Below, one piece after another: positions 1 through 64,000 of a DNA stretch of 64,000 bases; positions within the stretch are counted from its first letter, which is position 1, and every line of letters starts with the position of its first letter. A model generated the notes under the pieces. It saw only the letters and a program-made list of their open reading frames with translations, did not search any database and was not told where the DNA came from. The DNA is from Algoriphagus halophilus (lineage in GTDB: Bacteria > Bacteroidota > Bacteroidia > Cytophagales > Cyclobacteriaceae), in assembly GCF_900129785.1 (NCBI RefSeq), contig NZ_FSRC01000001.1, forward strand, positions 2,170,001-2,234,000. The letters are read 5' to 3'. A program made the position numbers and the translations under genes.

Positions 1-408
1 GATCCTGCTTTACGTGGGGAAAGGCTTCAATTTACCGTGGTAGATAAATTTACCGGTCAACTCGTTGGATCCACTGCGTTTGGAAACTACGTCCCGAGGG
101 ACCAACGTATAGAAATTGGTTGGACCTGGCTAGGAAAAGCAGCCCAAGGAACGGGGATCAACCAGGCGATGAAAAAGGTCATGCTGCAGTATTGCTTTGA
201 AAAATTGAATCTAAAAAGGGTAGAGATCAAAACCGATGTACTGAACCTGCCTGCAAGACATGCCTTGTTGAAGTTGGGAGCAGTGGAAGAAGGGGTACTT
301 CGCAGCCATACCTTGATGGTACATGGCAGAAGAAGGGATACGATCTATTATAGTGTGCTTCCGGAAGAATGGGAGAAAATCAAAAAAAGATCAGGAAACA
401 GGGTTTAA
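1..408 (+). CDS. GNAT family N-acetyltransferase, RimJ/RimL type (5' end missing)
   Basis: The reading frame is open from the first base, so the gene starts outside the window; the internal GTG at 37 is probably not the real start. The visible 135 residues are the C-terminal two thirds of a RimL-like acetyltransferase, which transfers acetyl from acetyl-CoA to an amine or protein N-terminus. Typical features are the IGWTWLGK strand, the acetyl-CoA loop around QGTGINQAMK, then RVEIKTDVLNLPAR and ALLKLGAVEEGVLRSH. The substrate cannot be told. Its stop overlaps the end of the convergent exonuclease gene by 18 bp. Confidence 0.85.
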   Translation, partial: DPALRGERLQFTVVDKFTGQLVGSTAFGNYVPRDQRIEIGWTWLGKAAQGTGINQAMKKVMLQYCFEKLNLKRVEIKTDVLNLPARHALLKLGAVEEGVLRSHTLMVHGRRRDTIYYSVLPEEWEKIKKRSGNRV

Positions 409-1758
409 AACCTGGATTTGTTCCGGAGCAAGTGAGGGAAGGAATTGTTTCAGAATGTAAAAAGTTTCCGGAACAGTGGGAACTGGCTCCAGTTGTTCCA
501 ATATGGATTCCAACTCGGTCATTTCGTTGAAATATCCATAGCTTTTTAAAACTCCCCGGTCAAAAACACATACGGCAATTTCCTGGTCAACCCTCCCCTT
601 AAACCTCACTAGAATCTCACGCTTACTCTCTTCTATCAAATGGATGAATTTCTTGGCATTCCGACTATATTCCTGAGGGGGAAGTTGTGAATTACAGGTA
701 CCCTGACAGCTTAAAAAACCTCCTTCATGGCAAGGAGCTTTTCTCAATCCACATAGTCTTGGACATAGGCCAAACGATTTTATTCCTTCCTTCAAAAATG
801 CATGGGCTTCTTCAGAAGAAAGGAATGATTCCAAAGGCCGTAAGTGCTTTGTTACTTTGGCGATTTGAAACCGGATAAAGCCGGAACCATCTGTGTATTG
901 AAACAAGCCCCACATGGTTTTTGGCAATTTGAGTGCGGAGTTATACTTAGGCCATAAGCGCTTTATTTCCAAGGCCTCTACCAATAATGCCATCATTTCA
1001 GAACCGGTCAATTCCCATTTCAAATCAAATACCTCCGATTTTAGCTTTTGTTTGAGACCAGGCAAAAGGTTACCAGAGAAATGGTTCTTAAACCGCTCCT
1101 TGATATTGATGGCTTTGCCCACATAAATCACTTTTCCACGCTCATTCAGCATGTAATAAACCCCGCATTTTTCGGGGAGTTGCCTGAATTTTGAAAGAGA
1201 AATATTCGGTGGCAAGAAGGCTTCGCCTGAATTCTTTTTTAGGGAAGCAGCAATGATATCAGGCCTTTCCTTGACCATTTCATCAAACAAGATGGCAGTG
1301 GCCCTGGCATCTCCCATCGCACGGTGCCTTGCTAAAATCGGGATATTTCTATGCTCGCAAATTCTTCCCAAGCTATAGGAACTTAGACCCGGAATGACTT
1401 TTCTGGCCAACCGCACGGTACAGAGTTTATCGGCTTTGAACTCCCTACCGAATCTTGCGAAGCTTTCTCTGACAAAGCCATAATCAAAATTGACCGAATG
1501 GGCCACAAACACCCTTCCGTGAAGGAGGTCCCATAATTTCTCCCCAACCTCTTCAAAAGTGGGAGCATTCTGAACCATTCCATTATCTATTCCCGTAAGA
1601 CCCGTGATGTAAATGGGAATGTCTTGCTCTGGATTTAGGAGGGTTTCAAATTCGGCTATGATCTTATCGCCATCATGGATCAATATCGCTATTTCAGTGA
1701 TCCCGCAATTTTTGGCGGTACCTCCTGTAGTTTCTATATCCACGATTGCATATTCCAT
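391..1758 (-). CDS. Exonuclease (DnaQ/epsilon-like) fused to a GIY-YIG nuclease domain
   Basis: 455 residues. Residues 1-170 form a DEDDh 3'-5' exonuclease like the Pol III epsilon subunit: the Exo I motif DIETTGG is at 7-13, a conserved SVNFDYGF motif follows, and HRAMGDA supplies the Exo III His/Asp. Residues about 195-280 form a GIY-YIG domain like the UvrC N-terminus (GVYYML, then VIYVGKAINIKERF). The C-terminal region has a Cys cluster (CPRLCGLRKAPC, CQGTC) as in the Cho/UvrC-like exonuclease fusions found in many bacteria. The likely role is DNA repair or nucleotide excision. It starts at ATG 1758 and is transcribed behind the FAD protein gene. The fold assignment is firm; the pathway is inferred. 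Confidence 0.88.
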   Translation of the reverse strand: MEYAIVDIETTGGTAKNCGITEIAILIHDGDKIIAEFETLLNPEQDIPIYITGLTGIDNGMVQNAPTFEEVGEKLWDLLHGRVFVAHSVNFDYGFVRESFARFGREFKADKLCTVRLARKVIPGLSSYSLGRICEHRNIPILARHRAMGDARATAILFDEMVKERPDIIAASLKKNSGEAFLPPNISLSKFRQLPEKCGVYYMLNERGKVIYVGKAINIKERFKNHFSGNLLPGLKQKLKSEVFDLKWELTGSEMMALLVEALEIKRLWPKYNSALKLPKTMWGLFQYTDGSGFIRFQIAKVTKHLRPLESFLSSEEAHAFLKEGIKSFGLCPRLCGLRKAPCHEGGFLSCQGTCNSQLPPQEYSRNAKKFIHLIEESKREILVRFKGRVDQEIAVCVFDRGVLKSYGYFNEMTELESILEQLEPVPTVPETFYILKQFLPSLAPEQIQVLNPVS

Positions 1759-1816
1759 AGCCCAAGATAAAGAATTGGTAGGAGCTCTTAAGGATCTATG
1801 TCAGGGATTGACACAA

Positions 1817-3403
1817 TCAGTTTACTTTCCTACGATAGGTTTCAATTAATTTTTCGGCACATCGTTCACCATCCATGGCCGCAGAAACGATCCCCCCAGC
1901 ATATCCTGCCCCTTCCCCGCAAGGGTACAGGCGCTTGATCTGAACATGCTCAAAACTCTCCCGATCTCTTGGAATCCTTACGGGAGAAGAGGTTCGGCTT
2001 TCTACACCAATCAACTGGGATTCATTGGTATAATAACCTTTCATTTTTTGGCCAAATGCCTTAAAAGCCATCGCCAGTCTTTCAGCTATAAAATCAGGTA
2101 AAACTTCCCTCATTTCCACCGAGGCCAAGCCCGGCTGGTAGGAAGTATCCAAAAGCGTCGAGCTATTCTTTTTAGTTACAAAATCAATCATTCTCTGCGC
2201 CGGGGCCACTTGGGTTTTACCCCCTAGTTCCCAAGCTTTCCTCTCCACCTCAGCCTGGAACTCCATGGCGGCCAATGGCCCAAAATGCTGATAGGCTGGT
2301 AAATCTTCCAACTCCACTGACACCACGATTCCTGAATTGGCAAACTTACTATCTCTCCTACTTGGACTCATGCCATTGACTACTAGCTCTCCGGGAGCAG
2401 TTGCAGCAGGTACAATGTATCCTCCTGGACACATGCAAAAACTAAATACTCCTCGTTGTTTTCCTTTATAGGAAGTTTGTGTGACCAGTGAATAAGCAGA
2501 GGCAGGTAAATAAGGACCTCGATCCACTTCACAATGATATTGAATTCGGTCGATCAAATTCTGGGAATGTTCAATTCGAACCCCTAGGGCAAAAGGCTTT
2601 GCCTCTATCGTGATTTTTTTATGATGAAGTAAATGGAAGATATCCCGGGCTGAATGTCCGGTAGCCAGGATTACTCCAAGACCTTTGATTTTTTCCTGAT
2701 GTTGGGTAATTACCCCTTTGATTTCATTGCCTTCCAGGATGAAGTCATCCACTCTACAATCAAAATGGATTTCCCCTCCTGCATCCAAGATGGTAGTTCT
2801 AAGGTCCGCAACCAGCTTCGGCAATTTATTGGTGCCAATATGGGGATGTGCATCTACCAAGATCTCTTCCGTGGCGCCGTGGGCTACCAAAATCTCCATG
2901 ATACGCCGTACATCTCCACGTTTCTTGGATCGGGTATACAGCTTTCCATCTGAATAGGTACCGGCCCCACCTTCTCCGAAGCAATAGTTTGAATCTGGAT
3001 TTACCAGGTGATGTTTCGTAATCGCTGCCAGATCCCTTCGCCGGGCCCTGACATCTTTTCCTCTTTCCAGGATGATGGGCCTGACACCAAGTTCAATGGC
3101 TCTTAAGGCAGCAAACAAACCAGCAGGACCAGCTCCCACGATAAGGATGGGATCTTTGGAACTGACATTTTGATAGGTAGGAATATGATCAATTAAGGAA
3201 GGTGCCTTCTCTTTTATAAAAAGTTCTGCTTGGACATTGATTTTAACTTTCCTGCCTCTTGCATCAATGGATCGCTTTACCTGCCGGGCAACCACATCAG
3301 TGGAGTCAATTGGAATCCCTGCCTTCTTTAAAATTGTTTCTTGAAATAGCTGAGGATCATAAGCCTGCTCAGGGCTCAATTGAAGATTGAAATCTTTTTT
3401 CAT
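1817..3403 (-). CDS. Uncharacterised FAD-dependent dehydrogenase (COG2509-like)
   Basis: 528 residues. A short N-terminal domain (about 1-80) precedes a Rossmann FAD-binding motif, ILIVGAGPAGLFAALRA, followed by the ERG motif LERGKDVRARRRD. GEGGAGTYSDGKLYTR and the C-terminal YPCGEGAGYAGGIVSAAMDG are hallmarks of the family of soluble FAD-dependent oxidoreductases with unknown substrate. Length is normal and the start is ATG 3403. No membrane segment or signal peptide is visible. It lies 58 bp upstream of the exonuclease gene on the same strand, so the two may be co-transcribed. Confidence 0.85.
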   Translation of the reverse strand: MKKDFNLQLSPEQAYDPQLFQETILKKAGIPIDSTDVVARQVKRSIDARGRKVKINVQAELFIKEKAPSLIDHIPTYQNVSSKDPILIVGAGPAGLFAALRAIELGVRPIILERGKDVRARRRDLAAITKHHLVNPDSNYCFGEGGAGTYSDGKLYTRSKKRGDVRRIMEILVAHGATEEILVDAHPHIGTNKLPKLVADLRTTILDAGGEIHFDCRVDDFILEGNEIKGVITQHQEKIKGLGVILATGHSARDIFHLLHHKKITIEAKPFALGVRIEHSQNLIDRIQYHCEVDRGPYLPASAYSLVTQTSYKGKQRGVFSFCMCPGGYIVPAATAPGELVVNGMSPSRRDSKFANSGIVVSVELEDLPAYQHFGPLAAMEFQAEVERKAWELGGKTQVAPAQRMIDFVTKKNSSTLLDTSYQPGLASVEMREVLPDFIAERLAMAFKAFGQKMKGYYTNESQLIGVESRTSSPVRIPRDRESFEHVQIKRLYPCGEGAGYAGGIVSAAMDGERCAEKLIETYRRKVN

Positions 3404-3521
3404 GGTAAGGTATTTATCCTTAAATAGCCCACAAAGATAGCTATTCAGCCAAGCTTATACCAAGTAATTCCATGCACTGAATCAAAAAATAGGGAATTAT
3501 GAAAATGCATGGCTCAAGACC

Positions 3522-3558
3522 ATAAAAAAAAGGAAAACGCTAATGCACATTTTCCTTT
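3522..3558 (-). terminator. Rho-independent terminator of the 4,6-dehydratase gene
   Basis: On the minus strand AAAGGAAAA (3550-3558) pairs with TTTTCCTTT (3529-3537) across a 12-base loop and is followed by an uninterrupted T tract (3522-3528). It sits about 25 bp past the dehydratase stop codon. Confidence 0.75.
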
Positions 3559-3583
3559 CATAAGATTCCTTTCAATTGAACGA

Positions 3584-5494
3584 TCAATTCAATCGATCCA
3601 GCACTTCAAACCTGGATGAATTGGAAATAAATTCCGGTACAATCACTTTTAAATGACCTACCAGATCATTTTCAGAGTTTTTACCGATCAAATTCATAAA
3701 TAGTTCTATTTGCCCATCGATTTTGTGGTAAGCAGCTGGAGCCACCTGGGCAATCTTGATTTTCGGATGGTGTGTAATTTTCACTGTCTCAAAATCGTTT
3801 AACAGCTCCTCATACAACTTCTCTCCTTCTCTTAAGCCAGAGAATACAATTTTGATATCCTCATCCACTTTTTTCCCTGAAAGCTGGATCATTTTCTTGG
3901 CCAAATCCAGAATTTTCACCGGCTGCCCCATGTCAAAGACATAAATCTCTCCCCCTTCACCCATCACACCTGCTTCCAACACCAATTGACAGGCCTCTGG
4001 AATAGTCATGAAATACCGAGTGATATCAGGGTGAGTCACCGTAATTGGCCCCCCATGGAGAATCTGTTTTTTAAACAGGGGAATTACCGATCCATTGGAA
4101 CCTAAAACATTTCCGAAACGGGTGGTTATAAACTTGGTATGGTATTTTTTGTGGTTTCTTTCCAGATACTCATTCAAAGCTTGGACATACATTTCCGCAG
4201 TCCGCTTACTGGCCCCCATCACATTGGTAGGATTCACCGCTTTATCTGTAGATACAAAAACGAATTTATCTACTTGGGAAAGTACGGAAAGATCAGCTAA
4301 AATCTTGGTGCCGATTACATTGGCATGAACCGCCTCTTCTGGATAATTTTCCATCATCGGCACATGTTTATAGGCGGCGGCATGGAAAACCACCTGAGGT
4401 TTGTAAGTTCTGAAAACCTCTTTCATTTTCTTCTTATTCCTTACATCACCAAGAATGATCTTGATAGGACAATTAGGCCATTTTTCTTTGAACTCTTGTT
4501 CCACATCATATAGTGCAGACTCAGCGATGTCCAATAAGATCAACAGTTTAGGTTCATAATGGGAAATCTGTCTACAAAGCTCTGAGCCAATGGAACCTGC
4601 AGCTCCTGTCACTAAAACCACCTTATCGATGAGATCTTCCTGAATTCTTGGATTATCCAAACGAATTTGTTCCCTGCTGAGAAGGTCCTCAATTTTTATT
4701 TCACGGATAGCCCCGGCAGTCAACCCTCCATTGATCCATTGGTCCACGGGTGGAACGATAGAAACTGAGACCTTTAATCGGAGGCACTCATCGATGATCT
4801 CATTTTTTCGCTGAACAGAAAGATCCCTTACAGCAATAATCAACTCAGTGATATGATTATCCTTAACTAATTTCTCTAATTCAGTTAAGCCTCTGAAAAT
4901 CCTTTTTCCATCAATGTTTTTCCCTTCCTTTTTGGGATCATCATCCAAGAAAGCTACCGTATTGAACAAGCTTTTACTGTCTCTTTTAATAGCCTCCTGC
5001 GCAATAATACCAGCTTCTCCAGCACCGAAAATGATCCCGTTTTTCATCTCCCGGGCGGTAATCCCATTTTTCAGATAAACAAATAGCTCTTTGACCAACA
5101 GGCGATAGAATATCAGCATGAACATAGCCGATAAACTGGCGATGATCAATACGGAAGTTGGAAGTAAGAACCTATCATTTAGGAAATTGCCATGGAAAAA
5201 ATTCAAGAAAAGGAATAATACGAAGTTGATGATGACCGTTTTAAAGATATTCGAACCATCTCTGAATCCCGTATGTCTCACAATTCCCTCATAACTTCTT
5301 GTGTTTTGCATCACCAGAAGACCGCCTACCATAAATGTAAAGGAGCCTGCAAAAGCGTCGTTTTGCTCGATTAGTGCTAATTCAAAATTGAATCGGACTA
5401 AGTATCCAAAAAGGGCACACTGCAATAAGATAAAAGAGTCAAGGGTGGCTATAATCCATCGAGGAAGAATTTTTAGCCTTGTTAAAAAATTCAT
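3584..5494 (-). CDS. Membrane-bound nucleotide-sugar 4,6-dehydratase (WbpM/FlaA1/PglF/CapD type)
   Basis: 636 residues. About four hydrophobic segments lie in residues 10-135, then a CoA-binding-like Rossmann region (GIIFGAGEAGIIAQEA, about 153-168), then the SDR catalytic domain with GAAGSIGSELCRQ (about 297) and VSTDKAVNPTNVMGASK. The usual catalytic Tyr is replaced by Met four residues before the Lys (MGASK), as in the large WbpM-type enzymes. Family members convert UDP-GlcNAc to UDP-4-keto-6-deoxy-GlcNAc, the first step toward bacillosamine, QuiNAc, FucNAc or AADGal. The aminotransferase and initiating transferase just upstream fit this. It has its own terminator at 3522-3558. Exact product sugar is not determinable. 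Confidence 0.92.
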   Translation of the reverse strand: MNFLTRLKILPRWIIATLDSFILLQCALFGYLVRFNFELALIEQNDAFAGSFTFMVGGLLVMQNTRSYEGIVRHTGFRDGSNIFKTVIINFVLFLFLNFFHGNFLNDRFLLPTSVLIIASLSAMFMLIFYRLLVKELFVYLKNGITAREMKNGIIFGAGEAGIIAQEAIKRDSKSLFNTVAFLDDDPKKEGKNIDGKRIFRGLTELEKLVKDNHITELIIAVRDLSVQRKNEIIDECLRLKVSVSIVPPVDQWINGGLTAGAIREIKIEDLLSREQIRLDNPRIQEDLIDKVVLVTGAAGSIGSELCRQISHYEPKLLILLDIAESALYDVEQEFKEKWPNCPIKIILGDVRNKKKMKEVFRTYKPQVVFHAAAYKHVPMMENYPEEAVHANVIGTKILADLSVLSQVDKFVFVSTDKAVNPTNVMGASKRTAEMYVQALNEYLERNHKKYHTKFITTRFGNVLGSNGSVIPLFKKQILHGGPITVTHPDITRYFMTIPEACQLVLEAGVMGEGGEIYVFDMGQPVKILDLAKKMIQLSGKKVDEDIKIVFSGLREGEKLYEELLNDFETVKITHHPKIKIAQVAPAAYHKIDGQIELFMNLIGKNSENDLVGHLKVIVPEFISNSSRFEVLDRLN

Positions 5495-5553
5495 AGTAAA
5501 ACTTTTGTCAAATGATCAATATTTGAATTCAAACATTTTTTAACCAGAGTAAG

Positions 5554-5561
5554 CAAATATA
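5554..5561 (-). promoter_or_regulatory. Candidate -7 element upstream of the 4,6-dehydratase
   Basis: The minus strand reads TATATTTG, an exact match to the Bacteroidota TAnnTTTG -7 element, about 60 bp upstream of the ATG at 5494. No clear TTG is present at the expected -33 distance, so support is partial. A second match, TAAGTTTG, occurs about 115 bp further upstream. Confidence 0.35.
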
Positions 5562-5692
5562 TAATTATTTCTTAAGAAAATTACCATTCCGCCAAAGGAC
5601 CTTCAGTATTTTTCATTTAAATCCAATAATATTTTGCATTATTCGTATAATTAAAAATGGTTCTGATGACATTGCAAACTTACCACCTTTCA

Positions 5693-5721
5693 ACTTAGAA
5701 ATTAATCTTATTGTTCTAAGT
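5693..5721. repeat. Inverted repeat ACTTAGAA-N13-TTCTAAGT
   Basis: Perfect 8-bp arms (5693-5700 and 5714-5721) around a 13-base AT-rich loop, 10 bp past the stop of the PglC-like transferase gene and upstream of the dehydratase gene. There is no T tract on either side, so it may be an mRNA hairpin or an operator rather than an intrinsic terminator. Confidence 0.4.
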
Positions 5722-5731
5722 ACGAAAAATT

Positions 5732-6370
5732 TTATTGGAGTGGATTGTTCACCACACGTTTTGCTGGGGATCCGGTAAACTTTTCCGAACTGACATGCCC
5801 CTTTTGGGTGATTCCTTTTCCAGCCAGTACATTAAAAAATGTCTCAAATAAAATCCTCATATCCAGCTGAAAAGAGCAATTAGTTACATATTCTACATCG
5901 TACTCAAATTTCTTTTCCCAGGAAATGGCATTTCTACCATTAATTTGAGCCCAGCCAGTAACTCCTGGTCTTAGTTCATGCCGCTTACTTTGCTCTTCTG
6001 AATACAAATACAGATACTCTCTAAGTAAAGGTCTCGGCCCTATCATACTCATGTCTCCCTTCAGCACATTAATCAATTGGGGAATTTCATCCAATGAACT
6101 AGCCCTGACCCATTTTCCCAATGGATTGATTCTTTGATTATCCGGTAATAAGAAACCAGATTCATCATAGGCATCATTCATTGTTTTGAACTTGAGTATA
6201 TAAAATAGTTTGCCGTTGAGGCCTGGTCTGACTTGTGAAAAAATGGGAGAGGATCTATAATACACCCCTAATACAAGATAGAGTAGGATAAAAACTGGAG
6301 AAAGTGCAATAAGCATTAAAAAGGATATGAGAATATCCAATGGCCTCTTTATGTACTTCTTATAAATCAC
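5732..6370 (-). CDS. Initiating sugar-1-phosphate transferase, PglC/WcfS-like (PF02397)
   Basis: Bacterial sugar transferase that moves a sugar-1-phosphate from a UDP-sugar to undecaprenyl phosphate at the inner membrane. One N-terminal hydrophobic hairpin is followed by the catalytic region: VRPGLNGKLFYILKFKTM, ASSLDEIPQLINVLKGDMS, GPRPLL and RPGVTGWAQINGRN. The GWAQINGRN ending and the short length (212 residues) point to the PglC/WcfS subgroup. The frame can be extended to a TTG at 6415, but that overlaps the aminotransferase by 44 bp. The GTG at 6370 starts one base after the aminotransferase stop and gives the usual family start (xIYKKYIKRPLD), so I chose it. Coupled to the aminotransferase. 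Confidence 0.9.
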   Translation of the reverse strand: MIYKKYIKRPLDILISFLMLIALSPVFILLYLVLGVYYRSSPIFSQVRPGLNGKLFYILKFKTMNDAYDESGFLLPDNQRINPLGKWVRASSLDEIPQLINVLKGDMSMIGPRPLLREYLYLYSEEQSKRHELRPGVTGWAQINGRNAISWEKKFEYDVEYVTNCSFQLDMRILFETFFNVLAGKGITQKGHVSSEKFTGSPAKRVVNNPLQ

Positions 6371-6371
6371 T

Positions 6372-7511
6372 CTAGAAATAACTTTTTTGAATTTCCTTCT
6401 CGATGATTCCAACAATTTCCTGTTGCTGGTCCATAGTCAAACTGGATGAACTGGGTAGGCAAAGCCCATTACTAAATAATTTCTCAGCTACTCTCCCTCC
6501 ATAAAATGGAGCTCTTTTAAATACAGGCTGCAAATGAAGAGGTTTCCACAAAAACCTGGTTTCAATTCCATTATTCAATAAAACAGACCTTATTCGATCA
6601 TTAGAAAAACCTGTTTTCTCCTCATCGATTAATATAGTGGTCAGCCAATAATTGGATTCACTTTCACTTCTTTCCTGATGAAAGGATATCCCAGGAAAAT
6701 CAGCTAATAAATTTCTATATCGAGTATTGATTTCTCTTCTTCTCTTGACAAAACTTTCCAGCTTTTCAAGCTGAGCCAATCCTACGGCTGCCGTCAAGTT
6801 GTTCATCTTGTAATTGTATCCAATCTCAAGATGCTGGTAATAGGGCAGGTCTTCTCTTGCTTGAGTAGATAAGTGTGCAGCTTTTTGAATTAACTCCGTA
6901 TTGTTGGCGATAATCGCTCCTCCCCCACCTGAAGTAATGATTTTGTTTCCATTAAAGGAAAAGATCCCAATATCTGCGAAAGTACCACAGGATTTTCCTT
7001 CGTATTTACTGCCCACTGCCTCTGCCGCATCTTCTATCACTGGGATATTGTACTTATTGGCAACCTCCATCAGTTCATTGATTTTGGCAGGCATTCCAAA
7101 TAGGTGCACCAATACAATGGCTTTCGGCTTTTTCCCTAAGGCAATACGAGACAGAATGGCATCTTCCAATATCTCCGGAGAGATATTCCAGGTATCTATT
7201 TCACTATCCACGAAAATAGGTTGAGCTCCCAAATAAACGATTGGGTTTGCGGAGGCACAAAAAGTAAAAGACTGGCAGATCACCTCATCCCCAGGTTCTA
7301 CCCCTACTAATACCATGGCTAAATGGAGCGCAGAAGTACCTGAGTTCAGGGCTACAGCCTGATGTGTCTTGATCTTTTTGGAAAGTTTGTTTTGAAATTT
7401 ATTAATAAAGGCCCCAAAAGTAGCCAAGTTACCCGATGCTATAGCCTGTTCAGTATAACACTTTTCATTACCTTCAAATACCGGAAAGGAAAGAGGGATT
7501 CTGTACGCCAT
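6372..7511 (-). CDS. DegT/DnrJ/EryC1/StrS-type PLP aminotransferase (PglE/WcfR-like)
   Basis: 379 residues, normal for sugar aminotransferases. The PLP Lys lies in SFNGNKIITSGGGG; HLFGMPA and EDAAEAVGS carry the cofactor-ring Asp; substrate-loop residues are in HLEIGYNYKMNNLTAAVG. It should aminate a 4-keto-6-deoxy nucleotide sugar with glutamate as donor, using the product of the dehydratase at 3584-5494. No sugar N-acetyltransferase (PglD-like) lies beside it, so the product may stay a free 4-amino sugar, as in the WcfR/AADGal pathway of Bacteroides fragilis PSA. That last point is inference. Confidence 0.9.
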   Translation of the reverse strand: MAYRIPLSFPVFEGNEKCYTEQAIASGNLATFGAFINKFQNKLSKKIKTHQAVALNSGTSALHLAMVLVGVEPGDEVICQSFTFCASANPIVYLGAQPIFVDSEIDTWNISPEILEDAILSRIALGKKPKAIVLVHLFGMPAKINELMEVANKYNIPVIEDAAEAVGSKYEGKSCGTFADIGIFSFNGNKIITSGGGGAIIANNTELIQKAAHLSTQAREDLPYYQHLEIGYNYKMNNLTAAVGLAQLEKLESFVKRRREINTRYRNLLADFPGISFHQERSESESNYWLTTILIDEEKTGFSNDRIRSVLLNNGIETRFLWKPLHLQPVFKRAPFYGGRVAEKLFSNGLCLPSSSSLTMDQQQEIVGIIEKEIQKSYF

Positions 7512-7642
7512 GTATTAATATAGTGTAAAACTTTTCTAAACATACTACTTAAAGTACAAAATCCCAACACTGAATAATGAATGTACAGCTACTATAAAGG
7601 CAGATTTGCTAAAAAATTAAGTAAATCGGAGGTTCGAATCCA

Positions 7643-8800
7643 TTAATTTAAATTGATAGTACTGTCCTTAAGACCTTCTCTATCTACCGTAGCTTTTCTT
7701 TTTTTCTTAGTTCCTTTCTCTCTGATTTCCAATACCCTAGGAGAAAGATCCACTTTTTTCTTCACATATTTGATAGTGACTTGATCCAGCCTCCAACCCA
7801 AAATAATTACGATACACGAGATCAATGGAAGAACTAAATTATCTGAGAAATCTTTTAAAACAAAAACCAATAAAATTATTGTAAACTGCAAAAAACCTAA
7901 TAGCAAAGCGACTTGATTATGCTTAAGGCCCATTCTCATTAAGAAATGGTGCACATGGGATTTGTCGGGGCTCATGGGGCCTTTTCCTTGAGATATCCTT
8001 CTGGCAAAAACTCTTGCCATATCATACAAAGGATAAATCATCAAGGCGACAGAGATGCCAAAAGTAGGCTCAAATTTCATAAAAGCTCCTTCCGGTAAGC
8101 CTTCATTGATTTCCATAAAAGCAATTATTAAGGTTCCTAAGGTAAAGCCTAAAGTCAATGAACCCGTATCACCCATAAATATTTTGGCAGGATGCCAATT
8201 GAAAACCAAAAAGGCGAGAATACCTCCCAAAAATGTAAAACTTATCAAGGCATAACTTTCCACCCCTTGAATATAAAACCAGGATCCTAGCAAGCTGAGT
8301 GAAATAACAGCAATAGTTCCTGCCAGGCCATCCAATCCGTCGATTAGATTGAATCCATTTGTTAATGCCAATAGAACCAAGGTAGAAAAGGAATAACTTG
8401 CAAATAGATTCAATTCTTGAATCCCAAGGAAGCCATGAAAACTTCGGATACGAATATCCGCAACCACCACGACTAATAAAACAGAGATCAATTGGCCTAG
8501 CAATTTCTTGGAAGCTCTCAATTCCACAAAATCATCCCTCAACCCTACAAAAAACATCAATAAGATTCCACCATACACATATCGAATATCAGGTAATGAA
8601 AATTGCCAGATCCAGATTCCCAAAGAAATGGTCGCCGCCATAAAGAACCCGATCCCCCCCATGGATGGAACCACATGTTGATGAATTTTTCTACCACCTG
8701 GGGAATCTGACAACTTATATTTGGTAAAAAGTTGAATCAGTACCGGGAAAAATAAGACTGCTGTGGCAAAAGATGATAAAAATGCGAGTATATAATACAT
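7643..8800 (-). CDS. Undecaprenyl-phosphate N-acetylhexosamine-1-phosphate transferase (WecA/MraY family)
   Basis: About 385 residues with roughly ten transmembrane segments. Family motifs present: LRDDFVEL (Mg-binding Asp pair), NGFNLIDGLDGLAG, NWHPAKIFMGDTGSL and the cytoplasmic SHVHHFLMRMG His motif typical of WecA-type enzymes that load GlcNAc-1-P or a related sugar on undecaprenyl phosphate. The open frame begins at a TTG (8830), but the ATG at 8800 directly starts the first membrane helix and is the better start. The C-terminal tail is basic. It is divergent from the two WcaJ-like transferases. Confidence 0.9.
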   Translation of the reverse strand: MYYILAFLSSFATAVLFFPVLIQLFTKYKLSDSPGGRKIHQHVVPSMGGIGFFMAATISLGIWIWQFSLPDIRYVYGGILLMFFVGLRDDFVELRASKKLLGQLISVLLVVVVADIRIRSFHGFLGIQELNLFASYSFSTLVLLALTNGFNLIDGLDGLAGTIAVISLSLLGSWFYIQGVESYALISFTFLGGILAFLVFNWHPAKIFMGDTGSLTLGFTLGTLIIAFMEINEGLPEGAFMKFEPTFGISVALMIYPLYDMARVFARRISQGKGPMSPDKSHVHHFLMRMGLKHNQVALLLGFLQFTIILLVFVLKDFSDNLVLPLISCIVIILGWRLDQVTIKYVKKKVDLSPRVLEIREKGTKKKRKATVDREGLKDSTINLN

Positions 8801-9070
8801 GTAAATTGGTTTAGACTGACAAAAAAACAAAAATAAGGCCCATTTATGAAAACATTTCCAACTTTAAACGGATTTAACTATAAAATGGCAACAGATTTGA
8901 ACTGTTTTTTTTTGAAATAATTTTAAAAAAGAAAGTCAGAAGCTATTTAAAACACCAACTGCAATTTTATGTATTTACAAATATTCAGCCTTTCTTTTTG
9001 AAATAATTTCAATAATCCCGAATTTTATTGTTTTAATTTATTAAAAATATTAAAAACAGGTTTTTTTACT

Positions 9071-9772
9071 ATGACCGAAAATACTATCAAAAAATCTGAA
9101 GAATTTGAGGTTTACGTTAGTCCCACAAAGCCCAAAAATGAAAGTAATGATTCAGTTCAATCGCCAAATTATAATTGGTATAACCTTACTTTCAAGAGAA
9201 TTATTGATCTAGGTGGAGCTTTTGGTTTTATGATCTTTTTTGGATGGTGGATGTTTCCTATTGTTGCAATCTTAATCAAATTGGATTCAAAAGGACCTGT
9301 TTTTTTTAAGCAGACAAGAGGAGGAATAAACGGCACAACCTTCAATTGCTATAAATTTCGATCTATGGTTATTGAAGGCAAGGAAAATTTAAAGCAAGCG
9401 ACTAGAAATGATCCTAGGGTAACTAGAGTTGGAAAATACTTAAGAACGACAAGCATTGATGAATTACCCCAGGTCTTGAACGTCATCTATGGGAATATGT
9501 CTATTGTAGGTCCGCGACCTTTAATTGTTTCTCAAAATGAAGAATATTCAAAAAAAATAAAAGGATATGAAAATAGGCATTTGGTTAAACCAGGAATTAC
9601 TGGTTTAGCACAAATTAAAGGTTACCGAGGAGAAACAGTTATCTCCCATTCAATTTATTTCAGATACAAGCTTGATATGTATTACATCAAAAATTGGCAT
9701 CCTTTATTTGATATAAAAATAATGCTATCCACGATAAAATCTTTGTTCCAAGGGGATTCTAATGCTTATTAA
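9071..9772 (+). CDS. Sugar transferase, WcaJ-like (copy 1 of a tandem pair)
   Basis: 233 residues. An approximately 40-residue polar N-terminus leads to one hydrophobic hairpin (about 45-70) and the PF02397 catalytic domain: GPVFFKQTRGGI, CYKFRSMV, TTSIDELPQVLNVIYGNMS, VGPRPL and KPGITGLAQIKGYRGET. The GLAQxKGYRGET ending resembles WcaJ-type glucose or galactose phosphotransferases, but the four N-terminal helices of full WcaJ are absent. The next gene is a close paralogue (most of the catalytic domain identical or similar by eye). Coding sequence is AT-rich. Substrate is unknown. Confidence 0.88.
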   Translation: MTENTIKKSEEFEVYVSPTKPKNESNDSVQSPNYNWYNLTFKRIIDLGGAFGFMIFFGWWMFPIVAILIKLDSKGPVFFKQTRGGINGTTFNCYKFRSMVIEGKENLKQATRNDPRVTRVGKYLRTTSIDELPQVLNVIYGNMSIVGPRPLIVSQNEEYSKKIKGYENRHLVKPGITGLAQIKGYRGETVISHSIYFRYKLDMYYIKNWHPLFDIKIMLSTIKSLFQGDSNAY

Positions 9773-9821
9773 ATAAACCCAATTACTTATGAAAGACTTT
9801 TAAATTCAATTTTCTACAGAA

Positions 9822-10526
9822 ATGAACCAGCTACAACAACTAAATCAGTTTAAAATATTTACTTCAAAATCAATTTTATCGAATGATTTTTTAGAAGATA
9901 ACGATATACAGATGTCTGATCATTTTAATTGGATGAATTTAATATTAAAAAGGGCCATTGATTTATTAGGTGCATTTATTTTTATGGCAACTATCGGGTT
10001 TTGGCTATTTCCTATTATAGCCATCTTGATCAAATTAGAATCTCCAGGGCCTGTATTTTTTCGACAGGAAAGGGGGGGTATTTACAATTCTAGATTTCGC
10101 TGCTATAAATTCCGATCTATGGTAGTAAACAAAGAAGCCGACATCAAACAGGCAACTAAAAATGACCCTAGAATTACAAAAGTAGGAAGGTTTATTAGGA
10201 GAACAAGTATAGATGAACTACCACAAATTTTAAATGTCATTTATGGAAATATGTCATTAGTTGGACCTAGACCTCATCCCATAAAATTAAACGAAATGAG
10301 TGCAGCTACAATTCCAGGGTTTAATAATAGGCATTTAGTTAAACCAGGAATAACTGGACTTGCGCAGGCTAAAGGATATAGAGGTGAAACTCAAACATTC
10401 CACCAAATGTATTTTAGATATAAACTTGACTTACATTATATTAAAACTTGGAGTCCGATTATGGATTTGAAGATAATCTGGATGACTTTTATATCCATTT
10501 TAACAGATAACGAAAATGCCCATTAG
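9822..10526 (+). CDS. Sugar transferase, WcaJ-like (copy 2 of a tandem pair)
   Basis: 234 residues with the same architecture as the preceding gene: polar N-terminus, one hydrophobic hairpin, then GPVFFRQERGGI, CYKFRSMVV, RTSIDELPQILNVIYGNMS, VGPRPH and KPGITGLAQAKGYRGET. The two proteins differ in the N-terminal 40 residues and around the loop after GPRP (LIVSQNEE versus HPIKLNEM), where acceptor or donor specificity may differ. The spacing of 49 bp suggests co-transcription. It probably arose by tandem duplication; no frame damage is seen in either copy. Confidence 0.88.
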   Translation: MNQLQQLNQFKIFTSKSILSNDFLEDNDIQMSDHFNWMNLILKRAIDLLGAFIFMATIGFWLFPIIAILIKLESPGPVFFRQERGGIYNSRFRCYKFRSMVVNKEADIKQATKNDPRITKVGRFIRRTSIDELPQILNVIYGNMSLVGPRPHPIKLNEMSAATIPGFNNRHLVKPGITGLAQAKGYRGETQTFHQMYFRYKLDLHYIKTWSPIMDLKIIWMTFISILTDNENAH

Positions 10527-10604
10527 AAAAAAATCATTATTTTCACTTAGAGAAAAAGCATTTCATTCGAAATGTTTTTTTTTTAGCAAACTCCAATATT
10601 TGAA

Positions 10605-12314
10605 ATGAATTCCATGAAAAAATTCAGCCTTCTATTAATTTTTTTCATTTTTGGGTTCCAATCTTTTTGCCAAAACCTTCCTCTTTCCTTTAGTCAACTC
10701 TACGAATATTTAAGGAGAGAGCAAGTCCAAGGCCATGTTGACAGTTCTCTTAGTTTTAATGTAAGACCAATTGCAATCCCGAAATCATTTCCTAAATACA
10801 ATTCTGCTTATTTAGGAGACTCAACATCAAGATACCCTTACTCACCTTCTTCGTTTCAAAAAAAGAATAGTAAATTAAAACTAACACTAATCCCGATTCA
10901 TTTACTTACGACCTATAATTCATCCATACCAAATGGTTGGGAAAACTCTGAATTACTTTCTAATGTGGGTTTGCAAATTATGGTTTCACCTGGATTTCAT
11001 TTTAACTTTGGAAAGCTTTCGTTTCAATTTAATCCCAACTTCCACTTTGCTCAAAACAAAAGGTTTGAAGAATATCCAACAGAAGCTCCGAATGAGTATT
11101 TCGGCCTTTTGAGAAGAAGTGTTTTCGGAATAGAAAAGCCTGTAAGGTACGGGACGGGTTCAATTTCAAGTTTTAATCTAGGCAATTCCCATATTGGTGC
11201 CTACCTAGGAGGGATATTCCTAGGCGTTTCTTCTGAAAACATTTGGGCAGGCCCGGGACAATTTACTTCCCTTGTCATTAGTGATAATGCTCCTGGCTTT
11301 TACCATTTCAGGCTCCAAAGTACCAGGCCTTTAAAAACGTTTTTAGGTAACTTTGAAGGTATCTATTGGGCTGGACAATTAAATTCATCCAATAAAACAC
11401 ATTTTTCTGATGGCAATTACCAAACTATATTTGGTGAGAAAGAAGAATCCAGTTGGAGGTATTTTACAGGCTTGACTATTTCTTATAGCCCTAAATGGAT
11501 TCCGGGATTCTCATTGGGAGGGACTAGAGGTTTTCAGGTCTATAGAGAGGATATGGAAAATAATTTTAAAGCTTTTTTCCCTTTATTCGCCCCATTCCAA
11601 AAAGAAGAAGAGGGCCTGATTGAAAGCCGGGATTTGAGACAAGATCAAAATGTATCTATCTTTTCCCGATATTTAATTCCTTCTGCTAAGGCTGAAATTT
11701 ACTTTGAATTTTCTAGAAATGATCATCCTCTTAACTGGAGAGATTTACTTCTTAACCCAGAACATAGCCGAGCATTTCAATTAGGTTTTAGTAAATATTT
11801 CAAACTACCTAGCCGATATTCTTTAGGATTCCAAGGAGAAATAACGCAAAGTGAATTTAGTATAAATAATATCGTAAGATGGCCAAATGTACTGGGAATA
11901 AGTAATAGTGGACTAGGATCCTTTGATAATTTCCAAGTGAAACACGGTTGGACCAATGAGGGTCAATTATTGGGAGCCAATACCGGAATCAGTGGCAACT
12001 CCTATTTAATCAAAGTAGGAATCTATGACGGATTTGAGGAAATATCTTTCAAGATAGAAAGATTTCAAAACCAACCTAACTTCTATGAATTTGCCAATAC
12101 AGCAGGAATGGATGTGGATCCCTGGGTAGACAATTCATTTTTTGTGAACTATTCAAATGCATTTGAGAGATTCTTATTTAAAAGCTCCATAGGAATAACT
12201 TCCTCTTACAATTATAATTTCCTAAAAGAAAATCAAAATCAGGACGGGTTTTCAACAGGAACAAACAAGAAAAGTAATTTTTCCTTAAATCTTTCATTGA
12301 TCTATTCTCTTTAA
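10605..12314 (+). CDS. Outer-membrane beta-barrel protein, capsule assembly Wzi family
   Basis: 569 residues with a cleavable signal peptide (MNSMKKFSLLLIFFIFGF, then QSFCQ). The body alternates hydrophobic and polar residues and is rich in Phe, Tyr, Asn and Gly, ending in a beta strand (NLSLIYSL), as in outer-membrane barrels. Motifs such as GNSHIGAYLGG, IWAGPGQF and GLTISYSPKWIPGFSLGGTRGF match Wzi-like proteins of Bacteroidota, which help attach or organise capsule at the cell surface. It follows the tandem transferases by 78 bp and ends at a strong terminator. The ATG at 10614 is an alternative start. Confidence 0.82.
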   Translation: MNSMKKFSLLLIFFIFGFQSFCQNLPLSFSQLYEYLRREQVQGHVDSSLSFNVRPIAIPKSFPKYNSAYLGDSTSRYPYSPSSFQKKNSKLKLTLIPIHLLTTYNSSIPNGWENSELLSNVGLQIMVSPGFHFNFGKLSFQFNPNFHFAQNKRFEEYPTEAPNEYFGLLRRSVFGIEKPVRYGTGSISSFNLGNSHIGAYLGGIFLGVSSENIWAGPGQFTSLVISDNAPGFYHFRLQSTRPLKTFLGNFEGIYWAGQLNSSNKTHFSDGNYQTIFGEKEESSWRYFTGLTISYSPKWIPGFSLGGTRGFQVYREDMENNFKAFFPLFAPFQKEEEGLIESRDLRQDQNVSIFSRYLIPSAKAEIYFEFSRNDHPLNWRDLLLNPEHSRAFQLGFSKYFKLPSRYSLGFQGEITQSEFSINNIVRWPNVLGISNSGLGSFDNFQVKHGWTNEGQLLGANTGISGNSYLIKVGIYDGFEEISFKIERFQNQPNFYEFANTAGMDVDPWVDNSFFVNYSNAFERFLFKSSIGITSSYNYNFLKENQNQDGFSTGTNKKSNFSLNLSLIYSL

Positions 12315-12320
12315 AATAAA

Positions 12321-12352
12321 AAACCCTTCCATATATTTATCGGGAGGGTTTT
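12321..12352. terminator. Bidirectional terminator between the Wzi-like gene and the UDP-glucose dehydrogenase gene
   Basis: AAACCCTTCC (12321-12330) pairs with GGGAGGGTTT (12343-12352) with one mismatch across a 12-base loop. The minus strand continues into TTTTTTATTTT and the plus strand into TTTTACTTTCTT. It lies 7 bp after the Wzi-like stop and about 185 bp after the stop of the convergent dehydrogenase operon. Confidence 0.75.
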
Positions 12353-12536
12353 ACTTTCTTCAAAATTGCCTAAGAGAGATAAAAATTATATTCGTTCTGG
12401 ATTATATAGGCTATTGTAATTCGGTTCCTTAACTTGTAATTTATTTTAGCAGTTTTCTTTAAAGAAACAGATATTCTCAAAGTTTGGAAATCCTTTCAAA
12501 CCATGCTTCAAATTGTTTACTGATCATCGAAAACTA
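12353..12536. other. Intergenic spacer with a short palindrome
   Basis: No gene is visible. The only structure noted is the 14-bp perfect palindrome TTTCTTTAAAGAAA at 12454-12467, of unknown role, in the 3' untranslated region of the minus-strand operon. Confidence 0.4.
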
Positions 12537-13934
12537 TCATGCTTTCCCAATTGCGTAAACTCTAAATCCTATGGTCCTTAGAGCATCGTGGTCCAAAATA
12601 TTTCTACCATCAAAAACTTGAGCTGGTTTCAACATAGAGTCATAGATTTTTTGCCAATCGTATGTTTTAAATTCATCCCATTCTGTTAAAATAGCCACTG
12701 CATGGGAATCTCTACAAGCTCCATAAGGATCAGTATCAATAGAAAGAAGCGATTCGTTTTCCTCCTGGTTTCTGGATTGAAGGTAGTTGATATCACTTTG
12801 AATCTGGGGAGCCTTCACCTTTGGATCAAAAACGTGAACATTAGCCTTTTCGCACAGTAAATGATCTGCAACATAGATGGCTGCTGACTCTCGGGTATCG
12901 TTGGTATCTTTTTTAAAGGCCCATCCCAAAAAAGCTATCTTCTTTCCGCTTACTGTATTGTAAAGGGATTTGATTATTTTTTTTGCAAACCTGCCTTTTT
13001 GGTGATCATTCATCTTGATAACCTGTTCCCAATAATCCGCAACTTCAGTCAATCCATAGGATCTGCTTATATATACCAGATTTAAGATATCCTTTTGAAA
13101 GCAAGATCCACCAAAACCAACAGATGCCTTCAAAAACTTACCACCGATTCGACTATCTGCACCAATAGCGCGGGAAACCTCATCAATGTCTGCTTCAGTA
13201 ACCTCACAAAGCTCAGAAAGCGCATTGATGGAGGATACACGCTGGGCCAGATAGGCGTTAGCCGTCAACTTGGAGAGTTCGGAAGACCATACATTAGTAG
13301 TCAGGATTCTATCCCGAGGAATCCAATGGGAATAAACTCCCACTAAAGCTTCAATAGCCTCTCTTCCACCCTGGGTATTTAGATCACCTCCAATAAGCAC
13401 GCGATCAGCCTTATGCAAGTCTTCTATTGCTGTACCTTCAGCTAAAAACTCAGGATTGGAAAGGATCTGGAATTTCACTCCATTTCCGGCATTGTCCAGA
13501 ATATCCGTTACAGCCTCAGCGGTACGGACTGGAAGAGTTGATTTCTCCACTACGATTTTATCCGTATCAGAAGCAGCAGCGATCTGCCGAGCGCAAAGTT
13601 CTATCCATTTCAAATCCGCAGCCTGTCCCTTACCCTCCCCGTATGTTTTGGTAGGAGTATTCACAGAGATAAAGATCATCTCAGCTTCATGGATCGCCTT
13701 GTCAACAGCCGTGGAGAAAAACAGATTTCTCCCCCTGGCTTCGGCTACTACCTGATCTAAGCCAGGTTCATAAACCGGCAGATTGTCCAGGTTCTCATCA
13801 TTCCAAGCGTCTATTCTGGCTTGGTTAAAATCCACTACAGTTACTTTGATTTCCGGACATTTTTGGGCGATAACAGCCATAGTAGGCCCCCCCACATACC
13901 CTGCTCCAATACAGCAGATTTTTCTGATTTTCAT
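12537..13934 (-). CDS. ugd: UDP-glucose 6-dehydrogenase, eukaryote-like subgroup
   Basis: 465 residues from ATG 13934; the frame extends to a TTG at 13958, but the family start [16 protein letters not shown] begins at the ATG. NAD-binding [12 protein letters not shown], active-site [16 protein letters not shown] with the catalytic Cys, and [15 protein letters not shown] are present. Conserved features ([27 protein letters not shown]) resemble the animal/plant type of UGDH more than the short bacterial Ugd. It oxidises UDP-glucose to UDP-glucuronate, an acidic building block and the precursor for the UDP-xylose synthase at 27178-28110. It is the last gene of the long minus-strand series. Confidence 0.93.
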
Positions 13935-13939
13935 AAATG

Positions 13940-14281
13940 TTAAATTGCAACTCCCCAATATAAAAACCTAAGTTCATCTATTCCTTCATTATGTAGAGAA
14001 TGAAGAACGCCTGCGGGGATTTCTAATAGTAAGCCATTGTAAATTTTAATATCCTCTCCTCCAACGCGATATGTACCTTCACCATTTAGGAAATAAAAAT
14101 ACTCAAACATTGTAGGATGCATATGCTCTTCGCAAGATTCATCTGGTTGAAAAACACCAATTGCAATTTGAGTCAATGAATTGTCAAGCTCATCATTCTT
14201 TTTAAAAACTAGCTTTTTTCCAAAGCCATGAGCATTATCTACAGGAACTAAACTCTTTAAATCTACACAATAATTAGACAT
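13940..14281 (-). CDS. Small cupin-domain protein
   Basis: About 113 residues from ATG 14281, which overlaps the upstream epimerase stop by 8 bp; an upstream in-frame start at 14335 lies inside the epimerase gene and is unlikely. The single cupin domain has metal-site motifs: [19 protein letters not shown] (cupin motif 1, His and Glu ligands) and [11 protein letters not shown] (motif 2 His). It may be a sugar isomerase/epimerase or a regulator or partner of the neighbouring epimerase. Which one cannot be decided from sequence. Five bases separate it from the UDP-glucose dehydrogenase start. Confidence 0.75.
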
Positions 14282-15251
14282 TTTCAGTGACTTTGATCTG
14301 ATCAAGTATCCAATTATATGTTTTCTCAACACCATTTCTTAATGGGATTGAAGGGGCCCACCCCAATTTTTCTTTGATTAGTTTATTATCGGAATTTCTA
14401 CCTTTTACACCGGTCGGACCTTCAATATTTTTTATAGACAAATCTTTGCCAGATATGTCCATTACTAATCTGGTAAAGTTTTGAATAGAGATCATTTCTT
14501 CGGATCCAATATTTACTGGTCCGGCAAAGTCTGATTCCATTAATCTTCTAATACCATCAACACATTCATCAACAATCAAAAATGACCTAGTCTGGGTTCC
14601 GTCTCCCCAAACCTCTATAACATCCCCATTCTGTGCCATTGCTACTTTTCTGCAAATGGCAGCAGGAGCTTTTTCTCTACCACCTTTCCAGGTTCCCTGT
14701 GGTCCGAATATATTATGAAACCTGCCAATTTTTGAATTGAAACCATGGTTTCTATTGTAGGTTAAATATAAACGCTCACTAAACAGTTTTTCCCATCCAT
14801 ATTCACTATCTGGAGCTGCTGGATATGCACTATCCTCAGAACATTTAGGATTGTCTGGATCCATTTGATTGTATTCGGGATACATACAGGCGGAAGAAGA
14901 ATAAAAGACATTCTTAACTCCCTTTCTCTTCATTTCTTCAAGAACATTCAAATTACAAAGCGCACTATTATGCATAATATCGGCATCATTGTCACCCGTA
15001 AATACAAAGCCTGCTCCTCCCATATCAGCTGCTAGCTGATAGATTTCATCCAGATCAGAAGTTACTACCTGCTTTACCAAATTAACATCCCGTAGATCTC
15101 CTAAAACAAATTCATCTGAATTCGTATTACCATACTCATTCTCTTTGATATCTACCCCACGAACCCAATAACCTTCACTCTTTAATCTGTTTACTAAATG
15201 TCCGCCGATGAATCCACCAGCACCACAAACTAATGCTTTTTTCATAATCAT
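14274..15251 (-). CDS. NAD-dependent epimerase/dehydratase, GDP-mannose 3,5-epimerase-like
   Basis: 325 residues. Extended SDR with GAGGFIGGHL at residues 9-18, Ser-Ser-Ala in FYSSSACMYPEYNQ, and catalytic Tyr/Lys in SEYGWEKLFSE. The block IGRFHNIFGPQGTWKGG, followed by REKAPAAICRKV, is diagnostic of the GME group known from plants and some bacteria, which converts GDP-D-mannose to GDP-L-galactose/L-gulose. Context fits a nucleotide-sugar supply role in the polysaccharide. Its ATG overlaps the upstream stop as ATGA, implying translational coupling. Confidence 0.85.
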   Translation of the reverse strand: MIMKKALVCGAGGFIGGHLVNRLKSEGYWVRGVDIKENEYGNTNSDEFVLGDLRDVNLVKQVVTSDLDEIYQLAADMGGAGFVFTGDNDADIMHNSALCNLNVLEEMKRKGVKNVFYSSSACMYPEYNQMDPDNPKCSEDSAYPAAPDSEYGWEKLFSERLYLTYNRNHGFNSKIGRFHNIFGPQGTWKGGREKAPAAICRKVAMAQNGDVIEVWGDGTQTRSFLIVDECVDGIRRLMESDFAGPVNIGSEEMISIQNFTRLVMDISGKDLSIKNIEGPTGVKGRNSDNKLIKEKLGWAPSIPLRNGVEKTYNWILDQIKVTENV

Positions 15252-16027
15252 TTATTTAATTTAAGTTTATAATTTATTAAATCTTTTACTCCGTAAAATG
15301 CGAATTTTGGTACGATGCTCACATACCTTTTGTAGAGTCTTTTTGGTTCTACACTTAATCTGAATAACCACTCCAACCCCGACTTTTGGATCCATTTTGG
15401 GGCTTGCTTAACATTACCAATATGAAAATCGAATGCAGCACCAACTGTAATTAAAAAATCCACTTGCGTAAATTGTGAAAGATATTTGGCGAACTTCTCC
15501 TGCTTTGGACTGCTAATCCCAACCCAAACAATATTTGCACCCGAAGAGTTTATTAGATCGGAAATAGACTCATAGTCATAATCTTTGACATCCATAAATG
15601 GAGGACAAAACGTCCCTACTACATTATTATTTTCAAACTTCTCACTACATGCCTGTTTTAATTTATCAGCTACCCCTTCCATACCTCCACAAAAAAAATG
15701 TTTAATATTTGTGTTACATGATTTGACCATCATAGCTTCAAAAAAGTCCGGCCCATAGCACCTCTCCATAGCTTTTGCTCCTTTAGCCCTTCCTACCCAT
15801 ACTCCAGGCATACCGTCAGGCAAATTGATATAAAACTCATTTAAAACCTTGTTGAAATTTGCATCTGTTTTTGCTTCCATGATGCCATGTGCACCTGTTG
15901 CACTGATGCACCTGTTTGTCCCGCTACTCTCCCTGTGAATAATCTCTGACAAAACAAGATCAACAGCTGAATCAAATCCATCTTTAAAAAGTGGTATATC
16001 TACCACAGTAATAGCTCTATTTATCAT
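15248..16027 (-). CDS. WecG/TagA/CpsF family glycosyltransferase (GT26)
   Basis: 259 residues. Typical GT26 features: SATGAHGIMEAKTD, INLPDGMPGVWVGRAKG, RCYGPDFFEAM, HFFCGGMEGVADKL, VWVGISSPKQEKFA and VGAAFDFHIGNVKQAPKWIQKSGLEWLFRL. Known members transfer ManNAc, ManNAcA or glucose to undecaprenyl-PP-linked GlcNAc or similar at the membrane face. In this locus it could act second, after the WecA-like enzyme. Start ATG 16027 overlaps the upstream gene by 4 bp (ATGA). Confidence 0.92.
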   Translation of the reverse strand: MINRAITVVDIPLFKDGFDSAVDLVLSEIIHRESSGTNRCISATGAHGIMEAKTDANFNKVLNEFYINLPDGMPGVWVGRAKGAKAMERCYGPDFFEAMMVKSCNTNIKHFFCGGMEGVADKLKQACSEKFENNNVVGTFCPPFMDVKDYDYESISDLINSSGANIVWVGISSPKQEKFAKYLSQFTQVDFLITVGAAFDFHIGNVKQAPKWIQKSGLEWLFRLSVEPKRLYKRYVSIVPKFAFYGVKDLINYKLKLNK

Positions 16028-17193
16028 GACTGGTCCATTGCTAGTTTAAAGGCACTTATGTGAATTCGGGCGCACTCAGACACATCGTATTTTTCTAAAG
16101 CTTCGCACTTATTTAATTCTCCTATTCTCTCTATTTCATTTTGGTTCAAACTAAGTTGTATAAGATAATCTACAGCCTTATCCAAATCGTCTAACTGATA
16201 TAAACAGCCATTCTCCATATCTTTTACCACCTCAGAAATTGCACCAACATCAGAAGTCACTATAGGCAATGAAGAAGCCATTGATTCCAAGATGACCGTG
16301 GGCACTCCTTCTGCTTTGGAAGACAATAAAAACACATCAAACGCAGATAAATAATCTGATATCTCAAACTTAGGTATTGAAACAGTAAGGAAGCCATCTC
16401 TACCTAAGCCTTTAGCTTCTATCAGGTCAATTACATTACTTTTGTAGTAAGTCCATTGGGATTCTGTCTTATTTCCGATGACCCTGAAAAACACACCGTC
16501 TTTACCAGCTTTTTGCTTAAATCTATCGCATATTTTTACAAAATTTTCATGGGCCTTTTGCCTGTTTTGATTCCCGATAGTGCCGATCAGAAAAGCATCA
16601 TTCGGAACATCTAAATAGCCACGCATCATTTTTTTTTTGTCTTCATCGAATTTGAATGAATTGCAATCAACAGGTGGGTAAAACGGTATCAAATTGTTGA
16701 ATTTTGCAATATCTCCATGTTCTTTTGCTATTTGCAAACCTGTCGTCATGATCACATCCGAATGTTTCTTAACGAAGGGTGACAAAAGGTTTCGCAACCA
16801 CTTAGGTGCAAAATTACTTAATAACTGCCACACAACTGGTTTATTGCTACGATTGGCAGCTATAGCACCTTGGATATTAAATAGACCACAAAGCTGGACC
16901 AAGTCAATCTTATTACTAACAATTACTTCCTGAATAAACTTTATATCAGAAAAAAAATTAGTAAAATATTGAAAATGAATGGCTAAGTTTAATGACTTTC
17001 TCGGCCTGTGCAATTCTCGATTGATGACTTTTATTCCCTTCTCTTTCAACCTTCTTGTTCCAGTCCCATTTGGGTCAGGAGTTAATACAATGTATTGATA
17101 TCCCGCTTTTTTAAGAGAATCATTTAATCTGAAAATCTGATTATGAGGCCCACCAAAAGTTGGAGTCAGAATTATAGCTAGAATATATTTCAT
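16024..17193 (-). CDS. Glycosyltransferase family 4 (GT-B)
   Basis: 389 residues. Starts with an N-terminal glycine-rich acceptor loop (LTPTFGGPHNQIFRL) and has the C-terminal nucleotide-sugar domain: IGTIGNQNRQKAHENFV, DVFLLSSKAEGVPTVILESMA with the EX7E motif, and PIVTSDVGAISEVV. It is a retaining cytoplasmic glycosyltransferase for repeat-unit assembly; donor and acceptor are unknown. Its start shares one base with the upstream stop and its stop overlaps the GT26 start, so it is embedded in the operon. Confidence 0.9.
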   Translation of the reverse strand: MKYILAIILTPTFGGPHNQIFRLNDSLKKAGYQYIVLTPDPNGTGTRRLKEKGIKVINRELHRPRKSLNLAIHFQYFTNFFSDIKFIQEVIVSNKIDLVQLCGLFNIQGAIAANRSNKPVVWQLLSNFAPKWLRNLLSPFVKKHSDVIMTTGLQIAKEHGDIAKFNNLIPFYPPVDCNSFKFDEDKKKMMRGYLDVPNDAFLIGTIGNQNRQKAHENFVKICDRFKQKAGKDGVFFRVIGNKTESQWTYYKSNVIDLIEAKGLGRDGFLTVSIPKFEISDYLSAFDVFLLSSKAEGVPTVILESMASSLPIVTSDVGAISEVVKDMENGCLYQLDDLDKAVDYLIQLSLNQNEIERIGELNKCEALEKYDVSECARIHISAFKLAMDQS

Positions 17194-18332
17194 TAGTTTT
17201 TTAGTCTCATTAAATCTTTCAAAAAATGAATATTTTCAAGCGATTTCTCCACCATTACGTTAGGGGTTACTTCTGCAATAAACCTTTGATCATTACCAAT
17301 AGATAATTCGTAAATGCTATTTTTAATTTTATCAGTCCCCAAATAACTTTTATTCAAAGGGACACATGCGTCAGGATGAAGTTTTACATCAAAGGCCAAG
17401 TCCTCAAGCTTCCTGTGGTAAGCCAGAAACAATAAGGGCAATGAAGAAATATAGCCTAACATCGCTGAATGATATCTAGAAGCGATAAAGCCACCTCTAC
17501 ATTCTGCAATTTCATTTAAGGTGGAGATTGGATTATAATTAAAGTTAGACAGTGCCACTCTACTCTCAGAGAATATACCAATAAGTCTATTAAAAAGAAG
17601 ACGAGAGATATCCACATCTGACTCTCTTTCACCACCTCTAATAACAAATATTTTAACCTTCAAATTTGCATTGGCTACCATTGCCTTATTAAGCCCATCA
17701 AAGACCTGATCCTGATAGAGTTGATTTAAATCTTCTCCTTCGGCATTATAATAATGCAAGGGAGTCAAAGAAACTCCTATTAGGCTTGAATCAATCTCAG
17801 AACGGCTCAAGGGCAATAATGCAGCCAAATCAAAAGTCAAAAAAGTATTACTTGATACCATTCCCAAGGTTTTAATTTCTTCATAGGAAGCCATATCTCT
17901 TACCGTAGTAAGATTAGATAATCTAATTGCAGCTTGGGTCAATACTTTCGTAAAAGAATATTTAAACGGTCCCAATCCATTTCCAATCAAACATACTTTT
18001 TTACCGGAGATTCTTGCCAAGGTAAAAATACCCAAATAACGGAAAAGGTATCGTACATGTCGAAGATACCTAGAAAACACATAATCATCATGGAAATGAG
18101 TACCACCACATAAAATAACAAAATCTGAATTTTTAAGAGATGATAAAATTTGCTTAACACCAGGCTTAACAATTTTAACGGGAAAGTTAAAAAAATAATC
18201 AGAACTACTTCCCTTAGACACCAGTTCGATTCTAAAATCCGAATTAACATTCAATTGAGTAAGCAACCCATATAACATTGCTTCATCTCCAGTATTATGA
18301 CCACCAAAGTGACCTAATATTAAAAGATTCAT
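17193..18332 (-). CDS. Polysaccharide pyruvyl transferase family protein (PF04230)
   Basis: 379 residues. N-terminal LGHFGGHNTGDEAMLYGL and the middle CGGTHFHDD and GNGLGPF loops, plus the C-terminal ASRYHSAMLGYISSLPLLFLAYHRKL with the conserved His, match the family that adds ketal-linked pyruvate from PEP to sugars (CsaB, WcaK, GumL relatives). Some members do not use pyruvate, so the assignment is by family. In this locus pyruvylation would add negative charge to the polysaccharide, complementing glucuronate and sulfate. It lies 3 bp downstream of the sulfotransferase gene. Confidence 0.85.
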   Translation of the reverse strand: MNLLILGHFGGHNTGDEAMLYGLLTQLNVNSDFRIELVSKGSSSDYFFNFPVKIVKPGVKQILSSLKNSDFVILCGGTHFHDDYVFSRYLRHVRYLFRYLGIFTLARISGKKVCLIGNGLGPFKYSFTKVLTQAAIRLSNLTTVRDMASYEEIKTLGMVSSNTFLTFDLAALLPLSRSEIDSSLIGVSLTPLHYYNAEGEDLNQLYQDQVFDGLNKAMVANANLKVKIFVIRGGERESDVDISRLLFNRLIGIFSESRVALSNFNYNPISTLNEIAECRGGFIASRYHSAMLGYISSLPLLFLAYHRKLEDLAFDVKLHPDACVPLNKSYLGTDKIKNSIYELSIGNDQRFIAEVTPNVMVEKSLENIHFLKDLMRLKN

Positions 18333-18335
18333 AAT

Positions 18336-19106
18336 TTACTTTAAATAAATATCATATACTTGATCTCCTTTAGAAGGATTGCCTGCCATACTATGATTTA
18401 AATTAATAATTTTCATATGACGATCCTCAAAATAAGGAATTGACATATCCGTCATTTTATTAAATTGAGAAATATAAAAATTAGGGTCTTTCCGAAAATT
18501 ATTGAAATTTAAGAATAACCGGTTTTTAGATTTGGTAGTATAATAAGCTAAAAAACTCCAAAATACTTCAATTGCAAATAATTTAGCAGAAGAAAAATAA
18601 GATTTACTACCCAAATAAGATTTTTCTTTACTCCAAGAATCAACAACTTCTTTATAAGGTCTATAAACCCAAATAAAATAAGATTCGGAATGAAATAATT
18701 TGAGAATTTTATAAAGTTTACCCATTTTACTACTATCTACAAAAAAAGTAGAATCTTTAAACTTATTAAAAATATAATAGTTATAATTTCGAATATAATC
18801 TAAATCATTTTTATTTAATTTATAAAAGAAATTAGACATTCTTACCTTAGAATAAAGATTAGGATTATAAGGAAAATCATGAATTAAATTATTATAAACA
18901 TTATAAGGACACTTATATACTGGTACACCACAACCGCAAGAAGTGTGTTCTGAAGGAACTTTCCGAGAATCATCATTATTTCTATAGATAAAAAATCGAA
19001 ACAATTCACCTAAGAATACAGCATTAGCACAATTAGAAAAAACATTTCCTATCAAAGTAGTACCAGATCTACTCGCTCCTCCTATAAATATTAATTTTTT
19101 CTTCAC
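18336..19106 (-). CDS. Sulfotransferase family protein (polysaccharide sulfotransferase candidate)
   Basis: 256 residues from GTG 19106. The PAPS 5'-phosphosulfate loop FIGGASRSGTTLIGN is at residues 7-21, and VDSSKMGKLYKIL and FIWVYRPYKEVVDSW resemble the 3'-phosphate-binding strand and helix. It is predicted to be cytoplasmic, with no signal peptide, and to transfer sulfate from PAPS to a sugar hydroxyl. PAPS genes cysC/D/N and the PAP phosphatase cysQ are in the same gene series. The start lies inside the end of the polymerase gene (38-bp overlap). Base composition is very AT-rich, like the next two genes upstream. Confidence 0.82.
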   Translation of the reverse strand: MKKKLIFIGGASRSGTTLIGNVFSNCANAVFLGELFRFFIYRNNDDSRKVPSEHTSCGCGVPVYKCPYNVYNNLIHDFPYNPNLYSKVRMSNFFYKLNKNDLDYIRNYNYYIFNKFKDSTFFVDSSKMGKLYKILKLFHSESYFIWVYRPYKEVVDSWSKEKSYLGSKSYFSSAKLFAIEVFWSFLAYYTTKSKNRLFLNFNNFRKDPNFYISQFNKMTDMSIPYFEDRHMKIINLNHSMAGNPSKGDQVYDIYLK

Positions 19107-20244
19107 TTTGAGAAATAAAATAAATTAGAAAATAAATAAACTGAATTGTATTATAAATAAATACATTATCCGAAATCAGAATTATTACAAATGTAAATGT
19201 AAACATAAACAATAACAAGAAATTATAACCAAAAAAATAAAAAAACTTAAGGTAATATATAAAAAATAAAACACCTAAAATAATACCAAATTCAACAAAA
19301 ATCTTTAAAATATCGGAATGCACTAAAGTCAAATTAGTAAAACTCAAAGAGGAAGTATAAATTGACAATTCACCAAGATTATAACCGAATAATGAAATTA
19401 CATTATATTCTTTAAAAAGATTATAATAAATTAAATAACGTCCTGCGCTAAATTGATTAGGAGAAACCATTAAATTATTATATATAAAATCATCATAAAC
19501 CCCATATCCAAAATTAATTATAATGAAATAAATAAAAAAAATAGATAAAAAATATAAAACTTTAAGGGATTTTAAATTAACTATTTTATAAATTTTAAAA
19601 TATGCTAAAAAAAGCATAAATAAAACAATAAAAATAGGCAATCTTTTACCGACTACTAACATCATGAAGATAGAAATAATTAAATAAGAATACTTTTTAT
19701 TATATATAAAATAAAGACAATACGGTATATATAAAAAACAGATTATTGACTCAGAAGCTGAATTAAATCCATGAGAAATAAAATTATTAAGATTATTTAG
19801 AATTAAAAAATCAAAATTATGAGTTAGAAAAGTAAATAAAATTAATATATAAAAACTGTAAATAATGAAAATCCTAGGAAAAGATTTAAAATAAGGGTGC
19901 ATACTGAAAAAATAAAGAATAGAAGAAAAGATCCCTGAGAAAACTAAGAAAAGTTCTTTAAAAGCCATAAATCCATCTTTATAATTTAAATTAGTCAAAG
20001 ATTTTAAGCAAATAAATAATAAAATTATCATAAAAAAACCCAAAAATGATTTTAAAAAACGAACATCAGAACAAGATAATGACGGTTTTCTTTTAATAAA
20101 AAGAATAGCAACAAATATAAATAAAAAATTCTTAAGGTATGACGAAAATCCCATATAAGGTATAAAAATAAAGAAAAAAATAGTAGAAATTTCAGCAATT
20201 GCTAATAACTTACTATATCTAGAATACACTGTTAAGGAAGTCAA
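19069..20244 (-). CDS. O-antigen/exopolysaccharide polymerase, Wzy-like
   Basis: 391 residues, almost entirely hydrophobic with about ten to twelve predicted membrane segments and no recognisable enzyme motif in the N-terminal half. A larger polar loop near residues 265-310 (NNLMVSPNQFSAGRYLIYYN, then VISLFGYNLGELS and LVHSDILKIFVEFGI) resembles the periplasmic loop of Wzy proteins. Position between the flippase and transferases supports Wzy. G+C is far below the flanking genes (many lines below 20%), common for laterally acquired polymerase genes. Sequence similarity is always weak in this class, so the call leans on topology and context. Confidence 0.75.
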   Translation of the reverse strand: MTSLTVYSRYSKLLAIAEISTIFFFIFIPYMGFSSYLKNFLFIFVAILFIKRKPSLSCSDVRFLKSFLGFFMIILLFICLKSLTNLNYKDGFMAFKELFLVFSGIFSSILYFFSMHPYFKSFPRIFIIYSFYILILFTFLTHNFDFLILNNLNNFISHGFNSASESIICFLYIPYCLYFIYNKKYSYLIISIFMMLVVGKRLPIFIVLFMLFLAYFKIYKIVNLKSLKVLYFLSIFFIYFIIINFGYGVYDDFIYNNLMVSPNQFSAGRYLIYYNLFKEYNVISLFGYNLGELSIYTSSLSFTNLTLVHSDILKIFVEFGIILGVLFFIYYLKFFYFFGYNFLLLFMFTFTFVIILISDNVFIYNTIQFIYFLIYFISQSEEKINIYRRSE

Positions 20245-20245
20245 C

Positions 20246-21484
20246 TTATATAAATTTAAATAGAACTATATTATATTTCTCTCTAAGTATTCGTAAATAA
20301 AAAATATTTATAATAAGTAAAGACATAGAAGATAATACGGTCAAAATAATAGCTAAATCTAATTGATTAACATGGAAATATAATGATAAATAACCAGACA
20401 ACAATATAATGAACGTGGAGATTAAATAATAAATACTTTGAAATCTTGCAACAGAATTAAGATTTCCAAAAATTTTAATCAAAGTAAATGTAGGTCCTGT
20501 AAGACCATTTAAAGCTTTTGATAAAAATAGAATAAAGGACAATACATAAAATAAATTAATAAATTTTTCCGGTATTAACAAAATATCGATTAGAAAGAAA
20601 ACTAAAAAATAGGAAAAAATTGGAAATAAAAACCCAAAAATAAAAAATAATTTTATTTGTTTTTTCAGAAACACTCTAAATTCAAATGAAAAATTTCTTA
20701 AATTAGAGTATACTGGGGCATTTGAAATATTTAATATTTGATATGGTAATTCAACTCCATTACTTAATTTTTTACAAATACTAAAAACTCCTAGAATATC
20801 ATTTGTGGTAAAAAAAGAAAATATATATGTAATTCCATGAGAATTAAAAGAGTTAGAAACTTCCAAAACACTTGCATTAAAATAAGTTCTTATAACAGAA
20901 AAAGGTATTATTGATGGAGAAACTAGTATTAATTGTTTATACCACGAAAAAACTAATTTTACAACAATTATAAAATTTATAAAATAAGAAATAAAAAAAA
21001 TAAACGGTAAGTGACTTGACCCAACAAATATAATTAATAAAAATTGAATTAAAAGAAAAAATGAATTGGTAAATAATAGATACAAACCTACCTTATTATC
21101 TCTTCTGAGTAACTCAGAAAACACAAACGAAAGTGAAAACAAGTGTGCAGAAATCACAACATAGAAGGGAATTTTTAACGAGATATATAAAATTATATTT
21201 AAAAAAAATTGAAATATATTAATGAAATAAAAATATGAGAATTTTTTACGTATTAAATCTACATCGTTCATATCTACCCTTAATATCATAGTATCAAAAC
21301 CAAACTTAAGAAATATTGAATATATTGCGATAAATGAAAAAAAATATGAAAATTCTCCATACTTAGAAACACCACCATCATAGTTAGTCATATAATAAAG
21401 TATTAAATAACTTAAACCTATACTTGATAGTCTAATTATTAGAAGAACTAATTTTTTTTCAAAAAATTCGCCTTTTGATCTCAT
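20246..21484 (-). CDS. Polysaccharide flippase, Wzx-like (MATE/MOP superfamily)
   Basis: 412 residues with about twelve predicted membrane helices. The arrangement LRLSSIGLSYLILYYMTNY at the N-terminus followed by YGEFSYFFSFIAIYS is typical of Wzx/RfbX proteins, which flip undecaprenyl-PP-linked repeat units across the inner membrane. It begins the very AT-rich block and ends 1 bp before the polymerase start. Length is normal. No charged catalytic residues are expected in this family. Confidence 0.82.
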   Translation of the reverse strand: MRSKGEFFEKKLVLLIIRLSSIGLSYLILYYMTNYDGGVSKYGEFSYFFSFIAIYSIFLKFGFDTMILRVDMNDVDLIRKKFSYFYFINIFQFFLNIILYISLKIPFYVVISAHLFSLSFVFSELLRRDNKVGLYLLFTNSFFLLIQFLLIIFVGSSHLPFIFFISYFINFIIVVKLVFSWYKQLILVSPSIIPFSVIRTYFNASVLEVSNSFNSHGITYIFSFFTTNDILGVFSICKKLSNGVELPYQILNISNAPVYSNLRNFSFEFRVFLKKQIKLFFIFGFLFPIFSYFLVFFLIDILLIPEKFINLFYVLSFILFLSKALNGLTGPTFTLIKIFGNLNSVARFQSIYYLISTFIILLSGYLSLYFHVNQLDLAIILTVLSSMSLLIINIFYLRILREKYNIVLFKFI

Positions 21485-21546
21485 TAATTTTCGAAATAAA
21501 ATTTCAATATTTTTTTATTAGAATAATATTATACTACCAAAAAAAT

Positions 21547-22341
21547 TCATTTCTTCTTATTCAAATTTATCTCTAACAAAAAAGTTATAAAATATGGATT
21601 TAATAAATCAATTTTATTATAGTTTATTATATGATTATTAGGCCATTGTAACATATGCCCATTCATCGCTAATATCACACCATGAGCTGCTGCAGTATCC
21701 CACTCCATTGTAGGGGCAAACCGAGGATAAACCTGAGCTTTTCCTTCAGCGACCAACATAAATTTCAGTGAAGAGCCCATAGAAATCACTTCTACTCCAG
21801 GGTATTGATCGATAAAATCTTGAGTTTCGGGACTAAGATGGGAGCGACTGGCAACAATTGTTTTAACTTCTGAAGAAAATCTTTTTTTCAATTGAAAGGC
21901 AGTGGCAGACCCTTCTTGTTTCCAAGCTCCCTCCTCTTTATTACCCCAATACAACCATCCCAAAACAGGTGCATAAACGACACCTAGTATAGGCTGCCCT
22001 TCATGAATTAAAGCAATATTTACCGTAAACTCTCCATTCTTTTTAATAAACTCTTTGGTTCCATCCAGTGGATCTACCATCCAAAAATAATCCCAAACTT
22101 TTCTTACTTCGTAGGGAATGTCCTTTCCCTCTTCAGATAAAATAGGAAGTCCCGTTTTTTCGAGAAAGTTTTCAATTACTTGATGCGCTGCTTGATCTGC
22201 TTTGGTGAGTGGAGAATTATCACCTTTCATTTCAACACCAAAATCAGCCGAATTGTAGATTTCAAGAATTGCTTTGCCTGCGACTACAGAAGCTTCTTTG
22301 GCAAGAGAGGTAAGTTGTTTTATGTTGATTTTTGAATTCAA
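21547..22341 (-). CDS. cysQ: 3'(2'),5'-bisphosphate nucleotidase CysQ
   Basis: 264 residues of the inositol-monophosphatase superfamily. Metal-binding motifs: LSEEGKDIP, DPLDGTKEF (about residues 91-99) and the C-terminal EWDTAAAHGV. CysQ hydrolyses PAP, the by-product of sulfotransfer, to AMP and phosphate, relieving product inhibition. It lies between the sulfate-activation genes and the flippase, in the same direction, which fits a role in sulfation rather than only in cysteine synthesis. Start ATG 22341. Base composition returns to the locus average here. Confidence 0.93.
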   Translation of the reverse strand: MNSKINIKQLTSLAKEASVVAGKAILEIYNSADFGVEMKGDNSPLTKADQAAHQVIENFLEKTGLPILSEEGKDIPYEVRKVWDYFWMVDPLDGTKEFIKKNGEFTVNIALIHEGQPILGVVYAPVLGWLYWGNKEEGAWKQEGSATAFQLKKRFSSEVKTIVASRSHLSPETQDFIDQYPGVEVISMGSSLKFMLVAEGKAQVYPRFAPTMEWDTAAAHGVILAMNGHMLQWPNNHIINYNKIDLLNPYFITFLLEINLNKKK

Positions 22342-22359
22342 TGCTGTCTTATTAATCCT

Positions 22360-22396
22360 CCTTAGCCCCCTTTGAAAAAGGGGGAATTGATTGGGA
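22360..22396. repeat. REP-like palindromic intergenic element, copy 1
   Basis: Core CCCCCTTTGAAAAAGGGGG (22366-22384) is a near-perfect inverted repeat, flanked by AATCCTCC on the left and AATTGAT on the right. A related element lies at 29268-29302. It sits inside the cys gene series, between cysN and cysQ. Confidence 0.6.
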
Positions 22397-22463
22397 GTAA
22401 ATTTGTATTCTATTTGTAAATTGTAAATAAATATCTTGACTCTAGGATCTAAAATCTTGACTC

Positions 22464-23723
22464 TTAGATTATCATTCCAGCTCCGACCGTCTCATTTGTA
22501 TTTGGATCAATTAGGATAATGGAACCGGTTTGTCTATTTTTACTATAGGAGTCAAAGAAAACAGGTTGTGCTGTTCGTATAGAAATTCTTGCAATGTCAT
22601 TCATACCTATCTTCTGAATATTTTCTATTCTATGTAGTGTATTCACATCGACTTTATATTGAATATCCTTTACCATGGCCTGGCACTCCTTCGTAGTATG
22701 CTTCACAATCAACTTGGTTCTATTTTGAAGGGACTTTTGATTCATCCAACAAACCATCACTTCTAAATCTTGCTCGACTTTCGGTTGATTATTAGGTCTA
22801 ACTATCATATCCCCTCTACTGATATCTATCTCATCTTCAAGTGTCATAGTGACTGACATTGGAGCATAGGCCTCATCAATGGCTTCCCCATTCAGTTCTA
22901 TACTTTCAACCTTGGAAGTAAATCCAGAAGGTAAAATCTTCACTTCATCACCTGGCTTAAAAATTCCTCCATCTATTCTACCTGCATACCCCCTAAAATC
23001 CTGGAAATCCAAGGTATGGGGACGAATTACCATTTGCACAGGAAATCTGCAATCTATATGGTTGAAATCAGAGGCTATATGAACATGTTCTAAATGATAC
23101 AATAAAGTGGAGCCTTCATACCAATGCATGTTCTCAGATCTGTCTACAACATTATCTCCTTTCAAAGCAGAAATGGGTACAAATTGAACATCTTTGATAT
23201 CCAACTTGGATGAAAAAGCCTCATAATCTGCAACAATTTTGTTATAGACATCTTCAGAATAATCTACCAAATCCATTTTGTTCACACAAACTACCACATG
23301 TGGGATATTCAAAAGCGAGGCGATGAAAGAGTGCCTATAAGTTTGTTCTAATAAACCCTTACGTGCATCTACCAAAATAATGGCAAGGTTAGCAGTGGAT
23401 GCTCCCGTTACCATATTTCGAGTGTATTGAGTATGACCAGGAGTATCTGCTATGATAAATTTCCTCTTAGGGGTGGCAAAGTATCGGTAGGCTACATCAA
23501 TAGTGATTCCCTGTTCTCTTTCGGACTTTAATCCATCAGTGAGAAGTGATAGGTCTACATAATCAAAGCCTTTTTTTTCAGAAGAAGACTTTACAGCCTC
23601 AATTTGATCCTCAAAAATTGATTTGGAATCGAATAGAAGTCTTCCGATTAATGTGCTTTTCCCATCATCTACTGAGCCTGCGGTAGTAAATCGAAGTAAT
23701 TGATTGTTTTCTTGTATAGACAT
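22464..23723 (-). CDS. cysN: Sulfate adenylyltransferase subunit 1 (GTPase) CysN
   Basis: 419 residues. Translation-factor-type GTPase motifs: G1 GSVDDGKSTLIGRL (about 16-29), G3 DTPGHTQY, G4 NKMD. Beta-barrel domains follow. CysN couples GTP hydrolysis to adenosine-5'-phosphosulfate synthesis by CysD. The length shows a CysN without a fused CysC kinase domain, consistent with the separate cysC gene at 24805. The short spacer to cysD (154 bp) contains degenerate repeats. Confidence 0.95.
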   Translation of the reverse strand: MSIQENNQLLRFTTAGSVDDGKSTLIGRLLFDSKSIFEDQIEAVKSSSEKKGFDYVDLSLLTDGLKSEREQGITIDVAYRYFATPKRKFIIADTPGHTQYTRNMVTGASTANLAIILVDARKGLLEQTYRHSFIASLLNIPHVVVCVNKMDLVDYSEDVYNKIVADYEAFSSKLDIKDVQFVPISALKGDNVVDRSENMHWYEGSTLLYHLEHVHIASDFNHIDCRFPVQMVIRPHTLDFQDFRGYAGRIDGGIFKPGDEVKILPSGFTSKVESIELNGEAIDEAYAPMSVTMTLEDEIDISRGDMIVRPNNQPKVEQDLEVMVCWMNQKSLQNRTKLIVKHTTKECQAMVKDIQYKVDVNTLHRIENIQKIGMNDIARISIRTAQPVFFDSYSKNRQTGSIILIDPNTNETVGAGMII

Positions 23724-23802
23724 TATTATGAATTCTTATTGATCAATTGAATTTGTTGTCATTGCAAACGCAGAGAGAAATATTATTTTTATTTAAACTT
23801 AC

Positions 23803-23877
23803 AAATAGATTTCTCTTTGTACCTCGTCTAAATGACTATAAAATCTAGATACTAAATACTATGTACTAGATACTATT
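23803..23877. repeat. Degenerate TAGATACTA/AAATACTA repeat between cysD and cysN
   Basis: A stretch built from repeated ACTATAAAAT, TAGATACTA, AATACTATG and TAGATACTA units directly abuts the cysD stop codon. No gene or terminator is visible in it. Function unknown. Confidence 0.4.
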
Positions 23878-24783
23878 CTAAAAATACCCCGCCTTCTTTC
23901 TATCTTCCATAGCGGTTTCTCCTCGTTTATCATCAGCCCTTGTCCCACGCTCTGTAGTCCTAGTTGTTGCAACCTCTTCAATGATCAATTCAAGAGTATC
24001 TGCATTCGAAAGAACAGCTCCTGTAATAGGCATATCTCCACAAGTTCTATAACGAACAACCAATTTCTGAATCTCTTCCCCTTCTTTCAATGGCAAATAT
24101 TCTGACTTCGCTAAAATCACTTCATCACGTACCACACATTCTCTTTCGTGAGAGAAGTACAAGGATGGCAAAGCAATATTCTCTTCCTTGATGTACTGCC
24201 AAACATCCATTTCTGTCCAGTTAGAAATTGGAAAAACCCTAAAATGTTCCCCATGATGCTTTCTACCATTAAACAAATTCCAAAGCTCAGGTCTTTGGTT
24301 TTTAGGATCCCACTGACCAAATTCATCTCTATGGGAAAAGAAACGCTCCTTCGCTCTAGCCTTTTCTTCATCTCTTCGGGCACCGCCCATAGCAGCATCA
24401 ATTTTCAAATCCTCTAAAGTATCTAATAAAGTTATCGTCTGAAGTGAATTTCTACTAGCATTTACCCCAGTCTCTTCTCTAACTCTCCCTTTGTCAATAC
24501 TTTCTTGCACTGACCCCACTACTAATTGTACTCCCAATTCTTTAACCAAAGCATCCCGAAATTCCAAGGTTTCTGGGAAGTTATGACCGGTATCAATGTG
24601 AACTAATGGAAATGGAATTTTTGCAGGATAAAATGCCTTTTTGGCAAGGTGCGCCAAGAGAATACTATCTTTTCCTCCTGAAAATAGTAGAGCCGGCTTC
24701 TCAAACTGAGAAACAACTTCGCGTATGATGAAAATTGCCTCTGCTTCCAGTTCTTTTAAATGTGATAAATAGTATTGTCCCAT
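23878..24783 (-). CDS. cysD: Sulfate adenylyltransferase subunit 2 CysD
   Basis: 301 residues. PP-loop ATP pyrophosphatase motif LLFSGGKDSILLAHLA (about 33-48), GGARRDEEKARAKER, and the conserved C-terminal RTTERGTRADDKRGETAMEDRKK region. It catalyses ATP plus sulfate to APS with CysN. ATG start 24783, 21 bp after the cysC stop. No sulfite reductase or PAPS reductase gene is found in the window. Confidence 0.96.
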   Translation of the reverse strand: MGQYYLSHLKELEAEAIFIIREVVSQFEKPALLFSGGKDSILLAHLAKKAFYPAKIPFPLVHIDTGHNFPETLEFRDALVKELGVQLVVGSVQESIDKGRVREETGVNASRNSLQTITLLDTLEDLKIDAAMGGARRDEEKARAKERFFSHRDEFGQWDPKNQRPELWNLFNGRKHHGEHFRVFPISNWTEMDVWQYIKEENIALPSLYFSHERECVVRDEVILAKSEYLPLKEGEEIQKLVVRYRTCGDMPITGAVLSNADTLELIIEEVATTRTTERGTRADDKRGETAMEDRKKAGYF

Positions 24784-24804
24784 TGTTTATTTCTGGATTG
24801 TGGA

Positions 24805-25398
24805 TTAATGGCAAATGTTTGCCGAAATTGTTTTGATTACTTTTTGAACAGAATCTTTCAATTCTTCTTGATCAGAATGCACATGAACCGCTGGGTTTAA
24901 GGGCTCTTCATAAGGAGAATCAATTCCTGTAAAGTTTTTGATAATACCTTTTCTTGCCTTAGCATATAGCCCTTTTACATCCCGTTTTTCACAAACCTCA
25001 ATAGGACAGTCCACAAATACTTCCAAGAAGTTTTCTTCCCCGACCAATTTTGCTATCATCTCTCTTTCCTCCCGAAAAGGAGAAATAAATGCGGAAACAA
25101 CTAAGAGCCCTGCATTCATCATCAACTTAGCCACCTCTGCGATTCTTCGAATATTTTCAATTCTATCTTCATCCGAAAAGCCTAAATCTTTATTCAGACC
25201 GGTTCTAATATTATCCCCATCTAACAAATAGGTCATATAACCGTCCTCAAAAAGTTGGGTTTCTACTGCATTTGCCAATGTTGATTTTCCCGAACCTGAT
25301 AAGCCAGTAAACCAAATCAACTTTGGTTGTTGCTTCAAGCGCTCTTTTCTCTGTTGTCCTGAAATTTTAAATACAGTAGGATGTATATGGTTTTCCAT
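24805..25398 (-). CDS. cysC: Adenylylsulfate kinase CysC
   Basis: 197 residues. P-loop FTGLSGSGKSTLANA (about 30-44), DGDNIRTGLNKDLGFS substrate motif, RIAEVAKLM and FISPFREERE. It phosphorylates APS to PAPS, the sulfate donor for the downstream sulfotransferase. Starts one base after the permease stop. Length is typical of stand-alone CysC. Confidence 0.96.
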   Translation of the reverse strand: MENHIHPTVFKISGQQRKERLKQQPKLIWFTGLSGSGKSTLANAVETQLFEDGYMTYLLDGDNIRTGLNKDLGFSDEDRIENIRRIAEVAKLMMNAGLLVVSAFISPFREEREMIAKLVGEENFLEVFVDCPIEVCEKRDVKGLYAKARKGIIKNFTGIDSPYEEPLNPAVHVHSDQEELKDSVQKVIKTISANICH

Positions 25399-25399
25399 A

Positions 25400-27157
25400 T
25401 TAGAAATAATATAAATATATAAAACTGATCACTATACTGGAGTAGATGATAGTTAATGGCAAGCCTATTCTTGTATAGTCAGAGAATTTATAGTTCCCTG
25501 GTCCTAATACCATCAAATTCGTTTGATAGCCAATTGGAGTCATAAAGTCTGCAGAAGCAGCAAAGGCTATGGCAATAAAATAAGGGGTTAAATTTTCTCC
25601 AAGACCTAAACCCATTTCATAGGCCACCGGAAACATAATAGATACTGCTGCAGCATTAGTAATCAAAGTTGTTAAACCTAAAGTCAGTAAAAACAAAATA
25701 CTTATTTCACCAATAGGACTCAATCGTGGAAATATTCCAGAGATTTGCTGAACTAAAAATGAAGCCGAACCTGATTTTTGGATTGCCACTCCTACAGCTA
25801 AGGCTGAAACCAAAATTATCAAAAGATCCACATCTATGGCAGATTTAATCTGATTCAGATTAATTACTTTAGACAAAGTCATTACTAAAATCCCAATAAA
25901 GGCAGCAAGAAATAAATCTATGAATCCAAAAATACCAATCAATAGTATTCCAATTGAGAGTATGCTCGGTAAAGTCTTTTTAAATGACAGATCAGTTTGA
26001 ACCTCGCCTGATTTGGATAGCACAATCAAGTCCCTAATAGAAATTACTCTGGAAAAATCCTTAGAACAAAGAAGTAATAATAAATCACCCTCCTTCAATT
26101 TAATCTCACCAAGATTCTCTTTTACTTTTTCCCCTTTTCTATAAACCGAAATTACTGAGGCCTTATATTTGTCTCGAAATCCTAAATCTTTTAGGGACAC
26201 ACCTACCAAATCACTTCCTGATGGAATTACAGCTTCTGTCAATGCCGAGAAGCCATTGCTTACTAGGTGTGTTGTTTCAGGAAGTTCCAATCCATTATTA
26301 TCATTGATTAAATCTAAAATAGAATGTGTATTCCCTGCAAAAAAAAGCACATCATCGGCATGAATTATTCGATCAGAGGATACTGCAGCAATGCTTCTTT
26401 CTCCTCTTTTGATTTCAACCAAAAACAAATCCTTTAAATGCCTTAACCCTGCCTCTTCTATGGTTTTTCCAATCAAAGCTGAGCTTGAATTTACTTTGGT
26501 TTCCACTAAATACTCATTGAGATGCTCCAACAAACTTTCTTTTTTTGTGGTGGTGTTTGGCAATAACTTTTCAGAAAAAAAGGCCAAATAGCTTAATCCC
26601 AAAACGGTAACTATTCCTCCTAAAAATAAGAAATCAGAGTAGTTTAGAGAAGGAAGTCCTGATTGAACAATCAACCCATTTAAGACCAAATTGGTGGAAG
26701 TACCAACTATCGTGATCATCCCACCTAATATGGTTGCGAAAGAAAGTGGAATCAAGAATTTTGATGCAGAATACCCGTTGCTTTCTGACCAGTTCTTAAC
26801 GTAGGGGATCATAAATGCCACCACAGGAGTATTATTAAGCATACTGGACAATCCTGAAACTGTTAACATCATCCTCAATCGAAACTGAAAAGGTGAAAGC
26901 ATCTTATTGAAAAGGGTGTAAAAAAAGCCTTTTCCAAGATTTTGCTGAATTCCAGAAGTAAGAATTATCAGTAAGAAAATTAAGATAATTTGCTTATTAG
27001 CTAGTCCTAGTAAAAAATCCTCTATAGAAATCACTTTTAAAATTACAAAAGCAAAAACTACAAGCACAAATGCCAAAGAAGGTTTTAGCCAGTTTTTGTA
27101 AAGGGTGATGACTAACCCAGTTACCAAACAAATCGTACTAAAAATTTGGATTGACAA
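25400..27157 (-). CDS. SLC13/DASS-family permease with two RCK-C (TrkA-C) domains, likely sulfate importer
   Basis: 585 residues. Membrane helices in about 1-190 and 400-585 flank two soluble RCK-C-like segments (about 205-285 and 300-385). Transport signatures include SSMLNNTPVVAFMIP and the C-terminal LTTLITNAAAVSIMFPVA pair of hairpins. Members of this family import sulfate, dicarboxylates or other anions with sodium. Position directly before cysC-cysD-cysN points to sulfate. The only usable start is TTG 27157 (no in-frame ATG before the first helix), 20 bp after the upstream stop. Confidence 0.88.
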   Translation of the reverse strand: MSIQIFSTICLVTGLVITLYKNWLKPSLAFVLVVFAFVILKVISIEDFLLGLANKQIILIFLLIILTSGIQQNLGKGFFYTLFNKMLSPFQFRLRMMLTVSGLSSMLNNTPVVAFMIPYVKNWSESNGYSASKFLIPLSFATILGGMITIVGTSTNLVLNGLIVQSGLPSLNYSDFLFLGGIVTVLGLSYLAFFSEKLLPNTTTKKESLLEHLNEYLVETKVNSSSALIGKTIEEAGLRHLKDLFLVEIKRGERSIAAVSSDRIIHADDVLFFAGNTHSILDLINDNNGLELPETTHLVSNGFSALTEAVIPSGSDLVGVSLKDLGFRDKYKASVISVYRKGEKVKENLGEIKLKEGDLLLLLCSKDFSRVISIRDLIVLSKSGEVQTDLSFKKTLPSILSIGILLIGIFGFIDLFLAAFIGILVMTLSKVINLNQIKSAIDVDLLIILVSALAVGVAIQKSGSASFLVQQISGIFPRLSPIGEISILFLLTLGLTTLITNAAAVSIMFPVAYEMGLGLGENLTPYFIAIAFAASADFMTPIGYQTNLMVLGPGNYKFSDYTRIGLPLTIIYSSIVISFIYLYYF

Positions 27158-27177
27158 AAAAAATAAATTAATAACTT

Positions 27178-28110
27178 TTATATTAAAGATTCAAAGTAAC
27201 TTATAGTTTTCTTTAAGCCATCTTCTAGCTGTATTCTTGGATCCCAATCCAATTCTTTCTTAGCCAGCTCAATGACAGGTTGTCTCTGTAATGGATCATC
27301 CTGAGGTAGCGGAAGAGAAACCAGTTTGCTTTTACTATTGGTTAATTCCAAAATCAGCTGAGCTAATTCCAACATAGTAAATTCACCAGGGTTCCCAATA
27401 TTAACAGGACCAGTAAATCCATTTCGGGAATTCATCAATTTGTACATTCCCTCAATATTATCATCTACATAGCAAAAGCTTCGAGTCTGAGAACCATCTC
27501 CGAAAATAGTGATGTCTTCTCCTTTTAACGCTTGTACAATAAAATTACTTACCACTCGTCCATCTTCCGGATCCATCCTTGGTCCATAGGTGTTAAAAAT
27601 TCGCATTACCTTAATTTCCAATCCATGTTGTCGGTGGTAATCAAAAAACAAAGTCTCTGCACACCTTTTCCCCTCATCATAGCAAGCTCGAATTCCAGTG
27701 GTACTCACTGAACCTTTGTAAGATTCAGGTTGAGGATGTACCTCAGGGTCTCCATATACCTCAGAAGTACTGGCTTGCAAAATCTTGATTTTTAACCGCT
27801 TTGCCAATCCCAACATGTTGATCGCTCCCATCACAGATGTTTTGGTAGTCTGGACTGGATCAAACTGGTAATGAATCGGGCTTGCGGGACATGCCAAATT
27901 GTAAATCTCATCCACTTCTACATACAATGGGAAGGTAATGTCGTGCCGCATAAATTCAAAATTCTTATAATCCATTAAATGATGAATATTCGACTTACTA
28001 CCTGTATAGAGATTATCCACACATAATACCTCATTCCCTTCTGTAATCAGTTTGTCACAAAGATGGGAACCTAAAAACCCTGCACCACCAGTAACCAAAA
28101 CTCTTTTCAT
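27178..28110 (-). CDS. UDP-glucuronate decarboxylase / UDP-xylose synthase (UXS-type SDR)
   Basis: 310 residues. NAD motif [16 protein letters not shown] (residues 5-20), [30 protein letters not shown], catalytic [22 protein letters not shown] and [12 protein letters not shown] are all diagnostic of UXS enzymes. It decarboxylates UDP-glucuronate to UDP-xylose. UDP-glucose dehydrogenase at the far end of the same series supplies the substrate. ATG 28110. An AT-only inverted repeat lies upstream, perhaps separating it from the cytidylyltransferase gene. Confidence 0.92.
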
Positions 28111-28134
28111 AAATTATTTACTGCTATTTTATTT

Positions 28135-28163
28135 AAAAATATTATCAACTTTTTAATATTTTT
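28135..28163 (-). terminator. Weak AT-only hairpin between the cytidylyltransferase gene and the UXS gene
   Basis: AAAAATATT (28135-28143) and AATATTTTT (28155-28163) form a perfect 9-bp stem with an 11-base loop and a T-rich continuation on the minus strand. The all-AU stem would be weak, so partial termination or simple AT-rich leader are both possible. Confidence 0.35.
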
Positions 28164-28195
28164 ATAAGGAATAACTCTCCTAATTAAATATTAAA

Positions 28196-28621
28196 CTATT
28201 TCGAACCCGTGAGTAACCAACTGCTGGACTGAATTTTCTCACCCAAACCATCGATCAATTTTATTCCGAGCTCTTCACATACCGGAACTTCAGGAATAGA
28301 TTGATTATTCTGATCACCTCCATTGGCGAATGCTAAATGATAAGAATCCGAAAGTTCTTGATGAATTTGTCTAATCGTGTTACAAACAGTCCTATCCTGG
28401 TCAATTGATAAATAGACCCTGTCTACACTTTTAATATTGGATACGATAAAATGCCGCTCTTCTTCCTTTTGGAATTCTTTAGAGCCTTTTAATGCCCGCT
28501 GTAAATCATTGTTGACAATTACAATCAACTCATCTCCAACTGCCTTGGCATGGTTAAAATATTCAATATGACCTTTATGTAGCGGATTGAAATACCCTGA
28601 GACGATAATGGCTTTTTTCAT
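28196..28621 (-). CDS. Cytidylyltransferase-like nucleotidyltransferase (TagD/glycerol-3-P cytidylyltransferase family)
   Basis: 141 residues from ATG 28621; the frame extends to 28660, but MKKAIIVSGYFNPLHKGHIEY is the natural start. GYFNPLHKGHIEYFNHAK carries the HxGH motif of the nucleotidyltransferase alpha/beta phosphodiesterase fold. Members activate glycerol-3-phosphate, ethanolamine phosphate or heptose/sugar phosphates with CTP or ATP. In a polysaccharide locus it may supply a CDP-activated substituent; the substrate cannot be named. Confidence 0.8.
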   Translation of the reverse strand: MKKAIIVSGYFNPLHKGHIEYFNHAKAVGDELIVIVNNDLQRALKGSKEFQKEEERHFIVSNIKSVDRVYLSIDQDRTVCNTIRQIHQELSDSYHLAFANGGDQNNQSIPEVPVCEELGIKLIDGLGEKIQSSSWLLTGSK

Positions 28622-28791
28622 TCTATTTAACTTTTCAAGAAACATTTTGGTTGATAGCATGTCCAGAATAAGACATTTAATTTACAGCTTCGCCCTTTCA
28701 GTCCCATTTTTATCGAATTGGAATAAAGATTTATTTCAACTGAAATTAAATCCAATCCTATTTTTCAATGGAACTTAGCTTAGAAAATCAG

Positions 28792-28811
28792 GTTCATCCA
28801 TTTTGATGAAC
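28792..28811. repeat. Perfect palindrome GTTCATC-N6-GATGAAC
   Basis: Seven-base arms (28792-28798 and 28805-28811) around CATTTT, about 170 bp upstream of the cytidylyltransferase start. No T tract follows on either strand, so it could be an operator or a leader hairpin of the polysaccharide operon. Confidence 0.4.
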
Positions 28812-29107
28812 ATTTTGGGTTAATTGTTAAAAAAACAGCCTCTTTTTTAATAATAAGGCAATATTTCATCAAAGATAATGAAAGCGAGTAGTTTTTGTAC
28901 TCATTTTTTATCCTATTTTTAAATGGAATTTTTATATACTTAAAACTGCATTTGATATTTTAATGGGCGATTTCTGTTCCCCTACTTAATCAAAAAGGCG
29001 ACCAATTTTTAATTCCTTGGAAACCTGATGTTTGAAGTAATGTTCATAAATTAAGGATGTACAAGGGATAGTCAGGTTGGGGAAAATGGAAACAGATGTA
29101 TGTTAAA

Positions 29108-29355
29108 AGATGCATGATGTATGATGTTAGATGTCAGATGTTTGATTCATATTTCTAAATTCAGACTTCTTACTTTAATTTCAGATTTCTGACTTTATAT
29201 TTCTGACTTTTTCCCTGCCCTGCAATTTGGCCACTTTGCTTTCGATCTTTTTTTAATTTCCTTATGTAATCCCCCCGCCCCTTTTTAAAGGGGGAGTTGA
29301 TGCGTTCTCAATTCAAAATCTCATTTCAGACTTCTGAATTCATACTTCTTACTTA
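29108..29355. repeat. Degenerate short tandem repeats
   Basis: First block (29108-29145) consists of imperfect ATGATGT/AGATGTC units. Second block (29160-29215, again 29324-29355) repeats TTCAGAyTTCTkACTTTA in at least three imperfect copies. They flank the REP-like element and no coding frame spans them. Confidence 0.45.
29268..29302. repeat. REP-like palindromic intergenic element, copy 2
   Basis: Core CCCCTTTTTAAAGGGGG (29278-29294) preceded by TAATCCCCCCG and followed by AGTTGATG. Core and flanks match the copy at 22360-22396, supporting a dispersed repeat family. Confidence 0.6.
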
Positions 29356-29360
29356 AGCTA

Positions 29361-31817
29361 TTATTTCCTTCTCAGCGCCCTTTTCCACCAAGGAAGTGGT
29401 GTAGCTTCTTCATGGTACCCATAGGAGTTTCCTCCGTATCCATAGCCATAGCCATACCCATAGCCATACCCATAGCCTTTGTCAATGTGCATATCATTCA
29501 AAATCCCATAAATCTTGGTTACCCCTCCTTTTTCCACCAAATTATTTAAAATTTGTGTATTCCCTTTCATAGAATACCCCTGACGGAATACATAGAATGA
29601 AATGTCGGCTAAGGCGAATAATTCCTTGGTTTCAGAAACTAATCCTACAGGAGGACAATCAAACACCACCACATCGTATGATTGCTTAATCTCATTGATA
29701 ATTTGTGTAAACTTATCCTGAAGTAATAACTCTGCAGGATTAGGCGGAATGGGACCCGACAATATCACATCAAAATCTTGATGGCCTGAAGATTTTACTA
29801 CCGACTGCCAAGGGGTATCTGAACTCAAACAGGTACTCATTCCCTTATCATTCGGCAATCCAAAATCCTCCGCAATTTTAGGTTTCCTTAAATCCAAACC
29901 TATTAAAATTGTTTTCTTACCCATCAAGGCATAAACGGAAGCCATATTAATAGAAACAAAGGTTTTACCTTCTCCAGATATACTTGAGGTAAATAAGATC
30001 GTCAAATTATCCTTTTGCTGACTTAAATAAGTCATATCTGCTCGAAGGGAACGAAATGATTCAGTAACTGTGGACCTAGGATTATTTAATACAGGTAATG
30101 CATCATAAGAGGTATTTCTTCCTACCATCCCAATTAATGGTACTTTAATTTGATTCTCTAAATCTTTTGGATCCTCGATTTTAGTATTCAAAAAATCTTT
30201 AACTGTGATAAATCCAATTGGCACAATCAATCCTAAAATCAACCCGATCAATAAATTTAAAGAACGCTTCGGTGCAACAGGTTCTTGACCAGCTTTTGCA
30301 AAATCTAAAATCGTATTTTTAGGCATATTTGAGGCTTTGGTAATTTCAGCTTCTGCCTTTTTCTGCAATAAATACACGTAAATATTTTCATTGATTGAAA
30401 ATTGCCTTTGAATCCCCAATAAATCCCGCTCAGTTTTAGGCAAAGAATTGATGTCTGATTCAATCATCCGAATTCTATTGCGGATATCTGCCAACACATT
30501 TTTAGTATTATTTAAAGCTAAATTGGTGTTTTCTTGCAATTGCTTTTTGGTACTTGCAATACGGCTTGCATTTTCTCTAACAGCAGGAGCTTGTTCGGTA
30601 AAATTTGAACGTAATTTAATTTGTTCTGCCTGTAATTCTGCTAATGCATTTACCAATGAATTCAGCAAGGGATCCGTAATTCCAATAATAGAAGGAGCTA
30701 CTAAATCTCCACCTTGATTACTTTCCAAATATTCATTTAATGTTTCATAGTATTTTAAGCTAATTTCTGTCTCACTTTCCTCTTTCTCCAATTCGGTCAG
30801 CCTTTCAAAAATTACTGAACCTTCTTCTGATAAATTGAAAATATTATTATCTGAACGATATTCCTGCAACTTATTTTCTGAAAAAGCTAAAGAGTCTGAA
30901 ATACCTGCCAATTGTTGATCAATAAAACGAATGGTACTTTCTGACGCACGATTTTTTTCATCTAACTCAAGTTTCAGATACATTTCCATTAGCTTATTGA
31001 TGTATTCCTCACCTAGTTTTCTTACGGGAGTTTCAATGCTTAATAAGAGTATCGAGGCTTGTTTGTTAATAGGCGAAACCGATAACTCCTCCCGAAATGA
31101 TAATGCCAAAGTGGGTACATCAACTAGACGAACTTCAAATTTATCTCCAGGCTCAGCCTTAATATTATTGACTTTAAAAGACAAGTAATCTGATTCAATT
31201 TGCTCTCCAAAAGAATAAACTGATTTATTAAGAACTGGGTCGAAGTCCAATTCCTCAGGGTATTTTTTATAAAAAGGATCGTCTGGATTAAAAACCCTAA
31301 AATCATTATCCTCAATAGATATTTCAAAGGAATTGTCATTTATAATTTCAATTTCAAATAGACCTCCAACCCATTGAGAGTGGTTCCAATCAACTGAAAC
31401 GATAATAGGCAAATTACCATATAATTGACTTGAGGTGATTATTCCATCCTCAAAATATTCAACTTGTAAATTTAATTGGGAAATGGTTTCCTCTGCTAAA
31501 GAATAAGATTTTAAAATACCAATTTCATCCTCAATGTTGCTTTTTCCTTGAAGTCCAAAACCAGCAGATTCAAACAAATCCATACCCAACGCAGGCTCTT
31601 CATCCTCCACCAAAACACTAGATTCAACTTTATATATCGGAGTAGAATATCTATTAAATAAAAAAGCACCTACAACCCCTACTACCATAAATGCTAAAAT
31701 AAGCGGCCAATATTGTAAATAATTAAACAATAAAACTTTCAGGTCGATTTCATCTTCCTTTTGTACCATATATGAATTCTGGTTGGAGTTACCAGGAGAT
31801 GGAGTATTTGGGTACAT
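29361..31817 (-). CDS. Polysaccharide co-polymerase / tyrosine autokinase, Wzc-like (copy 1)
   Basis: 818 residues. N-terminal Wzz domain with a membrane helix near 33-53, long periplasmic coiled coil (about 280-480), second helix near 525-545, then a cytoplasmic BY-kinase: Walker A SSISGEGKTFVSINMA, Walker A' IGLDLRKPKIA, Walker B VVVFDCPPVGLVSE. The C-terminus carries seven consecutive Gly-Tyr pairs then SYGYHEE, an autophosphorylation tail. It controls chain length and export together with the lipoprotein gene 5 bp upstream. A paralogous pair lies at 33714-37003. No cognate phosphatase gene is visible in the window. Confidence 0.93.
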   Translation of the reverse strand: MYPNTPSPGNSNQNSYMVQKEDEIDLKVLLFNYLQYWPLILAFMVVGVVGAFLFNRYSTPIYKVESSVLVEDEEPALGMDLFESAGFGLQGKSNIEDEIGILKSYSLAEETISQLNLQVEYFEDGIITSSQLYGNLPIIVSVDWNHSQWVGGLFEIEIINDNSFEISIEDNDFRVFNPDDPFYKKYPEELDFDPVLNKSVYSFGEQIESDYLSFKVNNIKAEPGDKFEVRLVDVPTLALSFREELSVSPINKQASILLLSIETPVRKLGEEYINKLMEMYLKLELDEKNRASESTIRFIDQQLAGISDSLAFSENKLQEYRSDNNIFNLSEEGSVIFERLTELEKEESETEISLKYYETLNEYLESNQGGDLVAPSIIGITDPLLNSLVNALAELQAEQIKLRSNFTEQAPAVRENASRIASTKKQLQENTNLALNNTKNVLADIRNRIRMIESDINSLPKTERDLLGIQRQFSINENIYVYLLQKKAEAEITKASNMPKNTILDFAKAGQEPVAPKRSLNLLIGLILGLIVPIGFITVKDFLNTKIEDPKDLENQIKVPLIGMVGRNTSYDALPVLNNPRSTVTESFRSLRADMTYLSQQKDNLTILFTSSISGEGKTFVSINMASVYALMGKKTILIGLDLRKPKIAEDFGLPNDKGMSTCLSSDTPWQSVVKSSGHQDFDVILSGPIPPNPAELLLQDKFTQIINEIKQSYDVVVFDCPPVGLVSETKELFALADISFYVFRQGYSMKGNTQILNNLVEKGGVTKIYGILNDMHIDKGYGYGYGYGYGYGYGGNSYGYHEEATPLPWWKRALRRK
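29436..29477 (-). repeat. In-frame hexamer repeat encoding (Gly-Tyr)n in the kinase tail
   Basis: Seven imperfect GGNTAY units in a row, largely alternating GGCTAT and GGGTAT. Addition or loss of one unit would keep the frame and change the number of tail tyrosines. Confidence 0.7.
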
Positions 31818-31822
31818 ATAAC

Positions 31823-32638
31823 TTATTTGATTAAATTAAGAATTAGAGCCATGGCTGATATTCCGGAAAAGATCAGAGCAAGAGATTGGGCTGTATTTTC
31901 ACCAGTTCCAGTTTCTCTTACTTTCATGGGTTCTACATAGATCTGATCATTGGGTTGGATAAAATAGTAGGGAGATTTCACAATTTCTCTATCCAAAAGG
32001 TCAATTCGATGCAATTTAGTCCCTTCAGGATATTGTCTTATTAACAAAACATCACTCCTCTTTGCAACAGTTGTCAAATCGCCAGCGTTAGCAATCGCTT
32101 CAAAAATGGTCATTCTGTCCTGTAGTACCACAAATTTGCCAGGTCTTCTAAATTCCCCTAACGCAGAATAACGAATTCCCCCTAACTTGACTTTCACATA
32201 AAGCTCTGAGGTCACATAGACCCTTAATTTTTCTTCAATAGCAATTCGTGCTTCTTCCAAAGTTTTATCTTTCACCTCTACCTCCCCCACTATTGGCAAT
32301 CTAATTTTCCCTTCATTATCAACAGTATAACCTGTTGTGTAATACAAATCACCACCTGTTTGACTTGCGATGTTTCCCATTTGATTCATTCCAGCCATGG
32401 AAGTTGATTTATTATTAAATCCATTTTGAATCATATCATCCACAGTTTGAATATTCACATCTACGATATCGTTGTATTGGAGCTTGTATTCTGGGATTTC
32501 GTAAGTAATTAATTCTCCATCAGGTATAGAGTCATTACCTTCTAAATTTTGTAAGTAAATAATCTTCTCATTGGAAATACATGATGAGGCAGCTATAAGG
32601 GCAATAATAAATACTAACCCAAGTCGGATTCTCCGCAT
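31823..32638 (-). CDS. Polysaccharide export outer-membrane lipoprotein, Wza-like (copy 1)
   Basis: 271 residues from ATG 32638; the frame extends to 32686, but MRRIRLGLVFIIALIAASSC is a clean lipoprotein signal with the Cys at position 20. The polysaccharide-export domain follows (YKLQYNDIVDVNIQ, GYTVDNEGKIRLPIVGEVEVKDKTLEEA), then SLBB-like repeats (ALGEFRRPGKFVV, DLTTVAKRSDVLLIRQYPEG) and a C-terminal hydrophobic helix, as in Wza. It forms the outer-membrane exit pore and pairs with the adjacent Wzc-like kinase. Confidence 0.92.
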   Translation of the reverse strand: MRRIRLGLVFIIALIAASSCISNEKIIYLQNLEGNDSIPDGELITYEIPEYKLQYNDIVDVNIQTVDDMIQNGFNNKSTSMAGMNQMGNIASQTGGDLYYTTGYTVDNEGKIRLPIVGEVEVKDKTLEEARIAIEEKLRVYVTSELYVKVKLGGIRYSALGEFRRPGKFVVLQDRMTIFEAIANAGDLTTVAKRSDVLLIRQYPEGTKLHRIDLLDREIVKSPYYFIQPNDQIYVEPMKVRETGTGENTAQSLALIFSGISAMALILNLIK

Positions 32639-32855
32639 AAATGAATTTTTAATAATCTTCGTCAAAAACTGGGCAAACTTAAACATTTTAACAGAAAAGA
32701 AGGATAAAATTTACGAATTCACAATAGGAAATGGGTAAATTACAGTTTTATCAGGATGTATATCAAGAATTTTGCTTTAACCTAAATACGGAATTAGTCC
32801 TAAGGATTGATATGTAATGAGCTTTTCTTGAGGTTTTTTCACTAAAGCCAATAGG

Positions 32856-33578
32856 TTATTTCAGTCCCAAAATACTCCTCGCTCTTGCCAAATCTTCTGC
32901 CGTATCTATAGCTACTGCTTTATGGTTGGTTTCTACCATCCTTATTTTTATCCCATGCTCCAACAATCTTAACTGTTCAAGCATTTCTATCTCTTCTAAT
33001 TCTCCTCTATTCATTTCAGTATAGGCCAATAAGGCATTCCTGCGGTAGGCATACACCCCTATATGTTTCCAATACAATAAATCCTTGACCTTATCCCGAT
33101 TGTAAGGAATTGCCGATCTTGAAAAATATAGCGCGTCTTCTTTGACATCTGTCACCACTTTGACAAAGTTGGGGTTCTGTGCCTCATCCTCTGAAATCCT
33201 TGTCTTTAAAGAGGCAATCTGTACTTCTTTTTCTACAAAAACTTCCACTAAATCACTTAGTGATTTTTTATCCTGAAAAGGTTCATCTCCCTGAACGTTC
33301 ACAATAATCTCAGCATCTACTTTGGATAATGCTTCAGCGATTCGATCAGACCCAGAATTATGCTCTTTTTTGCTGAAGAACACCAATCCATTCAATTCAT
33401 CTATTTGACTTGCAATATCTTCATGGTCCGTCACCACCCACACTTCATCAAAAACCCCGGTGGCAAGTGTACTTAAAAAGGTTCTTTGAATCACTGATTT
33501 CCCCCCAAGATCCTGAATTAACTTGGCCGGGAGTCTGGTGGATGCATACCTCGCAGGAATTAATGCTGCACTTTTCAA
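32856..33578 (-). CDS. kdsB: 3-deoxy-manno-octulosonate cytidylyltransferase KdsB
   Basis: 240 residues. Signature IPARYASTRLPAKLI at the N-terminus, VVTDHEDIA, NSGSDRIAEAL, VNVQGDEPF, YFSRSAIPYNRD and HIGVYAYRR are all canonical. It activates Kdo as CMP-Kdo for lipid A inner core or Kdo-containing capsules. The only in-frame start next to the conserved N-terminus is TTG 33578; a stop lies a few codons further upstream. It separates the two Wza-Wzc pairs and is probably transcribed on its own after the terminator at 33605-33633. Confidence 0.95.
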   Translation of the reverse strand: MKSAALIPARYASTRLPAKLIQDLGGKSVIQRTFLSTLATGVFDEVWVVTDHEDIASQIDELNGLVFFSKKEHNSGSDRIAEALSKVDAEIIVNVQGDEPFQDKKSLSDLVEVFVEKEVQIASLKTRISEDEAQNPNFVKVVTDVKEDALYFSRSAIPYNRDKVKDLLYWKHIGVYAYRRNALLAYTEMNRGELEEIEMLEQLRLLEHGIKIRMVETNHKAVAIDTAEDLARARSILGLK

Positions 33579-33604
33579 TTGATATTGATTTTAATAGTTA
33601 TACT

Positions 33605-33633
33605 GTAAAAAGGACCTATTCAAGGTCCCTTGT
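33605..33633 (-). terminator. Terminator after the second Wzc-like gene
   Basis: On the minus strand AAGGGACC pairs with GGTCCTTTTT across a seven-base loop (core GGACC 33612-33616 and GGTCC 33624-33628), and a short T run follows. It lies between the kinase stop at 33714 and the kdsB start at 33578. Confidence 0.6.
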
Positions 33634-33670
33634 ATTGCTGAGATTACTAATACATGATTTATCAAGGACC

Positions 33671-33711
33671 AGTTGGTTCTTCAATGCAAGTTGAAGAAAG
33701 CATGTCCAACT
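33671..33711 (-). other. Nested RNA hairpin just after the second Wzc-like stop codon
   Basis: Outer stem AGTTGG (33671-33676) with CCAACT (33706-33711) and inner perfect 8-bp stem TTCTTCAA (33677-33684) with TTGAAGAA (33691-33698). It begins 2 bp after the stop codon and has no T tract, so it may be a 3' stability or processing element. Confidence 0.45.
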
Positions 33712-33713
33712 AG

Positions 33714-36173
33714 TTATTTGACACGAAAGGCTTTCTTTATTTTCTTCCAGACACTCGTATCTATTTTCTTGATACGCTTCCTTTTGGCATCGAGGTCCTC
33801 TCCATAGTAATTGTACATGTACTTATTATTCTGGGAATAAAGATAGGTATTACCATAGCCATAGTTATATCCCTCATAGTGGTAGCCAGAATTGATGATG
33901 CCATTAAAGACCCCATACACATTTTTGACTTGTTTATTATTGAACAAATCATTGATCATGACCAAATGGTCCTTCACCGTGTAACTTTGCCTTACCACAT
34001 ATAAATTGATGTCAAACAACCGCATTAAATCGATCGTTTCAGAAACCAATCCCATTGGTGGTGTATCAAAAATCACTACATCAAAGCTGTTTTCCAGATA
34101 GGCCAGGAAATCTTTTAATCGTTGAGTCTGTAAAAGTTCCGCTGGATTGGGTGGAATCACCCCAGAAGGTACAAAATACAGGTTTTCATGTTGGCTTTTA
34201 AATACAATTTCCTCTGCCTCCACTTTTCCAATAAGATAGGTTGAAAGACCTACTTTATCTGAATGTCCAAAATAGGATGCCAACTTTGGCCTCCTTAAAT
34301 CCCCTCCTACTACCACCGTCTTTTTGGAGCCCAACGCCATCGCCGATGCCAAATTCAATGAGGTAAATGTTTTACCCTCCCCGGAAACTGAAGAAGTTAC
34401 CAGGATTTTCTTGGTGTTTTTTCCACTGGCCAAGTAGGTGATGGCTGATCTTAAGGATCTAAATGATTCCGCCACCGCTGACTTAGGATGTTCTAAAACG
34501 ACCTGATTGGTGTCTTTTTGACTATATCCGATAATCCCTAATTGAGGGATCATAAAGTTCTTTTTTAAATCCCGCTGATCTTTGATGGTATCGTCAAAAA
34601 TATCTCGCACGACAATAAACCCAAATGGCAATAAAAATCCCAACACCACCGCTAAACCGTAGTTTTGTTGCTTTTTAGGGAAAATCAACGTCCCTCTTTT
34701 GGCAGGGTCCAAAATGGAGTTATCTGAAACATTGGAGGCCATGGCAATTCCTGCCTCCGCTCTTTTCTCCAGCAGGTAAGTGTATAAAGATTCTCTTAAT
34801 TTAAATTCCCTGAATATCCCCGTGTATTGGGATTCAGATTCGGGTAAAGTAGAAAACTGGGAATCATAGAAATCGATATCATCCTGGATATCTCTCTTTT
34901 TTTGTTTGGTGTTTTCAATCAAATTCACCACGTTTTCAAACAGGGCTTCTTGTGCCTTCTCCATTTGAACGTCTATTTTCAATACCTCGGGATGGTTCTC
35001 ATTGACGGTGGCCAGGAGCTTTCTTCTGTCTTGTGACAAGGTCACCAACGTTTGGATTAACCCATTTAACAAAGGGTCAGGAACGCCAATGACAGAAGGA
35101 GCAATTACGTCCGAGAAATCCTTGCTTTTGAGCTCCATGTACTTTTTAATCTGCTCAAAATAATTGAGCTGATAATCTAGCTCGGCACTCATTTCATCCA
35201 AGGAATTCATCTTGGTTAAAATATTGGCAAACTCCGCAGAGACATCCAACATCTTATTTTCAACCTTGAAATTTTGTAGTTCCTGCTCTTTGTTTTTTAA
35301 GGAGTCTTCTAAAAAGCCTAATTGCTCCTCAATAAACTTGATGGTGTTCTCTTGAATCCTGTTTTTTTCATTCAGATCATAATCAATGTAGGAAGTCATG
35401 AGGGCATTGATATAGTCCCTACCCTTTTCCACCACCTTGGTATTGGTACTTAATTTTAATACAGAACTGTATTCATTTACCAAGCTCACATTGATTGAAC
35501 GAGCAAGTTGTTCTTCTAAAACGGTTGGGTTTTTAAGTTTAAAGACGATTGCCTCTCCTATTCGAGCTGGATTCACCAAAAAAACAGTAAACTTGGATCT
35601 AGCCGTTTCAATTTCTTCTCCAAAAGTGAAGGTTTTATCAAAAATTGATTCATCTCCAGCCGCCATAGCTGAATTGAAATCCATGAAACCCGAGGCCTCT
35701 GGTACAATTTTAAAATTCTCCTCTGAAAGTACCTGCAATTCAGCGGGCGTATCCGTCACTTGAAGATGGTCCCAATCCACATCAATTCGAATCGGGGAAC
35801 GATCATATAGTTCTATGGCTTTGATGTTGGTTTTGGCATAATATTCCACATCAAAATGCACCTTCTTCAATGCCTCATGGGCCAGATTTTTCGATCGAAG
35901 CCGGAGAATGTCATTCTCCAAATTGATCCCTGAAGAAAAAATATTGGATCGGTCCAATATCCTTGCCTCTGGAGAGGTATTGGTCTTGATGATCATCGAC
36001 CCAGTTACCTCGTATTCATCCACGGTATATCGATGAAATAAAAAGGTAGCTCCCAAAAAGAGGGCTATAAACAAAACATACCAAGGCCAGTACCTGATAT
36101 ATTTGGCAACAACATACCTTATTTCTAAGGCTTTCTCCTCATTATCGAGTTGACTTAAGTCTAATTTCTCCAT
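33714..36173 (-). CDS. Polysaccharide co-polymerase / tyrosine autokinase, Wzc-like (copy 2)
   Basis: 819 residues, the same layout as the copy at 29361: membrane helix near 32-50, Wzz periplasmic region with coiled coil (about 275-470), second helix near 520-540, BY-kinase with Walker A SSVSGEGKTFTSLNLA, Walker A' VVGGDLRRPKLA and Walker B VVIFDTPPMGLVSE. The tail has about eleven Tyr but is irregular (YHYEGYNYGYGN, then KYMYNYYGED) and ends in a basic stretch. The two kinases are diverged paralogues. The Wza-like partner lies 5 bp upstream. Confidence 0.93.
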   Translation of the reverse strand: MEKLDLSQLDNEEKALEIRYVVAKYIRYWPWYVLFIALFLGATFLFHRYTVDEYEVTGSMIIKTNTSPEARILDRSNIFSSGINLENDILRLRSKNLAHEALKKVHFDVEYYAKTNIKAIELYDRSPIRIDVDWDHLQVTDTPAELQVLSEENFKIVPEASGFMDFNSAMAAGDESIFDKTFTFGEEIETARSKFTVFLVNPARIGEAIVFKLKNPTVLEEQLARSINVSLVNEYSSVLKLSTNTKVVEKGRDYINALMTSYIDYDLNEKNRIQENTIKFIEEQLGFLEDSLKNKEQELQNFKVENKMLDVSAEFANILTKMNSLDEMSAELDYQLNYFEQIKKYMELKSKDFSDVIAPSVIGVPDPLLNGLIQTLVTLSQDRRKLLATVNENHPEVLKIDVQMEKAQEALFENVVNLIENTKQKKRDIQDDIDFYDSQFSTLPESESQYTGIFREFKLRESLYTYLLEKRAEAGIAMASNVSDNSILDPAKRGTLIFPKKQQNYGLAVVLGFLLPFGFIVVRDIFDDTIKDQRDLKKNFMIPQLGIIGYSQKDTNQVVLEHPKSAVAESFRSLRSAITYLASGKNTKKILVTSSVSGEGKTFTSLNLASAMALGSKKTVVVGGDLRRPKLASYFGHSDKVGLSTYLIGKVEAEEIVFKSQHENLYFVPSGVIPPNPAELLQTQRLKDFLAYLENSFDVVIFDTPPMGLVSETIDLMRLFDINLYVVRQSYTVKDHLVMINDLFNNKQVKNVYGVFNGIINSGYHYEGYNYGYGNTYLYSQNNKYMYNYYGEDLDAKRKRIKKIDTSVWKKIKKAFRVK

Positions 36174-36178
36174 GCTCC

Positions 36179-37003
36179 TTAATTACCCGTAACCAAATTA
36201 ATAATTAATAAGGTAGATGCTAATAGGCCCGCAAATAAAGCCATTGAAGCCGTTAAATTATCAGCTGTACCGATTTGTCTGATTTTCATCGGCTCCATAT
36301 ACAATATATCATTAGGCTGTATGAAATAAAAGGGACTTCCTAACAAGGCACGATCGTTCAAATTTATTTGATGGATTTTAGTCCCCCCATCATATTGTCT
36401 GATGATAAATAATTTATTCTTTTTCCCCAGTAAGGTGGTCTCTCCAGAATTAGCCAATGCATCGAAAATAGTAGCTCTGTTTTTGTAAATCACCTTTACC
36501 CCAACACTATTAAATTCTCCTAAGGTAGTATACCGAATACCCGCAATTCTTAATCTCACATATACTTCTTCTTTAAAGAATTTATTGATTTCAGCCTGAA
36601 CTTTGTTTTTCGCATCCTCTTCGGTCATTCCAGCTATTTTGATCTTTCCCAACTTGGGTACCTCTACTCTCCCCTCCTGATCTATACTATAACCTCTGAA
36701 ATACAAGGGATCGGATCCTTGGCCTCCTCCACCTCCGCCTCCACCAATTCCGGACATACCTCCAGCCGTTGTGTTTTGATAACTAAATGCTTTGGTCAAC
36801 TCTTCGTCAGAGGAAGCAAAATCTATTTCAACAATATCAAATGGTTGCAAAACATATTTGTAATCCACCTCAGCAAAGGGTATAAACTCATTTAATTCAA
36901 TTGGTTCATTTTCAGGCAAATTCTGTAAATAGGTAATTCTTTTATTACTGATACATCCCCAAGAAATCAGAATCAATAATAATATGGGTATACGTTTTCT
37001 CAT
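36179..37003 (-). CDS. Polysaccharide export outer-membrane lipoprotein, Wza-like (copy 2)
   Basis: 274 residues. Lipoprotein signal MRKRIPILLLILISWGC with Cys17. The export domain begins YKYVLQPFDIVEIDF and SIDQEGRVEVPKLGKIKIAG; SLBB-like segments and a C-terminal hydrophobic helix follow. A glycine run (eight consecutive Gly) is inserted near residue 90, absent from copy 1, which has a Met/Asn/Gly loop there. Paralogous to 31823-32638; both start their mature part with CISN. Confidence 0.92.
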   Translation of the reverse strand: MRKRIPILLLILISWGCISNKRITYLQNLPENEPIELNEFIPFAEVDYKYVLQPFDIVEIDFASSDEELTKAFSYQNTTAGGMSGIGGGGGGGGQGSDPLYFRGYSIDQEGRVEVPKLGKIKIAGMTEEDAKNKVQAEINKFFKEEVYVRLRIAGIRYTTLGEFNSVGVKVIYKNRATIFDALANSGETTLLGKKNKLFIIRQYDGGTKIHQINLNDRALLGSPFYFIQPNDILYMEPMKIRQIGTADNLTASMALFAGLLASTLLIINLVTGN

Positions 37004-37132
37004 ATTTTTCTTTAGCAGAAGTATCGTAAATATATGGAAATTGATGTTGGAGAATTAGCTTTTTAAAGAATGAATCAAGAATCAAGACAATTTATAAAAA
37101 ATCAGTTTAATCCAATTTTAAAATGTAAAAAC

Positions 37133-38071
37133 TTAAAATACTTCCAAATCCCCCAATGACCACCTCCAATCCAAATTCTGAAGATCCAGATCTTGCTTCA
37201 CTTTTCTTAAGGTCACATAAGGACCTGCGTTGAAAATAGGTAATGCTCCAAGGTTCAATGCTTTTTGCTCAGGATATTGAAGTCCTGAAAAAGAGGTAAA
37301 TCTTGCTCCCGATAACTTTTGAAAATAAGAAAGCGATTTATTTAAATGGATTTTCTGCTCTTTTTCTAATCCATCCAAAATGAATAGATCGGTTATTCTT
37401 AGCTCTCTTCCCATTTTGCTTTCTTTGATTCGATAAAAAAGCAGAAAGCTTTTATAATCACTGATATAGTAATAGGGGAATAGTGGACAGTCTAAATATC
37501 TCCATTTTAAATAACCTGGTTTCAAGTTGGTTTGATTAGCGCCAGAAAAATTCCCGAGATGCTCAATTTGTTCTACCAGATGAAGAATTTTACTCCAACT
37601 TTCTGGCTGGATAGGATGCTTATTTTTCCCAATACTTAAATGGAAATCTAATTTTAATGGGAGTTTCCCCCATTTCTCCCAGCCCATCTTTAAGTAACCG
37701 GGCATACTGTCTGCATTAGGGGTATTAAAGATTAAATCAAATCCCTCCCGCTTTAATTGATCAATCAACGTAAGGGTAAGCTTGGTAAAAATACCTTTGC
37801 CTTGAAAATCTGGATGGATGGCAGTATCTACCGCTCGGCATGCTTTTACAAGTGTACTGCCAAGCAGAAACTCCCATTGAAGGAATGCCCTTACTCCGAT
37901 GATTTCTCCATCTACTTCGGCTACCAATACTGGTGAGGGGCCAAAAGGATTGTTTTCATGCTTCCATTTCCAAAGTGCTTCTGACTTAGGGATAAGAGAC
38001 TCTCCTAATGAGATTCTCAGCAAAGAAATAATTTTTGGCAAATCTGAATCGGTCCCTTTTCTTAGTAACAT
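37133..38071 (-). CDS. GNAT-fold N-acetyltransferase
   Basis: 312 residues. N-terminal GNAT domain with VLVAEVDGEIIGVRAF, acetyl-CoA loop AIHPDFQGKGIFTKL and NADSMPGYLKMGWEKWG. The C-terminal half has no clear family match and may be a second, degenerate GNAT domain. Such proteins often sit near surface-polysaccharide genes in Bacteroidota and may acetylate an amino sugar or a small molecule. Substrate unknown. It is 129 bp downstream-facing from the Wza-like gene start. Confidence 0.75.
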   Translation of the reverse strand: MLLRKGTDSDLPKIISLLRISLGESLIPKSEALWKWKHENNPFGPSPVLVAEVDGEIIGVRAFLQWEFLLGSTLVKACRAVDTAIHPDFQGKGIFTKLTLTLIDQLKREGFDLIFNTPNADSMPGYLKMGWEKWGKLPLKLDFHLSIGKNKHPIQPESWSKILHLVEQIEHLGNFSGANQTNLKPGYLKWRYLDCPLFPYYYISDYKSFLLFYRIKESKMGRELRITDLFILDGLEKEQKIHLNKSLSYFQKLSGARFTSFSGLQYPEQKALNLGALPIFNAGPYVTLRKVKQDLDLQNLDWRWSLGDLEVF

Positions 38072-38109
38072 GTAGTAAGTATAAGTAAATCATCTTTCAA
38101 AATTCATCT

Positions 38110-39138
38110 TTACCCTCTTTTCACCAAAGGAATGACCTCATTTCCAATCAGCTCAATGGCTTCCATCAACTGCCCATGTGTCAATCCTGCATTATCCATC
38201 TGGAACGTAAATCTTGAAATTCCTCCCAGTGCTTCACTGTGTCTGAGGATCTTTTCAGCCACTTCCTCTGGACTCCCTATCACCAATGCCCCTGTCTTTC
38301 CGGTCTGTGCATAAAAATGATTCCAGGTGACCGGTGGCCAACCTCTTTCTTTCCCAATTCTGGTAAATGTCTCGGCATACCCAGGATAATAATTTTCTAG
38401 TGCCACTTCCTTAGTTTTTGCTACATACCCCAAAGAATGTAAGCCTACTTTCAGATTCTCCTCGGCATGACCTGCTTTGATGCCAGCCTCTCTATATAAA
38501 TCGATCAATGGCCTAAAACGATGGGTTTCTCCCCCAATCACCGCCACCATCAATGGCATCCCCAATTGACCTGCACGGACAAAAGAACCTGGAGTACCAC
38601 CTACCCCTAACCAAATAGGAAGCTTCTTTTGAAGCGGCCTGGGGTAAATGCTTTGATTGTTTAAGGCAGGTCTGAACTGTCCCTGCCAAGTGACAGTCTC
38701 CTGATCCCTGATCTGAAGCAACAGACCTAACTTTTCAGAAAAAAGTTTATCATAATCATTCAGTCTTAATCCAAACAAGGGAAAAGCCTCGGTAAAAGAC
38801 CCTCTGCCAGCCACTATTTCTGCTCGCCCTTTGGATATCAAATCCAGGGTTGCGAACTCTTGAAATACTCGTACAGGATCAGCTGCACTGATCACAGAAA
38901 CAGCGGAAGTCAATTTGATACGTTGGGTTCTTGAGGCTGCAGCAGCCAAAATTATTGCTGTAGCTGAATCCAAAAACTCTTTTCGGTGATGCTCTCCTAT
39001 CCCAAACACATCCAAACCCATCTGGTCTGCATATTCTATTCTTGCTAAAAGTTGTTCCAATGACAATACGCTCTTTTGTCCGTCTATTTGTACATCACCT
39101 GCTTCTGTGGCAGCAAAACTATCTATTCCTATTTCCAT
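38110..39138 (-). CDS. LLM-class flavin-dependent oxidoreductase (luciferase-like)
   Basis: 342 residues, a TIM-barrel luciferase-like monooxygenase. Motifs include GLDVFGIGEHHRKEF, LTSAVSVISAADPVRVFQEFATLD, GRAEIVAGRGSF, PLQKKLPIWLGVGGTPGS and GSPEEVAEKILRH. It should use reduced FMN (or F420 in actinobacterial relatives). Substrate is not predictable. No operon partner beyond the GNAT gene 38 bp downstream. Confidence 0.88.
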   Translation of the reverse strand: MEIGIDSFAATEAGDVQIDGQKSVLSLEQLLARIEYADQMGLDVFGIGEHHRKEFLDSATAIILAAAASRTQRIKLTSAVSVISAADPVRVFQEFATLDLISKGRAEIVAGRGSFTEAFPLFGLRLNDYDKLFSEKLGLLLQIRDQETVTWQGQFRPALNNQSIYPRPLQKKLPIWLGVGGTPGSFVRAGQLGMPLMVAVIGGETHRFRPLIDLYREAGIKAGHAEENLKVGLHSLGYVAKTKEVALENYYPGYAETFTRIGKERGWPPVTWNHFYAQTGKTGALVIGSPEEVAEKILRHSEALGGISRFTFQMDNAGLTHGQLMEAIELIGNEVIPLVKRG

Positions 39139-39264
39139 TTTTTTCCAAATCTATTTGGCATTAAACCAAATTCCTTCGCACTAAATTCCCTTCCTCCACA
39201 CAATAATTGAGTGAATTCCTTAGTTAAAAAATTTTAAGTCAATTTTCTCTTTATCAATTTTCAA

Positions 39265-39272
39265 TAGTTTTG
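39265..39272 (+). promoter_or_regulatory. Candidate -7 element of the DoxX-like gene
   Basis: TAGTTTTG matches TAnnTTTG and lies 23 bp upstream of the ATG at 39296. No TTG is found at the matching -33 distance, so the call is tentative. Confidence 0.3.
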
Positions 39273-39295
39273 ATTTTATTTTTTTCTCAACGCTT

Positions 39296-40522
39296 ATGAA
39301 CAACTCCAATCCAATCAAGCAGTTTGCTTTACTTTCACTGGGAGTCTATATCCTTTCCTATGGGTTTCCTTTTCCGCTGGACAACATCCCTTTTACTCAT
39401 GAGGTCTTTTCAAAATATGTCCTCTCACTCCAGGAAAAGTACATTCTGTTTTTCGGCAAATCTTTCTTGGGTCTTCCTGAGCTGGAAAAAATCCAGAGAA
39501 CGGGAAGTGGGGACACTACCTTTGATTATGTGAAAATCCCAGCCTTGATGACCTTTTCATTTTTAGTGGCCATCGGGCTATTCTCCCTCAAAAAAGTACG
39601 CATCCATGCGGTTGATTTCTACCAATTGATATTGATTTATGCCAGGTATTATGTGGGCTTAACGCTCATTTCCTATGGCATCGCAAAATTTCTAATAGGC
39701 CAATTCCCTGGACCAAGTTTCTATTCCATGGATATTTTGGTAGGAGACATATCCCCCATGGGCTTGGCCTGGAGATTTTTTGGATATTCAGACACCTACA
39801 AAATATTTATGGGCTTATCAGAGTTGATCGCGGGATTTCTATTACTCTTTAGAAGGACAGCCATCTTAGGTGCACTGGTAGCTATTTCGGTTTGTCTCAA
39901 CATTGTATTGGTCAACTTCTCCTTTGATGTACCGGTAAAGTTATTTTCCTCTCATCTATTGTTCTTTTCCATTCTAATTCTTCTCCCTGGAGCGAAAGCA
40001 TTGTTTGACTTTCTGATTCTCCACAAGCCCAGCAAATTAGAGTTGATGTCTCCTCTTTTTACCTCGAAAAAGTGGAAAACAGCATGGGTTATAGTCAATA
40101 TCTATTTGGTAGGAGTAATTCCCTTGTCAAGAATGTATGGGCATTACAGCAGCCAGGAATTTAGAGCCATGGAAAATGAATGGGAAGGTTTGTATACTGG
40201 ATTTGAAAATGAGGCTGCCAGCCCTTGGACCAAAATCATTGTTGAAAAAAACTACCTGGTCTTAAAACCTGAAGAAGGAACCCAAGATTTTTATACCATT
40301 CTGGAAATAAAGGAGGGTGGAATGGTTTTGTTGAAAAACACCGAGGATGAGGATAACCCCCATGAACTATCCATAAAAGCACTGCCCACCCAGCAATACG
40401 AACTGAAAATCCGAATTGGAGAAAAGGAAAACACCCTTGTAGGAAGTAAAAAGTCAGTATCCGATTATCAATTAACGAAGCGAGGCTTTCATTGGATCAA
40501 TGAATACCCTTTCAATCGGTGA
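39296..40522 (+). CDS. DoxX-like integral membrane protein with C-terminal soluble domain
   Basis: 408 residues. Eight or so hydrophobic segments lie in residues 8-290 (YVGLTLISYGIAKFLIGQFPG resembles DoxX), followed by a soluble 120-residue tail rich in Glu and Lys. DoxX-like proteins are poorly characterised; some take part in redox or thiol stress complexes. ATG 39296 is supported by a candidate -7 element. The stop is one base from that of the convergent glycoside hydrolase. Confidence 0.6.
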   Translation: MNNSNPIKQFALLSLGVYILSYGFPFPLDNIPFTHEVFSKYVLSLQEKYILFFGKSFLGLPELEKIQRTGSGDTTFDYVKIPALMTFSFLVAIGLFSLKKVRIHAVDFYQLILIYARYYVGLTLISYGIAKFLIGQFPGPSFYSMDILVGDISPMGLAWRFFGYSDTYKIFMGLSELIAGFLLLFRRTAILGALVAISVCLNIVLVNFSFDVPVKLFSSHLLFFSILILLPGAKALFDFLILHKPSKLELMSPLFTSKKWKTAWVIVNIYLVGVIPLSRMYGHYSSQEFRAMENEWEGLYTGFENEAASPWTKIIVEKNYLVLKPEEGTQDFYTILEIKEGGMVLLKNTEDEDNPHELSIKALPTQQYELKIRIGEKENTLVGSKKSVSDYQLTKRGFHWINEYPFNR

Positions 40523-40523
40523 T

Positions 40524-42260
40524 TTATTGAACTTTCAGCGTTTCCACTTTTTCACTTACCCCGTTTTCATTAATGGCTTCAATGGTGAAATAGTAATCTT
40601 TCATCCGGTCCATGGTCTTGAGCCAATATTCATTGTTGCCAAGAACCATGATGCTGGTATAGAGTTTATCGGGAGCAGTGCCGTAATGGATGTTGTAGGC
40701 ATAGGCATCATCTACCGGTTGCCATTTGATAAATGCACTTCGTTTGTCTTTCTCGGTTCTCAATACCACAAATCCATTGACTTTTTCAGGGGCCTTACCG
40801 GCTCCTTTTCCAAATACCCTCAAACCACTCAATGCAAACTTCCCGGTGGGCATGTGGACATTTTCCAATCGGATGAACCGCGCCTTCACAGGATTTTTGA
40901 GTTCAATATACTCATGTGGAACATCTGTTTGGTTTTTGCTTTTGTCTTTCAAAACCTTCCAGTTTTTACCGTCCTCTGAATACTTCAATACATATTGGTG
41001 ATACTGATCATTGTATTTCCCCAATCGGTTGGCTGCCACATCCTGGTCTGCATAATTAATCTGTACCGCATGCACGGTACTCACATCCCCTAAATCTGAT
41101 TGGATCCACTCTCCTGCATCCCCCGTCTTGGCAGACCAATAGGTTTTCAGATCCTCATCGTTGGCTTTGTTCGCAGTATAACTCCCCAAGGTAGAAGAGA
41201 CTTGCATGGGTTTATCATAATTCAGGAGCATCCAACCCGTAAATGCTCCCGGCTTATCCGTAGCAGGCAAATAGTGGGGGTAATCGCCAAAGGCGGTATT
41301 GGCCCACATCACATCATCTTGATCAAATCCCGCAGGCCAAATCCCCAATCTTCTTTCAAAGGTATTTTTGACCGAAATCATGATGGTACTGACATGCCAA
41401 TAATTCCCTTGATTATCCAGAAAGGTTGCTCCATGCCCGGCTCCCCGGGCAAAGCCTCCCAGCTTCATACTTAGGGGATCGGATTGGGGTGCAAAAGGTC
41501 CCAAAGGGGAATCTCCCACTACCACTCCATCGGAATAGCCACTGAATTCTGTTCCAGGAGCCCCATATTGCAAGTAATACTTGCCATTGTGCTTGGTCAT
41601 ATGTGCTCCTTCCATAAATGGGTCCAGAAAGGTATTGTCCATATGTTCTCCAAATCTTTGCCAGCCGTATCTCCAAGGCTCCAGCAGATACATTTCTTTT
41701 CTAGTGCCAATCGGATCCAGCGTATTGGTATTCAGTTCGATCCCATACAGGGGGTATCGATTGGAGCTTCCGTTGTACATATACAATCTACCGTCGTCAT
41801 CTGTGAAAAAATCAGGGTCCCAGCCTCCTATTTCAAATTTCTCCACCAATGGTTTCCATTCATTCGCCAGAGGATCTGTACTCATCCAAATGGTAAAATC
41901 CTGTTCGTACGTAGAGCCCATCACCAGGACGGTATCGCCTTTTATGCCTACTGCAGGTGCACAAAGTTCATCGTAGACTTGATTCCATGGATTCAGAAAA
42001 AACCTGGAATGAAAGGTCCAGCGATACATATCCGGACTGGTCCAATATCCCCATTGGTTGGTACTGAAAAGGATGTAATCCCCTTTGTAATTGACGATGA
42101 CCGGATCTGCCGTGGCCCTGTGACGGCCCCACTCGGTAAAATTCGGGATGGGCGTATACCCATAGTCCAGGTTGATGGGATTGCAATAGGTTAACTGCTG
42201 GGAAAACACAGGAGAAATACCTTTTATAAACAAGGCGAGCAATAGAAGAAAACGGTTCAT
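40524..42260 (-). CDS. Secreted GH43-like glycoside hydrolase with discoidin and FN3-like domains
   Basis: 578 residues with an N-terminal signal peptide (MNRFLLLLALFIKGISPVFS, then Q). Residues about 22-335 form a five-bladed propeller: ATADPVIVNYKGDYILFST (catalytic base Asp region), GGWDPDFFTDDDGRLYMYNG, FMEGAHMTKHNGKYYLQYG (catalytic acid Glu) and GHGATFLDNQGNYWHVST. Residues about 345-480 form an F5/8C discoidin fold (KTYWSAKTGDAGEWIQSDLG) and the rest is FN3-like. It probably acts on xylan, arabinan or a marine polysaccharide outside the cytoplasm. Confidence 0.82.
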   Translation of the reverse strand: MNRFLLLLALFIKGISPVFSQQLTYCNPINLDYGYTPIPNFTEWGRHRATADPVIVNYKGDYILFSTNQWGYWTSPDMYRWTFHSRFFLNPWNQVYDELCAPAVGIKGDTVLVMGSTYEQDFTIWMSTDPLANEWKPLVEKFEIGGWDPDFFTDDDGRLYMYNGSSNRYPLYGIELNTNTLDPIGTRKEMYLLEPWRYGWQRFGEHMDNTFLDPFMEGAHMTKHNGKYYLQYGAPGTEFSGYSDGVVVGDSPLGPFAPQSDPLSMKLGGFARGAGHGATFLDNQGNYWHVSTIMISVKNTFERRLGIWPAGFDQDDVMWANTAFGDYPHYLPATDKPGAFTGWMLLNYDKPMQVSSTLGSYTANKANDEDLKTYWSAKTGDAGEWIQSDLGDVSTVHAVQINYADQDVAANRLGKYNDQYHQYVLKYSEDGKNWKVLKDKSKNQTDVPHEYIELKNPVKARFIRLENVHMPTGKFALSGLRVFGKGAGKAPEKVNGFVVLRTEKDKRSAFIKWQPVDDAYAYNIHYGTAPDKLYTSIMVLGNNEYWLKTMDRMKDYYFTIEAINENGVSEKVETLKVQ

Positions 42261-42287
42261 TTGGGCTGAATTAATCTTCTACAAGAT

Positions 42288-42323
42288 AAAAAAAAGAAAA
42301 ATCCCCTAGGTAGTGCAGGGGAT
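42288..42323 (-). terminator. Rho-independent terminator of msrB
   Basis: ATCCCCT (42301-42307) and AGGGGAT (42317-42323) form a perfect stem. On the minus strand the hairpin is followed by TTTTCTTTTTTTT. It starts 11 bp past the msrB stop. Confidence 0.85.
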
Positions 42324-42333
42324 TTGGATTGGT

Positions 42334-42777
42334 TTATAATTTCCGGAGTGAAACTGCATTGATGCAATATCGAAGTCCACTGGGCTTCGGCCCATCTGGA
42401 AAGACATGTCCCAAATGAGCATCACAAACATTGCAGGTCACTTCCACCCGGATCATTCCAAAACTTACATCCTTGGTGTAGGCCACATGGGACAAGTCAA
42501 TAGGTTGTGTAAAAGATGGCCATCCTGTGCCACTTTCAAACTTTACGGTAGCATCAAAAAGCTCCGTACCACAACATACACAGGCATATTTACCGGGTTC
42601 AAATAAACTGCAAAGTTCAGAACTATGTGCCCTTTCAGTTCCTTTTTGTCTGGCAACTCTGAATTCTTCAGGGCTTAACAATTCCCTCCATTCCGCATCC
42701 GTTTTCTCCACTCTCCTTGGAGGCTTGGGATTGCCCTGATTCGTAAACTTGATTACATCATTCCAATTAATCATCAT
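42334..42777 (-). CDS. msrB: Peptide-methionine (R)-S-oxide reductase MsrB
   Basis: 147 residues. Zinc Cys pairs CVCC and CNVC, GTGWPSFTQP, CDAHLGHVFPDGPKPSGLRYCINAVSL with the catalytic Cys in RYCIN are all present. It reduces the R-epimer of methionine sulfoxide in proteins. No signal peptide, so cytoplasmic. The start may be either of two adjacent ATGs (42777 or 42774). Followed by a strong terminator. Confidence 0.96.
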   Translation of the reverse strand: MMINWNDVIKFTNQGNPKPPRRVEKTDAEWRELLSPEEFRVARQKGTERAHSSELCSLFEPGKYACVCCGTELFDATVKFESGTGWPSFTQPIDLSHVAYTKDVSFGMIRVEVTCNVCDAHLGHVFPDGPKPSGLRYCINAVSLRKL

Positions 42778-42840
42778 TCGTATTCTTCTTATTTTTTTGT
42801 TGAAACGGAAACAGGTCTAAGTAACAGCAGATTCTTTTAA

Positions 42841-43812
42841 TTAATTCTGAATGGCATCAAATTGTTTTTGAATATGTTCCAAACCAGGTTCCTTTCTCAT
42901 CCAAACCATTGCCTCGTCCTGGTCTTCCATCCATCTATAAAACCAGGACACTCCCCACTTTTTATCGTAATAATTGGTCTGATGGTATGCAGGATCAGCC
43001 AATGCTTCCTCTACCCCAACAAATTCATAGCCTTGATCTCCGAGTTCTTTGATGATCGCCGGCAAATAGGCTTCATTGATGGAATTATCATGGCAAAGGT
43101 AGATCTGAGGAATCAACCTCCCGTATTCTTCCATCGAAAGCACTTCAAAGAATTCAAATAAGGCCAGGGTCTGGGACACATATTCCTCCCCAATTGCGAC
43201 CGCCTTCGAGCGATCTCCTTGTTCAAGGAAATGCTCAAACACGGCATTATACATCCAGTCCGCACTTTCAACTGTAAAAGGCATGATTTCATACCCCAAG
43301 GTATCCAATCGTGCTTTAAAGGCATTTTGCTGCAGGGAATCCTTCCCTAAGTCATTGAAAGGAAACCGAAAGTATTTCAGGTCCTTTCCATAATACCTGG
43401 CAAGTTCCCTGGAAATGGCCTCCCCTTTCACCACTTCCTGTTCCAAGTCCTCCACGGAAAATCCGGAAGACCTTTTATGGTTGAAAGAATGATTTCCTAA
43501 GGTGGTATATGGTCTTTCTGTCCATTCCATTAGAAGGGAATAGTTTTTTGAAATGGAATCGGTTTTATAGAGTAAGCCCTCAATCACAAAAATTGAAATG
43601 GGAATTTGGATTTCATCCAACTTGGAAAGAAGTCCCAATTGGAAGTCATCCTTTTCATACTTTTTGGTATTTGGAATATCATCAATGCTGATGGCTACTT
43701 TCTTTTGAGCTGAAACCGAGAAGGTAAAGATCAAGCAAAGCAAAAAAGTAAAACTGTTTTTCCAGGTAAAGAACATTCGAAGGACACTGAACATGATACT
43801 CAAAATTGACAT
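42841..43812 (-). CDS. Secreted polysaccharide deacetylase (NodB homology) family protein
   Basis: 323 residues. A signal peptide runs to SVSAQ; ATG 43776 (MFFTWKNSFTFLLCLIF) would give a better-shaped signal than the outermost start. KVAISIDDIPN carries the metal Asp pair and LGNHSFNHKR the His pair of the NodB fold; FRFPFNDLG follows. Members deacetylate chitin, peptidoglycan or xylan-like polymers, or act as related esterases. It lies 63 bp before msrB on the same strand. Substrate not known. Confidence 0.8.
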   Translation of the reverse strand: MSILSIMFSVLRMFFTWKNSFTFLLCLIFTFSVSAQKKVAISIDDIPNTKKYEKDDFQLGLLSKLDEIQIPISIFVIEGLLYKTDSISKNYSLLMEWTERPYTTLGNHSFNHKRSSGFSVEDLEQEVVKGEAISRELARYYGKDLKYFRFPFNDLGKDSLQQNAFKARLDTLGYEIMPFTVESADWMYNAVFEHFLEQGDRSKAVAIGEEYVSQTLALFEFFEVLSMEEYGRLIPQIYLCHDNSINEAYLPAIIKELGDQGYEFVGVEEALADPAYHQTNYYDKKWGVSWFYRWMEDQDEAMVWMRKEPGLEHIQKQFDAIQN

Positions 43813-43904
43813 TTAACATGAAGTTTATGTAAAGAAACCAAAAACAGGACCCCTTTTTCTATTTGAAAACTTATTTTTAAGGAAATAAAAACTGATTACC
43901 GTTC

Positions 43905-44687
43905 ATGAAGTTGTCCCTCACACTTTTCCTGTTAGCAATGCTCGTTCAAATTCCTTCTGGTTTTGCTCAAAAATCCTTCCATCAAAACAAAGTAATTGCC
44001 CACCGGGGCGCTTGGAAGTCAAAAGGACACCCACAAAATAGTCTTGCATCCTTGAATGAAGCGGTGGCCTTGGGTTGTGAGGGGTCGGAATTTGATGTTT
44101 GGATGACAGCGGATGGAATACTCGTGGTCAACCATGATACAGACTTCATGGGAATGCCGATAGAAACCAGCACCTATGATCAACTGTTGTCCAAAACACA
44201 TGAAAATGGTGAAAAACTGGCGACGGTCGAGGAATACCTTGCCGAAGGGAAAAAGCAAAAAGGCACCAAACTGATTTTTGAAATCAAACCATCCAAAATT
44301 AGTGTGGAAAGATCGGAGGAAGTAGCGATCAAATCTGTGAAAGCCGTGAAAAAAATGAAAGCCAGTAAATGGGTGGATTACATCACTTTTAGCTACGAAG
44401 GGGGACTGAAAGCCATTGAAACAGATCCTAAGGCAAACGTTGCCTATTTAAGCGGGGATAAAACTCCAAAAGAACTCAAAGAGGCCGGTTTTTTTGGTTT
44501 TGATTACAATATTGGGGTGTTAAAGAAAAACCCTCATTGGATTCAAGAAGCACAGGAACTGGGGCTCACCGTCAATTCCTGGACGGTCAATAAAGAGGAA
44601 GATATGAAATGGCTCTTGGAACAAGGGGCAGACTTTATAACTACTGACGAACCTGAATTACTGCTGGAACTGATCCAATCCAAATGA
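43905..44687 (+). CDS. Secreted glycerophosphodiester phosphodiesterase
   Basis: 260 residues with signal peptide ending GFAQ. GDPD catalytic motif: IAHRGAWKS, GCEGSEFDVWMTADGILVVNHD, with the HR and E-x-D metal residues and the general acid His. LIFEIKPSKIS and SWTVNKEEDMKWLLEQGADFITTDEP complete the TIM barrel. It hydrolyses glycerophosphodiesters to glycerol-3-phosphate in the periplasm. Start ATG 43905; divergent from the deacetylase gene. Confidence 0.93.
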   Translation: MKLSLTLFLLAMLVQIPSGFAQKSFHQNKVIAHRGAWKSKGHPQNSLASLNEAVALGCEGSEFDVWMTADGILVVNHDTDFMGMPIETSTYDQLLSKTHENGEKLATVEEYLAEGKKQKGTKLIFEIKPSKISVERSEEVAIKSVKAVKKMKASKWVDYITFSYEGGLKAIETDPKANVAYLSGDKTPKELKEAGFFGFDYNIGVLKKNPHWIQEAQELGLTVNSWTVNKEEDMKWLLEQGADFITTDEPELLLELIQSK

Positions 44688-44931
44688 TATCCTTTTTTGG
44701 GTTGAGCAATCCTATCTATGCTATTTTTTTTAGGTTTGCACCACTTATTTTTTGATGCGTTGGTTCGGTCTATATCTTTTATCCCCCCTCAGACCGCATT
44801 AAACAAGGGTTTTCAATTTTTTCTAATCCATTCGTCTACAGATAGCTGCAATTCATCGATAGATAATTCAGTGTGACCGAATAGTTCAGTTTCATGGTTT
44901 TCAAAATGATGAAATTTGAAGAAAAAAGGAT

Positions 44932-45324
44932 GTGAAAGTCTTGTTACTGGAAGATGTTTTATTGGAACAACTCAGATTTCAAAGGACCATAGAAATTCTG
45001 GATCTCAAGATTGACCTGACTATTGCTAATAATGGCAAGGAAGGAATCCTCCTTTTGAAAAATGAAAAAACCATACCTGACCTGATTTTGATCGATCTCA
45101 ATATGCCTGGTCAAAATGGAATTGAATTTCTGAAAGAACTTAAAACCTTACCCAATCTAAAAAATATAAGAACCATTGCTTTTACCACATCCAATGATCC
45201 CCAAGACATTGACATGTGTTATGAAAATGGAGTCTCGAGTTTTATTCACAAACCTATGAACCCCAGCCTCTATAAAGAAACAGTAAAGTTGCTAATCACC
45301 TATTGGAAGATGAACATCCAATAA
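44932..45324 (+). CDS. Single-domain response regulator (CheY-like receiver)
   Basis: 130 residues, receiver only. Acidic pocket Glu7/Asp8, phospho-acceptor Asp55 (LILIDLNMPGQNG), Thr85/86 and Lys107 (FIHKP) are all present, so it should be phosphorylatable. No output domain. It starts at GTG 44932 and heads a plus-strand group with a degenerate ATPase-like protein, an Hpt and a LytTR regulator. Likely a phosphate shuttle or protein-binding switch. Confidence 0.88.
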   Translation: MKVLLLEDVLLEQLRFQRTIEILDLKIDLTIANNGKEGILLLKNEKTIPDLILIDLNMPGQNGIEFLKELKTLPNLKNIRTIAFTTSNDPQDIDMCYENGVSSFIHKPMNPSLYKETVKLLITYWKMNIQ

Positions 45325-45394
45325 AAACAAAAAAGGAGAGTAAGTTGTTTGTCACCCAAGCCTTGCCCCCCACTACAAAAAACCAGGATCAATC

Positions 45395-45820
45395 ATGACA
45401 AATCCAAACGACTTATATATAACTTTCTCCGGATTTGCCAATAATGATCAAATCATAGATAGCTATGAATTGATTCATTCCTTGATCACTGAATTTGGGG
45501 GGCAGGCTACTTTCCGTTTTCTGTTGGACCCAACACTCCCTATGATCAAAGGAGATCCCAATTTTATTTCTGGAGTTTTCAAGGATTTCATTCTTAAAAC
45601 CATTGTAGAATTTAAACATCACCTAGGGATCGTCAAGGTCGTTCATATCAAAGACCCAAAATCCTGGATTTTCGCATTCTCCATTGATCAGAAATCAATG
45701 CCATCCGAAAAACAATCAGCTCCAGAATTAACCGAACCCATTCAGGAATTTAATCTGGCCATTTCCAAAAAAGCATTACAAAATTTAAGTGAGGTGCCTT
45801 CGGCAATAGCCTATCTTTAA
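45395..45820 (+). CDS. Hypothetical protein resembling a degenerate histidine-kinase ATPase domain
   Basis: 141 residues with no named domain I can assign firmly. The middle reads LPMIKGDPNFISGVFKDFI, like the GDPxxLxQVFxNLLxNA segment before the N box of HATPase_c domains, and WIFAFSIDQKS (91-101) resembles the W-x-F-x-V-x-DNG strand. The N-box Asn is replaced (Lys68) and the DxGxG motif is missing, so ATP binding is unlikely. It lies between a receiver and an Hpt gene (5 bp), so it may be a docking partner in the phosphorelay. This is an inference from motif shape and position. Confidence 0.5.
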   Translation: MTNPNDLYITFSGFANNDQIIDSYELIHSLITEFGGQATFRFLLDPTLPMIKGDPNFISGVFKDFILKTIVEFKHHLGIVKVVHIKDPKSWIFAFSIDQKSMPSEKQSAPELTEPIQEFNLAISKKALQNLSEVPSAIAYL

Positions 45821-45825
45821 ATAGC

Positions 45826-46155
45826 ATGACTATGGAAACTCCATCTTTACACTATCTCAAAGAGTTGTCCTGTGGAAATAAACTATTTGAAAAAAAGATC
45901 CTGAAGCTTTTGATAGAGGAGTTGCCAATGGAGTATAACACCTATCAGCAGGCAATCGACTCCAATAATTATTTCTGGGCGTCTGAAACGGTACATCGGA
46001 TCAAACATAAAATTGCCTTTTTCCAAATGCAAAACGCTCTAAATGTCACTGAAAAGCATGAATTAGCATTACGATCGGGAAAACTAAATTTTCAAGAAGA
46101 ATTTCAGGATATAGTAGCTAAAATACTTAAATTTCTACCTGAACGACCAGAGTAG
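45826..46155 (+). CDS. Stand-alone histidine phosphotransfer (Hpt) protein
   Basis: 109 residues, all helical. SETVHRIKHKIAFFQM carries the Hpt H-x-x-K signature with His57 and Lys60. It should shuttle phosphate between receivers, most plausibly the hybrid kinase at 46887-51233 and the regulators on both sides. It overlaps nothing but is tightly spaced, 5 bp after the previous gene and 2 bp before the LytTR gene, indicating one transcript. Confidence 0.8.
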   Translation: MTMETPSLHYLKELSCGNKLFEKKILKLLIEELPMEYNTYQQAIDSNNYFWASETVHRIKHKIAFFQMQNALNVTEKHELALRSGKLNFQEEFQDIVAKILKFLPERPE

Positions 46156-46157
46156 AC

Positions 46158-46868
46158 ATGACCTGCATAATTGTTGACGATGAAAATGTGTCAAGAGAAA
46201 TATTAAACTTTTTGTGTGAAAAAGAGCCCGGTGTAGAAGTAGTTGGTAATTTTTCTAATGCAATGGATGCTTTTCGTTTCCTCAATAAGGAAGATGTAGA
46301 CCTGATTTTTTTGGATGTCCACATGCCTGGCTTTACTGGTTTTGATTTTATCCAAACCTTAAAAAACTCTCCCTATGTCATCTTGACCACTTCTGATCAG
46401 AATTCTGCGCTTAAAGCATTTGAATACGAAAGCATTATTGATTTTTTAACCAAGCCCATAGACCCGGATCGATTTAAAAAATCCGTCAAAAAGGTGGCTA
46501 AATTACTTGAAACAGGAAATTCCAATCCCAGTAACCCTAAAAAGTCAAAGGCCAGTAAAAATCAATTATTCATCAATATTGACAAGCGCCTTATTAAAAT
46601 CAATACCGAAGAAATTGATCTGGTAGAAGCAAGTGGAGACTATGTAGTTATTAAATTGGAGAACACGGACTATAGAGTGCACATCTCCTTGACAAAACTC
46701 AAAGAAAAACTACCGTCAGACACTTTTTTTCAGGTTCATCGCTCCTATATCATCAATCTCAAAAAGATCGTAGATATCCAAGACAATACGGTACTGATCC
46801 ATAAGTCAGTGATCCCGATTAGTAGATCCAAGCGGGGAGAACTCATGGGAAAACTAAACTTGATTTAA
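46158..46868 (+). CDS. LytTR-type DNA-binding response regulator
   Basis: 236 residues. Receiver at 1-120 (Asp7/Asp8, phospho-acceptor Asp53 in FLDVHMPG, Lys99 in FLTKP) and LytTR DNA-binding domain at about 135-236 (LVEASGDYVVIKL, FFQVHRSYIINLKKI, VIPISRSKRGEL). It is the only DNA-binding output of this signalling group. It ends 18 bp from the convergent hybrid kinase stop. Targets cannot be told. Confidence 0.93.
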   Translation: MTCIIVDDENVSREILNFLCEKEPGVEVVGNFSNAMDAFRFLNKEDVDLIFLDVHMPGFTGFDFIQTLKNSPYVILTTSDQNSALKAFEYESIIDFLTKPIDPDRFKKSVKKVAKLLETGNSNPSNPKKSKASKNQLFINIDKRLIKINTEEIDLVEASGDYVVIKLENTDYRVHISLTKLKEKLPSDTFFQVHRSYIINLKKIVDIQDNTVLIHKSVIPISRSKRGELMGKLNLI

Positions 46869-46886
46869 GTTGAGGGAGTGGGACTA

Positions 46887-49800
46887 TTATCCCATCGAAT
46901 CCTCCTGGGTATGAATTTGATGTAGGATCAGCTTTATCTCTTTTTCCACTTCAGCTAATTGATGCTCTAAAGCAGGTTTGTCCAATAACTTAAGCTTTTC
47001 AATTTCAGCAGCCATTTCCGATAAATAAAACATCCCTGAAGAGACTGCTGTGCCATATAATTTATGTCCAGCCTCTTTCAATCCAACCAAATCCTCATTC
47101 AGCAGTTTTTCCTTAAGGTCAGTAAAAGAAGTGGTTAATTCCGACTTGACGATCTTCAAAATCCCCTTCAAAATCTCTACATTATTATCCGTGTAAGCAA
47201 TCAAGACTTCCTGATCATAATGACTTTTTGTGGATACTTCTGGTTTATCAAAGTCTAAAGAATCCAGCTTTTGAAGTGGCAACCATTTTTGAAAAATTTC
47301 ATGAAGAGTCTCCTCAACTACAGGCTTCACCACGAAGTCATTCATTCCTGCTTCTAAACATTTCTCACGTTCTCCCTTTACATTGCCAGCGGTCAATGCC
47401 ACAATGGGAATCCGGTCACCATTTTTTAAGCGTCGGATTTGCTTGGTTGCTTCATACCCATTCATTTCTGGCATTTGAACATCCATCAATATGATGTCTG
47501 GAATTTCTTCTTTACAATAATGCAAGGCCTCCTTGCCATCCTTCGCCTTGATCAAAATTGCATTTGGAAAGGATCGTTTGATGATGGTTTCTGCCAACAT
47601 CATGTTGACCATATTATCCTCCGCTACCAACACTTTATAATCTACATCCAGTGGCAGAATATCATTTTCAACTTCTTTTACTAAGTCAAAATCCTTGGTA
47701 TGGAGCCTTGAAAGTGCATGGTAGAAATCCTGTAATTTGAGTGGCTTAATCAAACGATGTTTCACACCCAGTTCTTGGCAGGCTTGTATAATTTTCTGGT
47801 CATCAGAAGAACTATGTAATAGAATGATCGGCATCTCTTCCAGACTATCCATGAAACTTTCCTTGATCTTACGAATGGTTTCCAAGCCATCCATGAATGG
47901 CATGTGGTAATCCATCAACACCACATCAAATTTTTCTCCCTTAGACAAGAGTTGAAGGGCTTCAAAGCCATTAGTCGCTTCGGTAGCATGAATGTTCTTC
48001 AACAACAACATCTGATTGACAATCAATCTATTATTGTCATTATCATCCACTACCAACACATTTTTGATTTGATCTACATCAAACCATTCAATGGCTTCTC
48101 CTTTTTCAGTTTTAAAGGTGACGTCAAAGAAAAATGTACTCCCTTTTCCCACTTCTGATACCAATTGCAGATTTGATCCCATCAATCCTAAAAGTCTATT
48201 GGAAATGGTCAAGCCAAGGCCTGTTCCCCCGTATTTCTTGGTTGTGGAACTATCCTCCTGGGAAAATGCCTCAAAGATCTTTTTCTGCTTGGCAGGATTA
48301 ATCCCGATTCCAGTATCCCGAACAGAAAACCGAATTCGATTGAAATCACCATCCGAATGCAGGTTTTCTATTTTCAACTCTATTTCTCCTTTTTCTGTAA
48401 ACTTGGAGGCATTGCCCAGTAGATTCACCAGCACTTGTTTTAACCGTACAGAATCGGCATAAATAAATCTTGGTAAATCGGTTCCAATATTCAAAAGCAT
48501 TTCCAGGCCTTTGTTTTGGATTTGGTAGGTAATGATATCCGTTGCTTGGGAACTCATTTCATAGAGATCGCACTTATCAATATCAATTTCCAACTTCCCT
48601 GCCTCAATTTTTGAAAAGTCCAGAATATCATTGATGATACTTAAAAGGGCATTGGCAGACTGGTTGACAATCGATAGATATTGATGTTGGGTTTCATTTA
48701 AATTGGTTTTCAACACCAAGTCCGTAAATCCTATCACCCCATTGAGTGGCGTCCTGATTTCATGACTCATATTGGCCAAAAACTCAGATTTGGCTTTACT
48801 TGCTTCTTCTGCCTGCAACTTGGCCTGTTTGAGCTCTTCCCGCTGGGCAATCAAAGACGTGATATTTTGTGTAAAGACCATCATCCCACCAATTTCTCCA
48901 TTGTGAAGGTACCAAGGCCTCATTTCCCAGGATATATATCTAGGTTCAGTTTCTCCAGGAAATAAGATTTTCTCTTCCTTATTGGTTAACACTTCCCCAC
49001 TTAATACCCGATTATAATTAGCAATTCTTTCTTCATTCATCAGTTCACCAAAGAGCTCATAATGGGAATTTCCTAACACCTCTTCGGCTTTAAAGTGATA
49101 TTCCTCTTCCCATCTATTACTCACTGCGATATATCGCATCTGATTATCCAACATGGATACCGCTGCCGGGGTATGCTGTACAAATGCCGCTAGCCGGCTT
49201 TTTTCATTGACCAGATCAATTTCAATGTTCCTCTTTTCTGTGAAATCAATCGCAATGCCCAAATAGCCGATACTGGTTTGGTCAGGGTCCTTGATCGGGG
49301 TAACTACCAAAGAAACCAAGCGTTCTTCCCTATCTTTTCGAATGTAGGTCCAATCCCGTTGCTCCGAACCATCTCTTTCCGGTCTGGCGATAAAGGTTTC
49401 AAATCCAGAAATAGGCCTTCCAAATTCCTCCGAAAGTTCTGAAGCTGCTTTCTCTACCTCCTCTTGAGAATGAATGATACTGGGAGTATGCTTGCCAACC
49501 ATTTCCTCAGCTGAATAGCCTAGCATCTTTTCTGCTCCCTTATTAAAAACTGTAATTACTCCTTCTAAATCTGTGGCGATCACGCTTACTTCCGAAGAGG
49601 CATTGAACACATCATCCAATACTTTCCTAGCCCTAGATGCCTCCAATTCAGCTCTTTTGGTTTCGTCGATATCTTGAAAAGTCCCAAATAACCTGACACA
49701 TTCCCCATTTTTGAATTCTGGTTTTCCAATTGCTCTTACCCAGATTTCCTTTCCTTTATGGGTAATCAATTGCAAATCCAAACTCCATGGGGTGCCATGC

Positions 49801-51233
49801 TGGATCGCTTCTTCCAAGGCCTTGGTAACCTTGTATCGGCTCTCTCCCTCTTTATAAAATTCTATGCCTGTAGTCAAATCCGGCTCAAAGTCTTCAGGAA
49901 CTTCATGGATCATTTTTGTAACAGGTGTCCAGGATATTTTTTGATTTACTAAATCAAAGTTCCAGCCCCCCACTCTGGCTACCTTTCCCGTCTCCTCTAG
50001 CAATTGTTTGGTTTCTTTGAGGTCTTCTTCCAGCTTCGCCCGAGTGGTGATATCTATTGCATTTCCGATGACATATTGTGATTGGTCCACCCCACTTTTC
50101 TCAAGGACATTATTGAATAACCAAGTTCGGAGCGTCCCATTTTTATGCTTGGTCAACATTTGACCGTTGGCTTTTCCGTTTGTGGAAATGACCTTTAAAT
50201 ACCCATAGACCTCATGATGTCTCTCCTGAGGTACGATATCAAATAAACTTCGAGAAAGTATCTCTTCTACGGTATAGCCTAATATTCCTGCCCCCGAAGA
50301 ATTTACAGAAAGGAAATTCCCTTCTAAGTCATGGGTACACATCAAACCTTGAGAATTTTCAAAGAAAACTCTCAATTTCTCCTCACTCTCAGCCAGTTTT
50401 AATTCGCGATTTCTTTCATAGGTGATATCTCTCCCTATCGCGAATATGCTTCCCGTTTCGGGCTCTGGAGAGGCAGTCCATTGTAAATATTTGAAGGAGC
50501 CATCATGGGTATTAAATCGATGTGTGAAATTGATGGTAGGATGTCCTTCTGAAAGTTTTTCTATTTCTTGTTGAGTCTTCTTTAAATCCTCTGGATAAAT
50601 CATTTCAAAAAATGATTTGGTCAGTAAGGTCTTTTCATCCCATCCCAAAATCTTTTTAAATGAAGGACTTACTTTTTTAAAAAAACCATCCACACCAGCC
50701 AAACACACCAAGTCTGAGGATAACTGGAATAGTTTTTCAAAATGATCCAGTTCAATATTCTTTTTTCGATCCTTCAACAAACTCTGCAATCCCCCAAAAA
50801 GCGTAATCAAACTGGATTTTTGATCTTCATTGATCTCAACCACCTGATGATTCAAAATTGCCAAAGCTCCTAAAACAAAACCATCCTGATCCTTTACTGG
50901 ACATGCAGCATAGTATTCAAAACCCCTTTCTTTTAAAGAGGATGGAAAGTTTTCATCCTTTGAATTGAATGAGATAAACGAAGCCTCTAGATGAGCACCA
51001 AAAATTGAACTTAAATCCAGTGACTCTATCGCATCAATACTTCCAAAAACTGATTTGATAAAGGTCTTTTTCTCATCAAAAAAATAGATCAAGCCAACCG
51101 GCACATTACATAACTTACAGGCAAGCTTTGCGATTCCGTCAAATTCCCTCTCTTTTTCAGTAGTTGAAATCTGATAACTCTTTAATGAGTTTAATCTGGA
51201 ACTATCTCCGAGTAGAGATGGGGTATTCATCAT
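46887..51233 (-). CDS. Hybrid sensor histidine kinase: GAF, five PAS, HisKA-HATPase, two receivers, Hpt
   Basis: 1448 residues without membrane segments. Order: GAF (about 10-155), PAS repeats (about 165-275, 285-400, 410-530, 540-665, 675-795), dimerisation/phosphoacceptor NMSHEIRTPLNGVIGF (about 830), ATPase with NLLGNASKFTE, DTGIGI and GGTGLGL, receiver 1 (VLMDYHMPFMDG), receiver 2 (ILMDVQMPEMNG) and an Hpt-like C-terminus with EAGHKLYGTA, where the usual Lys of the Hpt motif is Tyr. Probably senses cytoplasmic redox or small ligands. Convergent with, and likely feeding, the lone Hpt and LytTR genes. Confidence 0.9.
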   Translation of the reverse strand: MMNTPSLLGDSSRLNSLKSYQISTTEKEREFDGIAKLACKLCNVPVGLIYFFDEKKTFIKSVFGSIDAIESLDLSSIFGAHLEASFISFNSKDENFPSSLKERGFEYYAACPVKDQDGFVLGALAILNHQVVEINEDQKSSLITLFGGLQSLLKDRKKNIELDHFEKLFQLSSDLVCLAGVDGFFKKVSPSFKKILGWDEKTLLTKSFFEMIYPEDLKKTQQEIEKLSEGHPTINFTHRFNTHDGSFKYLQWTASPEPETGSIFAIGRDITYERNRELKLAESEEKLRVFFENSQGLMCTHDLEGNFLSVNSSGAGILGYTVEEILSRSLFDIVPQERHHEVYGYLKVISTNGKANGQMLTKHKNGTLRTWLFNNVLEKSGVDQSQYVIGNAIDITTRAKLEEDLKETKQLLEETGKVARVGGWNFDLVNQKISWTPVTKMIHEVPEDFEPDLTTGIEFYKEGESRYKVTKALEEAIQHGTPWSLDLQLITHKGKEIWVRAIGKPEFKNGECVRLFGTFQDIDETKRAELEASRARKVLDDVFNASSEVSVIATDLEGVITVFNKGAEKMLGYSAEEMVGKHTPSIIHSQEEVEKAASELSEEFGRPISGFETFIARPERDGSEQRDWTYIRKDREERLVSLVVTPIKDPDQTSIGYLGIAIDFTEKRNIEIDLVNEKSRLAAFVQHTPAAVSMLDNQMRYIAVSNRWEEEYHFKAEEVLGNSHYELFGELMNEERIANYNRVLSGEVLTNKEEKILFPGETEPRYISWEMRPWYLHNGEIGGMMVFTQNITSLIAQREELKQAKLQAEEASKAKSEFLANMSHEIRTPLNGVIGFTDLVLKTNLNETQHQYLSIVNQSANALLSIINDILDFSKIEAGKLEIDIDKCDLYEMSSQATDIITYQIQNKGLEMLLNIGTDLPRFIYADSVRLKQVLVNLLGNASKFTEKGEIELKIENLHSDGDFNRIRFSVRDTGIGINPAKQKKIFEAFSQEDSSTTKKYGGTGLGLTISNRLLGLMGSNLQLVSEVGKGSTFFFDVTFKTEKGEAIEWFDVDQIKNVLVVDDNDNNRLIVNQMLLLKNIHATEATNGFEALQLLSKGEKFDVVLMDYHMPFMDGLETIRKIKESFMDSLEEMPIILLHSSSDDQKIIQACQELGVKHRLIKPLKLQDFYHALSRLHTKDFDLVKEVENDILPLDVDYKVLVAEDNMVNMMLAETIIKRSFPNAILIKAKDGKEALHYCKEEIPDIILMDVQMPEMNGYEATKQIRRLKNGDRIPIVALTAGNVKGEREKCLEAGMNDFVVKPVVEETLHEIFQKWLPLQKLDSLDFDKPEVSTKSHYDQEVLIAYTDNNVEILKGILKIVKSELTTSFTDLKEKLLNEDLVGLKEAGHKLYGTAVSSGMFYLSEMAAEIEKLKLLDKPALEHQLAEVEKEIKLILHQIHTQEDSMG

Positions 51234-51576
51234 TTTTGAGGGATTACAATAAAATTAATCAAAAAAGAGATGGAACATATACTTCCTAACTAACAGGTAA
51301 ATTATTGGGTTAATCTTACATTAAAAAGCCCATGCCCCTAAAAAATAAAGAGAATTACATTGAATTTTTCATCCCTGAATTTTCACTCCACCATATCCAA
51401 ATTACACACTTACAATAATGTATTTCACCTAAAAAAATTGCTCAGGTATTTTTTGAGAATACTAATTGTTTCTCCCACTATTTTTTGACAGCGCAGTAAT
51501 TTCGGGATAACTTCAGTCCTTATTCCTTATATTTCTCCTGATAGAATCAACCCATCAGATAGCCAAATTTTCAACT
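51234..51576. other. 343-bp divergent intergenic region
   Basis: Lies between the start of the hybrid kinase gene and the start of the sulfatase gene and must hold both promoters. I found no full TTG/TAnnTTTG pair on either strand and no repeat longer than a few bases. No gene seen. Confidence 0.5.
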
Positions 51577-52983
51577 ATGAAATCTTCTTTTAAAGTTAAG
51601 CTGTTCATCATCTCACTTTTTACTGTCCTTTCTACTCCTGGTTTCATTTCCGCCCAGGACAAAAAACCTAATTTCATCATCATTTTCACCGATGACCAAG
51701 GGTATGGAGATGTGGGAGTTTTTGGACATCCGACCATCAAAACCCCAAACCTGGATCAAATGGCCATGGAGGGACAAAAGTGGACCAATTTCTATGTGGC
51801 AGCAAATGTCTGTACCCCCAGCCGTTCCGCAATTATGACGGGAAGACTTCCTGTAAGAACAGGGATGTATAGTAATACCAGAAGGGTTCTTTTTCCAGAC
51901 TCGGATGGAGGACTTCCAAGTTCTGAAAACACCATCGCAACCTTGCTAAAAACCTCTGGCTATGCCACCAAAGCAATCGGGAAATGGCACTTGGGTCATC
52001 TGCCCCCCTACCTCCCCACGAACCATGGGTTCGATTCTTACTTTGGCATCCCCTATAGCAATGACATGGACCGAATCAACGATGTTTCTGCTAAAGAGGC
52101 CTTCGCAAATCCAAAACACAATTATTTCAACGTTCCTCTGATGAGGGACACGGAAATTGTGGAAAGACCCGCCGACCAAAATACGATTACCAAACGCTAT
52201 ACAGAAGAAGCCATCCAATACATCCAGGAAAATAAAGACCGACCTTTCTTTATCTACCTGGCTCACTCTCTTCCCCACGTGCCTTTATTTGCAAGCCAAG
52301 GATTCTTAGGAAGCAGTGAGAGAGGGTTATATGGAGATGTCATTGAGGAAATTGATTGGAGCGTGGGTCAGATCCTAACGACACTTAAAAAAGAAGGCTT
52401 AGATACCAACACCTACGTAGTCTTTACTTCAGACAATGGTCCCTGGCTTGTCTACAATGAACAAGGAGGAAGCAATGGAGGCCTTTTCGGGGGAAAAGGC
52501 ACCAGTTATGAAGGCGGAGTTCGTGTGCCCACCATCATTTGGGGCCCGGGAAATGTGCAACCAGGGGTCGTATCAAAAATTGGAAGTACCCTGGATTTGT
52601 TGCCTACCTTTTGCAGTTTATCCAACACGGTCAAACCAAACGATCGGGTTTATGACGGGTTTGACTTAAGCCCTGTATTGGCAGGAAAAGACGAAACCCC
52701 AAGAAATGAACTGTTTTATTACCATGGAGACCGGTTATTTGCCGTAAGAAAAGGGGATTACAAACTCTATTTTTACCAAAACAACCCCATGGGCTATCCT
52801 GCCAAAGTCGAAAAACTGGATACGCTTCAACTCTTTAACCTGGCACATGACCCTTCCGAGAGGTTTAATATCGCTTCAGAAAACAATCAGATCATCGAGG
52901 AAATCCAGGCCTTGATCCAGACACATCAATCCAATATGACCTTTGGTCCCACACAATTGGAAAAACGAATTGAAAAGAATTAA
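51577..52983 (+). CDS. Secreted type I sulfatase (arylsulfatase family)
   Basis: 468 residues with signal peptide (to FISAQ). Metal site IIFTDDQGYGDVGVFG, formylglycine signature CTPSRSAIMTGRLPVRTG (Cys converted by FGE or anSME), KWHLGHLP, and FTSDNGPW are all present. It hydrolyses sulfate esters from a sugar polymer or small aryl sulfate outside the cytoplasm. The substrate could be external algal polysaccharide or the cell's own sulfated polymer. A strong terminator follows. Confidence 0.93.
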   Translation: MKSSFKVKLFIISLFTVLSTPGFISAQDKKPNFIIIFTDDQGYGDVGVFGHPTIKTPNLDQMAMEGQKWTNFYVAANVCTPSRSAIMTGRLPVRTGMYSNTRRVLFPDSDGGLPSSENTIATLLKTSGYATKAIGKWHLGHLPPYLPTNHGFDSYFGIPYSNDMDRINDVSAKEAFANPKHNYFNVPLMRDTEIVERPADQNTITKRYTEEAIQYIQENKDRPFFIYLAHSLPHVPLFASQGFLGSSERGLYGDVIEEIDWSVGQILTTLKKEGLDTNTYVVFTSDNGPWLVYNEQGGSNGGLFGGKGTSYEGGVRVPTIIWGPGNVQPGVVSKIGSTLDLLPTFCSLSNTVKPNDRVYDGFDLSPVLAGKDETPRNELFYYHGDRLFAVRKGDYKLYFYQNNPMGYPAKVEKLDTLQLFNLAHDPSERFNIASENNQIIEEIQALIQTHQSNMTFGPTQLEKRIEKN

Positions 52984-53022
52984 GTACTGATTCGTTTCTT
53001 AGGTTTGGGGGTATTATTTGGA

Positions 53023-53060
53023 CGTGTCAAGGCTGTTTAGCTTTGACACGTTTTTTTTTG
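53023..53060 (+). terminator. Rho-independent terminator of the sulfatase gene
   Basis: CGTGTCAAGGC (53023-53033) pairs with GCTTTGACACG (53040-53050) with one G-U pair and a six-base loop, followed by a nine-base T tract. Confidence 0.92.
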
Positions 53061-53120
53061 TCCGCCTTCCTGCTTCTTTATTCACTTCATCACCCTTGTG
53101 TCTGTCGATTGACTATTCTT

Positions 53121-53141
53121 TTTAGAAAAAGCACTTCTAAA
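53121..53141. promoter_or_regulatory. Distal operator-like palindrome TTTAGA-N9-TCTAAA
   Basis: Same half-sites as the two proximal palindromes at 53160 and 53184 but with a nine-base spacer. It lies about 40 bp upstream of the -33 element. Confidence 0.5.
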
Positions 53142-53159
53142 AAACTCGTTCTATTTTTA

Positions 53160-53176
53160 TTTAGATTTTTTCTAAA
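53160..53176. promoter_or_regulatory. Operator-like palindrome TTTAGA-N5-TCTAAA (site 1)
   Basis: Perfect 6-bp arms with TTTTT as spacer, ending 3 bp before the -33 TTG of the downstream promoter. The half-site is close to those of DtxR/MntR-type metal regulators (TTAGG/CCTAA), which suits the iron-uptake operon it precedes. The regulator is inferred. Confidence 0.65.
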
Positions 53177-53179
53177 CAA

Positions 53180-53212
53180 TTGTTTTAGAATTAATCTAAA
53201 TAAATAACTTTG
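53180..53212 (+). promoter_or_regulatory. Consensus Bacteroidota promoter of the DUF4856-imelysin-HTTM-TBDR operon
   Basis: TTG at 53180-53182 (-33 element) and TAACTTTG at 53205-53212 (exact TAnnTTTG -7 element) with a 22-base spacer. Start codon is 33 bp downstream of the -7 element. Confidence 0.75.
53184..53200. promoter_or_regulatory. Operator-like palindrome TTTAGA-N5-TCTAAA (site 2)
   Basis: Perfect 6-bp arms with ATTAA as spacer. It lies entirely between the -33 and -7 elements, where a bound repressor would block RNA polymerase. Its centre is 24 bp from that of site 1. Confidence 0.7.
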
Positions 53213-53244
53213 CAGTCGAAATCAATTACCCAATCAACTATAAA

Positions 53245-54420
53245 ATGATGAAGTTTTTAAAAAGCCCTCAATTCCTTTTGGGGTTCGTCTTATTAGCTGC
53301 AACATCTTGTGAAAATGAAACTGCAGAACCCAATCTGAGATCGGAAATCGGCTATGGTGAATTAAACACCAATGAGTCCTACTCTACTCAATTTTTGGAT
53401 CAATCGGGGAATTCAACGGTGGATCTAACCGAAGGGACTATTTCATTAAGTATGTTTCAGTCGATGGATAATTACATAAAATCCAGCGTCAGTACTAATT
53501 CAAGAATTGATCAAAGCCTTTTATCAAACCTATTCAACAATACTGGATCTTCTTTTACTCAAATTGAGGTAAAAGGAGGCTTATTCAATGCTTCTGACCT
53601 AGTTAATTCTGAAGTAAGTATAAGTGAAAGAGTGGCACCATCAAGATCACAAGCTGAAATTCTTGCCACCCAGGCCTATTTTGAATCTCTATTTGAGGAA
53701 ATAGATGCAAACAGTTTATCCATCAATGAAGAAGCATCCATCAACCAAGCAGGTAAACTCGGAAGTTACCTGTTGAATGACAAGGGGATTGAAGTAGCAC
53801 AGGTCATCCAAAAATCTCTTTTAGGGGCATTTCAGTTGGACTATATAGGAAACGTCCTTCTAAACGCTGGGCTGAATGCAGATAACTTCACGCTTGTTTC
53901 GGATAAAAACTATACCCAACTGGAACACAATTGGGACTTGGCCTATGGCACACTTACGCTGAACCCTATCTATTTAGAAGGATTTTCTGATACTGAGAAA
54001 GGATCTGTTTCTGAATTCGGAGCAGGAGCTTACATCTGGGAATATAATAAAAGCGGCTATGCGAAAATCTATCCTGCATTTCTGAAAGGAAGAGCTGCCA
54101 TCGTTAACAACGACTTGGCTGAAATGGAAAACCAGGCGCTTATCATCAGACAGGAATTCGAAAAATCAATTGCAAATGCAGCCCTTGGCTATTTGGGTAA
54201 ATGGAGATCCAGTACCACAGAAGACAAAAGAGCACATGCAATCGGTGAAGCCTTGGGATTCATTTATTCCCTGAGATTTGCCAGTACTTATCAAGCAGAT
54301 GCAAATTTCTCTGATTCTGTGATCGCTGCTCTAATCAATAGTGAGAATGGTTTCTGGGATATAGATGCAGCTAAAATCAATGCTGCAGAAGCTGCCATCA
54401 AATCAAAATTCAACTTGTAA
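53245..54420 (+). CDS. DUF4856-like lipoprotein
   Basis: 391 residues with a lipoprotein signal (FVLLAATSC, Cys about residue 22), so anchored to a membrane. The remainder looks helical with conserved stretches like LGAFQLDYIGNVLLN, NYTQLEHNWDLAYGTL, GRAAIVNN and RAHAIGEALGFIYSLRF, which I recognise as the DUF4856 type found beside imelysin genes in Bacteroidota. Function is unproven; the HNWDLAYG and HAIGEALGF motifs and context suggest an iron-related periplasmic or surface protein. First gene of the operon behind the metal-type operator. Confidence 0.75.
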   Translation: MMKFLKSPQFLLGFVLLAATSCENETAEPNLRSEIGYGELNTNESYSTQFLDQSGNSTVDLTEGTISLSMFQSMDNYIKSSVSTNSRIDQSLLSNLFNNTGSSFTQIEVKGGLFNASDLVNSEVSISERVAPSRSQAEILATQAYFESLFEEIDANSLSINEEASINQAGKLGSYLLNDKGIEVAQVIQKSLLGAFQLDYIGNVLLNAGLNADNFTLVSDKNYTQLEHNWDLAYGTLTLNPIYLEGFSDTEKGSVSEFGAGAYIWEYNKSGYAKIYPAFLKGRAAIVNNDLAEMENQALIIRQEFEKSIANAALGYLGKWRSSTTEDKRAHAIGEALGFIYSLRFASTYQADANFSDSVIAALINSENGFWDIDAAKINAAEAAIKSKFNL

Positions 54421-54435
54421 GAATTCATATCATCG

Positions 54436-54461
54436 GGCCGGAGGAGTTCCGGCCTTTTATT
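54436..54461 (+). terminator. Intra-operon hairpin with T-rich tail
   Basis: GGCCGGA (54436-54442) and TCCGGCC (54448-54454) form a perfect GC-rich stem with a five-base loop, followed by TTTTATT. It lies between the DUF4856 and imelysin genes and could partly terminate transcription or protect the upstream message. Confidence 0.75.
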
Positions 54462-54481
54462 CCACCTTAAATACATTGGAG

Positions 54482-55609
54482 ATGAATTACGGAAAGTACC
54501 CTATTATTCTCTTTTTGTTGGCTTTGCTTTTCGGTTGTGTTGACTCAACTGATGATCAGGATATTCCTGAAGAAAACAGCGATCGAAAAGAAATGCTGAA
54601 GTTTTGGGCAGAGGAAATGATCATCCCTTCTTATGCAGCCTTTGATCAAGACCTGCAAAACATGGTAATCAGTGCCGATCAATTTGTGAACAGCCCCACC
54701 GAGTCCAACCTTCAAACGTTAAGAAACACCTGGGTGCAGGCCTATGTTTCCTGGCAACATGTAGAATTATTTGAAGTAGGTCCTGCGGAAAAATATACCT
54801 TAAGGAACTTTTACAACATTTATCCCACCAATGTATCAGGAATTGAATCCAACATCGCTTCCTCCACATTAAATTTGAATCTGCCCTCTACCTATGACCA
54901 GCAGGGATTTCCAGCCTTGGATTACCTGATCAATGGTGTGGCAGAAGAGGATAGCAAAATCCTGGAATTTTATACGGACTCAGACAAGGGCGAAGATAGA
55001 CGTGCTTACCTGAACTCGTTGGTTACCAGAATGGAAGTTCTACTCAATCAGGTAATCACAGATTGGAATGGTCCTGCCAAAGAAGAGTTCATATCAAAGA
55101 CTGGATTGGATATAGGTTCTTCCACAGCTTCCATGGTCAATGCTTATGTGCTTTATTATGAAAGACATGTGCGTAGCGGTAAATTTGGTATTCCTTCCGG
55201 AGCAACTTTGGCAAGTTCCGGCACCCCGAACCCAGAAAAAATTGAGGCTTTCTATAAGCAGGATATCTCTCTTCAATTGGCGAAAACTGCTCATCAGGCA
55301 TTCACTGATTTCTTTAACGGGAATGCCAATGGCAAACAAGGCCGTTCCCTGAAATCCTATTTGGTAGCGATCGGCGCCAAAGACCCAAATACAGGGAAAT
55401 TATTGTCTGAATACATCAATGAACAATTGACAGTCATCAGCAATCTCCTCAATGGATTATCCGAAAACCTTTACCAGCAAATCATCACGGATAATGATGC
55501 CATGATCCAAGTGTACCAGGAAATGCAAAAAGCTGTAAGACTTCTGAAAGTAGATATGACTTCAGCAATGAGTATTACGATCACCTACTCGGACAACGAT
55601 GGTGACTGA
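54482..55609 (+). CDS. Imelysin-family (IrpA-like) lipoprotein
   Basis: 375 residues from ATG 54482; the longer frame from 54365 lies inside the preceding gene. Lipobox LLALLFGC with Cys19. Imelysin features: WVQAYVSWQHVELFEVGPAE, GIESNIA, QGFPALDYLING, and a helical C-terminus with AHQAFTDFF. The usual GxHxxE metal motif is G-F-P-A-L-D here, so the His is missing. Such proteins act in iron uptake at the periplasm or surface. Its stop overlaps the HTTM start by 11 bp. Confidence 0.85.
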   Translation: MNYGKYPIILFLLALLFGCVDSTDDQDIPEENSDRKEMLKFWAEEMIIPSYAAFDQDLQNMVISADQFVNSPTESNLQTLRNTWVQAYVSWQHVELFEVGPAEKYTLRNFYNIYPTNVSGIESNIASSTLNLNLPSTYDQQGFPALDYLINGVAEEDSKILEFYTDSDKGEDRRAYLNSLVTRMEVLLNQVITDWNGPAKEEFISKTGLDIGSSTASMVNAYVLYYERHVRSGKFGIPSGATLASSGTPNPEKIEAFYKQDISLQLAKTAHQAFTDFFNGNANGKQGRSLKSYLVAIGAKDPNTGKLLSEYINEQLTVISNLLNGLSENLYQQIITDNDAMIQVYQEMQKAVRLLKVDMTSAMSITITYSDNDGD

Positions 55610-56972
55610 TTTGAAAACAAGGTTTTCATCTTATTTAAACCAAACATCTTCTCCAGCAGCCTTAGTTGTTTTCAGAATGATGTTTGGTTTATTGATGTTT
55701 CTAAGCCTCTTGCGATTTTGGCTCAAAGGCTGGATACACCAATTATATATTGCACCAAAACACCATTTTAGCTACTACGGATTCGAATGGGTACAACCCT
55801 TGGGGCAATATACTTACCTCCTGTTTTTAGTAGGGATGATTGCTGCTTTGTTGATAAGCATAGGGCTTTACTACCGATGGGCTGCCCTCCTCTTTTTTTT
55901 AAGCTTCACCTACATTGAATTGATGGATAAGACGACTTATCTAAACCATTATTATTTTATTTCCCTCTTAAGCTTCTTATTGATTTTTCTTCCTGCAAAT
56001 GCCTACTTTTCTGTAGATGCTTGGAGGAAACCCAGTCTCAATTCTTCCAAAATCCCCTCTTGGTGTACTGATTCCATCAAGTTCATGGTCATCATTCTCT
56101 ATTTTTTTGCAGGGTTGGCAAAACTCAACAGTGATTGGCTGTTCCTGGCTTTGCCCATGAAGATTTGGCTACCGGCTAAAAATGACCTTCCTCTGATCGG
56201 AACGCTATTGAATGAAACTTGGGTTGCATACCTCTTTAGTTGGATCGGATGTATCTATGATTTAAGTATCGGTTTTCTTTTACTCTATACTCCAACCAGG
56301 AAATTGGCCTATGCCTCTGTCATTGTATTCCACCTGCTCACTTCTTTGCTTTTTCCGATAGGGATGTTTCCTTATATCATGATAGGTACGGCACTGATTT
56401 TTTTCTCTCAGGACTTTCACCTTCGTATCATTCATAAAATTGGAGGAATACTGCATGCCTCTTCCTCCTTTTTAAATCCCCAAAGATCTTTCAGCTATTC
56501 CAAAAATTTGACTGGTCTATTAACCGGCTTTTTGATCCTGTTCTTTGCCATTCAAATCCTCCTTCCCTTCAGATACTTCCTATACCCGGGAGAATTGTTC
56601 TGGACCGAGGAAGGATACCGATTCAGTTGGAGGGTGATGCTCATGGAAAAAATGGGATCAGCCACCTTCTTGGTCAAAGGGGAAAACGGAGAAATCAAGG
56701 AAGTGGATAACAAGGAGTTTCTTACTCCCCAACAAGAAAAGATGATGGCAACACAGCCGGATATGATACTGGAATTTGCACATATCCTTCAACATCATTT
56801 TGAAAAAACAGGAATTGAAAATCCACAGATCTTTGTGGACAGTTATGTTTCCTTAAATGGAAGATTAGGAAAAGCATTGGTTGACCCAACAATTGACCTT
56901 TCCAAAGAAAAAGAATCGCTCGCTCCAAAAAACTGGATTTTAAAATTTGAAGATGAAATTAAAGGTTTTTAA
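55599..56972 (+). CDS. HTTM-domain (vitamin K-dependent gamma-carboxylase-like) membrane protein
   Basis: 457 residues. About eight to ten membrane segments in the first 330 residues, with RMMFGLLMFLSLLRFW, YRWAALLFFLSFTYIELMDKTTYLNHYYF and AGLAKLNSDWLF, match the HTTM domain related to gamma-carboxylase. A soluble C-terminal region (about 340-457) follows. In Bacteroidota this family sits in operons with imelysin and a TonB receptor, and its function is not established. It overlaps both neighbours, which implies translational coupling. Confidence 0.82.
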   Translation: MVTDLKTRFSSYLNQTSSPAALVVFRMMFGLLMFLSLLRFWLKGWIHQLYIAPKHHFSYYGFEWVQPLGQYTYLLFLVGMIAALLISIGLYYRWAALLFFLSFTYIELMDKTTYLNHYYFISLLSFLLIFLPANAYFSVDAWRKPSLNSSKIPSWCTDSIKFMVIILYFFAGLAKLNSDWLFLALPMKIWLPAKNDLPLIGTLLNETWVAYLFSWIGCIYDLSIGFLLLYTPTRKLAYASVIVFHLLTSLLFPIGMFPYIMIGTALIFFSQDFHLRIIHKIGGILHASSSFLNPQRSFSYSKNLTGLLTGFLILFFAIQILLPFRYFLYPGELFWTEEGYRFSWRVMLMEKMGSATFLVKGENGEIKEVDNKEFLTPQQEKMMATQPDMILEFAHILQHHFEKTGIENPQIFVDSYVSLNGRLGKALVDPTIDLSKEKESLAPKNWILKFEDEIKGF

Positions 56973-59373
56973 TACATTCCTAATAGGGTTATTTCCAATG
57001 CTCTTGGTGGCTCAATCCAAATTGAGCGGTACCATCAGATCATCTGAAAACAACCAGGCTGTTTCTTCCTGCATCGTCTATTTAAATGATGGGTCAAAAT
57101 TGGTAGAAGCCTCTTCCAAAGGTGAATTCCATTTTGAAGACCTGGCCAATGGCTCCTACACCGTTCATTTCACCAGCGAATTTTTTGAGTACAAGAAAAT
57201 TCAGATTTCCATCGCCAATAAAGACCAGAACCTGGAAGTGTTTCTTGAGCCTAAAAGCATGAATCTGGCAGAAGCGGTGGTCACAGAATCCGCCTCAGAT
57301 TTTGGCCTTTCCCGGATGAATGCGGTGGATAACATGGGCCTGTATGAAGCCAAAAAATCAGAAGTGATCCTGCCTGAAAATATGACGGCCAACCTGTCTA
57401 CCAATAACGCAAGACAGGTCTATTCCAAGGTAGTAGGATTAAATATTTGGGAAAATGATGGAGCCGGTCTTCAGTTAAGCATTGGAGGAAGAGGGTTGGA
57501 CCCTAACCGCTCCTCCAATTTCAACACCAGGCAAAACGGGTACGATATCAGTGCGGATGCACTTGGTTATCCTGAAAGCTACTACACTCCCCCATTGGAA
57601 GGAATTGGTAAAATCCAGATCGTAAGAGGAGCGGCCTCTCTGCAATATGGAACTCAATTCGGAGGACTGGTGAATTTTCAGATGAAGCGTCCGGTGGAAC
57701 ATAAAAAAATGGAATTAACAGCCCGGCAAACCCTTGGATCATTCGGCTTCTACAATGCCTTCACCAGTCTTAGCGGGACCCATAAAAAATTCAGCTACTA
57801 TACCTTTTTTCAATACAAAAAAGGGAATGGTTGGAGACCCAACTCTGAATTTAACAGCTATAATTTCTATACTAATCTTAATTACCAAGTCACAGAAAAC
57901 ACCAAAGTCGGTATTGACATCACAAAAATGACCTACCTCTCCCAACAGCCTGGGGGTCTAACCGATGAGATGTTTGAACAAGACCCCAGACAAAGTAATC
58001 GATCAAGAAACTGGTTCAATGTGGACTGGAATTTATATGCTTTCCATTTGGACCATAAATTCAACCAGAATAATTCGGTCAATCTTAGATTCTTTGGATT
58101 GAATGCCAATCGCTATTCCGTTGGTTTCAGACCCAATAGGGTGGCCACCATAGACGATAATTCAGAAAGGGATCTCATCAAAGGTGATTTTGAAAATTGG
58201 GGCACTGAGTTTCGATACCTCAAAAGGTATTCGCTGGGCAACATCCAATCCATAGGAATCACAGGAATCCGTTATTACCATGGATATAATCATAGTACGC
58301 AAGGGTTTGGCAGTACTGGGTCAGATGCGAACTTTAATTATTTGCCAGGGGAAGACAACCTGCTCAATGACTATGAATTTCCAAACAAAAACCTCTCCCT
58401 GTTTTGGGAAAATATCTTCTTCCTGAATGATAAACTATCCATTACTCCCGGGGTCAGGTTTGAAAACATCAAAACTTCTGCGGAAGGATATTATGCGATC
58501 GTTTATAGAGATCTGGCAGGGAATATCCTTGAACGAAATGTGGTGGAAGAATCCAGAAAAAATAACCGGAGCTTTCTGTTGGGGGGTGTAGGCCTGAGTT
58601 TCAAGCCAAATGAGAAATTAGAGGCCTATTCCAACATTTCGCAGAACTACCGTTCCATCACATTTAGTGACATGCGAATCTCCAACCCTTCCGCCACCAT
58701 TGATCCGGATCTGGAAGATGAAAAAGGATACTCCATCGATCTTGGAATCCGTTCTGATCAAAACAGGTTAATCAATTATGACCTGAGCCTCTTCTACCTT
58801 AACTATAACAACAGAATAGGGGAAGTCCAGTATTATGATGAAAGCAATCGGGTATTAAGACAGAGAACCAATATCGGTCAGGCCATCATCAGTGGCTTTG
58901 AGAGTTATGTAGAATGGGATTTCCTATCTACTTTATTCCCCGACAATGAGTCATGGAGAGGCACTGTATTTAGTAACCTCGCAATTATTAACTCCACCTA
59001 TAAAGCCAGCGATATTAATGGAATTGAAGGCAATGAGGTAGAATTTGTCCCAAATGTCAATTTCAAAACCGGACTTTCGGTGGCCTATAAAAACTTTAAA
59101 TCTTCGCTTCAATTCAGTCATCTCAGTGATCAATTCAGTGATGCCACCAATGCCATCGATGGGGGTGTTTCAGCAGTGGTCGGTTTAATTCCTGCTTATT
59201 CAATCATGGATTTCAGTTTATCCTATGAGTACAAAAAATTCAAGTTGGAAGGATCTGTCAACAACTTGACCAATGCGATTTACTTTACCAGAAGAGCGAC
59301 AGGGTACCCTGGCCCTGGTATTTTACCCTCAGATGGAAGGGGAATTTATTTGACTGTACAGTTTCAACTCTAG
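56953..59373 (+). CDS. TonB-dependent outer-membrane receptor (FecA-like)
   Basis: 806 residues from ATG 56953; a TTG six bases upstream also opens the frame. Signal peptide to LLVAQ, carboxypeptidase-like regulatory domain (about 20-95: LSGTIRSSENNQAV, then GEFHFEDLANGSYTVHF), plug domain with RGAASLQYGTQFGGLVNFQMKRP, then a 22-strand barrel ending IYLTVQFQL. It imports an iron complex or similar ligand using the proton motive force. Last gene of the operon, overlapping the HTTM gene by 20 bp and followed by a terminator. Confidence 0.93.
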   Translation: MKLKVFNTFLIGLFPMLLVAQSKLSGTIRSSENNQAVSSCIVYLNDGSKLVEASSKGEFHFEDLANGSYTVHFTSEFFEYKKIQISIANKDQNLEVFLEPKSMNLAEAVVTESASDFGLSRMNAVDNMGLYEAKKSEVILPENMTANLSTNNARQVYSKVVGLNIWENDGAGLQLSIGGRGLDPNRSSNFNTRQNGYDISADALGYPESYYTPPLEGIGKIQIVRGAASLQYGTQFGGLVNFQMKRPVEHKKMELTARQTLGSFGFYNAFTSLSGTHKKFSYYTFFQYKKGNGWRPNSEFNSYNFYTNLNYQVTENTKVGIDITKMTYLSQQPGGLTDEMFEQDPRQSNRSRNWFNVDWNLYAFHLDHKFNQNNSVNLRFFGLNANRYSVGFRPNRVATIDDNSERDLIKGDFENWGTEFRYLKRYSLGNIQSIGITGIRYYHGYNHSTQGFGSTGSDANFNYLPGEDNLLNDYEFPNKNLSLFWENIFFLNDKLSITPGVRFENIKTSAEGYYAIVYRDLAGNILERNVVEESRKNNRSFLLGGVGLSFKPNEKLEAYSNISQNYRSITFSDMRISNPSATIDPDLEDEKGYSIDLGIRSDQNRLINYDLSLFYLNYNNRIGEVQYYDESNRVLRQRTNIGQAIISGFESYVEWDFLSTLFPDNESWRGTVFSNLAIINSTYKASDINGIEGNEVEFVPNVNFKTGLSVAYKNFKSSLQFSHLSDQFSDATNAIDGGVSAVVGLIPAYSIMDFSLSYEYKKFKLEGSVNNLTNAIYFTRRATGYPGPGILPSDGRGIYLTVQFQL

Positions 59374-59417
59374 TCAACTACTCGCTTGGCTTTACGCTGA
59401 TTTATTCAGACAAAAAA

Positions 59418-59451
59418 CAAAAAGCCGATTTTTTTCAAAATCGGCTTTTTG
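59418..59451. terminator. Bidirectional terminator between the receptor gene and the BNR-repeat gene
   Basis: CAAAAAGCCGATTTT (59418-59432) and AAAATCGGCTTTTTG (59437-59451) form a perfect 15-bp stem with a four-base loop and T runs on both strands. It lies between two convergent stop codons. Confidence 0.93.
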
Positions 59452-59465
59452 TTTTTAAGAGTTAA

Positions 59466-62195
59466 TTAATTCAACGTCCAATAGTCCTTCATGACTACCG
59501 CTTCCTTGGTGGAAGATTGACCATTCATTTCAACCTCCACGGTGTAAGTACCAGGGTTCACGGTACGGGTAATGAATCTCATCGATTCAATTCTCCTCTG
59601 GATGTCTTCCTCTTCCATTCCAAATCCACGGAACCGTTCAGCGGTTTGATCCAACTGCTTCTGGGTCCGCTCTCCAGTAACTTCCTCAAATTCCCAAACA
59701 AACTTATTTAATCCCGCTTTTGCATCCATAGATTTGGTGAAAATCTCTTTGGCACCTTTATAGATTTTAATCGTTGCTTGACCCGCATTCTTGGCGTAGA
59801 ATTGAATATGGTTACCTGGGCTTCTGCTCTCTCCATCAAAGTTGGTATAGGCAGTCACATTACTCAAACCTTCGATGTATTGCACGGCAGGTTGGATATC
59901 AAATAAAGTCAATTCCGTGTCCAGCACAGTTTGATCCAATCCCTGAAGAGGACTGATATCCGCGATAAAAATACCTCTACCATGGGTAGCAACCACCAGT
60001 TCATTTTCTCTTGGATGTATCACCATATCATAGGCAGGATTACTTGGCATATTGGTCATGAACCTGGTCCAATTGGCTCCCCCATCGATACTAGCATAGG
60101 TTCCCAATTCTGTTCCCACAAATAACAAATCGGGATTTTTAGAATCCTCTCTGATTACATTTATTCCTCCTGCTGGGATACCCGCGGCAATAGAAGTCCA
60201 GGTTTCACCCCAATCGGTTGTTTTGTATAAGAATGAACTAAAGTCATCTCTTCTCATTCCATTATAAGAAAGGTAAGCGGTACCCGGATAATGTGCGGAA
60301 GCCTCAATTCTTGTTACCCAATACTCCGGATTGTTTGGAATGTTCTCATTTAATAAGGTCCAGGTTTTCCCACCATCTCTCGTGACTTGGACGTTTCCGT
60401 CATCCGTACCTGCCCAAAGCTCATTGGGATCCAATGGAGATTCCTCCAAAGTGGTAATCGTTCCATACTGGATATTTCCGGTTCCTAATGCCTTGATAGA
60501 ATCATTTTTAGATAAGTCAGGACTGATTTCAGTCCAATTCTCGCCTCTGAAGCTGGATCTTAGCACTTTGTTGCCTGCATGATAGATCACATCTGTGTCA
60601 TGTTGTGAAACTACGATGGGTGAATTCCAATTCCAGCGCATCTCTCTTGCCCCAGAATATCGAATGCTCTTTGATTCTCCGGTTTCCAGATCCAAGCGTT
60701 GAATTGGCCCGAATTGAGACTCGTTGTACAGGTATCGATTATTGGATCGATCAATGACATTATACATTCCATCTCCTCCTCCTACTCTTTGCCAAGCTTC
60801 AAAAGGAATGGAGCTTCCGTCTTTCATGGAACTTGGACCTCTCACAGAACCATTGTCCTGTAATCCTCCATACACATTATAAGGATAAGCCATGTCCACA
60901 TCTACCGCATAGAACTGAGCCAAAGGCAGTTCATCCGGGTGATACCAGGTCGCCCCTGCATCATAGGTGATGCCCATTCCATGGTCGTAGCCAAGCAACA
61001 TATGCTCAGAATCCGCTGGGTCAATCCACATCGCATGGTTGTCTCCTCCGAATCTGAAAGGCATTCCCCAGGTTTTACCCCCGTCTTTGGTTTCCCAAAC
61101 ACGAATTCCCAAGACATACACATGGTCTTCATCGTTCGGATCCACGATTACCTGTTGATAGTAATAGGAAGGGTAACCTCCTACATCCTCCCCTTCTGGG
61201 CTTATTTTTCTCCAGCTTTCTCCTCCATCATCAGATCGATACATTTCTGTTCCTGCTGTTTTTTGATCGTTGCCCAAAGGAAGTCCGATCTCAAGCATTC
61301 TTTTTCTCTCTTCCTCAGAAATCCCTTCCACATTGACGTTTTCAACATTGGCATAGACCACATTTGCATTGTTAGGCGCATAGGCAAGTCCTATTCTACC
61401 TAAAAATCCACCGGGGAACCCATTGCTTAGCTTATTCCAGGACTTCCCTCCATCCGTGGATTTGTACACTGCACTTCCTTCTCCTCCTTCATTGAAAGTC
61501 CAAGGTCTTCTGATTTTATCATAAGCTGCGGCGATCAAAGTATTGGGATCTTCAGGACTCATGATTACATCCACCACTCCAATATATTTCCCGTCTTCAC
61601 GCTGGATATCCAACACCTTCTTCCAGGTTTTACCTCCATTGGTTGTCTTGTAAAGTCCTCGTTCTTCATTCTCAGAATACAAATGGCCCAATGCCGCCAC
61701 GTAGACCACGTCAGAATCTGTGGGATCAATGACGATTCTGCCAATATGATGAGACTCTGGAAGCCCCATGTTTGTCCAGGTCTTTCCGGCATCCGTAGAT
61801 TTATAGATCCCATCTCCCCAATAGGAACTTCTGGAGTTGTTTGCTTCTCCAGAACCCACCCAAACCACATCGGGATTTTTTTGGTCAACGGCTACCGAAC
61901 CAATGGAAATCACTGATTCATTGTCAAAAATCGGAGTCCAGGACTGTCCATTGTTCACGGATTTCCAAAGTCCCCCTGAAGCAGTAGCGGCATAGATTAC
62001 TTTCGTTGAATTGGCCACTACAGCGAATTCAACATAGCGACCCCCTTGCCTGGTAGGACCTATTTCCCTGAATTTAATAGCCTCCACGACTTGGTCAGGG
62101 ATTTTCTGCGCATGAGCATTGGGAAGTGAAACCGCTGAAATCAACAGTCCCATTGCCAAAACACTCTTTAATTTTTTTGTAGATTGTTTGATCAT
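59466..62195 (-). CDS. Secreted BNR/Asp-box (VPS10/sortilin-like) repeat protein
   Basis: 909 residues with a signal peptide (to NAHAQ). About ten Asp-box motifs S/T-x-D/N-x-G-x-x-W, such as STDAGKTW, TTNGGKTW, STDGGKSW, SDDGGESW, TRDGGKTW and SIDGGANW, build one or two beta propellers. GLQDNGSVRGPS and ATHGRGIFIADISPL are typical of the large exported glycosyl-hydrolase-like proteins of Bacteroidota. The final 120 residues form a beta-sandwich-like tail. No catalytic residues can be named, so enzymatic activity is uncertain. Confidence 0.85.
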   Translation of the reverse strand: MIKQSTKKLKSVLAMGLLISAVSLPNAHAQKIPDQVVEAIKFREIGPTRQGGRYVEFAVVANSTKVIYAATASGGLWKSVNNGQSWTPIFDNESVISIGSVAVDQKNPDVVWVGSGEANNSRSSYWGDGIYKSTDAGKTWTNMGLPESHHIGRIVIDPTDSDVVYVAALGHLYSENEERGLYKTTNGGKTWKKVLDIQREDGKYIGVVDVIMSPEDPNTLIAAAYDKIRRPWTFNEGGEGSAVYKSTDGGKSWNKLSNGFPGGFLGRIGLAYAPNNANVVYANVENVNVEGISEEERKRMLEIGLPLGNDQKTAGTEMYRSDDGGESWRKISPEGEDVGGYPSYYYQQVIVDPNDEDHVYVLGIRVWETKDGGKTWGMPFRFGGDNHAMWIDPADSEHMLLGYDHGMGITYDAGATWYHPDELPLAQFYAVDVDMAYPYNVYGGLQDNGSVRGPSSMKDGSSIPFEAWQRVGGGDGMYNVIDRSNNRYLYNESQFGPIQRLDLETGESKSIRYSGAREMRWNWNSPIVVSQHDTDVIYHAGNKVLRSSFRGENWTEISPDLSKNDSIKALGTGNIQYGTITTLEESPLDPNELWAGTDDGNVQVTRDGGKTWTLLNENIPNNPEYWVTRIEASAHYPGTAYLSYNGMRRDDFSSFLYKTTDWGETWTSIAAGIPAGGINVIREDSKNPDLLFVGTELGTYASIDGGANWTRFMTNMPSNPAYDMVIHPRENELVVATHGRGIFIADISPLQGLDQTVLDTELTLFDIQPAVQYIEGLSNVTAYTNFDGESRSPGNHIQFYAKNAGQATIKIYKGAKEIFTKSMDAKAGLNKFVWEFEEVTGERTQKQLDQTAERFRGFGMEEEDIQRRIESMRFITRTVNPGTYTVEVEMNGQSSTKEAVVMKDYWTLN

Positions 62196-62337
62196 AGAAT
62201 TAAGGTTGTGCCACTTAAATTAAGGTAAAAAGCAAGCACCACAAAACCCCATGAACTCAATTATGTAAGTGGTGGGAATGCATGGCTTTTTGGCAATGCC
62301 AACCGGTAATCCCGGACTAAAAACAAGATAAGCCTGA

Positions 62338-63372
62338 CTATTCTTTGATTTTTTCGAAAAGGACTCCTTCCTTTTGAATTCGATAACCCCTGACTTTCCC
62401 CTTGCTATCACGCTCAAAATAAACCAAATCCCCGTCCACATCAGAAAAGATGTTTTCTGTTTCAAAGAACAGCGGGAATTTCACCCCCTTGATGATCGCA
62501 TGCAAATCAGGAGAATGATCCACTAAAACAAATTCCAAAGTCGCTCCCTCCTTGTATTCAAAGACTCCCGTATATTCTGACAGGCCAAAATCGGCATCCA
62601 GAAATTCATAGGGATCTTCCTCCGTTAAAATCAACCCGTCTCCCGGAACCCAATTGTCATACTCCATATAAAATGCAGTCCGCTTCGCTTTGGTCAGCCC
62701 CTGGAATTTGGCTACCAAATGCAAAGCCCCATCTATTCCTGCAGAAATTCCGGCAGTGGTGACCACCTTTCCATTATCTACAAAACGAACATCCTTCCGG
62801 ACATCTATAGTTGGATAATTTTCTTCCAGGTTGTCTAATGCGTCATGAAAAGTAGTGGCCGTCTGACCATCCAGGATCCCGGACTCAGCCAATAAAAACG
62901 CACCCGTACAAACAGAAAAATAATAGTCGGTATCAGCTTGCTGTTTGATCCAATCGATCACCGCTGGATCCTGGTAGGCGCTGGCAGCATTCCCCCCGAA
63001 AAAAGCAAGTACATCCGCTTTGGGGGCATCTTCAATGGAATAATCAGGGGTCACCTTTAATACGCCTTGTGATTTTATGGGATTTTTGCTTTTGGAAACA
63101 GTAAATACCCGATAGCCGGCATACGAAAATACTTCCAAAGGGCCGGCAAAGTCCAACACCTCTACTCCATCCTGAAGGTAAAATGCAATGGTTTTCACCT
63201 CCTCTTTACGAATCAAAGGCATGTGACAATGAGGGCAAATACCCGGTCCCTCATAAATCAGGGAATCACATGCAGCTCCACATGGGGGACAAATGTACTG
63301 GGCGGGGTTATTGGGTAATCCTGGAACTAATAACATCAAACTAAAAAGAAGGGATAAAATAGGTTTGAGCAT
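62338..63372 (-). CDS. Secreted DJ-1/PfpI-like protein with N-terminal zinc-ribbon-like domain
   Basis: 344 residues. A signal peptide (MLKPILSLLFSLMLLVPG) is followed by a Cys-rich segment (CPPC, then GICPHCHMPLI) like heavy-metal-binding or zinc-ribbon motifs. Residues about 62-230 form a DJ-1/PfpI domain: FYLQDGVEVLDFAGPLEVFSYAG, FFGGNAAS, and the nucleophile elbow FSVCTGAFLLAESG with TATTFHDALDNL. TAGISAGIDGALHLV ends the domain. The remaining region (about 240-344) has no match. The neighbouring AraC regulator contains the same DJ-1 fold. Function is unknown. Confidence 0.82.
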   Translation of the reverse strand: MLKPILSLLFSLMLLVPGLPNNPAQYICPPCGAACDSLIYEGPGICPHCHMPLIRKEEVKTIAFYLQDGVEVLDFAGPLEVFSYAGYRVFTVSKSKNPIKSQGVLKVTPDYSIEDAPKADVLAFFGGNAASAYQDPAVIDWIKQQADTDYYFSVCTGAFLLAESGILDGQTATTFHDALDNLEENYPTIDVRKDVRFVDNGKVVTTAGISAGIDGALHLVAKFQGLTKAKRTAFYMEYDNWVPGDGLILTEEDPYEFLDADFGLSEYTGVFEYKEGATLEFVLVDHSPDLHAIIKGVKFPLFFETENIFSDVDGDLVYFERDSKGKVRGYRIQKEGVLFEKIKE

Positions 63373-63428
63373 AATTCTTTTTTCTCAAAGCTAGCTTAAC
63401 CATGGGCAAGTCGAAAGGACAAAACAAC

Positions 63429-64000
63429 TCACTTTTGGGACAGTTGATGGGGTAAAACCCCTTCAAACTTCCTGATTAGGGAACGAAGTTGATTGCTGCT
63501 TTTTAACCCGCAGCTGGTGCTGATCACCTCCAGCTTCTGACCACTTGCCAACATTTTCACCGCTTTTTCCACCCGTAGTTTATCTCGATACTCCCCCAGG
63601 GTGATGCCTGTCGTCTTTTTGAAATTCCTACTTAAACTTCTTGGACTCATGCAGGCCTGTTCCCCCAATCTTTCTAAGCTCAAATCCTGATCCAGATTCC
63701 CTGCCATAAAATCCTGGATTTCATGGATCCGGGTATCCAGGTGATTTCGGAACTGAAGAAACACACTCAATTGAGGGTCTTCTTTCGACCTTCTCACATA
63801 CAAAACCAATTCCTTTGCAACCTTCATGGCCAGGATGGGCCCATACATTTCTTCCAACACATACAAAGACAAATCAATCCCTGAGGTAACCCCCGCACTG
63901 GAATAGATATTCTCATCTTTGACAAACAGCCGATCCTCCAACCAGTTGGTATTCGGGAATCGCTTTTGAAATTGTTTCAGGTATTTCCAATGTGTGGTAC
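63429..64000 (-). CDS. GlxA-type AraC-family transcriptional regulator (5' end missing)
   Basis: The frame is open to the window edge (residues THWKYLKQFQKRFPNTNW precede the internal TTG at 63941), so the gene begins beyond base 64000. The visible 190 residues contain the end of a DJ-1/PfpI sensing domain (IYSSAGVTSGIDLSLYVLEE) and a C-terminal AraC DNA-binding domain with two helix-turn-helix units (LGEQACMSPRSLSRNFKKTT and SNQLRSLIRKFEGVLP). It likely regulates the secreted DJ-1-like gene 56 bp downstream and perhaps others. Confidence 0.88.
   Translation of the reverse strand, partial: TTHWKYLKQFQKRFPNTNWLEDRLFVKDENIYSSAGVTSGIDLSLYVLEEMYGPILAMKVAKELVLYVRRSKEDPQLSVFLQFRNHLDTRIHEIQDFMAGNLDQDLSLERLGEQACMSPRSLSRNFKKTTGITLGEYRDKLRVEKAVKMLASGQKLEVISTSCGLKSSNQLRSLIRKFEGVLPHQLSQK

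What the first reader, a model, noticed from the sequence alone, without database searches (positions are those of the whole stretch)
18336..27157. Self-contained sulfation module within a polysaccharide operon
In one gene series: SLC13 permease (probable sulfate import), CysC, CysD and CysN (PAPS synthesis), CysQ (PAP removal) and a PAPS sulfotransferase, together with Wzx, Wzy and glycosyltransferases. No PAPS reductase or sulfite reductase lies in the window, so the cys genes here seem to serve sulfation, not cysteine synthesis. Sulfated capsules or EPS are well known from algae and animals but little described in Bacteroidota.
Basis: partly seen in the sequence, partly recalled or inferred. 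Interest (0 to 1): 0.72.

Follow-up and report, generated by a model that had tools for sequence, protein, structure and literature searches.

The report
Dedicated sulfation cassette in capsule locus
A Bacteroidota bacterium close to Algoriphagus carries, inside a surface-sugar gene locus, its own complete kit for making activated sulfate and putting it on a molecule, separate from the genes it uses to make cysteine, so its capsule or slime is probably sulfated; such kits are known elsewhere, so this is a well-supported new example and not a new kind of system.

Summary
Minus-strand genes from 27157 down to 18336 encode an SLC13/DASS permease, CysC, CysD, CysN, CysQ and, beyond two polytopic membrane proteins, a divergent PAPS sulfotransferase (ST). 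The ST is below Pfam's cut-off, but an aligned AlphaFold model matches solved PAPS sulfotransferases.

The only convincing CysC is the window's.

Among 52 genomes of the genus, 17 have CysC. All 13 with a Sulfotransfer_3 match are among them; 0 of the 35 without CysC have one. Of those 35, 34 keep the assimilatory cysD-cysH pair. Cassette and assimilatory CysD fall on opposite sides of a 100/100 branch.

The cassette is a conserved DNA block in genus loci whose flanks otherwise differ, beside sulfotransferases of different Pfam families.

Limits: the acceptor is inferred; no chemistry exists; in most other genera of the family no ST was seen near CysC, and one CysDN probably serves both uses. 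PAPS cassettes in capsule clusters (Cobetia, Vibrio) and a B. thetaiotaomicron cholesterol-sulfation cluster are published. New member of a known kind.

The parts
25400..27157 (-). SLC13/DASS-type anion permease with TrkA_C domains; probable sulfate importer
   Evidence: Pfam CitMHS E 1.6e-47, Na_sulph_symp E 1.2e-12, TrkA_C; TIGR00785 below its cut-off; a homologue is in 11 of the 12 genus loci with CysC-linked CysD, window included
24805..25398 (-). CysC, APS kinase: APS to PAPS; the only convincing APS kinase found in the genome
   Evidence: TIGR00455 270 bits; whole-genome PF01583 search and check of the next-best match; P-loop present
23878..24783 (-). CysD, ATP sulfurylase small subunit, cassette copy
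   Evidence: TIGR02039 417 bits; 65% identical to the assimilatory CysD; separate side of the CysD tree, 100/100
22464..23723 (-). CysN, ATP sulfurylase GTPase subunit, cassette copy
   Evidence: TIGR02034 571 bits; 49% identical to the assimilatory CysN
21547..22341 (-). CysQ, 3'(2'),5'-bisphosphate nucleotidase: removes PAP
   Evidence: TIGR01331 270 bits, cut-off 229
20246..21484 (-). Polytopic membrane protein, candidate Wzx flippase
   Evidence: hydropathy, position, 21.6% GC; no family match; no relative but itself among 7990 scored candidates
19069..20244 (-). Polytopic membrane protein, candidate Wzy polymerase
   Evidence: hydropathy, position, 20.2% GC; no family match
18336..19106 (-). 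PAPS sulfotransferase, divergent Sulfotransfer_3-like, no predicted membrane segment; GTG start
17193..18332 (-). Polysaccharide pyruvyl transferase family protein (second probable acidic decoration)
   Evidence: PF04230 E 3e-23
16024..17193 (-). Group 1 glycosyltransferase
   Evidence: PF00534 E 7e-23
15248..16027 (-). WecG/TagA/CpsF glycosyltransferase
   Evidence: PF03808 E 9e-49
12537..15251 (-). NAD-dependent epimerase/dehydratase (14274-15251) and UDP-glucose/GDP-mannose dehydrogenase family protein (12537-13958)
27178..28110 (-). SDR-family NAD-dependent epimerase/dehydratase (called UXS-like here; name inferred)
   Evidence: Pfam Epimerase E 1e-48; no NCBIfam model reaches its cut-off; a homologue lies near cysC in 9 of 44 family loci, but in the 11 genus loci compared there is none or only a 24-27% match
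29361..32686 (-). Wzc-like chain-length/kinase protein and Wza-like exporter
   Evidence: GNVR/Wzz/AAA_31 and Poly_export
10605..12314 (+). Wzi-like capsule assembly protein
   Evidence: PF14052 E 6.8e-12

Best explanation
A surface-polysaccharide locus with a built-in sulfate-activation cassette. Sulfate enters through the SLC13-type permease; CysDN makes APS; CysC makes PAPS; the cytoplasmic sulfotransferase at 18336-19106 transfers sulfate from PAPS to a sugar of the lipid-linked repeat unit before it is flipped, polymerised and exported (Wzx/Wzy/Wzc/Wza, Wzi); CysQ removes the product PAP. Cysteine is made from a separate APS-reductase operon elsewhere in the genome. Shown by sequence: the gene set, the second operon, no second convincing CysC, co-occurrence across genomes, separate CysD lineages. 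Inferred: sulfate as the permease's substrate, PAPS use by this ST, the polysaccharide as acceptor, and the order sulfation then flipping.
Against: No chemical or genetic data. In the family at large a listed Pfam sulfotransferase lies within 25 kb of CysC in only 9 of 45 CysC genomes, own included (contig ends and an unlisted tail of matches make this a lower bound), so the tight module is not general. In the genus a sulfotransferase was recognised in the fetched flanks of 6 of 12 loci with CysC-linked CysD, window included; three of the other six (L168, L172, L173) are cut by contig ends, and L163 holds only a weak PF13469 match (18.3 bits; no Pfam match at 1e-3). Four of 17 CysC genomes have no PF13469 match; one of them (G099) has a PF00685 protein near the cassette (L165; L013). 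CysH-like proteins of other genera (11 of 16 loci) lack the CC..RK motif and have CC..NK instead, so their substrate is less sure. The ST is weak to Pfam.
Confidence: 0.78

Rival explanations
1. PAPS made here serves a different acceptor, for example a lipid, sterol-like compound or small molecule, and the ST's place in the polysaccharide locus is incidental, as in the B. thetaiotaomicron cholesterol-sulfation cluster.
For: The closest published Bacteroidota cluster of similar make-up that I saw ends in a cholesterol sulfotransferase (PMC9417993, passages). Acceptor cannot be read from sequence. The listed profile relatives of the ST are unnamed, hypothetical or only 'sulfotransferase' (best 120 of 313).
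Against: The ST sits between the candidate wzy and a pyruvyl transferase, shares the low GC of wzy/wzx (25, 20 and 22%) and not that of the cassette (35-40%), and like that block has no counterpart in the 11 fetched genus loci (stretches of up to about 20 kb, not whole genomes). Other sulfotransferases near the cassette also lie among glycosyltransferases, flippases and polymerases.
Confidence: 0.15
2. The cassette is mainly a second sulfate-assimilation set; CysC makes PAPS for a PAPS reductase, and sulfation is a side use.
For: In 38 of the 41 family genomes with CysD beside CysC, that CysD is the only one matched and a CysH-like protein lies elsewhere (rows); of 16 CysH-like loci read in the family, 11 lack the CC..RK motif. 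Two genus members have cysH-sir without cysDN, so cassette APS probably feeds assimilation there.
Against: CysH in the own genome is of APS-reductase type. In 28 of 28 loci read (26 of them with CysH beside CysD) CysH carries both CCxxRK and GCxxC. 34 of 35 genus genomes without CysC keep the CysD-CysH pair. G077 and G092 have CysC-CysD without a CysH match.
Confidence: 0.05
3. The 18336-19106 protein is an inactive or different P-loop protein, so the locus makes PAPS for no local enzyme.
For: Under Pfam's gathering score; no solved-structure hit by single sequence; only one relative found by single-sequence search; the single-sequence model failed.
Against: Loop residues and R149 invariant, S157 nearly so, in 50 aligned sequences; the profile matches solved sulfotransferases at E 3e-15; fold match. 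All 13 genus genomes with a PF13469 match have CysC.
Confidence: 0.06

Closest known systems
Capsule cluster of Cobetia marina KMM 1449 (PMC11766843, abstract start and passages seen)
   Same: PAPS set (cysN/cysC fusion, cysD, cysQ, sulfate permease) and sulfotransferase in a capsule gene cluster; sulfated polymer structure reported
   Different: Cobetia is a gammaproteobacterium (recalled); ABC-transporter (kps) export; CysN-CysC fused; no test of separation from assimilation in the passages seen
Capsule cluster of Vibrio sp. KMM 8419 (PMC11641403, abstract start and passages seen)
   Same: second copies of cysC, cysN and cysD plus sulfotransferases in a capsule cluster; sulfated polymer structure reported
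   Different: Vibrio; ABC export; 'cysQ' has 0 occurrences in the main text
Bacteroides thetaiotaomicron BT_0411-BT_0416 (PMC9417993, passages seen)
   Same: same phylum; putative PAPS synthesis genes with a proposed sulfate importer beside a sulfotransferase shown by deletion and recombinant enzyme
   Different: acceptor is cholesterol; no polysaccharide locus mentioned in the passages seen; that BT_0411 is CysQ is my inference; sequences were not compared
Rhizobial NodPQ/NodH (NodH as a PF13469 protein: PMC11625862, passage; NodPQ as a dedicated PAPS set: recalled)
   Same: dedicated sulfate activation with a Sulfotransfer_3 enzyme acting on a sugar
   Different: acceptor is a glycolipid signal, not a capsule-type polymer

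Membership tests
Polysaccharide sulfation gene cluster (PAPS genes plus sulfotransferase in a polysaccharide cluster; hallmark stated in PMC11641403) | PAPS synthesis genes in the polysaccharide cluster | tested here: met
Polysaccharide sulfation gene cluster (PAPS genes plus sulfotransferase in a polysaccharide cluster; hallmark stated in PMC11641403) | Sulfotransferase gene in the cluster | tested here: met
   Pfam alone is below cut-off
Polysaccharide sulfation gene cluster (PAPS genes plus sulfotransferase in a polysaccharide cluster; hallmark stated in PMC11641403) | Glycosyltransferases and export genes in the cluster | tested here: met
   flippase and polymerase by hydropathy and position only
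Polysaccharide sulfation gene cluster (PAPS genes plus sulfotransferase in a polysaccharide cluster; hallmark stated in PMC11641403) | Polymer carries ester sulfate | not testable with these tools
   needs chemistry
PAPS-dependent sulfotransferase superfamily (Sulfotransfer_3-like) | 5'-phosphosulfate loop and 3'-phosphate residues conserved | tested here: met
   R13 S14 G15 T17 and R149 invariant, S157 at 90% or more, in 50 aligned sequences; the naming of these as PSB/PB residues is recalled
PAPS-dependent sulfotransferase superfamily (Sulfotransfer_3-like) | Sulfotransferase fold | tested here: met
Pfam PF13469 Sulfotransfer_3 | score at or above the gathering cut-off of 27 bits | tested here: not met
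   18.9 bits; several close relatives are assigned to it (P0004, P0006, P0007, P0010)
Assimilatory sulfate reduction set (PAPS type) | CysC linked to or needed by a PAPS reductase | tested here: not met
   no CysH in the window; the genome's CysH passes the APS_reductase model and not the PAPS_reductase equivalog. Need itself was not tested by experiment
Cholesterol/steroid sulfation cluster (BT_0411-0416 type) | PAPS cassette adjacent to a steroid sulfotransferase | tested here: inconclusive
   cassette make-up similar; acceptor of the window's ST unknown and BT_0416 was not compared

The most novel reading that the evidence does not exclude
In this lineage of Bacteroidota sulfation is a plug-in: a constant sulfate-uptake and PAPS cassette sits in otherwise variable capsule loci, and sulfotransferases of unrelated Pfam families (Sulfotransfer_1, _2, _3 and the divergent window type) are exchanged with the wzx-wzy-glycosyltransferase block. 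Because assimilation runs through an APS reductase, presence of CysC alone would predict a sulfated surface in the genus.
Probability: 0.5. Interest if true: 0.65.

Novelty: new member of a known kind. Interest (0 to 1): 0.5.

Why it matters
Marine Bacteroidota are known mainly as degraders of sulfated polysaccharides (recalled). One survey of mat genomes reported no sulfotransferase gene in its Bacteroidetes bins (PMC9723792, passages), whereas here 43 of 60 sampled genomes, one per genus of one family, have a Sulfotransfer_3 match at E 0.01, 41 over Pfam's cut-off. If the product is sulfated, these bacteria are also producers, with consequences for phage and predator contact, ion binding and carbon persistence (inference). 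The split between an APS-reductase assimilation operon and an accessory PAPS cassette gives a clean test: a cysC deletion should stay a cysteine prototroph and lose polymer sulfate.

Tried and rejected
Single-sequence structure prediction of the ST failed (pLDDT 32.7) and was discarded; the aligned model was used. A first motif scan for sulfotransferases in neighbouring loci missed most of them and is not used for counts; seed and profile searches replaced it. PDB search with the ST alone gave nothing. Promoter and terminator scans gave about what shuffles give (76 found, mean 72.0; 10 found, mean 9.5), so operon limits were not settled. No Rfam match at gathering score in the window. The idea that most relatives have two dedicated CysDN sets was rejected: in the family only G000 and G035 of 60 have both a CysC-linked and a CysH-linked CysD. 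The idea that the UXS-like gene belongs to the cassette was dropped: it recurs near cysC in 9 of 44 family loci but has no match or only a 24-27% match in the 11 genus loci.

A second CysC elsewhere in the own genome was rejected, although two further PF01583 matches are just above Pfam's cut-off: one is an AAA_33-type protein; the other, 42 of 152 positions in a long frame, was not scanned. Rows dropped: five rows (L037, L039, L040, L042, L045), none of them Bacteroidota by title, were left out of the second CysD tree; the first tree with them gave the same split (100/94, 6 assimilatory rows). Identical CysD rows were dropped in both trees. 'CysC-linked' rows include genomes where that CysD is the only one. 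Fisher tests ignore phylogeny. G027's CysC locus was not fetched.

Literature: ten full-text searches of the held library. The four that joined Bacteroidetes or Bacteroidota with sulfotransferase listed 0, 5, 0 and 7 papers; by title and start of abstract none was about a sulfated capsule cluster in Bacteroidota. Most subscription papers are not in that library. Papers were seen as passages only; the rest as listings.
Full report
OBSERVATION. The window lies in a 4.98 Mb, 8-contig genome whose nearest named CysC relatives are Algoriphagus (94% for A. locisalis). The minus-strand series SLC13-cysC-cysD-cysN-cysQ-(wzx)-(wzy)-ST-pyruvyl transferase-glycosyltransferase-WecG-epimerase-UDP-sugar dehydrogenase was confirmed by family models, except that wzx and wzy are names by position and hydropathy only and the ST needed other evidence (next paragraph). 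Upstream are a UXS-like SDR, a cytidylyltransferase-like protein and Wzc/Wza-like genes; beyond the far end are a Wzi-like protein, two Bac_transf sugar transferases, a Glycos_transf_4 protein, a DegT aminotransferase and a Polysacc_synt_2 protein.

The genome's three PAPS_reduct-family matches are the window's CysD and, on contig 2, an adjacent CysD and CysH; the two NIR_SIR matches lie in one gene of the same cluster. Reading that stretch gives rrf2-cysH-cysD-cysN-sir-SUMT and a siroheme-type gene (the last gene named from its sequence, not scanned). This CysH passes the APS_reductase model and misses the PAPS_reductase equivalog. The cassette CysD and CysN are 65% and 49% identical to that operon's copies. 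PF01583 gives the window's CysC (E 4e-69) and two matches just above Pfam's cut-off, the better of which is an AAA_33-type protein. PF01747 ATP sulfurylase gives no match. The one PF13469 match in the genome at E 0.01 is the window's ST; PF00685 gives none. Other sulfotransferase families were not searched in the own genome.

GENUS SURVEY (52 genomes, tallied). CysC in 17. PF13469 in 13 (11 over Pfam's cut-off), all among the 17; 0 of 35 without CysC. By CysD linkage: 8 genomes have both a CysC-linked and a CysH-linked CysD (own included); 34 have only the CysH-linked one and no CysC; 4 have CysC away from CysD; G088 has CysC, a CysH-linked CysD and a further stop-containing CysD match; G077 and G092 have only the CysC-linked CysD and no CysH match at E 1e-20; G090 and G105 have a CysC-linked CysD and a cysH-sir operon without cysDN; G095 (91% complete) has none. 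So the CysD-CysH pair does not need CysC, and the cassette can occur without CysH. The G090/G105 arrangement, however, suggests that cassette APS can feed assimilation.

FAMILY SURVEY (60 genomes, one per genus, tallied). CysC in 45; CysD beside CysC in 41; sulfotransferase (PF13469 or PF00685, E 0.01) in 41 of 45 with CysC and 2 of 15 without. Against a simple reading: a listed sulfotransferase lies within 25 kb of CysC in only 9 of 45, own included (the PF13469 listing was cut off, so this is a lower bound), and only G000 and G035 have both kinds of CysD linkage. In 38 of the 41 the CysC-linked CysD is the only one and a CysH-like protein lies elsewhere. Of 16 CysH-like loci read, 5 have CC..RK and 11 have CC..NK; all 16 have GC..C, so their substrate is less sure than in the genus. 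Sat occurs in 2 of 60.

CASSETTE HISTORY. A tree of 93 CysD proteins separates 67 CysC-linked rows from 26 assimilatory rows by one branch (100/100, 100% of 200 bootstrap trees). At DNA level the block from about 21.63 to 27.16 kb aligns in pieces at 67.6-82.1% with all 11 genus loci compared (in L017 only up to cysC), while nothing between 12.5 and 21.5 kb aligns with any of them (blastn E 1e-10, over 150 bases). These are fetched stretches of at most about 20 kb, so homologues elsewhere in those genomes are not excluded. At protein level ST, Wzx, Wzy, pyruvyl transferase and WecG have no counterpart in the same 11 stretches. In four of the 11 (L011, L013, L017, L161) the distal genes of the locus (within window 1.3-9.8 kb) are also conserved, which suggests the same chromosomal site. 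GC is 35-40% for the cassette and 25, 20 and 22% for ST, wzy and wzx: by composition the ST goes with the variable block. In other members the sulfotransferase near the cassette is of Sulfotransfer_1 type (L013, L167), Sulfotransfer_2 (L014), or both Sulfotransfer_1 and _3 (three genes in L010), among glycosyltransferases, Wzi, flippase or polymerase genes (30 selected proteins). Of the 12 genus genomes with CysC-linked CysD, 6 show a recognised sulfotransferase in the fetched flanks, the window included; three of the other six are cut by contig ends.

LINKED SUGAR GENES. A homologue of the window's UXS-like SDR (346-366 bits; self 712) lies near cysC in nine of 44 family loci (L083, L084, L086, L087, L090, L093, L095, L101, L104), which ties the cassette to nucleotide-sugar synthesis in other genera. 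It is not conserved beside the cassette in the genus. The enzyme's product is not established: no NCBIfam model reaches its cut-off.

COMPARISON WITH THE KNOWN. Capsule clusters of Cobetia marina and Vibrio sp. with PAPS genes and sulfotransferases and structurally characterised sulfated polymers are published (PMC11766843, PMC11641403; passages); [quoted passage not shown] In Bacteroides, BT_0411-0416 is a PAPS-plus-sulfotransferase cluster making cholesterol sulfate (PMC9417993; passages). Works like: the capsule clusters. Member of: the same kind, pending chemistry. What is added here is the phylum, a capsule-type locus with Wzi and candidate wzx/wzy, and comparative evidence that the donor cassette is separate from assimilation and constant while sulfotransferases change.

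Noticed in passing
window 29361-32686 and 33714-37003: Two Wzc/Wza-like pairs in a row on the same strand, separated by a CTP_transf_3 cytidylyltransferase (32856-33578): possibly two polysaccharide systems at one site.
   Followed up: partly
window 9071-10526: Two adjacent Bac_transf sugar transferases on the plus strand, opposite the main gene series.
   Followed up: no
L178 and L179 (G105, G090): The assimilatory cluster reads cysH-sir with cysDN missing between them; the only CysD matched in these genomes is in the sulfation cassette, suggesting that one cysDN set replaced the other.
   Followed up: partly
L129, L131-L140 (family genomes): Eleven CysH-like proteins with CC..NK in place of CC..RK, unlinked to CysD; eight lie beside a weak SDR match (L129, L131-L135, L138, L139) and three near a sulfite-reductase-like gene (L136, L137, L140).
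   Followed up: no
L163 and L172 (G077, G092): Cassette kept without any CysH match in near-complete genomes: possible loss of sulfate assimilation with sulfation retained; sulfite reductase was not searched there.
   Followed up: partly
L170 (G065): Two CysC genes in tandem, away from CysDN.
   Followed up: no
L124 (G043:C69): A 577-residue open frame with both ATP-sulfurylase (PF01747) and APS-kinase (PF01583) matches, probably a fusion, besides a CysC-CysD-CysN set in the same genome (L105).
   Followed up: no
window 20246-21484: The candidate Wzx has no relative other than itself at E 1e-3 in the large protein database, although only the 7990 candidates sharing most words were scored.
   Followed up: partly
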